Part shown: positions 1-32,925 of the stretch, piece after piece
Layout of the letters: each line of letters begins with the position of its first letter
Position numbering within the stretch: the first letter of the stretch is position 1
Assembly: GCA_029907515.1 (NCBI GenBank)
Contig: JARYLT010000022.1
Location: forward strand, 1 to 32,925
Length of the DNA: 32,925 nucleotides
Direction of reading: 5' to 3'
Source: Spirochaetota bacterium
GTDB taxonomy: Bacteria > Spirochaetota > UBA4802 > UB4802
Translations under genes and position numbers: made by a program
Notes under the pieces: model-generated
The model's input: the letters and a program-made list of their open reading frames with translations, nothing else
Told to the model about the DNA's origin: nothing
Database searches by the model: none

Positions 1-175
1 CAACATCCAGTGTAATAAGACCAGTTTTAACTCCTTTGCGCATGCAATAGACTGCAGCAGTCAATGCTGCTGGTCCACCACCAACTATCAACACGTCATA
101 TAGTGTTGAGCTATCCAGCGGAACAGTTCGCTGCTCAATTGTTTCAAGTCCCGGAAGGTTAAATGTTAATTCCAT
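1..175 (-). CDS. Thioredoxin reductase-like flavoprotein (5' part only)
   Basis: The gene enters from the left edge, so only its first 58 codons are present. After about 27 residues comes an FAD-binding Rossmann start, [15 protein letters not shown], which carries the GxGxxA/G dinucleotide fold typical of thioredoxin reductases and AhpF-like disulfide reductases. The ATG at 175 is preceded by AAGGAG with five bases between, and a good promoter lies upstream. The short extension before the FAD fold fits a TrxB-like enzyme better than AhpF, which has a long N-terminal thioredoxin-fold domain. The redox CxxC and NADPH domain lie outside the window, so the exact substrate, and whether this is TrxB itself, cannot be settled. 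Confidence 0.75.
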
Positions 176-206
176 GGATACTCCTTTTAACTATTCTTAT
201 CTTGAA

Positions 207-235
207 ATAGTAATAAAAAATTTATTAATCGTCAA
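207..235 (-). promoter_or_regulatory. Sigma-70-like promoter of the TrxR-like gene
   Basis: On the minus strand TTGACG (235-230) is followed after 17 bases by TACTAT (212-207), about 30 bases before the ribosome binding site. The -35 box matches consensus at five of six positions and the -10 box at four of six. Spacing and position relative to the start at 175 are right. Confidence 0.5.
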
Positions 236-350
236 GGAATAAATTAAGTATTCTATTCTCTTATAATATGAATTGTTCAATGGAGTTTGAAAATATGATA
301 TAATTATTGAGTGCTTCAAAGTAAAAGCAGCTTATATAAAAAATGAATGA

Positions 351-378
351 AAATGGGCACATTAACGTGTGCCCATTT
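351..378 (-). terminator. Rho-independent terminator after the GntR gene
   Basis: An 11-bp perfect stem (351-361 with 368-378) has a six-base loop and GGGCAC in its core. It starts 15 bases past the stop of the regulator at 394. On the minus strand the tail is only moderately T-rich. It separates the regulator from the flavoprotein gene downstream. Confidence 0.7.
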
Positions 379-393
379 ATCGTGGTAGATATT

Positions 394-1143
394 TTACTTT
401 AATATTTTTTTCAATGTGCGCTCTAAATAGTCTATGTGTTCAACAACAGCTTCACGTGCCATATCTGGTTTATGGGAATTTATGGCATCCAGAATCTTTA
501 TATGGTGTTCATAAATATCTTTTGATGTGTTTTTTACTTTGGCCAACTTTTCACGGCTATAAGGAAGGACGCCCCTCAGGATAGTTGATATTGCATTGAG
601 TATGTGTGCAAAAATGGTATTGTTGGTTGCTTCGTAAAGGTGATTATAAAATTGTGCGTAAAATTTACCACCTTCGCGCTTTTGAATCAAGTTTTCTACT
701 CCCATCAATTCAATCTGAGTTCTGAATGAGTTAAGTTTTCTTCTTTGCTCCTCATTTGCACGTAAGGCTGCTAATGCAGCGGCTTCGGCGTCAATAATGC
801 GGCGAACTTCCAAAAGCTCCCATATTTTTTTATGGTCAATCTGAATTAAACCTTCGATTGGAGTTTTTATTGCATCATCAACAACTGACTTTACATATTT
901 ACCTTTTCGGCCCTGAGACTCAATATATCCCTTAGCTTCTAAAAGCTTCATTGCTTCTCGCAATGAAATACGGCTGATACCAAAACGCCGTGTCATTTCC
1001 AGCTCAGATGGAAGCCTGTCACCTGGTTTTAGAACACCGGAAGAAATGAGTTCTATAATTTGTGAAACCACCATGCTTGGGATATCAGGAGCTTTTTCAA
1101 TCTTATTGATCATTAACTGTATGCCTTTATTTCGTGCTGCCAT
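394..1143 (-). CDS. GntR/FadR-family transcriptional regulator
   Basis: This 249-residue protein is a one-component repressor or activator of the FadR (FCD) branch of GntR. A winged helix-turn-helix occupies roughly residues 25-85, with the hallmark GVLKPGDRLPSELEMTRRFG and LREAMKLLEAKGYIE. The all-helical FCD ligand domain covers about 105-240. It keeps an Asp in RRIIDAEAAAL and His in FYNHLYEA and YEHHIKIL, the usual metal or carboxylate ligand positions. Family members sense small organic acids, but the effector here is unknown. The start at 1143 has GGAG at 1152-1155. It stands alone: a promoter upstream, a terminator downstream, and the aro operon divergent across a long noncoding region that could hold its operators. 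Confidence 0.9.
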   Translation of the reverse strand: MAARNKGIQLMINKIEKAPDIPSMVVSQIIELISSGVLKPGDRLPSELEMTRRFGISRISLREAMKLLEAKGYIESQGRKGKYVKSVVDDAIKTPIEGLIQIDHKKIWELLEVRRIIDAEAAALAALRANEEQRRKLNSFRTQIELMGVENLIQKREGGKFYAQFYNHLYEATNNTIFAHILNAISTILRGVLPYSREKLAKVKNTSKDIYEHHIKILDAINSHKPDMAREAVVEHIDYLERTLKKILK

Positions 1144-1232
1144 GTATTAGATCTCCTTTTTTTATTGATGTGTTGTTTTTAATTATTGAAAATAACTATT
1201 TAATTTGATTGTATTTAGTAATATCGTAATAC

Positions 1233-1261
1233 ATAATATAATATTAAATTAATTATGTCAA
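1233..1261 (-). promoter_or_regulatory. Sigma-70-like promoter of the GntR gene
   Basis: On the minus strand a perfect TTGACA (1261-1256) is followed after 17 bases by TATTAT (1238-1233). This is the best promoter match in the window and predicts an untranslated leader of about 80 bases before the start at 1143. Imperfect GTATT/AATAC half-sites around 1211-1232, just past the -10 box, could be an operator. Confidence 0.6.
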
Positions 1262-1628
1262 CAACATTAATATTGCAAATTGGTATTGGAATATATACAA
1301 AATAATATAATTAAAAGAACTGGAAAATTATTGTATTATTATATCATTACTATACAAACAATCTAAAAAAAATATGATTTGATTTATTGTAAGTCAATGT
1401 TTCGAATTTTTGTAATATTGCTATAATACAGGTGGTATTGTAAGGGTAGATAATTATTTATATGAATTACTGATTAAAACAATGGTATAATTAAAAAGTA
1501 TATACCCCTCTGTTACTTTGATAGTTGTGTATAGTAATTTGCATTACAGTAAATGTATATGTTGCGTATAAATGAAAGCTACATGCTATGGTATGTACAG
1601 TAAACTACAATGGTATAAAAAGTTTTAA

Positions 1629-1657
1629 TTGACGAGTATTTTTAAATACCATGTAGT
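1629..1657 (+). promoter_or_regulatory. Candidate promoter of the aro-ribF-ogt operon
   Basis: TTGACG (1629-1634) is followed after 17 bases by TGTAGT (1652-1657), about 48 bases before the start codon. The spacer contains a perfect inverted repeat, GTATTT-TT-AAATAC (1636-1649), which would suit an operator. The -10 box is only a four-of-six match. Confidence 0.35.
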
Positions 1658-1704
1658 GAATAAAGATATTAATTTGACCGGTATGTGGAGGGTGCTGATA
1701 AACC

Positions 1705-3312
1705 ATGAAGATAATTATTACTGGCCCAAAAGGGGTGGGAAAATCAACCATTGGTAAGAGAATAGCTGAAATATTACATATACCTTTCTTTGAAACTGAT
1801 GAGATGATTGAATCTCTTTTTGAAGAAAAACATGGCAATAAAAAAAGTTGCAGGCAGATTGCAACTGATCATGGTGAATCATTTTTCAGAGAGCTTGAAA
1901 AAGAGGCAATTAAAAAAGCTGCGTTGTATGACTGGTGTATAATAGCTACTGGTGGCGGAGCAATGATATTTCCGGAAAACAGAATACAGCTTAGAAAAGA
2001 AAGTGTAATGATTTTATTGAAAGCTACAGTTGATTTTTTATGGCAAAGGATGCGGGTTACTGGAATCCCGCCATTTTTACAGGGAGACAATGCATTTGAT
2101 AAGTATAGCCAACGTGTTCAAAAAATATATGAAGCCACAGAACATATATGTGATATTATTTATACTGTAACAAAAGAAAATGAAGATACTGCTCATGAGG
2201 ATTTACTACAGCAGATATCTTTTGTATTATCACAATGTATGCATGGACCCAATACCTTTGGACAGGTTCTGAAGGTAACAACATTTGGTGAAAGTCATGG
2301 GAAAGCACTGGGGGCTGTTGTGGACGGGTTGAAACCCGGGATCCCATTATCTGCTGAAGACATTCAGAAACAGCTTGACAGGCGTAAACCAGGCCAAAGT
2401 TCTGTTAGCACCCAGCGGAAAGAAGCTGACAGTGTGGAAATTGTTTCTGGTTTGTTTGAAGGTAAAACAACAGGGACACCGCTGTGTATGATTGTGTATA
2501 ATAAAGATCAGGATTCCAGGGCTTATGAATCTATTAAAGATATATTCAGGCCTGGCCATGCAGATTTTACATTCTGGCAGAAATATGGTATACGTGATTA
2601 TCGAGGAGGAGGAAGGTCTTCCGGGCGTGAGACAGTGGGTAGAGTTGCTGCGGGAGCTATCGCCCTTAAAATGTTGAAAGAAAAAGGTGTAAGAATAGTG
2701 GCGTATGCTGAGGAAATTGCTGGCATAAAAGGAGAAAAAGTAGATATTGATTTTATAGAAAAAAATCCTGTGCGCTCTGCCGATCCGGATAAAGCTCATG
2801 CAATGGAACGGGCTATCAAACGGGCTCAGGCTGAACATGATTCTGTTGGCGGTATTGTTGCGTGTGTTGTTAAAGGATTGCCTGCGGGTTTGGGCGATCC
2901 GGTGTTTTGTAAGCTGGATGCGCGGCTTGCAATGGCTGTAATGTCAATTGGTGCAGTAAAGGGTGTTGAGTTTGGAAGCGGGTTTGCTGCTGCGCATAAG
3001 CGGGGCAGTGAAAATAATGACCAGATGAGTGATGGGAAATTTTTGACTAATAATGCAGGTGGTATTTTAGGTGGTATATCAACAGGGCAGGATGTTGTGA
3101 TGCGTATTGCAGTTAAGCCAACGCCCTCCATAGCAAAGTTACAGAAGACTATGAATATATATGGAAATACTGTTGATGTATCAATTAAAGGAAGGCATGA
3201 TCCCTGTATTGTGCCACGAATTATTCCAGTTGTTGAGGCAATGGTTGCTCTGGTGGTATATGATGCGTGGTTGCTTCAGGAGAGGATAGGGCGTTATGAC
3301 GGTACTGTATAA
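1705..3312 (+). CDS. aroK-aroC: Bifunctional shikimate kinase / chorismate synthase fusion
   Basis: One 535-residue frame encodes two enzymes of the shikimate pathway. Residues 1-170 are a shikimate kinase (shikimate + ATP to shikimate 3-phosphate): Walker A GPKGVGKST at 7-15, FR at 61-62, ATGGGAM at 81-87 and a LID-like GIPPFL. The usual DTD shikimate-binding motif reads ETD (30-32). From about residue 179 a full chorismate synthase follows (EPSP to chorismate, FMN-dependent): GESHGKALG at 195, RGGGRSSGRETVGRVAAGA from 300, and a C-terminal RHDPCIVPRIIPV. No stop or ribosome binding site lies at the join, and Met179 at 2239 has no Shine-Dalgarno, so this is a real fusion. GGAGG at 1687-1691 lies a rather long 13 bases from the ATG. 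The two enzymes are not consecutive: EPSP synthase (AroA) acts between them. Confidence 0.93.
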   Translation: MKIIITGPKGVGKSTIGKRIAEILHIPFFETDEMIESLFEEKHGNKKSCRQIATDHGESFFRELEKEAIKKAALYDWCIIATGGGAMIFPENRIQLRKESVMILLKATVDFLWQRMRVTGIPPFLQGDNAFDKYSQRVQKIYEATEHICDIIYTVTKENEDTAHEDLLQQISFVLSQCMHGPNTFGQVLKVTTFGESHGKALGAVVDGLKPGIPLSAEDIQKQLDRRKPGQSSVSTQRKEADSVEIVSGLFEGKTTGTPLCMIVYNKDQDSRAYESIKDIFRPGHADFTFWQKYGIRDYRGGGRSSGRETVGRVAAGAIALKMLKEKGVRIVAYAEEIAGIKGEKVDIDFIEKNPVRSADPDKAHAMERAIKRAQAEHDSVGGIVACVVKGLPAGLGDPVFCKLDARLAMAVMSIGAVKGVEFGSGFAAAHKRGSENNDQMSDGKFLTNNAGGILGGISTGQDVVMRIAVKPTPSIAKLQKTMNIYGNTVDVSIKGRHDPCIVPRIIPVVEAMVALVVYDAWLLQERIGRYDGTV

Positions 3313-4228
3313 CTTATCTGAGCGTGATGAAGTTTTTAAAAATCCTGTAATAACCATAGGAAGCTTTGATGGAGTCCATAGGGGACACAGGGCAATATTT
3401 GATCGTATGCTGGAATTAGCACAGTCATTACATGGGGAACCGGTAGTTTTTACATTCAGTGAACATCCGCGAAAACTTTTAACACCGCACACACCACCTA
3501 AGATATTAACGACTGCTACTGAAAAAATCCATGCAATTGAACAGGTTGGCATTAGCAATATTGTCATGATGCCATTTACCCATGAGATTGCAGCCCTCAC
3601 AGCAGAGGAATTTTTATATAAGATTGTATTTTACCATATAGGGAAAGCACATATTGTGGTAGGATATGACCATGCGTTTGGGAAAGGAAGGCAGGGAGAT
3701 TTTGAATTTTTAAAGGGTTTGTCATTACGTGAAGGGTTTTTGGTTGAGCGTGTTGAACCGGTTTGTATTCAGTCGCGTCCGGTTTCTTCATCATGGATAC
3801 GCACTGAGATTGAGGATGGAAATATCGCACTGGCAAATATGCTTTTGGGAAGGCCCTATACCTTGCGTGGTACTGTGGTTAAAGGGCAAATGCGTGGCCG
3901 GCTTTTGGGGTATCCTACAGCCAACATTACCCCCGATGACCCTGATAAGATAATTCCAAAAGATGGAGTGTATGCAGTCAGGGTACACATAAAAGGTATG
4001 CTGTATCATGGTATGCTTAATATTGGTACCAACCCAACATTTGAAAACACTGAACGAACAATTGAAGTTCATATATTTGATTTTGATGCAGATATATATG
4101 GCCAAGCTCTCGAAGTGTTTTTTATTGAACGCATTCGCGACGAAAAGCGGTTTGGTTCTGTTACTGAACTTAAGGAACAACTGCATAATGATAAACTGGC
4201 AAGTGAAAAAATATTATCTGGAAACTGA
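3296..4228 (+). CDS. ribF: Bifunctional riboflavin kinase / FAD synthetase
   Basis: RibF turns riboflavin into FMN and then FAD. This copy has 310 residues, the usual length. The N-terminal FAD synthetase (nucleotidyltransferase fold) shows GSFDGVHRGH at residues 22-31 and SSSWIRTEI, the counterpart of the ISSTxIR motif. The C-terminal flavokinase shows GRPYTLRGTVVKG and GYPTANI at 205-211, which binds Mg-ATP. The start overlaps the 3' end of the aro fusion by 17 bases and has GGAGAGG upstream, so translation is probably coupled. Placing FMN supply beside chorismate synthase, which needs reduced FMN, may be meaningful, but this is inference. Confidence 0.96.
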   Translation: MTVLYNLSERDEVFKNPVITIGSFDGVHRGHRAIFDRMLELAQSLHGEPVVFTFSEHPRKLLTPHTPPKILTTATEKIHAIEQVGISNIVMMPFTHEIAALTAEEFLYKIVFYHIGKAHIVVGYDHAFGKGRQGDFEFLKGLSLREGFLVERVEPVCIQSRPVSSSWIRTEIEDGNIALANMLLGRPYTLRGTVVKGQMRGRLLGYPTANITPDDPDKIIPKDGVYAVRVHIKGMLYHGMLNIGTNPTFENTERTIEVHIFDFDADIYGQALEVFFIERIRDEKRFGSVTELKEQLHNDKLASEKILSGN

Positions 4229-4230
4229 CC

Positions 4231-4821
4231 ATGCGCAGTAATCAGGAATTCTATACATATTTACAATATTCACTGTATGAAGCTATTGCATTTTTTAATT
4301 TCAGGATTTATATTTTTGGTAGTGAAAAAACAATTAAAGCAATTATGTTCGATAGTTACTGTGAAAAGGAGGTATTGAAAAGCATAATCAATTCAGCTCA
4401 CAAAGGTTTAACTCCTGCAATCAAACAAGCAATACATTTTTTTAGGCAGTATGAACGAAAGATATTTATACAACCTCCACAATGCGATTTATCCCTCTAT
4501 ACAAATAATGAGCAGAAAGTTTTGAAGGAATTACTTTTGATACAACCTGGCAATACCATATCGTATGGTGAACTTGCAGCACAATGCGGTTTTAATGGAG
4601 GAGCACGGTTTGTGGGGAATGTAATGGCAAGCAATATAATACCTGTTATGTTTCCCTGCCATAGAGTAATACGAAGTAATGGTGATACAGGCAATTACAG
4701 TGGTGGTATAAAGATAAAGGAGTTTTTACTTGCGTGGGAAAAAGAAAATGAAATTTCATCGTTAAACAAAGAACAATACATCACGCAGAGTATGCGAATA
4801 AAAAATAAATCTTACTGTTGA
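4231..4821 (+). CDS. ogt: Methylated-DNA--protein-cysteine methyltransferase
   Basis: This suicide repair protein moves alkyl groups from O6-alkylguanine to its own cysteine. The 196-residue protein has a weakly conserved N-terminal domain and the typical C-terminal DNA-binding domain (about 90-175) with GNTISYGELAAQCG. The catalytic PCHRV is at 142-146 (Cys143), followed by GDTGNYSGG. The start lies two bases after the ribF stop, making it the last gene of the aro operon. The C-terminal 25 residues are lysine- and serine-rich and beyond the normal fold. The 3' end overlaps the convergent RND gene by 10 bases. Whether it acts as Ogt or as the MGMT domain of Ada cannot be told, but no AdaA-type domain is present. 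Confidence 0.92.
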   Translation: MRSNQEFYTYLQYSLYEAIAFFNFRIYIFGSEKTIKAIMFDSYCEKEVLKSIINSAHKGLTPAIKQAIHFFRQYERKIFIQPPQCDLSLYTNNEQKVLKELLLIQPGNTISYGELAAQCGFNGGARFVGNVMASNIIPVMFPCHRVIRSNGDTGNYSGGIKIKEFLLAWEKENEISSLNKEQYITQSMRIKNKSYC

Positions 4822-7800
4822 GTATTTAAATTTTTTTGATAAGTATTGAATAAAATTGGTGTAATAATCAATATACATGCAAATGAACCACACAGCCCTG
4901 TTATTACTGTTAAAGCAAAACCCTGCCATAGATGACTTCCACCAGAAGAGATAACCAGTGGCAACAAACCAGATACAGTGGTTATTGTTGTTATCAGCAT
5001 TGGTTTGCTTCGATGCTGATTTATGGTTTGATAATCTTTGATCAGTAATAATTTCTTTTTTCTTGAAGATTTGATCGTTTGAATATAACTATCTGTCAAA
5101 AGTATTGAATTGTTAACCACAATACCGGTTAATACTACAAACCCCATAATGGTTGATATATTACACTGGATATTAAATATATATAATGCCCAGACTGCCC
5201 ATGTCCATGCTATTGGTATGGATACGATGATTATCCATGGTAGCATGAACGATTCAAATATAGAAGCTATTACCATGTACACTGAGACAATAGCTATGCA
5301 TATATAGATCACCATATAGATGATGGATTGCTTATGCAGTGCAAAGGTTTTGTCATATTCTATGTAATATCCATCGGGGAGGGATAATTGTTGAATGGTG
5401 TTGCAAAGAATTCTTTCCATTTTATACAGGGGAACCTTTGGAATAATGCTGATTGTTTCAGATCGCATCTTATCATGATGCCATACAGTGGTAACAATAT
5501 GTGATGTGGCAACTGTTGCAATATTCTTTAATGGAACAGCCTTATTATCCATAGGTAATACTATATCATTAATTTCATTAACAGTATACTGGTTATCTTT
5601 TATGCGTACATCAACTTCCCTGTCATCAATGTATTTGGTTATCACAGGACCATAGAAAAGATTTCTTATGTAATCGCCTGCATAGGCAATGGGAATCCCG
5701 GAGTATGCGCATTTCATTCTGTCAAATTGAATCAACACTTCGGGACGCTCATCTTTGAAATGATAGATAATATCTTCAACTGCTTTTGTTGCCTGCAATT
5801 GTTCAGCAAATCTATATGCTAACTGGCGAATAACTGGCACATCACTTCCTTTTATGATAACTTCAATGTTATTGCGAATAGTGCCACCTGTACTGGTAAA
5901 AATTAATGAAGTATCCAATGGAAGCTGTAAATGCCGTTTTATCATTTCACTGTCTATCGTGCCATCTGTATCAATAATAAAATCTGCATGTTCCTGTTGA
6001 ATTCGCGTTGAGATGTTGTTAATGGATGTAATATGCTGCAACTGCTTTTCTATATAAAAAGCAGCATTGGATGTTGTCTGTAATGATGAACCTGAGGGCA
6101 TTTCCAATCGTGCAAAGAGTTTATTTTGATCAGTAAAGCTAATATCTTCAACAGTAATGTTTGAGATTGGGATTATGGTGCTGATAAGTGCTAGCAGGAT
6201 TATGCCATAGAGTTTCTTTTGATTATTGAAAAAATATTCCATAGTTGAGTTAATATGGGTGATAGATACATATTTTTTGCATGTACCAAGAAACATTGCA
6301 ACTAATGTAATACGTGGAATATGCAGATTTAATCGTTGTATTATAGATAAATGGGATGATGGTAGTGGATGAAGTGCTGTCATACGTAAACACCAGGGTA
6401 CAAATATAACAGCCACTATCAGTGATGCAACTATAGCAACTATCACAGTGCCAGCTAACTGTATGAATAACGCAGTACTCTTTGTTCTTAATAGCAGCAC
6501 AGGAATAAATATCACTATTGTGGTTAAACTGGATGCAACCAGAGCTCTGGCTACCTGTTGCGTTGATGCTATAATGTGTTCATCGGGAAAGATTTTATCC
6601 TCTGGGTGTGAAAATATTTTTTCAATGACAATGATGCTATTATCAACAACCATACCTGTTGCAATGGCAATTGCAGAAAGTGTTATGACGTTAAGTGTTA
6701 CTCCACTAAAAAATAAATACATTGCTATGGCCATAAATGAAAATGGGATTGCAATAATAACCGAGATAGTAGCCTGTATATTTTTTATAAATATATAGAC
6801 CACCAGCATTGTAAGTACTATACCAGCTATACAGCTCATATACAGGTTGTGAAGTGCTCTTTGTATTTCTTCTGCACTATTATAAGTTATATGTGCAGTA
6901 ACTCCAGGTATAGAGCATTGGGACAGCATGCTGATAATGTGCTGTGATACATCTAAGGGATTAGCTGTACTTGTTTTATAGATATATAATGAAACCTGAT
7001 CCAGAGTATTGTATCGTGATAGTGAATCCTGTATACCCGCATAGTCTGTTACATGCGCTATTTGACCTAAACGCGTTAGTAAACCTCCATGTCCTGATAA
7101 TAGTGGCAGGTGTTTAATTTCATCCAGTGTAAAGAATCTGCTTTTAAGGTGCAATGCATAATCATTCATGGCATCATGCAGAATCCCGATGGAAGTAATA
7201 ACATTGTTTTTTTGGATTTGTTCTGTTATGCGTTGCAATGGTATATTGTGAGCAATACAATAATTATTATCAACAGTTACATGAATTTCACGCTTATTGC
7301 CTCCGCCTATCTCAATCTGAGAAACACCCTCAATGCGTTCAATATTTTTTTTATATATGCCTTCTGCAATATCACGCAGTTTGTTAAGGCTATGCTGTGT
7401 ACTTGATAACCCTATGACCATTATAGGTGAATAGTCATTCCCCTGAAGATATATCTCAGGTTCATTAACATCGTCTGGAAACATTGCACGCACAGGTTCT
7501 ATCTTTTCATGTATTTCATACACTTTAAATTGTAGATTGGCATCCTTTTCAAAGGTTATGTATATGCGTGCTTCGGTATCGTTGCTTGAAGAAACAATCT
7601 CTTCTATTCCGCCTATAGTGCTTATTGCATCTTCAAGTGGGTTGACAATTATCTCCTCAATTTTATAGGGGGATTGCCCAGGATACCGTACCACAATGGT
7701 TATGTCATGATTACCTGCATCGGGCAAAAGGGATGAAGGCAATGATGTAAATGCAAAAAAGCCTGTTGCCATGATTGCACAAAAAAGCATCAACGTTGTT

Positions 7801-7835
7801 ATTGTATGAGTTACAAAATGGTGTATTAATTTCAT
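4812..7835 (-). CDS. RND efflux permease, second of a pair
   Basis: This inner-membrane proton-driven exporter of the HAE/AcrB type has 1007 residues, somewhat shorter than AcrB. It shows the standard plan: TM1 near the N-terminus, a large periplasmic loop (about 35-330), TM2-6, a second periplasmic loop (about 555-840) and TM8-12. In TM4 the motif is GMVVDNSIIV with Asp398-Asn399 where AcrB has Asp407-Asp408. In TM10 it is VVNNSILL (Asn908-Asn909) where AcrB has the essential Lys940. This D-N/N-N pattern is shared with SwrC-type RND pumps. The start overlaps the preceding permease by four bases (ATGA). It is the last gene of the operon, and no terminator is visible where it meets ogt. Confidence 0.92.
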   Translation of the reverse strand: MKLIHHFVTHTITTLMLFCAIMATGFFAFTSLPSSLLPDAGNHDITIVVRYPGQSPYKIEEIIVNPLEDAISTIGGIEEIVSSSNDTEARIYITFEKDANLQFKVYEIHEKIEPVRAMFPDDVNEPEIYLQGNDYSPIMVIGLSSTQHSLNKLRDIAEGIYKKNIERIEGVSQIEIGGGNKREIHVTVDNNYCIAHNIPLQRITEQIQKNNVITSIGILHDAMNDYALHLKSRFFTLDEIKHLPLLSGHGGLLTRLGQIAHVTDYAGIQDSLSRYNTLDQVSLYIYKTSTANPLDVSQHIISMLSQCSIPGVTAHITYNSAEEIQRALHNLYMSCIAGIVLTMLVVYIFIKNIQATISVIIAIPFSFMAIAMYLFFSGVTLNVITLSAIAIATGMVVDNSIIVIEKIFSHPEDKIFPDEHIIASTQQVARALVASSLTTIVIFIPVLLLRTKSTALFIQLAGTVIVAIVASLIVAVIFVPWCLRMTALHPLPSSHLSIIQRLNLHIPRITLVAMFLGTCKKYVSITHINSTMEYFFNNQKKLYGIILLALISTIIPISNITVEDISFTDQNKLFARLEMPSGSSLQTTSNAAFYIEKQLQHITSINNISTRIQQEHADFIIDTDGTIDSEMIKRHLQLPLDTSLIFTSTGGTIRNNIEVIIKGSDVPVIRQLAYRFAEQLQATKAVEDIIYHFKDERPEVLIQFDRMKCAYSGIPIAYAGDYIRNLFYGPVITKYIDDREVDVRIKDNQYTVNEINDIVLPMDNKAVPLKNIATVATSHIVTTVWHHDKMRSETISIIPKVPLYKMERILCNTIQQLSLPDGYYIEYDKTFALHKQSIIYMVIYICIAIVSVYMVIASIFESFMLPWIIIVSIPIAWTWAVWALYIFNIQCNISTIMGFVVLTGIVVNNSILLTDSYIQTIKSSRKKKLLLIKDYQTINQHRSKPMLITTITTVSGLLPLVISSGGSHLWQGFALTVITGLCGSFACILIITPILFNTYQKNLNTQQ

Positions 7836-10800
7836 GGCCTGTCCTTAATTGCTAAACGTATGAAATGGGGCAGGCAGAGCATGATAAAACCTGTTCCTGC
7901 AATCATGCCGCCAATGATAGCAATAGCAAGTGGTGACTGAACATCAGCGCCTTCCTGTAATCCTAATGCCAGTGGTATAAGCCCACAAATGGTAGTAAGT
8001 GATGTCATTATGATTGGGCGCAGTCGCTGTGTGCAGGATTTTGCAATTGATACACATACATTGCTATTTTGGCGATAGTTATGAATAATAGTATCAAGAA
8101 GTAATATAGCATTATTCACAATAGTACCTATAAGAACGACTGCCCCCATGAGAGACATGATATTTATTGATTTTCCTGTGAAAAAAAGAAATATGAATGA
8201 TCCACATAAAGCAACAGGTACTGATGACATGATTAACAGTGGATAGAGAAGTGATTCAAATTGTGCGGCGATAATCATGTATATTAACACAATAGAAAGT
8301 ACAAGTATAGTATACAGCGATTGAAGTGATTCCTTTGTTTCTATCATTTCCTGTGATAAAACAAACGAAACACTTTGTTTTTTCTGCTTTTCCCACAGCC
8401 GTTGTAATTGTTCTATTGCTTTTTCCTGTGAAATGCTATTTGTTACAATATGAATGGGAATGCATCGCTGCTGATTGTTTCGTATAATTGACGAATATCC
8501 CTGTGAATTGGAAAGTGAAGCAATAGTATGAAGTAATGTACATGGAGCACCACCATGAGCCTGAATGGGTATCATTCCTATGTCATCTATACTGTCACGG
8601 AACCTGTGATCAAATCGAGTAACGATATCAACTTCATAATCTGATTCAGTGTATTTTCCCGAGTGTGTTCCATACACAGCAGTGTGTATATATGAAGCAA
8701 CATCCTGAAGTGTTAATCCAAAAGATGCTAACTTGTCAGTATCAGCCTGTATGGTAAGTTCAGGCTTGCCCTGTTTAATTTCGCTGGAACATTGTGTGAT
8801 CCATGGTTGTCCAGTACATTCACGTATAAATGCATCGGCAGCGGCACTAATATCTTCTAAAGAATCGCCTGTACAATTAATTGTTATATCACCACTACCT
8901 GCACGTAACACCTGTAAAAAATCAGTATTTGATGCATTATATTCAATGCAAACATCAGATGGAAGTTTAACATTGTTCTCTAAATATGTAATGCAATCCC
9001 TGGCATCTGCTCCATTGTGCAGTTGTACATGAATCTGGCCAATATTAGTATTCTTTTCCCTGCCAAAATATTCGGTGTAATCTTCGGGATTATAGCCTGC
9101 TGTTATCAATCGTTTGTCAATATCAGGATAGCGTTCCAACAATGAATCAATATATTGAAGCATATCAATTGTTTGCTGCAATGGGGTACCAGATGGTGCT
9201 TCCAATCTGATGGTACAATGACTCTGTGTTGTATCAGGCATCAGTGACCTGCCCATAATAATAGCTGCACATATTCCAAGCACAATAATACCGAAAGTTA
9301 TTGAGTAAATATATTTACTCTGTAAAAGTAGTGTATCAAGCAGCAAAAGGTATCTGTGTTCAATAGTGTGCAGCAATACATCTACTTTGTGGAAAAGTAC
9401 ATTACTATGAACTATCGCCACACTATGCTGTTGCTTTTTAGAATGATGAGCTACTTGTGAATGGATGGTGTGCAGTGCAGGGATAAGAAGCAATGCAACA
9501 AAAAGAGAAGCTAAAAGGGCGATAGTTACTGTAATTGCTAAATGCGCAAATAGGGCGCCGCCCAATCCCTTTATGAGTAGTAGTGGCAGAAAAATGACCA
9601 CACTGGTTAATGTAGATGCAATAAGTGATGGTGCGATGGTATATATGGCTTTCGGGAGTAATGTATTTTTTTCATTGGTAATGGATTCAATTACTACTAT
9701 GCCACAGTCAACAAGCATGCCCACGCATATGGTCAATCCGCCTAATGACATCATGTTGATATTAATGGAAAATATGTTCATGAAAAAGAAGGTAATGATA
9801 ATTGATACAGGTATTGCTATGGTAATAATGAGTGCTGAATAGAAACGCTTCGTGAAAAGGAGAAGAACAAAAAATGCAATGAAAGAACCAGCTATAGCAG
9901 ATGACACAACACTGGATATGGCACTGCGTATGTATTGCGACTGATCGCTGATTATATCAAATGATAATCTTCTGCGGTATTTTTTTTGCAGGTTGTCAAC
10001 AAGTTGGTGCGTCTTGCGGCACACCTCAACAGTGTTTTTGCCTGACTCTTTAATAATGGATAGGGTAACACAGGGATGACCATTAATAAATGACTGGCTG
10101 GTGATTTCTTTGAAGCCATCGATAACGCGGGCAACATGTTTTAAAAAGACTAAGCGGCCATCCTGGGTTTTCTTAACAGGAACATTTTCAATGTCACCAA
10201 TGTTTTTAAACTCACCTGCAGTTCGTATGAGAAGTTCTTTATTTCCTGTAATGAGGGTACCTGCAGGATAATTGTAGTGAGATGACTGTATACTATTGAT
10301 TATCTCATGTATTCCAGTATTGTATGCCTGCAGTGCATCACGGTTTACAAGTACTTCAATCTGGCGTACTTTGCCTCCTGTTACTTTAGCATTGCCAACT
10401 CCATCAATACGTTCAAAAAGTGGTACTATATTTTTTTCTGTTTCATAGCGCAGCTGTCGTAAATCCATATCCTGTGATGTAATAGCTATGTTCATAACTG
10501 GTAAAGAATTAGGATCAAAGCGTGTAACGATTGGCTTATAGACATCCTGAGGAAGGATACCTTTTACAAGATCAACTTTTTCGCGAACCTTTAAGAGAGC
10601 AAAATCAACATTGCTTCCCCATTGTAATGTGGCAACGACCAGGCTTGCGCCTTCAATTGATTCAGAATGTATACGCGTTACACCAGCGACGCTGTTAACT
10701 GCTTCTTCAACTGGTTTTGTAATAAGCTGTTCAATTTCCGATGGGGAAGCACCAGGATATAGTGTAATAATGGAAATCTCAGGATATTGTACAGGAGGCA

Positions 10801-10912
10801 GCAGATCCATGGTGAGGTTACACGCTGATATAATGCCAAAAAGGCACAGTGCGCTAAATGACATGATAATTGTTACAGGGCGTTGTACTATTAATGTTCC
10901 CATATAGTGCAT
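7832..10912 (-). CDS. RND efflux permease, first of a pair
   Basis: A 1026-residue RND transporter with the same twelve-TM, two-loop plan as its neighbour but clearly different sequence. It shows the family N-terminus (IVQRPVTIIM, then YPGASPSEIEQLITKPVEEA). The TM4 motif is GMLVDCGIVV with Asp402-Cys403, so the second acidic residue of AcrB is a cysteine. TM10 has IVNNAILLLD (Asn933-Asn934). Start and preceding stop share a base (TAATG), so translation is coupled; a second ATG at 10903 is possible. Two adjacent non-identical permeases resemble MdtB-MdtC, which form a heterotrimer, and the pair could do the same. A CGATAGTT-family DNA motif copy lies inside at 9519-9529. Confidence 0.92.
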   Translation of the reverse strand: MHYMGTLIVQRPVTIIMSFSALCLFGIISACNLTMDLLPPVQYPEISIITLYPGASPSEIEQLITKPVEEAVNSVAGVTRIHSESIEGASLVVATLQWGSNVDFALLKVREKVDLVKGILPQDVYKPIVTRFDPNSLPVMNIAITSQDMDLRQLRYETEKNIVPLFERIDGVGNAKVTGGKVRQIEVLVNRDALQAYNTGIHEIINSIQSSHYNYPAGTLITGNKELLIRTAGEFKNIGDIENVPVKKTQDGRLVFLKHVARVIDGFKEITSQSFINGHPCVTLSIIKESGKNTVEVCRKTHQLVDNLQKKYRRRLSFDIISDQSQYIRSAISSVVSSAIAGSFIAFFVLLLFTKRFYSALIITIAIPVSIIITFFFMNIFSININMMSLGGLTICVGMLVDCGIVVIESITNEKNTLLPKAIYTIAPSLIASTLTSVVIFLPLLLIKGLGGALFAHLAITVTIALLASLFVALLLIPALHTIHSQVAHHSKKQQHSVAIVHSNVLFHKVDVLLHTIEHRYLLLLDTLLLQSKYIYSITFGIIVLGICAAIIMGRSLMPDTTQSHCTIRLEAPSGTPLQQTIDMLQYIDSLLERYPDIDKRLITAGYNPEDYTEYFGREKNTNIGQIHVQLHNGADARDCITYLENNVKLPSDVCIEYNASNTDFLQVLRAGSGDITINCTGDSLEDISAAADAFIRECTGQPWITQCSSEIKQGKPELTIQADTDKLASFGLTLQDVASYIHTAVYGTHSGKYTESDYEVDIVTRFDHRFRDSIDDIGMIPIQAHGGAPCTLLHTIASLSNSQGYSSIIRNNQQRCIPIHIVTNSISQEKAIEQLQRLWEKQKKQSVSFVLSQEMIETKESLQSLYTILVLSIVLIYMIIAAQFESLLYPLLIMSSVPVALCGSFIFLFFTGKSINIMSLMGAVVLIGTIVNNAILLLDTIIHNYRQNSNVCVSIAKSCTQRLRPIIMTSLTTICGLIPLALGLQEGADVQSPLAIAIIGGMIAGTGFIMLCLPHFIRLAIKDRP
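9519..9529 (+). repeat. GCGATAGTTAC motif copy, in first RND gene
   Basis: An exact 11-mer on the strand opposite the gene. Read in the gene it encodes part of VTIAL. Confidence 0.7.
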
Positions 10913-12456
10913 TACATATTAAGATACATGGTAAACGGTTGTAGCATGTAATTGCCCACGCTATCCCTTATTCCATTGATGCCATGATTAATGGATAATC
11001 TGTAATATGATTGTGGAGTAAGATTAAACATATATATATCAACACAATCGGGATGATTAGTTGGTACTTCTATCTTCCATATTTTTGGGATAAGTGTTGA
11101 ACTTGATTGTGATGCAATCAGGCTAAATGATATAGCTTGCATTGCTGAGGGTAAATCCAGTGATGCAATAGTGGCCAGAGTATTTGTTGTATTGGTAAAT
11201 TGGATCCTGAATATCAAGACTGTAACATCAGTATTGTTTATGAGTTTGTAACATGAATATGGTGGTGCCGATTCGATGATATCATCATTTTCTAATAGAC
11301 GTGACAAACTATCATCAGCATTCCCATTGGAATCCCAACTTATCTGATATATATTTTTGCTATTATTACCATATGGAATAACTTCAATTGGTTGTGAATA
11401 TTGTGAATATATTTTAAAGGGGAAATTGTATACCTTATCAAGAGTATTGCCTGCTATGTCTTTGGCCTGTGAAGAAATAGTCAGAACATACGTTTGCATC
11501 AAATCTAATGGTGAAGAGGGTATTATACGAAGACTGTGATCATCTTCCCATGAAAAAAAGGTATTACAGGGAGGGGATATGCTGATACTTTCATTAGTAT
11601 CAATACGCTGCATAGCCTTTGAAAATCGTATAAGTACATCTGCATTTTTATCGATGCCTTCTGTTGTTGTGAAAGGCTGCAGTCGAACTTCTGTGCCGTT
11701 GTAATGAGCAAAACAGCCAACAGAATAATCAGGTGGCTCCATTGATTCCGGATTTAGAGTTGGAAGGGTAAAGTCAGTACCACATATAAAGATACTTTTA
11801 TATTCTTTTAATAAATGATTTCCTGCTATATCTACAATATCTGTTGATAGAGTAATGGTGTATGTTGTGCCATGAATATAGTTATTGTACGGTGTAAATA
11901 CTAGAGTAGAATTATCATTCAGCAGCGTAATATCACCAACAATGTATGGGGTAATTATAAAGCCTTTTTTTACTGAATCTAACCTGACTGCTTCAGAAAA
12001 TTGTACAATCAGTGGAGAAAATATGTCAGATACTCGTGCTCCATCCGCAGGTTGTATTGATACAGCTTCAGGTTTGATGAGGTCTATGCTTGTTGAAAAT
12101 GACGATGTGTAATCTTCTTTAAGGTTGTTGCCATGACTATCTTCCGCACTGGAGCGAATAATAATAGTATATACAGTTGCGTCTTTACAGTTTTCAATAA
12201 GGTCAAAAAAAAGTTTATTGTTTTCCCATCGGAAATGCCCCTTTGGCTGATGTTCTCCGCTAAAAGAAAAAGCTTCTTCGGTTTTTGGTCTATCCATTGA
12301 TTCAGAAAATTCTACGCAAATAACAGGTCTATCTTCTAAAACTACGGACCTGTTAGCAGGAGTTATGCTAATGACTTCTGGGGGGTCAATATCCACAAAA
12401 TAATTACAGGATACAATTGTAAGAGAAAGGAAAATTATGGTAAGAGATACTTTCAT
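10912..12456 (-). CDS. Ig-like (Big_5) lipoprotein in RND operon, copy 2
   Basis: A 514-residue secreted lipoprotein: signal peptide with lipobox IVSC (lipid-bearing Cys17) and then DIDPPEV. The mature part has at least three SbsA/Big_5-type Ig-like repeats, at about 22-125, 130-225 and 265-350. Each has a PPEV.SI.P start, an FSE.MD core, a T.Y.I.I strand and D..GN near the end. The C-terminal 150 residues form a more diverged module that ends IRDSVGNYM. It has no catalytic motif. AGGAG precedes the ATG at 12456. It sits between the adaptor and the first permease, so a structural or accessory role in the exporter is likely by context; the exact function is unknown. It is paralogous to the gene just upstream. 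Confidence 0.85.
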   Translation of the reverse strand: MKVSLTIIFLSLTIVSCNYFVDIDPPEVISITPANRSVVLEDRPVICVEFSESMDRPKTEEAFSFSGEHQPKGHFRWENNKLFFDLIENCKDATVYTIIIRSSAEDSHGNNLKEDYTSSFSTSIDLIKPEAVSIQPADGARVSDIFSPLIVQFSEAVRLDSVKKGFIITPYIVGDITLLNDNSTLVFTPYNNYIHGTTYTITLSTDIVDIAGNHLLKEYKSIFICGTDFTLPTLNPESMEPPDYSVGCFAHYNGTEVRLQPFTTTEGIDKNADVLIRFSKAMQRIDTNESISISPPCNTFFSWEDDHSLRIIPSSPLDLMQTYVLTISSQAKDIAGNTLDKVYNFPFKIYSQYSQPIEVIPYGNNSKNIYQISWDSNGNADDSLSRLLENDDIIESAPPYSCYKLINNTDVTVLIFRIQFTNTTNTLATIASLDLPSAMQAISFSLIASQSSSTLIPKIWKIEVPTNHPDCVDIYMFNLTPQSYYRLSINHGINGIRDSVGNYMLQPFTMYLNM

Positions 12457-12483
12457 AGTAAACTCCTATACATGAAACATTTC

Positions 12484-13923
12484 TTAATCCACTGGATGAA
12501 AATAAAATATATACCATACATCTTTCTGCATAGGTATGCCATTGCTTGACTTTATGCCGTCAGTGCCACCTTTAAACGTTAATTTGTATACATTTCCACC
12601 TTCAATTGCAGCGATAGTTAATTTCAATGTCTGGCTATCATCTATCCACCTGAATTGATTAATATTGCCATTTATTTCAGGTTGTTCACCATACAGGCAT
12701 TGGATTGTTACATTATCTGGTACAGAATTCCTGAGAATAGGTGCTGAAAAATGTACTGTAAACTCATAGGTGGTGTTTTCATTCGATTCATCACCTAAGT
12801 CAGTAACACTTAAAGGAGTTAGAGCTTTTTGTTCATGGATCAAGCATTCAAGGTTAGTAATTGATGGTATACTGGAAAGATTACCATTTGTTATAATATA
12901 TACACATAGATCATTGAGCAATGTGTTTTGAGCTACATCTTTTAGATTTGTATTAATACGTATTTCATATCTGGTGTTAACATCTAATGGTTGCGGGAAA
13001 TGAATAATACAGGTTTGATTTAAATTTCCCCAGTATGAATTCCAGGTGGACTGTGGTGAAATAATAAATGCTCTATTTATCGATGAAGTATCTATTGGTT
13101 CATTAAAAGTAATAATAATTTCATCGTTTATATTTGCTCCTTCATATATTGTAAAGTTTTCAGTTTGCGCCATATTTTGTGAAATTGAAGTTGTGTAGAG
13201 TCCTGTAATAACTGGACGTATATATTCACTACCTGTTCTGAACCTGCATGTTACAGGTTGTATCATCATGTTATGGGAAAGATCCTCGCATTTTGCTATA
13301 TCAATTTGATACCAGGTATTAAACAGTAACGGTTTGTAAGGAGTTAGAGTTAGTATGGTGTTTGCAGTATTCCACATGCTTGTATAATCAACCGAAGGTG
13401 ATAATCGTATATTTTTTTCAACTGAAGCGGTGTCCATGGGTTCGGAAAAAGCAATTGTTATGGATGTATTCAATGCTATATTTTCACTACAATCATCTGG
13501 TTGCAAAGATTCTATCTCTGGTGGGATTGTATCCAGTCCTATTGTAAAATTTGATATATGCTGGGTAACCAGAGTATTGTCATGAGTATCACATGCGGTT
13601 TTTTCAATAATAAGGCGATAGTAACCATTGCTAAGTGGCAATTCAGGTGTAAATGTCATTTCAGTGTCATTGTTGCTCCAGGCAAAATTTCCTTTTATGG
13701 AACTATCGCCATATTCACCATATAACAATACAAATGCCTTTTGTGTTTTATCCTTATTCATTGACTTAGAAAAACAAACGCTTACAGGGCATGATGATTG
13801 CACAATAGCGTTATGTGGTGGTGAATATGAAACAATTTCTGGTGGTGTTATGTCCACGCTACATGAAATCAAAGAAACCATACATGTGAAATGTAATAAC
13901 GCTTTCATAGATACCTTTACCAT
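12484..13923 (-). CDS. Ig-like (Big_5) lipoprotein in RND operon, copy 1
   Basis: A 479-residue paralogue of the following gene, with lipobox LISC (Cys21) and mature start SVDITPPEIVSYSP. Three Big_5 Ig-like repeats can be seen at about 25-130, 132-232 and 235-345 (FSKSMN, FSEPMD and FNEPID cores). A diverged C-terminal domain ends in GIKSSNGIP. The ATG at 13923 shares one base with the preceding stop (TAATG). A second ATG at 13908, five codons in, has AAAGG just upstream and gives a more ordinary signal peptide (MKALLHF), so it may be the real start. The role is unknown. Each copy has its own signal peptide, so the two are separate proteins, not one split gene. Confidence 0.83.
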   Translation of the reverse strand: MVKVSMKALLHFTCMVSLISCSVDITPPEIVSYSPPHNAIVQSSCPVSVCFSKSMNKDKTQKAFVLLYGEYGDSSIKGNFAWSNNDTEMTFTPELPLSNGYYRLIIEKTACDTHDNTLVTQHISNFTIGLDTIPPEIESLQPDDCSENIALNTSITIAFSEPMDTASVEKNIRLSPSVDYTSMWNTANTILTLTPYKPLLFNTWYQIDIAKCEDLSHNMMIQPVTCRFRTGSEYIRPVITGLYTTSISQNMAQTENFTIYEGANINDEIIITFNEPIDTSSINRAFIISPQSTWNSYWGNLNQTCIIHFPQPLDVNTRYEIRINTNLKDVAQNTLLNDLCVYIITNGNLSSIPSITNLECLIHEQKALTPLSVTDLGDESNENTTYEFTVHFSAPILRNSVPDNVTIQCLYGEQPEINGNINQFRWIDDSQTLKLTIAAIEGGNVYKLTFKGGTDGIKSSNGIPMQKDVWYIFYFHPVD

Positions 13924-15311
13924 TAATTGGTTTTTAATATTGGTTTTACTTTAGCTTTATCATATAAAAGCTTTATCTGTGAGTTTGCTATGATGTCGCC
14001 TTCCTGTAGCCCTTCAACCAATACTTCCTCATTCATTCTTTCTTTAATGGTGACTTTCTTTTCAAAGGCCATAGTATTTTTTATAATAAAGACACTGGAA
14101 CTATCGCTTTCTTTAAGAGATGTTGCAGGGATGCAAATAGCATCTGGTATTGTTTGTACATTGATAGATACACGGGCAAACATGCCAGGTTTCAGGCTAT
14201 TATCGATATTTGAACATATAATTTTCACATCTGCAGTTCGTGATGTCTGGTCAATTACAGGACTTATGATTTCAACCTTGCCAGAATATGTCTTATGTAA
14301 TGCATCGATGGTGATTTCAACTTTCTGGCCAGGTTGTATAGAAATCAGGTCAATTTCATTAAGCTGAGAGATGCAATATACCTTGGATGTGTTAATGATG
14401 ACAAAAAGATTGGTATCCTCACTTACCTTTTCGCCTATATCAATTGAACGTCCAGCAACAATGCCATCAATAGGTGATTTGATTGAAGCTTCGTTTATAT
14501 TGGTTTTGATTATATCTATCTGAGTTTTTGCCTGTTCAACCTGGCTTTTTGCTGCATCACATTCTGCTTGTTCCATTGCGGTATTTATTAATGTAAAAAG
14601 CTCATTCGTTTTTGATTCATCTTGCGGTTTGGTAAAACCAGCTTTGACAATATCACTATCTCTAAAACCTACAATCAGTGTTTCATAATCTTTCTTTGCC
14701 TGTAAAAATTGTGTCTTGACCGTATGATAATGAGTCCGCAATGTGTTGAGTTCTGTTTCGGTAACACCACCTGCTTTAAATAATTTCTCTTTTTTTCTGA
14801 GTATATCTTCTGTATTTTGAAGCGTTACATATTTATCAGTAAGTTCCAGTCGTGATTTTGCTATTGCTTTCAGGCGTTGTTCAACATTTCTTTTGGCCTG
14901 CAATAATTTCTCTTCAGCTAAGCGTAAATTTGCCTGAGCTTTTTTGAGCTCGGCTGTAGCTTCTTTAAGTTGCAATTCCAATGCATATGTTTCAATCTTT
15001 GCTAATAATTGTCCTTTTCTGACTTGCTTGCCCTGTTCTACAAATATATTTTCTACGCGGCCAAATATCTTGGATGAAATAATAGCTTTGTCTTTATACT
15101 GAACTGTTGCAATGCTGTTTACTTTTTTTGTTATTGTTTTTGCTTTTATTGTGAAGGTTTCAACCTGTATGGGCATTTCCTGTATTATTGTATCGTTATC
15201 CAAAGATAACGAAAGTATAGCATATGCTGTTGAGATAATTACGGACAGTAAAACTAATAAATAAATTTTTCTTTTATTTTCTCTGAGTAACGTAAAAAAG
15301 TCCATAATCAA
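13923..15311 (-). CDS. RND periplasmic adaptor (membrane fusion protein)
   Basis: This HlyD/AcrA-type adaptor links the RND permease to the outer-membrane channel. The 462-residue protein has one N-terminal TM anchor (about 16-36) and no lipobox. A first lipoyl half (GRVENIFVEQGKQVRKGQLLAKI, shown here in part as EQGKQVRKGQLL) is followed by a long coiled-coil hairpin (about 108-270). Then come the second lipoyl half (IKSPIDGIVAGRSIDIGEKV region), a beta-barrel domain and a membrane-proximal domain ending EGLQEGDIIA. The hairpin is longer than in AcrA, as in adaptors that reach a TolC tip directly. GGGAG sits eight bases before a TTG at 15311; an ATG at 15305 is the alternative. It follows the TolC gene by 21 bases. 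Confidence 0.93.
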   Translation of the reverse strand: MIMDFFTLLRENKRKIYLLVLLSVIISTAYAILSLSLDNDTIIQEMPIQVETFTIKAKTITKKVNSIATVQYKDKAIISSKIFGRVENIFVEQGKQVRKGQLLAKIETYALELQLKEATAELKKAQANLRLAEEKLLQAKRNVEQRLKAIAKSRLELTDKYVTLQNTEDILRKKEKLFKAGGVTETELNTLRTHYHTVKTQFLQAKKDYETLIVGFRDSDIVKAGFTKPQDESKTNELFTLINTAMEQAECDAAKSQVEQAKTQIDIIKTNINEASIKSPIDGIVAGRSIDIGEKVSEDTNLFVIINTSKVYCISQLNEIDLISIQPGQKVEITIDALHKTYSGKVEIISPVIDQTSRTADVKIICSNIDNSLKPGMFARVSINVQTIPDAICIPATSLKESDSSSVFIIKNTMAFEKKVTIKERMNEEVLVEGLQEGDIIANSQIKLLYDKAKVKPILKTN

Positions 15312-15332
15312 TTATATATCTCCCTCATATTT

Positions 15333-16688
15333 TTAAAATATGGATTCAATAGGCAGTCCAACGGCATTTTCTAATGCTGCCATTGATACAAAGACATCAG
15401 TTATTGTTTCCTGCAGCCTGAGACGTGCCTGCGAAAGTTCAACCAGTGTTTTTAACACATCATAGCGGGTGATATCACCTAAACGAGCCTGCTCATTTTC
15501 AATTGAAGATTGTTTTTCAAGAAGCAGTACGGTTTGCCTGGCTATTTCAACTTTTTTCAAAGACTCCATCACAGTATCATAAGCTTTTGAAACATCAGTA
15601 CGTATTATCTGAATAAGTTGCTGATGATACTTCTGCGCTTCAGTGTATGCTGCTTCAGCATCAATTATAGATCGTATAAACGATGGATTATCATAGACAG
15701 CAACAGATGCACTGGACTTTATGTCTGTAGCATTACCATTGTCTTTTTTTCCATATGAATTGCTCAGGGAAGCTGTGTTTCCAAAAAGTAAACTTGTTAC
15801 TGACAGACCAACATTCCACATTTTTTTATTCATGGGAAATTCTGTACCGCTATAACCGTAACTTGCAAAAAGTTGAATTCGTGGTAGATAGTAATACTGT
15901 GCCAGCTGGTATTCTTTTTGAGTTTTTATAAGTGTATAATAACTTTTCTTAAGTTCATTGCGATTTTGCATTGATAAGGATATCAGGTTTTCTTTACTTG
16001 CCATAGTGATGTTTTGTAGCTCAGCATATTCCTGCTCTGGCAATTGTATAGAAGCATAGTTAATACCTAAAGTGGTAGCAAAATCCTGCAATGAATTGGC
16101 ATATTGATTTTGTGCGCTGAGAATATTGTACTGTGCTTCAGCAATTTTCCCATCAACCTGTATCAGCTCAAGCTCTGTGGCCATACCTAATTGTTGTTGT
16201 GCAGTAATGATGTTTTTTTGTAACTGGAGGCTTTTTAAAAGAAGCTGATAGATTTCAATTGATTTTCTCTTTTTTTGTAGAGCAAAGTATGCCTGTTTAG
16301 TTAAAAGAATAATATTATTTTTTTCTATGGTATATTCTTCATTTGCAAGCATAGATTCAATCTGTGCTATTGAATATGCAATTAACGATTGTTGGTTTGT
16401 AAAAATATCATATTGTACTGTACATGCAAGCGATTGAAAACGTGTATCATCTTCTCTAATGGCAACAGTATCGCTTTTTGAATATTGAAAAGAAACATTA
16501 GGAAGCAACTCACGCCATCGTTCGTGTACAATCATACGTGATGATTGAATCTTTGCTTTTAGCCTTTCAAGCTTTACACTGTTTTTCAATGCTAACTCGC
16601 ATGCATTGTGCAATGTCAGTGTTTCCTGACTCCATGCAGAACAGGTTCCAATGATGTAAACTGCAAAAATGCAAAAACACTTTTTCAT
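15333..16688 (-). CDS. TolC-family outer membrane channel
   Basis: A 451-residue outer-membrane efflux protein. The signal peptide probably ends at AWS-QE (residue 20). Cys16 follows IGT, which makes a lipobox less likely. The mature protein has two OEP repeats with long amphipathic helices: LTLHNACELALKNS, then a repeat ending in RYDVLKTLVELSQARLRLQE and NAVGLP, both typical of TolC/OEP families. As a trimer it would form the exit duct for the two RND pumps. The ATG overlaps the stop of the preceding lipoprotein gene by four bases (ATGA). A stretch near 300-330 rich in Ser, Gly and Asn probably lies in an exposed loop. Confidence 0.92.
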   Translation of the reverse strand: MKKCFCIFAVYIIGTCSAWSQETLTLHNACELALKNSVKLERLKAKIQSSRMIVHERWRELLPNVSFQYSKSDTVAIREDDTRFQSLACTVQYDIFTNQQSLIAYSIAQIESMLANEEYTIEKNNIILLTKQAYFALQKKRKSIEIYQLLLKSLQLQKNIITAQQQLGMATELELIQVDGKIAEAQYNILSAQNQYANSLQDFATTLGINYASIQLPEQEYAELQNITMASKENLISLSMQNRNELKKSYYTLIKTQKEYQLAQYYYLPRIQLFASYGYSGTEFPMNKKMWNVGLSVTSLLFGNTASLSNSYGKKDNGNATDIKSSASVAVYDNPSFIRSIIDAEAAYTEAQKYHQQLIQIIRTDVSKAYDTVMESLKKVEIARQTVLLLEKQSSIENEQARLGDITRYDVLKTLVELSQARLRLQETITDVFVSMAALENAVGLPIESIF

Positions 16689-17149
16689 TTTTTAACAACC
16701 ATAGCGTCAATTTCTTTAGCGATAGCTTTGGCTATCAGTGCCTGGTCAAAACTTTCCTGCAAGCGACAGCTTTGTGAAATAATCCGTATGCTAGCAATAT
16801 GCATTGATGCATCGTTGATGAATATAAAAAGTGAAGCATTTTCCACCTGATTGAAAATATCGCCAGTTTTAGTGATGAAAATATCAACAGTAGCTGTATA
16901 TTTGAAATCCTGTTCGCGATATATGGGATTAAAATATGAAGCAGCTTTGAGATTATACTTTTGCAGATGAAAAACAATATGAGAAACTAATGAATCCTTT
17001 ATGGTGCTATATAGCTCATTGTGAATGCGCACGTCTTTGATAAAAATTGAATCATTAGCAAATGGAGCATGCTGAACTGTTTGAATATCTAAAGACTTGC
17101 ATGCAGTAAAAAATACAAGGGCAGATACCATAATCATAAGCTTTTTCAT
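16685..17149 (-). CDS. Small lipoprotein of the RND operon
   Basis: A 154-residue predicted lipoprotein: signal peptide with lipobox FTAC (Cys17), mature start KSLDIQTVQHAPF. I do not recognise a family. The order of a PFAND-like strand, a helix (LYSTIKDSLVSHIVFHL), then beta strands and a C-terminal helix resembles the small alpha/beta fold of LptE or CsgG-like envelope lipoproteins, but this is only a resemblance. Its ribosome binding site (GGAG) lies in the last codons of the TPR gene, two bases before which it starts, and its stop overlaps the TolC start. Strong coupling suggests a channel-assembly or accessory role. Confidence 0.75.
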   Translation of the reverse strand: MKKLMIMVSALVFFTACKSLDIQTVQHAPFANDSIFIKDVRIHNELYSTIKDSLVSHIVFHLQKYNLKAASYFNPIYREQDFKYTATVDIFITKTGDIFNQVENASLFIFINDASMHIASIRIISQSCRLQESFDQALIAKAIAKEIDAMVVKK

Positions 17150-17151
17150 AG

Positions 17152-17736
17152 TTACTCTCCATTTGTTGAATCATCAAATTGCTTGATGGCTTCAAGGATT
17201 GCCTGGTGCTTTGCAGCACGTTCAGGCAGATGTATCTCGCTATATATTTCCTGTAATTGTCTGTGTATTTGCATGAGCGGGAAATAGTTGGCAAAAGCTC
17301 TGTGGAATGTTATAATAGCATCATCATACTGTTTATTTGTATACTGAATAGTGCCCAGAAGATATAATGCAACAGGATCATTGGGAGAATGCAGAAGTGC
17401 TTTTTCAAGATATCTGATTGCCTGATCTTGTTTCTGGTTTCTTATAAACCATCGTGCATACAGAATATATCCCTGAGAACTATCGGTTAACCGGATATAC
17501 TTTTCTATTGTTTTTTCAAAATTGCTATTATTGGTAAAAAAGTATATCTTTGCTAAAAGCAAATATGAATCAGATAAATCTGCTTTTTTTATTGATTCCA
17601 GGCATAAAGTACTTGCACCTTCAAAATCTTTGTTTGCATAACGTGTAAGTGCTTTGTTATACAATTCTTTTGCATGATTGGTATTGCTACAAGCAATGTA
17701 GAACAAAAGTACTATTATACTGGTAAATGTTCTCAT
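17152..17736 (-). CDS. TPR-repeat lipoprotein of the RND operon
   Basis: A 194-residue lipoprotein with lipobox YIAC (Cys16) and mature start SNTNHAKELYNKAL. The rest is made of about four tetratricopeptide repeats (22-185), clearest in QAIRYLEKALLHSPNDPVALYLLG and the next unit QYDDAIITFHRAF (given here as separate short pieces of a continuous helical array). TPR lipoproteins are protein-protein scaffolds on the periplasmic face of a membrane. Its ATG shares one base with the stop of the upstream gene (TAATG). Context suggests it organises the exporter or its lipoproteins. A CGATAGTT-family copy lies at 17478-17485. Confidence 0.82.
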   Translation of the reverse strand: MRTFTSIIVLLFYIACSNTNHAKELYNKALTRYANKDFEGASTLCLESIKKADLSDSYLLLAKIYFFTNNSNFEKTIEKYIRLTDSSQGYILYARWFIRNQKQDQAIRYLEKALLHSPNDPVALYLLGTIQYTNKQYDDAIITFHRAFANYFPLMQIHRQLQEIYSEIHLPERAAKHQAILEAIKQFDDSTNGE

Positions 17737-18515
17737 TATTCACCTTTGATATTTGATAGTAGTGTTGTTACAGCCAATGCTATAAGCTGTTGTTTGTGCA
17801 GTTCGCTGTCTATACTGGAATCATAGTATTTACTGAAATTGTCAGACAACGATATGGTAGGATTGGTGCTTATCCATTGTTTCATCTTATTTGAATAAGA
17901 ATAATTGCTTGTTAGCGTAAAGTAAACTTCAGGTCTGGTTAACAGCTTCTTTTGTTGAAATAAGTCAAATGATGTTAAACGAACACTACCACGCCACACA
18001 ATCACATTATGAACAGAAATACTTGCGTTAATTTCAGCAAAATAGTAATGATAGGGATAGATTGCTGTAATATCCGAATGTTTGTGCGATACCGATAGAG
18101 TTTCAGATATTTTCTCAATACGGAGTGTGTCGATTATTAACGATGGATGTTGGTTCTGCTGTTTAGTATCATCAAACAGAGTAATCGTTCTATTTTCATT
18201 GATTATTTGAATTCCCTGCTGTAATAATGCTTTCTGTATTTCATTATTCCATAGAATGAGTTCCTTTTTATCACTTGAATCATTATCATCATTGTTCACA
18301 TATGTAACAGTGATAGTATCTGGAATAATGAACCCAGATGGTGGGCTCATGCGTTCTACGGTGTGAAGTTTATTGTAATTATCAATAGCATATACCTCTG
18401 TTATACTGTTAGCCTGTGGTTTTGGTGGGATAGTTGCTGTTGTACACGAAATACAAAAAATAATTATTGTTATAAAAGTTGTAATAATTAACATTTTAAA
18501 CGAAATGTGTATCAT
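17736..18515 (-). CDS. Lipoprotein, first gene of the RND operon
   Basis: A 259-residue predicted lipoprotein. The hydrophobic leader is long and Ile-rich and ends in CISC (Cys24); the mature part starts TTATIPPKPQ. No family is recognised. Its features are a helix LWNNEIQKALLQQGIQII, a beta-rich middle (SLIIDTLRIEKISETLSV, EINASISVHNVIVWRG) and a C-terminal helix HKQQLIALAVTTLLSNI. Together these recall auxiliary lipoproteins of transporters and LptE/CsgG-like folds, with low certainty. AGGGG lies about eight bases before the ATG. It is the promoter-proximal gene of the nine-gene operon. Confidence 0.75.
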   Translation of the reverse strand: MIHISFKMLIITTFITIIIFCISCTTATIPPKPQANSITEVYAIDNYNKLHTVERMSPPSGFIIPDTITVTYVNNDDNDSSDKKELILWNNEIQKALLQQGIQIINENRTITLFDDTKQQNQHPSLIIDTLRIEKISETLSVSHKHSDITAIYPYHYYFAEINASISVHNVIVWRGSVRLTSFDLFQQKKLLTRPEVYFTLTSNYSYSNKMKQWISTNPTISLSDNFSKYYDSSIDSELHKQQLIALAVTTLLSNIKGE

Positions 18516-18809
18516 GATGTAATTCCCCTGGGTAAAAGTGTTTTTCTTATCTCAATAGCTCCATTGTTATGGTGTTCTCTGTGTGGCTCATTACGTTTCT
18601 TCACAAAATGAGTGCCTGGTGTTTTAATTCCAGATTTCTCTGCACCTTGTTATCCAGAATGGAATAAAAGACACAGCGTTTTAGACTCACTATATACAAC
18701 GCAGGAATTGAAAAAAATTGACGGGGAAATATAAAAAATTTTTATTTTTTTAAAATTTTTTTTATGGTTAATACGGTTTATAGTGTTGTTAAAGGCAAAG
18801 AGCTATACT
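18516..18809. other. Noncoding leader of the RND operon and tgt 3' flank
   Basis: This 294-base gap must hold the promoter of the minus-strand RND operon and the end of the tgt transcript. I find no convincing -35/-10 pair for the operon; TATAGT near 18690 on the minus strand is the best -10 but lacks a -35. The part at 18730-18770 is nearly pure A/T and may help end the tgt transcript, but it has no GC-rich stem. Confidence 0.4.
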
Positions 18810-19940
18810 TTATTCCTTAATAGTATTATTGCTGTAAACCTCTTCCCATCTTCTACATTCTTGCAGAAATCTATCTTCTGCAATACTTGTCTGTATGCTC
18901 TCAATGAATTGCTTCATAAAATACAGATTATGATAGGTATTGTAAATGAGGGCTGCTATCTCATTCATCTTATAAATATGACGCAGATATGCTTTAGTAA
19001 ATGTCCGGCATACATAACACTGGCAATGTTCATCCAGAGGCTCGAAATCCTGTGCATATATACCCGATTTGATATTGACGCGCCCTTTTGATGTAAAGAG
19101 TGTCCCATTGCGGGCAATGCGTGTTGGCATAACGCAATCAAACATGTCCACGCCATGTTTTATTGCTTCAAGTATTTCAAGTGGACTCCCAACACCCATC
19201 ATGTAGCGGGGTTTATCCCATGGCAACATGGGTACTGTTAAGGCTGTTATCTGAGCATATTCACTTTTAGGTTCACCAACGGAAAGACCGCCAATGGCAT
19301 AGCCTGAAAAATCATACTCCAGTAATGCTTCTACACAATGTTTTCGTAAATCAGGGAAGGTGCTGCCCTGTACTATTGCAAAGAGTGCCTGTCGGTCTGT
19401 ATCAAATGTATTTTTCCAGTACTCAAATGATGTGGCTGCCCAGTGCAGAGTACGGTCCACTGCCTTTTGTGCAGCATGGTGTGTTGAAGGGTATTCAACA
19501 CATTCATCTAAAACCATCATGATGTCAGAGCCAATAACCTTCTGTATGTCCAGTACCTTTTGCGGGCTGAAAAAATGTTTGGAACCATCAATATGTGATT
19601 TGAACTCAACCCCGTTATCATGCACCTTGCGTAAGTCGGCCAATGAAAATACCTGAAATCCGCCTGAATCGGTTAATATAGGTTTGTGATAGTTCATAAA
19701 ATTATGAAGGCCACCCACTTCTTTGAGCAGTTCAATACCAGGACGAATATACATGTGGTATGTATTGGACAGAATTATCTCAAAACCAATTTCTTCAATA
19801 TCGCGGATTGTTAGTGCGCGGATAGCACCTCGAGTTGCAACGGGCATAAAGACAGGTGTGTGCACAATACCATGGGTAGTGTGAAGAATTCCCGTGCGTG
19901 CCTGTGTGTCACGATCTTTTTTAATAATCTCAAAATGCAT
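18810..19940 (-). CDS. tgt: tRNA-guanine transglycosylase
   Basis: Bacterial Tgt swaps guanine 34 for preQ1 in tRNAs with GUN anticodons, a step in queuosine synthesis. The 376 residues match the family length. Seen are TDSGGFQVFS (Asp91, catalytic base), AIGGLSVGEP at 215-224, HGVDMFDCVMPTRIARNG at 262-279 with the nucleophilic Asp265, and the zinc site C306-x-C308-xx-C311 with His337. It follows the dehydrogenase gene by 20 bases and shares its transcript. No QueA or other queuosine gene is in the window. Confidence 0.97.
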   Translation of the reverse strand: MHFEIIKKDRDTQARTGILHTTHGIVHTPVFMPVATRGAIRALTIRDIEEIGFEIILSNTYHMYIRPGIELLKEVGGLHNFMNYHKPILTDSGGFQVFSLADLRKVHDNGVEFKSHIDGSKHFFSPQKVLDIQKVIGSDIMMVLDECVEYPSTHHAAQKAVDRTLHWAATSFEYWKNTFDTDRQALFAIVQGSTFPDLRKHCVEALLEYDFSGYAIGGLSVGEPKSEYAQITALTVPMLPWDKPRYMMGVGSPLEILEAIKHGVDMFDCVMPTRIARNGTLFTSKGRVNIKSGIYAQDFEPLDEHCQCYVCRTFTKAYLRHIYKMNEIAALIYNTYHNLYFMKQFIESIQTSIAEDRFLQECRRWEEVYSNNTIKE

Positions 19941-19960
19941 TGTTATAGCCTGTAGAATGG

Positions 19961-20854
19961 TTATAACTGCAAAAATTCTGGCTTTGAAAATTCTGGATGC
20001 GGATACGTATAAAATCCTTTGCCAGTTTTTGTTCCCAGTAACCCATTGTCAATGTAGTTCTGTAAAAATGCAGCATTCTTTTTACCCTGTTTGTCATTTA
20101 ACAAATCTGCCCAGTATTTTGTTACTTTGTATACTGTATCCAGCCCAATACTGTCCATTATGCCAAATGGACCAATAGGTGTGCCCATAACACCCATAAA
20201 ACTTCTATCTATATCATAGATATCGGCTACCTCATTGGCTGCAAGTGTCAGTGCTGAACTTATTAACGTCATGAGCATTGTATTGAATACATACCCATGA
20301 TTTTCTTTTTTTAACACAATTGGAATCTGCCCTAATTTTTTTGCAAAAGCGATAGTTACCTCTAAAGCTTCTTTGCTAGTTTGTGGATGTGGCATAACAT
20401 CAACAATCTTTGTTGTTCTGACATCATGAAAATGAAATGCCAGGAATTTATCAGGCCTGCCTGTTTCTTTTGCGATTTGTGATGGTACCAGTGACGAAGT
20501 ATTGGTAGTAAATATAGCGTGTTGTGGGCAAAGAGCATTAAACTCACTGAATACTTTTGCCTTTAATGCTGGGTCTTCAGGTACTGATTCGCTTACAAAA
20601 TCAACATCCTGCGCCGCTTTTGACGCATCGGTAAAATAATGTATCAATGGTAATGCACCAGATGCATTTTTTACAGTATGTTTTTCAAACCATTCGGCCA
20701 GTTTTACAATTCTTTCCTGGGCACTTTTAAGAGCATCTTCCTTTACATCATACAGGTGCACTCTATAGCCATGCATAGCGCATAAAAAGCCAATCTGCTG
20801 CCCCATTGTTCCTGAGCCAATAATTAAAACGGTTTTAATGGTGTCAACATCCAT
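19961..20854 (-). CDS. 3-hydroxyacyl-CoA dehydrogenase, divergent clade
   Basis: A 297-residue NAD-dependent dehydrogenase of the HAD/HBD family, which oxidises (S)-3-hydroxyacyl-CoA or runs in reverse. The NAD Rossmann motif GSGTMGQQIG is at 13-22, SESVPED at 88-94 and TNTSSLVPSQIA at 117-128. The usual catalytic HFFNP reads HFHDV (His141 kept), and the usual PGFxxNR reads HGYVFNT (186-192). These changes place it outside the classic butyrate-pathway group and nearer to the divergent class seen in some Firmicutes, by memory of those motifs. GGAGG sits five bases before the ATG. No thiolase or crotonase is nearby, so the acyl chain is unknown. Confidence 0.85.
   Translation of the reverse strand: MDVDTIKTVLIIGSGTMGQQIGFLCAMHGYRVHLYDVKEDALKSAQERIVKLAEWFEKHTVKNASGALPLIHYFTDASKAAQDVDFVSESVPEDPALKAKVFSEFNALCPQHAIFTTNTSSLVPSQIAKETGRPDKFLAFHFHDVRTTKIVDVMPHPQTSKEALEVTIAFAKKLGQIPIVLKKENHGYVFNTMLMTLISSALTLAANEVADIYDIDRSFMGVMGTPIGPFGIMDSIGLDTVYKVTKYWADLLNDKQGKKNAAFLQNYIDNGLLGTKTGKGFYTYPHPEFSKPEFLQL
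20349..20359 (+). repeat. GCGATAGTTAC motif copy, in dehydrogenase gene
   Basis: An exact 11-mer followed by C, opposite the coding strand; the gene reads EVTIAFA across it. Confidence 0.7.
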
Positions 20855-20880
20855 ACTTTCCTCCTGAAGATTAGTGTATA

Positions 20881-20891
20881 GTAACTATCGC
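20881..20891 (-). repeat. GCGATAGTTAC motif copy, upstream of dehydrogenase
   Basis: An exact intergenic copy on the minus strand, 27 bases before the start codon at 20854. It could lie in the promoter spacer (TTGCAT to TATACA). Confidence 0.7.
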
Positions 20892-20959
20892 ATAAAATGC
20901 AATTGTAAAATCAATGGTAATAACAAAAGTACTTTTATGTTCGTCAACTATTATATGAA

Positions 20960-20984
20960 TAAAAAAAGGGGCATAAAGCCCCTT
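20960..20984 (-). terminator. Rho-independent terminator after the paralogue pair
   Basis: A 7-bp stem, AAGGGGC/GCCCCTT (20966-20972 with 20978-20984), has a five-base loop. On the minus strand it is followed by a run of seven T. It lies about 30 bases past the stop of the secreted-protein gene that ends at 21017 and shields the dehydrogenase gene from read-through. Confidence 0.8.
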
Positions 20985-21016
20985 ACTGTATTATTACTTG
21001 TACGTGTACGGTTATA

Positions 21017-21625
21017 TCATTTAAACGGTACTCTGAGGGCATCAACGCCGACTTTATAACCACCCGATACAGTGACATATCCTTTATAAAGGTCTGTGGT
21101 GTCAGTAATCTTTGCCATGAACCAGTTTTCATTCCTTGCTTCATCTTTATTTTTTGGTGGCATTGCAATATTATTTTGATAATTACCGTCAAACATAATT
21201 ACCACAGCACCTATTTTGATATCTGCTTTAGTTGCTATCCTGGACTTCCAGTAATATTTAGTCCAGATTTCTTTGCCATCCTGGACTTTCATAAATTGCC
21301 CTTCATATTTGGTCTGGGCTGTTGGTGCAGTGATAACTTTAGCAATATATACGTATATCCATCCTGAATTTGGGAATTCACGGTCAGCAATAAAATAATC
21401 TGATGGTTGAATGTAATGGGCATCAGCATCTGAAGGGACATAGTCGCTGGTAGATGTTGTTTTCTGTGTTGTTTTTGTTTCAGTTGATTTTGTTGTTAAA
21501 CTATCAAGCGCTGCATCAGTAACTCTGCCTTTTATTGTATCAGTGAGATAATTGGAGTCACTTTTGCAACCTGGAATGGCTACTAATAATAAGCCAGCTA
21601 AAAGAAGTATAAACGTTCTTTTCAT
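21017..21625 (-). CDS. Lipoprotein of unknown family, tandem paralogue B
   Basis: A 202-residue predicted lipoprotein: MKRTF leader, lipobox IPGC (Cys20), then a linker of about 45 residues very rich in Thr, Ser and Lys, then a compact domain of about 135 residues. That domain shares most of its length with the next gene: DAHYIQPSDYF, GWIYVYIAK, EGQFMKVQDGKEIWTKYYWK, WFMAKITDTTDLYKGY and VTVSGGYKVG. I do not recognise the family. The ATG at 21625 is chosen over an in-frame one at 21640 because GAGGAG lies seven bases before it. It is the second gene of a two-gene operon, with a strong terminator downstream. It probably acts in the periplasm or on a membrane face. Confidence 0.82.
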   Translation of the reverse strand: MKRTFILLLAGLLLVAIPGCKSDSNYLTDTIKGRVTDAALDSLTTKSTETKTTQKTTSTSDYVPSDADAHYIQPSDYFIADREFPNSGWIYVYIAKVITAPTAQTKYEGQFMKVQDGKEIWTKYYWKSRIATKADIKIGAVVIMFDGNYQNNIAMPPKNKDEARNENWFMAKITDTTDLYKGYVTVSGGYKVGVDALRVPFK

Positions 21626-21644
21626 ATACTTGCTCCTCATTAAA

Positions 21645-22121
21645 TTATTTTACGATTAGACGTAGATTGTCTTTATTGATTTTATAACCACCTGACACTG
21701 TGATGTACCCTTTATACAGATCAGACATATCAGTAATTTTTGCCATGAACCATGATCCATTTCGGGCATTATCCTTATCTTCTGGTGCATGGTACACATC
21801 ATCTTTCACATTGTCATTAAAACAAATAACGACAGTACCAACCTTACACTCAGCCACAGTTGCAATTCTTGTTTTCCAGAAATGCTTTGTCCACAATTCT
21901 TCCCCTTCGCGAACTGTCATAAACTGGGCTTCATTTTTTGTTTCAGGTTTTGCAGGCTGAATCATTTTTGCAAGCTCTACGTAAATCCAACCCTGTTTGT
22001 ATGGCTCCTTGGAAACAAAATAATCATCATCCTGAATAAAGTGGGCGTCATCAAGAGCAAATACAACAAACGGGATTAAAAAACACAAAACAATCGCAAT
22101 AGTGAAAAATTTGCGATACAT
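21645..22121 (-). CDS. Secreted protein of unknown family, tandem paralogue A
   Basis: A 158-residue exported protein. Its leader MYRKFFTIAIVLCFLIPF ends at a signal peptidase I-like site FA-LDD, with no lipobox. The mature part is a single domain that matches the C-terminal domain of the next gene: DAHFIQDDDYF, GWIYVELAK, EGEELWTKHFWKTRIAT, WFMAKITDMSDLYKGY and VSGGYKIN. So one paralogue is soluble or secreted and the other lipid-anchored. The ATG at 22121 has GGAGG at 22128-22132, seven bases away; an upstream TTG is too close to that site. The function is unknown. Conserved Trp, Tyr and Lys suggest a ligand- or carbohydrate-binding fold, but nothing proves it. Confidence 0.82.
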   Translation of the reverse strand: MYRKFFTIAIVLCFLIPFVVFALDDAHFIQDDDYFVSKEPYKQGWIYVELAKMIQPAKPETKNEAQFMTVREGEELWTKHFWKTRIATVAECKVGTVVICFNDNVKDDVYHAPEDKDNARNGSWFMAKITDMSDLYKGYITVSGGYKINKDNLRLIVK

Positions 22122-22151
22122 ATACAACCTCCTTTAATTATAAATATACAC

Positions 22152-22182
22152 TTTATAACAGGTTGGCAGGTGCTAATGTCAC
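22152..22182 (-). promoter_or_regulatory. Candidate promoter of the tandem paralogues
   Basis: On the minus strand GTGACA (22182-22177) and TATAAA (22157-22152) are separated by 19 bases. TGT just before the -10 box makes an extended -10 (TGnTATAAA). The predicted start is about 25 bases before the ATG at 22121. Confidence 0.4.
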
Positions 22183-22232
22183 GGTGCAATAAAGTGTTTA
22201 CATTCTTTATTCAAAAATCAGTACTCTATCTG

Positions 22233-22243
22233 GTAACTATCGC
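22233..22243 (-). repeat. GCGATAGTTAC motif copy, abutting a stop codon
   Basis: An exact intergenic copy that begins at the base after the TAG of the TIP30-like gene on the same strand. Confidence 0.7.
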
Positions 22244-22882
22244 CTATAATGCTTCATGAATATGAATGCCAGGTATATGTGCTTTTGCTGCCTGAATCAT
22301 GGATGCGGCAACATGTTTTGCTTCCACGGGTGCGTACTTTTTTAAAGGTCCTTTCAGTATATAGTGTAATGGCTTTGCACACCGTTGAGTTATATCTTCA
22401 AGAAAGCGCTTTTCATCCCTCTGACCCAATAAAAGTGATGGTCTGAATATATGCACTGCATCAAATTGGATTGAAGCCACGTCCTTTTCCATCTGCCCTT
22501 TTATTCTATTGTAAAAAAACAATGAATGGGGATGTGCTCCAATAGCGCTGACAACTAAAAATTGCTTTGCTCCCTGCGCATGAGCAATTCTGGCTGCTTT
22601 TACTACATAGTCGTAATCAACCTGTTTAAATGCTTCTTTTGAGCCTGCTTTCTTCATGGTAGTACCCAGGCAACAATAGACATCATCTACCGAAAACGCA
22701 TGGGCCACCGTTTCAAGATTATTAAAATCAGCAATGTATTGAAAAACTGACCTTGCCTGTAGATGTACCTTTCGCCGTGTTATCACATGTATAGCAGAGT
22801 AATAAGTATCATTAGTGAGCAACAATAGAAGGTTTGAACCTACAAGACCAGTTGCACCCAGCACACACGCTTTTTTATTCAT
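22244..22882 (-). CDS. NAD(P)-binding TIP30/HTATIP2-like protein
   Basis: A 212-residue atypical short-chain dehydrogenase of the NAD(P)H-binding (TIP30/YbjT-like) group. The nucleotide motif GATGLVGS is at 9-16. Further family landmarks are CLGTTMKKAGSKEAF, VDYDYVVKAA, FLVVSAIGAHPHS (SxxGA) and YNRIKGQMEKDV (YxxxK), then HIFRPSLLLGQR. The substrate is unknown for most bacterial members. I see no clear ribosome binding site before the ATG at 22882. The DNA motif GCGATAGTTACC begins right after its stop codon. Confidence 0.88.
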   Translation of the reverse strand: MNKKACVLGATGLVGSNLLLLLTNDTYYSAIHVITRRKVHLQARSVFQYIADFNNLETVAHAFSVDDVYCCLGTTMKKAGSKEAFKQVDYDYVVKAARIAHAQGAKQFLVVSAIGAHPHSLFFYNRIKGQMEKDVASIQFDAVHIFRPSLLLGQRDEKRFLEDITQRCAKPLHYILKGPLKKYAPVEAKHVAASMIQAAKAHIPGIHIHEAL

Positions 22883-22930
22883 AATAGTAATGTTATAAAT
22901 GTTTGTTATAAAGTCAACTGAAAATGAAAA

Positions 22931-23419
22931 TTATTTTTTATACAAACGTATTTTTGGCAGGATGAAAGGAGTAGTCTTTTTATAGTGTATATAGTCATTA
23001 CCAAATTTGCGTATCAGTTCTTTTTCTTCAAAAAATTCATCATAGAGCATATGAAAAAGAACTATTGCCAATAGTAGTGCTGCAGCTATTCCATGATTAA
23101 TAATAATACCTGCACCTGTATAATACAGTGTCAGGCCCAGTGTCATGGGATTGCGGCAAAACCTGTATGGTCCTGTAACAATAAGTTTCTGAGGGCCAAA
23201 CAGAGGAACAGGCGTTCCTTTCCCTGTGGTTATTTGTGAGATAACAGCCCATAGAGAAATTAACAGGCCAATGATCCCCACTGCAGCACCTATACCTGCA
23301 AGGCCAGCGGTGTGAAATGGTGTCGGTATAATTGTAAATGAAAATAGTGCGATAGTTACTGGTAGCAGTATAATCCAGAAAATAACACCAACTATTGTAA
23401 TAATAATTTTAACAATCAT
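22931..23419 (-). CDS. ICMT/PEMT-type membrane methyltransferase
   Basis: A 162-residue integral membrane protein with about four hydrophobic segments (2-30, 38-63, 92-125 and a short last one). The C-terminal half carries the isoprenylcysteine/phospholipid methyltransferase signature GPYRFCRNPMTLG (about 83-95), then EEKELIRKFGNDYIHY and P-rich LPK near the end. Such enzymes use SAM to methylate lipid-linked substrates. The bacterial substrates are mostly unknown. It lies 48 bases upstream of the TIP30-like gene on the same strand. Confidence 0.85.
   Translation of the reverse strand: MIVKIIITIVGVIFWIILLPVTIALFSFTIIPTPFHTAGLAGIGAAVGIIGLLISLWAVISQITTGKGTPVPLFGPQKLIVTGPYRFCRNPMTLGLTLYYTGAGIIINHGIAAALLLAIVLFHMLYDEFFEEKELIRKFGNDYIHYKKTTPFILPKIRLYKK
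23349..23359 (+). repeat. GCGATAGTTAC motif copy, in methyltransferase gene
   Basis: An exact copy opposite the coding strand; the gene reads PVTIALF here. Confidence 0.7.
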
Positions 23420-23509
23420 AGATACAGAATCTCTCTTATTATAAAATCATTAAGCTTTAGAAAAATGTATTTTGCCTTGATCATATGAGATAGTAATCAT
23501 CATTAAATG

Positions 23510-24211
23510 TTAATAGTGCATAAGTTCTTCGGGATTTACTGGTTGCTTTCCTTTATACACCTCATAGTGAAGATGTGGTCCGGTTGCTCTACCGGTAGCA
23601 CCAACGGTGCCTATCTGTTGACCTTGTTGCACAACCTCACCAGGCTTTACCAGACGCTTTTCAAGATGTGCATACAGTGTTTTTATATTGTTTTCATGTT
23701 CAATGATGATGCAATTACCATATCCATTATTCATGTACTGTGATGAAGCAACAATGCCATGTGCACTAGCCACTACTTTAGTCCCTTTTGGTGCAGCGAT
23801 GTCTATCCCTTTATGAAATGAATATTTTTTGGTGACAGGATTTTCCCTGTATCCATATTTACCTGTCATTTTTCCTTTTGTTGGTGCAATTAATGATTCT
23901 TTGGTGCCTTTTTTGTCTTCTTCTGGTTTTTTGTCAGGTGTCATTTCTTTTTTTGCATATTCATCATGGTCAACCACATCAGTAGCGTTAGAAGGCTCAA
24001 CAGGAACTACCAGTTTTTCTTCTCCACCAACATTTGCATTTATTTCTTTCATTAATGCATGTATTTTTTTAATGATTGCATCCTTTCTTTCAACATCAGA
24101 TACATACTGCTGTTTTACTTTTTCAGTGTCAGCCTGTTTTTGCTTAACCACTGAAGCCTGAATATGTGCTAACATTGCAATAATTATAACGATGATCCAT
24201 TTTTTATTCAT
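23510..24211 (-). CDS. M23 family metallopeptidase (LytM-like)
   Basis: A 233-residue secreted or anchored peptidase that probably cuts peptidoglycan cross-bridges or activates amidases. The N-terminal hydrophobic leader (5-20) is followed by a charged coiled-coil-like region (24-60) and a Lys/Glu/Pro-rich linker to about 107. The M23 domain runs from GKYGYRENP to the end. The zinc and catalytic residues are intact: His133 and Asp137 in FHKGIDIAAP, His182 in AHLEK, and His213/His215 in GPHLHYE. With all four residues it should be active and is not an EnvC-type activator. AAGGAG lies upstream of the ATG. The leader has Ala-rich HIQAS as a possible cleavage site. Confidence 0.93.
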   Translation of the reverse strand: MNKKWIIVIIIAMLAHIQASVVKQKQADTEKVKQQYVSDVERKDAIIKKIHALMKEINANVGGEEKLVVPVEPSNATDVVDHDEYAKKEMTPDKKPEEDKKGTKESLIAPTKGKMTGKYGYRENPVTKKYSFHKGIDIAAPKGTKVVASAHGIVASSQYMNNGYGNCIIIEHENNIKTLYAHLEKRLVKPGEVVQQGQQIGTVGATGRATGPHLHYEVYKGKQPVNPEELMHY

Positions 24212-24361
24212 AGTGAATAAATCTCCTTCTGAACATAGGTTTTAGAGTAAAACGTTATTCTGTAATATACATTAATCAGAAAGCTCTTATCGTTTGAAAA
24301 TAAAGAATCCTTGCTTTGATCAGAATGATATACACTAATAGTTCACAATGAAAAGTATTTT

Positions 24362-24440
24362 TGTCATCCTGAGGAGTCCCGACTTTATCGGGATCGATGT
24401 TTAAATATTTGGGAACCTTCGCTTTTGGCTCAGGATGGCA
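24362..24440. repeat. Intergenic palindromic repeat unit
   Basis: The 397-base gap 24212-24608 has no gene. Within it TGTCATCCTGAG (24362-24373) and CTCAGGATGGCA (24429-24440) form imperfect inverted ends. A nested hairpin TCCCGA-cttta-TCGGGA is at 24377-24393. Elements of this style are dispersed in many environmental genomes, from general familiarity; no second copy is in this window. Confidence 0.5.
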
Positions 24441-24452
24441 TGTCAACTATCC

Positions 24453-24499
24453 TGTCATTGCTAGCCCTGATACAATCGGGATATAACAATCTCATTTGC
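24453..24499. repeat. Second degenerate intergenic repeat unit
   Basis: TGTCATTGCTAGCCC, then a hairpin-like CCTGA-tacaa-TCGGG, then CAATCTCATTTGC. This resembles a decayed copy of the dispersed TGTCATTGCGAG...GCAATCTC type of intergenic repeat. It directly follows the first unit, so the gap may have taken in two elements. Confidence 0.35.
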
Positions 24500-24608
24500 T
24501 TGTCAGCCCCTTTTTTACTGCATGTAATGACTTTGTTCTTAATTAAAAGTGATAGTGTGACTTTCAGGGGCAGCTATTATATATTTTCGGAAGTATTGAC
24601 AAAAAGGC

Positions 24609-27600
24609 TTACTGAGAGAGAACTTCATTAATTACTTTTACTATCTCTTCAATTTTATATGGTTTTGCAATAACACCTTTGAATCCATATTCTTTATAAT
24701 GTGACATCACCGGGTCATTGGAATAACCGCTTGAAACAATAACTTTTGCATCAGGATTTATTTCTAAAATTTCTCTTACTGCCTGTACCCCACCCATGGC
24801 TCCAGGGACTGTAAGGTCCATAATGATAATATCATAGGGAAAGCCATCAGCTATGGATTCACGGTACTTAATAATTGCTTTTTCCCCACTATCAACCCAA
24901 TCAACTTGAAATCCATACATATCAAGCATATGCGAAGCAACCTCATAGATTGTGAAATCATCATCCATGAGCAGTATTTTCCCTCCTGGAGTAGTAATGT
25001 GCGCTTCCTGCCATGTGGGGCTATGAATGCTTTTTTCAGTAGCATGGAGATAGATGATAAATTCTGAGCCTTTATCTACTTCTGAATGAACTTCAATATG
25101 TCCACCATGACGCTTTATTATAGAATAACTTGTTGCCAGCCCTAAACCACTGCCACGTTCTTTAGTGGTAAAAAAAGGATCAAATATCCGTGATAAATTT
25201 TCCTTCGGGATACCAATTCCTTCGTCTTTTACTGTTATCCTGACATAATTGCCAGGCAACAGTGGTTTTTTCTGAGTACCATCATACACAAAATTATCAG
25301 CTTTTATGGTAATAACCCCTCCGTGAGGCATGGATTGTGCTGCATTAATGATTAAATTCTGAAACACCTGACTCATCTGACCCACATCCACTTCGCAATG
25401 CCACATATCAGGTTGTATTTCAAAATTACACCTTACACTGGAACCTGACAGTACAAACTGTGCGGTATCCCTGATTACCTGTTCCAGCGAAGTTACTTCT
25501 TTTATTGGCTCACCACCTTTTGAAAAGGTTAAAAGCTGTCTGGTGAGGTCAGCTGCCCTTTGTGCTGCATTTTCAATGCGTTCTATATACTTTTGATATA
25601 ATTCTCCATCAGTAAGCTTAACTTTCAGTATTGAAAGATTTCCAATTATAGATGTTAATAGATTATTGAAGTCATGAGCAATGCCCCCAGCTAAAATAGA
25701 AAGTGATTCTAATTTACTTACCTTTTGAATTTCTTTTTCCAGCCAGTACTGACCGGTGATGTCATGCATTACAATAACTGTACCAATGATATTTCCTTCA
25801 ACGTAGATTGGAGCACCCGATAGTTCTACAACTACGTCTCTATCCTGGGATTTAAATGTCAGAGCAAAGCCGCTTGTATCAAGCTCACCATATTGTAAAA
25901 TCTCATTTACGGGATTTTTGAATTCTTCTCCGGTGGTAACATAATAAAATGTGAATACTGAATTGAATGGCCTTCCAATTATTGTATCAGATGATTTGCC
26001 TGCTAATTTTTCAGCCTTGTCATTGGCAAGAATAATATGGCCCTGTAGATCAGTTGCTACAACACCATCATATATAGAACGCAATGTTGCGTGTAATCGC
26101 TCAGTCTCTTCTTCAAGCTTATGCGTGGCTTCAGTAAGTTCATAATGCGTGCGCACCATTTCTTCATTCATTGCTTCCAATTCTTCATACTGAGATTGTA
26201 TTTCCTCATACTGCTGTTGAATCGTATCATATGCTTCTTTTAAAGCGCTGATATCAGTGATAATGGCTATGCTGGTGGGTATGCCATCCAGGGAAACCAA
26301 CTGAGCTGAAATGAGGACATCTATTATATTTCCAGTTTTTCGTTTTAGCTGTGCCTCATATTGCAGTTTTGCTTCCTTTTTTTGCAATCGGTTATTATAC
26401 TGGGTTAATACCTCTTTACCCAGCTCAGTGTCAGCCACAATATTCTTTAAATCTAAATTTTCAAGTTCTTGCGTAGTATACCCAATCATCCGTGCAAATG
26501 CATCATTGGAGTAGACAATCTTCCAGTTTTGAACCAGGATAATACCATCATGTGCATTTTCTACAAGGGTACGGTATCGAGCTTCTGAAGTTGCAAGTTG
26601 TGACAGTGCCCGTTCTTTATCACGACGCCACGTATTTACCTTGTCAGCAATCCCTAATGAAAACAGTATAATCATTGCCGATGAGCCCAATTGATAACCC
26701 CATGCAGTAAAGAAATTATCACCTAATACACCAAAAGAACGCAATCCAATAAGCAACACTCCTATTACAAAGCTTAGTGTGGCAATATTGTAAAAGATCG
26801 CCTCTCTGATTTTTTTTATTTGTGCTACTACTCCAATAACAATAACTGAAGCTGAGCCAATAGCTGCCATGAGTACTGATAGCTGTGTAGCATAGTAATA
26901 TGGCAGCAAAAATGGTGTTAGTGCACTAAGTACAGTTATGAGTGTCAATAAAAGTACATATGTATCCAATTTTCTTATAACAAATGGTAATGATAAAAAT
27001 TCACGGGTAAAGAGCAGTATGCCAGTCATTGCAAAAAATACAGAAAAAGGATGACATATATTCCCCCACCATGTACTTGCTGGCCACAAATATTGAGCGG
27101 CAAGTCCATTGTTAGCCATGGCAAAAAGGGTTACGCCAATGATGAATATCCCTACATACAAAAAGCTTTTTTCACGAGTGGATATAAATAAAAATAGATT
27201 ATAAAAAAGAAGTGCAAGCATCAGACCATAGTGCATCCATATTAGGGGTAATGTACTATTGCGCATGTCTTCAAAAGCTTTTAATCCCCACAGTTTTAAG
27301 GGTACAACCAGGGATCCTTCAGATTGTATTCGAAGAAAATATGTGTTAACACCAGGTTTTACTTCAATGGGGAATACAAATGATCTGTAAGGAAAAGGAC
27401 GTGATGAAAATGGAAAATGATCACCAGTTTGTATTTCTTTAAAATGTGCACCATCGGGAATAAAAAGGGTAATATCATCAATAATGGGGTAATCATACTC
27501 TAAAAGCAATGGTACAGGTGTTTTTGATGTATTTGCAAGGGTAAAGCTTACCCATATACAGTTGTGAGAATAGCCAAACGATGGATTTATATCAGTAGAT

Positions 27601-27812
27601 TCTTTAAATTGATTATTGTTATAAGCAGTGATAATTTCGCTAATATCAGTGTGTGGTGGTACATCGCGTAAATATTGTACATACAATCCAAGATTGGCAA
27701 CATCAAAATCATCAGTAACAAATAGTGTATCACTGGCAAAAACTACGGTAACTATCGCCCACAAAAAAAATATGAATGATATCAATGTTACTAAGTTCTT
27801 TTTATCTGGCAT
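24609..27812 (-). CDS. 7TMR-DISM hybrid sensor histidine kinase
   Basis: A 1067-residue membrane sensor kinase with a built-in receiver. In order: signal segment (about 8-27), periplasmic 7TMR-DISMED2 sensor (about 30-180), seven TM helices (about 188-392), PAS 1 (410-525), a Gln/Glu-rich coiled coil (525-580), PAS 2 (575-695), and HisKA with the phospho-acceptor His713 in GGIAHDFNN. HATPase_c follows, with the N box around 819-826, DEGIGIP at 863-869 and GSGLGL at 887-892. The receiver (942-1067) has acidic pocket Asp950-952, phospho-acceptor Asp999 and Lys1050. All key residues are present. DISM sensors bind carbohydrate-like or other extracellular ligands. No separate response regulator is nearby, so its output partner is unknown. 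Confidence 0.95.
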   Translation of the reverse strand: MPDKKNLVTLISFIFFLWAIVTVVFASDTLFVTDDFDVANLGLYVQYLRDVPPHTDISEIITAYNNNQFKESTDINPSFGYSHNCIWVSFTLANTSKTPVPLLLEYDYPIIDDITLFIPDGAHFKEIQTGDHFPFSSRPFPYRSFVFPIEVKPGVNTYFLRIQSEGSLVVPLKLWGLKAFEDMRNSTLPLIWMHYGLMLALLFYNLFLFISTREKSFLYVGIFIIGVTLFAMANNGLAAQYLWPASTWWGNICHPFSVFFAMTGILLFTREFLSLPFVIRKLDTYVLLLTLITVLSALTPFLLPYYYATQLSVLMAAIGSASVIVIGVVAQIKKIREAIFYNIATLSFVIGVLLIGLRSFGVLGDNFFTAWGYQLGSSAMIILFSLGIADKVNTWRRDKERALSQLATSEARYRTLVENAHDGIILVQNWKIVYSNDAFARMIGYTTQELENLDLKNIVADTELGKEVLTQYNNRLQKKEAKLQYEAQLKRKTGNIIDVLISAQLVSLDGIPTSIAIITDISALKEAYDTIQQQYEEIQSQYEELEAMNEEMVRTHYELTEATHKLEEETERLHATLRSIYDGVVATDLQGHIILANDKAEKLAGKSSDTIIGRPFNSVFTFYYVTTGEEFKNPVNEILQYGELDTSGFALTFKSQDRDVVVELSGAPIYVEGNIIGTVIVMHDITGQYWLEKEIQKVSKLESLSILAGGIAHDFNNLLTSIIGNLSILKVKLTDGELYQKYIERIENAAQRAADLTRQLLTFSKGGEPIKEVTSLEQVIRDTAQFVLSGSSVRCNFEIQPDMWHCEVDVGQMSQVFQNLIINAAQSMPHGGVITIKADNFVYDGTQKKPLLPGNYVRITVKDEGIGIPKENLSRIFDPFFTTKERGSGLGLATSYSIIKRHGGHIEVHSEVDKGSEFIIYLHATEKSIHSPTWQEAHITTPGGKILLMDDDFTIYEVASHMLDMYGFQVDWVDSGEKAIIKYRESIADGFPYDIIIMDLTVPGAMGGVQAVREILEINPDAKVIVSSGYSNDPVMSHYKEYGFKGVIAKPYKIEEIVKVINEVLSQ
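27748..27758 (-). repeat. GCGATAGTTAC motif copy, in kinase signal segment
   Basis: An exact copy on the coding strand, read as WAIVTVV, so orientation and frame differ from the copies read as VTIA. Confidence 0.7.
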
Positions 27813-27832
27813 TGTTGTACACCCTGTAAACG

Positions 27833-27861
27833 ATGATACTGGTATTTGTGATTTAATTCAA
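27833..27861 (-). promoter_or_regulatory. Sigma-70-like promoter of the hybrid kinase
   Basis: On the minus strand TTGAAT (27861-27856) is followed after 17 bases by TATCAT (27838-27833). The -10 box matches five of six positions. The leader before the ATG at 27812 would be short, about 14 bases. Confidence 0.42.
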
Positions 27862-27974
27862 ATGTTTTTTAGGATAATTGTAACGTTATGGTGTAAAATT
27901 TTATATTGACAGTATAGTTGTAAAGTGTTTATTGGTATTTAAGATTTGTATATTCAGCAAAAGGGTTCTGTAGT

Positions 27975-28115
27975 ATGGCACACTATAAGCTTGACGGGGC
28001 AAAATTTGAATCGCTTGAAGAATTAAAAGAAGTCATGTGGCAGTTGTATAAGGATAAAATGTCCCGTGAAGAATTTGAAAAGTATGTTGAACAGAATGTT
28101 CAGGTTAGCGAATAA
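27975..28115 (+). CDS. Small charged protein, 46 residues
   Basis: The frame starts MAHYKLDGAKFESLEEL and ends EKYVEQNVQVSE. It is highly charged and predicted mostly helical, with no signal or TM segment. AAAAGGG lies about nine bases before the ATG. A TTGACA at 27906-27911 may mark its promoter, although the -10 is weak. It is divergent from the kinase gene and its 3' end overlaps the convergent phosphatase gene by 16 bases. The regular amphipathic pattern (ESLEELKEVMWQLYKDKMSR region) and a good ribosome binding site argue for a real gene. No family is recognised. Confidence 0.6.
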   Translation: MAHYKLDGAKFESLEELKEVMWQLYKDKMSREEFEKYVEQNVQVSE

Positions 28116-28876
28116 TTTTTTATTATATTTTCTATCACCTCACTAAAACCAGAGGGTCCAGTTTTTTTTGTTTTATATATTGCAGGGCATAACTTCTGAA
28201 TGGTTTCCCACAGATCTTTTCTTCCTACAAAATAGGCTTCATCAACAGCATTAAACATGTCTGCATCATTGATGCCGTCGCCTATCGCATAGGAGTATAT
28301 GGCACCATGCTTTTCCCGGTACATTGCTTTTATCACATGAACTGCGTTGCCTTTGTTAATAGTGTTATCAATAACAGTAAAAAACCTCCCACCGGTTGTT
28401 ATGGCAATACCATGCGGGACAAGTTCATTGTTGATTCTTCCAATATCAAGTGGGTCAGGTGCTATACATAACACCGATGCCATGCGTGCCATCATATTCT
28501 TTGTTTCTTGTATGGTAAGCCCGGTATATGCCGATAGTTCCTGCAATGAAAGGCTATCTGCCCACTGGACATTACCGCACAACTGTTCAATAATCGTTTT
28601 ATACGGGAGTAGTTGGTCATATGATTTTCCACATAAAATATAACTTCCATCTGGTTTGGCAATACCAGCGCCATTTTCAAAGACAAACGGATATGTAAGT
28701 GAAAGCTCTTTGTGCAGCTTCAACATTTCGGCATACGTTTTGCTGGAAACTAAAATAAGAGGAATACCCGTGCCGGCAAGTTTACGAATTGCCGGCAGGG
28801 ATAGTGTATATGAATATGTGGTGTAATCAAGAATGGTTCCGTCTATATCGGAAAATACAACAGGGAACACATCCAT
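28100..28876 (-). CDS. mpgP: Mannosyl-3-phosphoglycerate phosphatase-like HAD enzyme
   Basis: A 258-residue HAD-superfamily Cof-type phosphatase. Motif I is FSDIDGTILD (Asp10, Asp12), followed by the MPGP-type TYSYTLSLPAIRKL. Motif II is LILVSSKT, then FENGAGI; Lys175 lies in NKGNAV; and motif IV is AIGDGINDADMF with Asp200 and Asp204. MPGP removes phosphate from mannosyl-3-phosphoglycerate to give the compatible solute mannosylglycerate. The family call rests on the YSY and FENG context; glucosyl-phosphoglycerate or a related sugar phosphate is possible. It starts two bases after the stop of the OmpA gene, so both share a transcript. No synthase (MpgS) is in the window. Confidence 0.8.
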   Translation of the reverse strand: MDVFPVVFSDIDGTILDYTTYSYTLSLPAIRKLAGTGIPLILVSSKTYAEMLKLHKELSLTYPFVFENGAGIAKPDGSYILCGKSYDQLLPYKTIIEQLCGNVQWADSLSLQELSAYTGLTIQETKNMMARMASVLCIAPDPLDIGRINNELVPHGIAITTGGRFFTVIDNTINKGNAVHVIKAMYREKHGAIYSYAIGDGINDADMFNAVDEAYFVGRKDLWETIQKLCPAIYKTKKTGPSGFSEVIENIIKNYSLT

Positions 28877-28878
28877 GC

Positions 28879-31503
28879 TTACTTTACCTGTACATCTTCA
28901 GGCTTCACTAACAGAAACTCAACGCGGCGGTTTCGCCTTCGGTTTTCAACACTTGTGTTAGGTAAAAATGGTGATGTTTCCCCCATGCCGCGTGAAGATA
29001 AGCGCTTTTTATCAATACCTTTTTTGACCAGATAATCCATAACCGATTGAGCTCGCGCTTCAGAAAGTTTCAGATTATACTGTTCCTCACCTATATCGTC
29101 AGTATGCCCTTCAATCAGAACATTGTACTTCTCGTATTTGTTGAGGATTTCTGCAACCCTGTTTAAAATTGGGAATGCTTTCCCGGTTAGTTTTGCACTA
29201 TCAAACGCAAATTCAATGTTGCTGATGCGAATCTTGAGTCCACGCTCTGTCACCATAACCAGTACATCAATGGGTAGTTTTATGCGTTTTGTCTTTGCAA
29301 CATTTCCAGTTATATCGGTGGCCGATAGTTCCATGAAGTAATCCGCAGCAGATTCAACAAGCTCATTGTTAACCCCAATGCCATCCCACTTGAGTTCTCC
29401 CGGCACTTCAGTGCCTTTGAATGTTTTAAATACATATCCAGCTGGTGCATAGATTATCAATTCCCAGCTTTTGATTCCAACATTATCGTTAATATATGGG
29501 GTGATAGTAAGAATATCATTTTCCCCATCACCATCAGGTGAGAAAAGATCAGGTTCATAGGATAGATTAACATCAGGTGGAGTGCTATCAATGGTAAACG
29601 TTTTTACAAATGATTGTGGATTATTGCCACTTAAATATTCAGCACTGAATCTGTAGCGATAGATGCCATCATTAAGCTTTTCGCCTTTATCTGTCTTGCA
29701 GTCCCAGGTTATTGTTTTTGGGATCACCTGACCCTGAGTCTGATATACAGGTTTGTCCTTTTCATTGGTAACAACAAGTTGCCATTGAACAAGGTCTTTG
29801 GTGTCAGAGACTATAGGAGTAAATACTATAGTATTATGTAATGCATGTGAAAAATATTCCAGTGATGCGCTGATATCAACTGTCTGGTACTGGCGAGTTA
29901 AACTTATTTCCCTGATCATAGCCTGTGCTTTGTTGCCAGCATTGTCAGTGCACTGGATCTGATATATATACAGACCTTCAGGTACATCATTGCCGGCATC
30001 ATCTTTACCATCCCATACTAATGTTTTAGGTACTTCAGTGCCCTGCCAGCTGTACTTTTTCACTATTTTACCTTCTTTATCGACAAATGTTGCATGCCAA
30101 ACGTCATTACTCTGAGTTTTGATAGTTTGAACAATCTTTAATGTATCCTTTCGCCCATCGTTATTTGGTGAAAAGAATCGATCTTCAACAGCTAATTCAA
30201 CAACAGGAGGAGTATTATCTATAGTAATAACCCCGGTAACTTCTGGTGATATGTTATCTCGCTCGTCCCATGCCATAAATGCATACACATAGTCGCCATC
30301 GGGCAACACATTTGCATTTGCGTCAGTACCATCAAAGAAAATGGTTTCAGGAACCACGGCAGATTCTTTTGGTGTCCATATTTTTTGTATAAAGCTTTTC
30401 AATGTCAGCGATTCTTCAACATCTCTATCGCTTACCCTGAATTCCTTTACTACGGTTCCTGCATCATTTTTGATCTGTAATCGCCAACCGCCAATCTTAC
30501 TTGCATCGCTCACATTTATAGTAAACAGTACAAAATCCTGAACACCATCAGTATTGGGAGATATATACCGCTGACTTGCCTTTACAGCAGTTTGTGGTGG
30601 CTCCTTATCTAACCTGCCATAACGTACTTGAGTGCCAACGTAATGGACAAAATCAGTTTTTTTATAGTGTACCAGAGCGTAGTTGAATTCGGCCTGGTAT
30701 TCCTGACCGGTGAGCCTGTAACCGGCGCCTGCCGTTAAATCAGCATATTCGTACGGCCCGGGTGCCATAAAACCCAACCGCACAATATATGTATTTTTAT
30801 AAACACATTCAGTACCAACCTTTACTGCGATTTCATCATATTGCACAAAGGTATAGTCATTGAGCAGGCTCACCTGTATGTCATTTCTTTTATACAGTGG
30901 GAGTGTATAGCCAACGGTTACCTGATTCATGTCGGCAAAATCCCTGTCACTTCCCATGGGTAACCCTGCGTTAATAGAAACACCTATGGTTGGGTAATAT
31001 AAGCCAAAACCTTTGCCAATATCGGTATTGATAGTGGTTTGATACATGCTGCCAAGAGTGATACCTGCAAAATATGCACCTGAGTTGGGGCCATTCCCCA
31101 AAAGAAATGACAGCGATGCACCCATTGAAAGCCGCCGTGTAAATTCTTTGCCACCACCCAGCACAAACTGATAGCCATTGAGGGTGTCAGAGCCGGAAAT
31201 CATCCTGAATGCGCCACCAATGACACCATATGAGGTTGGGAATCCTGCAACTACTGATGGGTTGTAGTAATCAAAAAGGAGATTGCCATAGTTAAATGAC
31301 CCAATGAAACGCTCTTCTTTTGCAATTGCTGCCGGGTTTATAAAGAAGGTGTCAGAGCCTAAGTAGGCAACACCGGTATCAGCTCTTCCAAACATGCTGG
31401 CACTTCCTCCAAGCAACATCAGCGCAGTGCCATCAGAGCCAGCATATAGCATGGTGACAGAGCAAATACATAGTATAGCTGTCAAAACAACACGAATTTT
31501 CAT
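28879..31503 (-). CDS. PorV-like barrel / Ig repeat / OmpA outer-membrane protein
   Basis: An 874-residue envelope protein with a signal peptide (ends near AGS, residue 22). Residues 25-300 look like a PorV/UPF0164 beta-barrel (GGSASMFGRADTGVAYLG, FFINPAAIA, then alternating strands). Four FlgD-like Ig repeats follow at about 305-432, 433-537, 538-641 and 642-745. Three open with SPNTDG, SPNNDG or SPDGDG calcium-like loops and carry WDG and DG.Y motifs. The C-terminus (760-874) is an OmpA peptidoglycan-binding domain: FAFDSAKL, GHTDDIGEEQYNLKLSEARA with Asp803 and Arg817, ending in NRRRNRRVEF. It would tie the outer membrane to the cell wall through a long stalk. AGGAGG precedes the ATG. Confidence 0.9.
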   Translation of the reverse strand: MKIRVVLTAILCICSVTMLYAGSDGTALMLLGGSASMFGRADTGVAYLGSDTFFINPAAIAKEERFIGSFNYGNLLFDYYNPSVVAGFPTSYGVIGGAFRMISGSDTLNGYQFVLGGGKEFTRRLSMGASLSFLLGNGPNSGAYFAGITLGSMYQTTINTDIGKGFGLYYPTIGVSINAGLPMGSDRDFADMNQVTVGYTLPLYKRNDIQVSLLNDYTFVQYDEIAVKVGTECVYKNTYIVRLGFMAPGPYEYADLTAGAGYRLTGQEYQAEFNYALVHYKKTDFVHYVGTQVRYGRLDKEPPQTAVKASQRYISPNTDGVQDFVLFTINVSDASKIGGWRLQIKNDAGTVVKEFRVSDRDVEESLTLKSFIQKIWTPKESAVVPETIFFDGTDANANVLPDGDYVYAFMAWDERDNISPEVTGVITIDNTPPVVELAVEDRFFSPNNDGRKDTLKIVQTIKTQSNDVWHATFVDKEGKIVKKYSWQGTEVPKTLVWDGKDDAGNDVPEGLYIYQIQCTDNAGNKAQAMIREISLTRQYQTVDISASLEYFSHALHNTIVFTPIVSDTKDLVQWQLVVTNEKDKPVYQTQGQVIPKTITWDCKTDKGEKLNDGIYRYRFSAEYLSGNNPQSFVKTFTIDSTPPDVNLSYEPDLFSPDGDGENDILTITPYINDNVGIKSWELIIYAPAGYVFKTFKGTEVPGELKWDGIGVNNELVESAADYFMELSATDITGNVAKTKRIKLPIDVLVMVTERGLKIRISNIEFAFDSAKLTGKAFPILNRVAEILNKYEKYNVLIEGHTDDIGEEQYNLKLSEARAQSVMDYLVKKGIDKKRLSSRGMGETSPFLPNTSVENRRRNRRVEFLLVKPEDVQVK

Positions 31504-31602
31504 GATTATCCTCCTGTTAAGTGCGGATCTTTTTATATTTTTTTTACATTCATTGCATCAAAAATGTTTTTTGTCAAGTGGTTATATTTTTAAGCGGGGC
31601 AA

Positions 31603-31631
31603 TTGACAAAGATCAAAATAATTAGTATTTT
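31603..31631 (+). promoter_or_regulatory. Candidate promoter of the bcp-nitroreductase operon
   Basis: A perfect TTGACA (31603-31608) is followed after 17 bases by TATTTT (31626-31631), about 67 bases before the start codon. Another TTGACA on the minus strand (31577-31572) points toward the OmpA gene, so the two -35-like boxes form a divergent inverted repeat. The minus one lacks a good -10. Confidence 0.42.
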
Positions 31632-31698
31632 AGAATATACTTTATGATTATTGAGCTGATTTCAATATAAATGAATATTTTTTAATGAGGATAGAGCG

Positions 31699-32172
31699 AT
31701 GAAAGAAGATATTTTATTAAACAAACCTGCGCCCCAATTCAAACTTCCTGATAAAGATAAAAATATGGTAGATAGCAATAATTTTAGAGGCACGTGGATG
31801 GTTGTTTATTTTTATCCAAAAGACAATACTCAAGGATGTACCCTGGAAGCTATCGATTTTACCAAAAGTATAAGGGAGTTTAACAATTATAATGCAGTTG
31901 TTGTAGGCATTAGCCCGGATAGTCCTGAAAGTCATTGCAGATTTTATGATAAACACAACCTTAATCTAATTCTCTTATCAGATACTGATCATACAGTGGC
32001 AAAAGAATATGGGGTATGGAAAAAAAAGAGTATGTATGGCAAAAGCTTTATGGGGATAGAGCGAAGTACATTCCTGATTGATCCTGAAGGGAGGGTCAGA
32101 GCAGTATGGCGAAAGGTTAAGGTGCCAGGACATGTTGAAGAAGTGTTGCAAACACTTAAATCTTTTCAGTAG
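31699..32172 (+). CDS. bcp: Bcp-type thiol peroxidase (peroxiredoxin)
   Basis: A 157-residue AhpC/TSA-family peroxiredoxin that reduces hydrogen peroxide and organic hydroperoxides. It shows APQFKLPD, VVYFYPKDNTQGCTLEA with peroxidatic Cys47, GISPDSPESH and the LSDTDHTVAKEYGV box. The usual TPGCT reads TQGCT, and the resolving cysteine five residues later is Ile52, so it is a 1-Cys variant that needs an outside thiol. The start is supported by GAGG about 12 bases upstream. It leads a two-gene operon with a nitroreductase. Confidence 0.95.
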   Translation: MKEDILLNKPAPQFKLPDKDKNMVDSNNFRGTWMVVYFYPKDNTQGCTLEAIDFTKSIREFNNYNAVVVGISPDSPESHCRFYDKHNLNLILLSDTDHTVAKEYGVWKKKSMYGKSFMGIERSTFLIDPEGRVRAVWRKVKVPGHVEEVLQTLKSFQ

Positions 32173-32183
32173 AGGAGGTTACT

Positions 32184-32738
32184 ATGAAATTACAGGAAGC
32201 TATTGAGGCACGAAGGGCATTCAGATCGCTTGCTCCGGTGACAATTACTGAAACAATGGTGTCAGAGCTTGCAAAAGCGGCATCCCTTGCTCCATCATGC
32301 TATAATAATCAACCGTGGAGGTTTGTATTTGTCTATGAGCCAGGCAAACTGGATGAAGTGAAAAAAGCCCTGGCAAAAGGGAATGAATGGGCACTTAAGG
32401 CTTCCATGATTATTGCGGTTTTCAGCAAGGAAAAGGATGATTGTGTATTGAAAAATCGTATATATCACCATTTTGATACTGGAATGGCTACAGCACTTCT
32501 GTTACTTAAAGCAACTGAATTAGGCCTTGTAGCTCACCCCATTGCAGGGTACGATGAAGAAGTAGTTAAAAAAACATGTGCTATACCTGATGAGTTTACT
32601 GTAATTACCTTAATTATCATAGGTAAAAAAGATAGTATAATACATGATGATTTGACCGAATGGCAGAAGGAAAGCGAAAAGAGCCGTCCACCAAGAAAGC
32701 CACTGGAAGAATTTGCTTTTCACAATGTTTATAAGTAA
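32184..32738 (+). CDS. Small nitroreductase family flavoprotein
   Basis: A 184-residue FMN-dependent NAD(P)H oxidoreductase of the nitroreductase family. The FMN-binding N-terminal ARRAFRSLAPVTI and SLAPSCYNNQPWRFV are present, as are the TGMATALLLLKATELGLVAHP helix (dimer and flavin contacts) and LIIIGKKD near the end. It is shorter than classic NfsA/NfsB (about 215-240), as in the compact subgroup. GGAGG lies just before the ATG. It starts 11 bases after bcp, so the pair may answer redox stress. The electron acceptor in the cell is unknown. Confidence 0.92.
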   Translation: MKLQEAIEARRAFRSLAPVTITETMVSELAKAASLAPSCYNNQPWRFVFVYEPGKLDEVKKALAKGNEWALKASMIIAVFSKEKDDCVLKNRIYHHFDTGMATALLLLKATELGLVAHPIAGYDEEVVKKTCAIPDEFTVITLIIIGKKDSIIHDDLTEWQKESEKSRPPRKPLEEFAFHNVYK

Positions 32739-32742
32739 AGGG

Positions 32743-32925
32743 TCAGAGCAAAAGCTCACCACGGCAATAAGCACACAGACGTTCAATACACTCTTCCAAT
32801 GTGTTACCCAGCTCTAAAAAATATTGATGCAGGGTAATTTTTATAGTAGGGCGATAGTTACTGTCAAAGTAAGCCCTTGACCCACCAAAGTAGCTTTCAA
32901 AAGGACTTTTCACCTTGCCTGCACG
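32743..32925 (-). CDS. Unidentified gene (3' end only)
   Basis: Sixty codons and a stop run in one frame to the right edge. The C-terminus includes SPFESYFGGSRAYFDSNYRP, then LHQYFLELGNTLEECIERL and CAYCRGELLL. No family is recognised from this part. The CxxC near the end could bind a metal. It converges on the nitroreductase gene with four bases between the stops. A full GCGATAGTTAC motif lies inside it. Confidence 0.45.
   Translation of the reverse strand, partial: RAGKVKSPFESYFGGSRAYFDSNYRPTIKITLHQYFLELGNTLEECIERLCAYCRGELLL
32851..32861 (+). repeat. GCGATAGTTAC motif copy, in the right-edge gene
   Basis: An exact copy opposite the coding strand; the gene reads SNYRP here, a third frame. 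Confidence 0.7.

What the first reader, a model, noticed from the sequence alone, without database searches (positions are those of the whole stretch)
4812..18515. Nine-gene RND exporter operon with five lipoproteins
The order is lipoprotein, TPR lipoprotein, small lipoprotein, TolC channel, adaptor, two Ig-like lipoproteins, RND, RND. Junctions are 1-nt TAATG overlaps, 4-nt ATGA overlaps or gaps of 27 bases or less, so the genes are co-expressed. Known tripartite RND operons have pump, adaptor and channel. Five additional lipoproteins coupled in translation suggest a larger, so far undescribed envelope complex. It could export a lipid, polysaccharide or lipoprotein rather than a drug.
Basis: partly seen in the sequence, partly recalled or inferred. 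Interest (0 to 1): 0.72.

Follow-up and report, generated by a model that had tools for sequence, protein, structure and literature searches.

The report
Spirochaete pump operon with four lipoproteins
A two-pump export system in an uncultured spirochaete carries lipoprotein genes that stay with it across much of the spirochaete phylum and are missing beside ordinary pumps, so spirochaetes probably build a larger, so far undescribed version of a well-known export machine.

Summary
A core of eight genes (TPR lipoprotein, small lipoprotein, TolC, adaptor, two Big_5 Ig lipoproteins, RND1, RND2) recurs in about 50 clusters from 24 families of the phylum, including Leptonema illini, Spirochaeta smaragdinae and Treponema caldaria. 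Only the first gene (L1) is local (three families). Every primary cluster without a neighbouring Ig gene is cut by a contig end. None of 42 other RND loci, nor this genome's three other RND operons, has the Ig or small lipoproteins. RND1 is monophyletic (support 0.99) and its distances track RND2's (rho 0.93). So this is an ancient, specific RND system, not a chance run of genes. TolC is mostly non-lipidated while its partners are lipoproteins; the small lipoprotein weakly resembles PelC, GNA1162 and LpoB. That suggests a lipoprotein collar on TolC, comparable to YbjP or to PelC with TPR domains. Physical assembly and substrate remain unshown. No description was found in the open-access library.

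The parts
17736..18515 (-). L1: 259-aa lipoprotein-like protein, first gene; no known family; lineage-specific
   Evidence: no Pfam/NCBIfam hit; found only in f1, f5 and f6/g12
17152..17736 (-). TPR lipoprotein (194 aa)
   Evidence: Pfam TPR; at the head of most clusters in the phylum
16685..17149 (-). L3: small lipoprotein (154 aa), weakly PelC/GNA1162/LpoB-like
   Evidence: profile links across the phylum (hhalign 96-97% between tiers); weak hits to PelC, GNA1162, LpoB
15333..16688 (-). TolC-family outer-membrane channel
   Evidence: Pfam OEP E=2e-44; no typical lipobox
13923..15311 (-). RND periplasmic adaptor (membrane fusion protein), N-terminal membrane anchor; start TTG or the ATG 6 nt downstream
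   Evidence: TIGR01730 193.6 bits, above its cut-off of 94.9; orthologues in 81 of 393 phylum genomes
12484..13923 (-). Ig1: lipoprotein with Big_5 Ig-like domains
   Evidence: Pfam Big_5 E=1e-43, 4 stretches
10912..12456 (-). Ig2: lipoprotein with Big_5 Ig-like domains
   Evidence: Pfam Big_5 E=3e-45, 3 stretches; Ig genes in 48 of 55 clusters, the 7 without being 3 cut by contig ends and 4 divergent paralogous loci
7832..10912 (-). RND1 permease
   Evidence: ACR_tran E=1.6e-206; 50 of 50 orthologues in one clade, support 0.992; D407/R971/T978 equivalents kept
4812..7835 (-). RND2 permease, paired with RND1
   Evidence: ACR_tran E=8e-151; distances track RND1, rho 0.93; relay residues kept

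Best explanation
This is a spirochaete RND export system in which a heteromeric RND1/RND2 inner-membrane pump, an adaptor and a non-lipidated TolC work with four dedicated lipoproteins. Shown here: the eight genes are kept together, in nearly the same order and tightly spaced, across the phylum; the accessory genes are specific to this RND lineage; both pumps keep residues expected for proton coupling. Inferred: RND1 and RND2 form a mixed trimer as MdtB and MdtC do; the adjacent TPR and small (PelC/LpoB-like) lipoproteins sit at the outer-membrane end of TolC as a collar that anchors or recruits it; the two Ig lipoproteins are elongated struts between the outer membrane and the adaptor-TolC conduit. 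The pump would take an amphiphilic compound from the periplasm or the outer leaflet of the inner membrane and send it out through TolC. The substrate is a guess.
For: Synteny in 24 families; Ig genes in every primary cluster that is not cut by a contig end; 0 of 42 control RND loci with Ig or L3 and plain RND operons elsewhere in the same genome; RND1 monophyly; correlated distances among all parts, RND1-RND2 0.93; relay residues; small lipoprotein recognised across the phylum, including about 15 clusters not used to build the profile; TolC without lipobox but partners with one. Precedents: YbjP lipoprotein on E. coli TolC pumps (PMC13082787, PMC13095208), PelC ring on TPR domains (PMC12141448), heterotrimeric MdtBC (PMC8277102).
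Against: No structure or interaction was shown; models of L1 and L3 were too poor. The L3 fold hint is below significance (E 0.09-0.4). Distance correlation partly reflects shared inheritance. Ig position varies (before RND1 or after RND2). Some clusters have no recognised L3 (f17, f31, f45, a few others). A congener, G017, had no adaptor match at the strict cut-off, so the system is not essential in the genus. YbjP is not needed to offset TolC's missing lipid in E. coli (PMC13082787).
Confidence: 0.55

Rival explanations
1. An ordinary MdtABC-like multidrug pump whose lipoprotein genes are merely co-expressed, for example envelope-stress proteins made under the same conditions, and do not touch the pump.
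For: Pumps, adaptor and channel are complete without the lipoproteins; no physical interaction was shown; Ig position varies.
Against: Four lipoprotein genes stay with one RND lineage across the phylum but are absent beside other RND pumps, including those of the same genome.
Confidence: 0.25
2. A polymer or glycolipid exporter: the TPR and PelC-like lipoproteins guide a polysaccharide or lipid to the channel, as PelB TPR and PelC do.
For: The TPR gene and the PelC-like small lipoprotein gene are adjacent in most clusters and coupled to an outer-membrane channel; PelC packs on PelB TPR domains (PMC12141448).
Against: No polymer-making gene is conserved beside the operon; the PelC similarity is below significance; occurrence in both Leptonema and Treponema, which differ in LPS (general knowledge), argues against an LPS-type cargo.
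Confidence: 0.1
3. The Ig lipoproteins are the cargo: the pump moves lipoproteins to the cell surface.
For: Two large Ig lipoproteins are encoded in nearly every cluster; spirochaetes display many lipoproteins (general knowledge).
Against: RND-TolC conduits are not known to carry folded or acylated proteins; the TPR and small lipoproteins are conserved as well; the Ig sequences evolve in step with the pump like subunits, though cargo could too.
Confidence: 0.05

Closest known systems
MdtABC-TolC (E. coli), heteromeric RND tripartite pump
   Same: Two different RND permeases encoded in tandem with an adaptor; used with a TolC channel
   Different: No lipoprotein genes in the Mdt operon (general knowledge); scores far below the MdtB and MdtC model cut-offs; Asn at the D408 and K940 positions of RND2 and at K940 of RND1
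BesABC (Borrelia burgdorferi)
   Same: RND, adaptor and TolC-like genes in one spirochaete operon
   Different: One RND and three genes only (PMC2279261)
TolC-YbjP lipoprotein partnership (E. coli AcrABZ and MacAB pumps)
   Same: A lipoprotein serves a non-lipidated TolC
   Different: YbjP is a DUF3828 protein; no DUF3828 hit here; four lipoproteins rather than one, and co-encoded with the pump
PelB-PelC exopolysaccharide exporter
   Same: TPR domain plus small lipoprotein next to an outer-membrane channel; weak profile match of L3 to PelC
   Different: PelB is a beta-barrel fused to its TPRs; no RND pump or adaptor; the match is not significant

Membership tests
RND tripartite export system | RND permease, adaptor and TolC-family channel encoded together | tested here: met
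   Pfam and NCBIfam scans
RND tripartite export system | Proton-relay residues in the permease (AcrB D407, R971, T978) | tested here: met
   Kept in the window's RND1 and RND2 and in most orthologues
HAE-1 drug pump of the AcrB type | Asp-Asp pair and Lys at AcrB 407/408/940 | tested here: not met
   D-C/N-N in RND1 and D-N/N-N in RND2; 40 of 58 control RNDs share the D-N-N pattern
MdtB/MdtC equivalogs | NCBIfam equivalog cut-offs (1584 and 1774 bits) | tested here: not met
   262-327 and 304-313 bits
Heteromeric RND pump (MdtBC-like) | Two permeases assemble in one trimer | not testable with these tools
   Only indirect: constant pairing and rho 0.93
YbjP (DUF3828) TolC partner | DUF3828 domain | tested here: not met
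   No such hit for L1, L3 or L3 relatives
PelC/GNA1162/LpoB lipoprotein fold group | Significant profile or fold match | tested here: inconclusive
   PelC, GNA1162, LpoB and DUF4136 hits all below significance; structure model too poor
Phylum-wide eight-gene RND cluster (defined here) | TPR lipoprotein, small lipoprotein and two Ig lipoproteins beside an orthologous adaptor and RND pair | tested here: met
   Window and about 50 clusters in 24 families

The most novel reading that the evidence does not exclude
The four lipoproteins are obligate structural subunits of a trans-envelope machine with seven or eight kinds of protein, with a TPR/PelC-like collar around TolC and Ig struts across the spirochaete periplasm, built to export a spirochaete envelope amphiphile rather than drugs.
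Probability: 0.3. Interest if true: 0.78.

Novelty: new variant of a known kind. Interest (0 to 1): 0.6.

Why it matters
Tripartite pumps have been described as three-part machines; YbjP, reported in 2026, was presented as a missing lipoprotein partner of TolC. Here much of a phylum has four lipoprotein genes tied to one RND pair, preserved over very deep divergence but absent from other RND operons. That gives a genetically defined test of what lipoproteins do for TolC pumps. It may have gone unnoticed because the best-studied spirochaetes seem to lack it: T. pallidum is described with one AcrB homologue and one adaptor (PMC8407342), B. burgdorferi with BesABC only (PMC2279261). The cultured environmental species named here make it testable.

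Tried and rejected
L1-L3 homology: no support (hhalign 4-14%). Downstream genes (metG, unknowns) are not conserved neighbours and gave no substrate clue. Promoter and terminator scans found fewer sites than shuffles and were not used. LPS-specific export was set aside because the cluster occurs in both Leptonema and Treponema. Literature searches found no description of the cluster; the held library is open-access only.

Full report
Observation. Domain searches confirm two ACR_tran permeases, an RND_mfp adaptor above its cut-off, an OEP channel, TPRs, and three to four Big_5 stretches in each Ig protein; L1 and L3 have no family. All five extra proteins have a lipobox-like site. The window belongs to a 3.49-Mb, 98.6%-complete genome.

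Is it more than chance? I searched the class with L1 and relatives with RND2, then 393 genomes of the phylum with profiles of the adaptor (81 genomes at E <= 1e-70) and of L3 (34 genomes), fetched 60 regions, and annotated them with profiles of the nine families. The cluster TPR - small lipoprotein - TolC - adaptor - Ig - Ig - RND1 - RND2 recurs, with overlapping or near-abutting genes, in 24 families. In some families (f2, f4, f6, f7) the Ig pair lies after RND2 instead. L1 is found only in f1, f5 and f6/g12.

Numbers. Of 55 clusters, 48 have at least one Ig gene beside the RND/adaptor genes; the seven without are three clusters cut by contig ends (G008, G009, G011) and four loci of a divergent paralogous type in f34. 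In that type, and in G082, RND1 has Asp at the K940 position and lacks R971, and RND2 has lost the relay. With a wider L3 profile, small lipoproteins are recognised in most primary clusters, including about 15 not used to build the profile; f17, f31, f45 and a few others have no recognised L3 in the fetched region.

Controls. Among other RND loci from the collection, 42 have at least 5 kb on both sides: none has an Ig or L3 gene nearby, 17 have a TolC. The window genome's three other RND operons are plain: two have channel and adaptor hits beside the permease, none has Ig, TPR or L3. Of seven other spirochaete RND loci checked, six lack Ig lipoproteins (one of them has a marginal L3-profile hit 2 kb away, L252) and one proved to be a second cluster with Ig genes (G058:C10). 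So the accessory set is specific to this RND lineage.

Named carriers. From memory only, 2,472,645 and 3,855,671 bp fit S. thermophila DSM 6192 (L214) and T. azotonutricium ZAS-9 (L222).

Evolution. In a tree of 151 permeases, all 50 RND1 form one clade (support 0.992) apart from 58 controls. RND2 is a longer-branched set that falls outside the RND1-plus-control group, but with weak support (one 'control', L038, is the RND2 of G055 itself). Pairwise distances correlate between all parts (rho 0.53-0.93; 0 of 300 permutations as high), most strongly RND1-RND2 at 0.93. Part of this is shared inheritance and longer alignments, so it shows that the parts travel together, not that they touch.

Mechanism. 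Both permeases keep the equivalents of AcrB D407, R971 and T978, with Asn at K940, the pattern of 40 of 58 control RNDs, so both are probably proton-driven. Strict pairing suggests a mixed trimer as in MdtBC (PMC8277102). TolC N-termini mostly look like ordinary secretion signals, whereas TPR, L3 and Ig proteins carry lipoboxes. In E. coli a lipoprotein, YbjP, binds non-lipidated TolC in complete pumps (PMC13082787, PMC13095208). The L3 profile has only weak PDB hits, but of the ten listed three are PelC chains (5t10, 5t11, 9h80; the first two are, to my knowledge, the Paraburkholderia PelC crystal structures) and one is GNA1162, and single members hit LpoB and DUF4136 in Pfam; from general knowledge these share one lipoprotein fold group. 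PelC rings contact TPR domains of their channel (PMC12141448), and here the TPR and L3 genes are adjacent in most clusters. I therefore infer a TPR-L3 collar at the outer-membrane end of TolC and Ig lipoproteins as struts. These placements are inference. The predicted structures were too poor to help.

Substrate. No biosynthetic gene is conserved next to the cluster. The cluster occurs in lineages with and without LPS (general knowledge of Leptonema and Treponema).

Novelty. BesABC in Borrelia is a three-gene operon (PMC2279261), and T. pallidum is described with one AcrB homologue and one adaptor (PMC8407342). No paper in the held library describes the eight-gene cluster, though subscription literature is not covered and searches outside the phylum were limited. 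I rate it a new variant of a known kind.

Noticed in passing
window 1705-3312 (+): One 535-aa gene fuses an N-terminal shikimate kinase to a chorismate synthase (Pfam SKI E=1e-28, Chorismate_synt E=1.5e-142).
   Followed up: partly
window 21017-22127 (-): Two adjacent, mutually similar small genes (207 and 160 aa, the first lipoprotein-like) without any Pfam family; conserved as a pair in the close relative G016 (L046).
   Followed up: no
window 28879-31503 (-): An 874-aa protein joins FlgD-type Ig and CHU_C-like domains to a C-terminal OmpA domain, probably an envelope protein.
   Followed up: no
L206, L208, L211, L232, L233: A divergent paralogous RND1-RND2 type: RND1 has Asp at the K940 position and no R971, and RND2 has lost the proton relay, as if one permease were inactive; Ig genes are absent beside four of these five loci.
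   Followed up: partly
L224 (G012:C82) and L050 (G012:C84): Genome G012 has two sets of lipoprotein-TolC-adaptor-Ig-Ig genes; one has no RND genes beside it, the other faces its RND pair from the opposite strand.
   Followed up: no
L052, L055, L057, L058, L065 (gene after RND2): A further small gene of 158-181 aa, often lipoprotein-like, lies between RND2 and the Ig genes in families f6 and f7; one was scanned and has no Pfam family.
   Followed up: no
L210 (Leptonema illini) 2020-4541: Four lipoprotein-like genes in a row precede the TPR gene; the last is L3-like, the third matches the sulfatase-modifying factor (FGE) domain.
   Followed up: partly
L218 (G058:C33) 3490-5928: A clostripain-family (C11) peptidase gene with Ig domains sits between adaptor and Ig genes of one cluster.
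   Followed up: no
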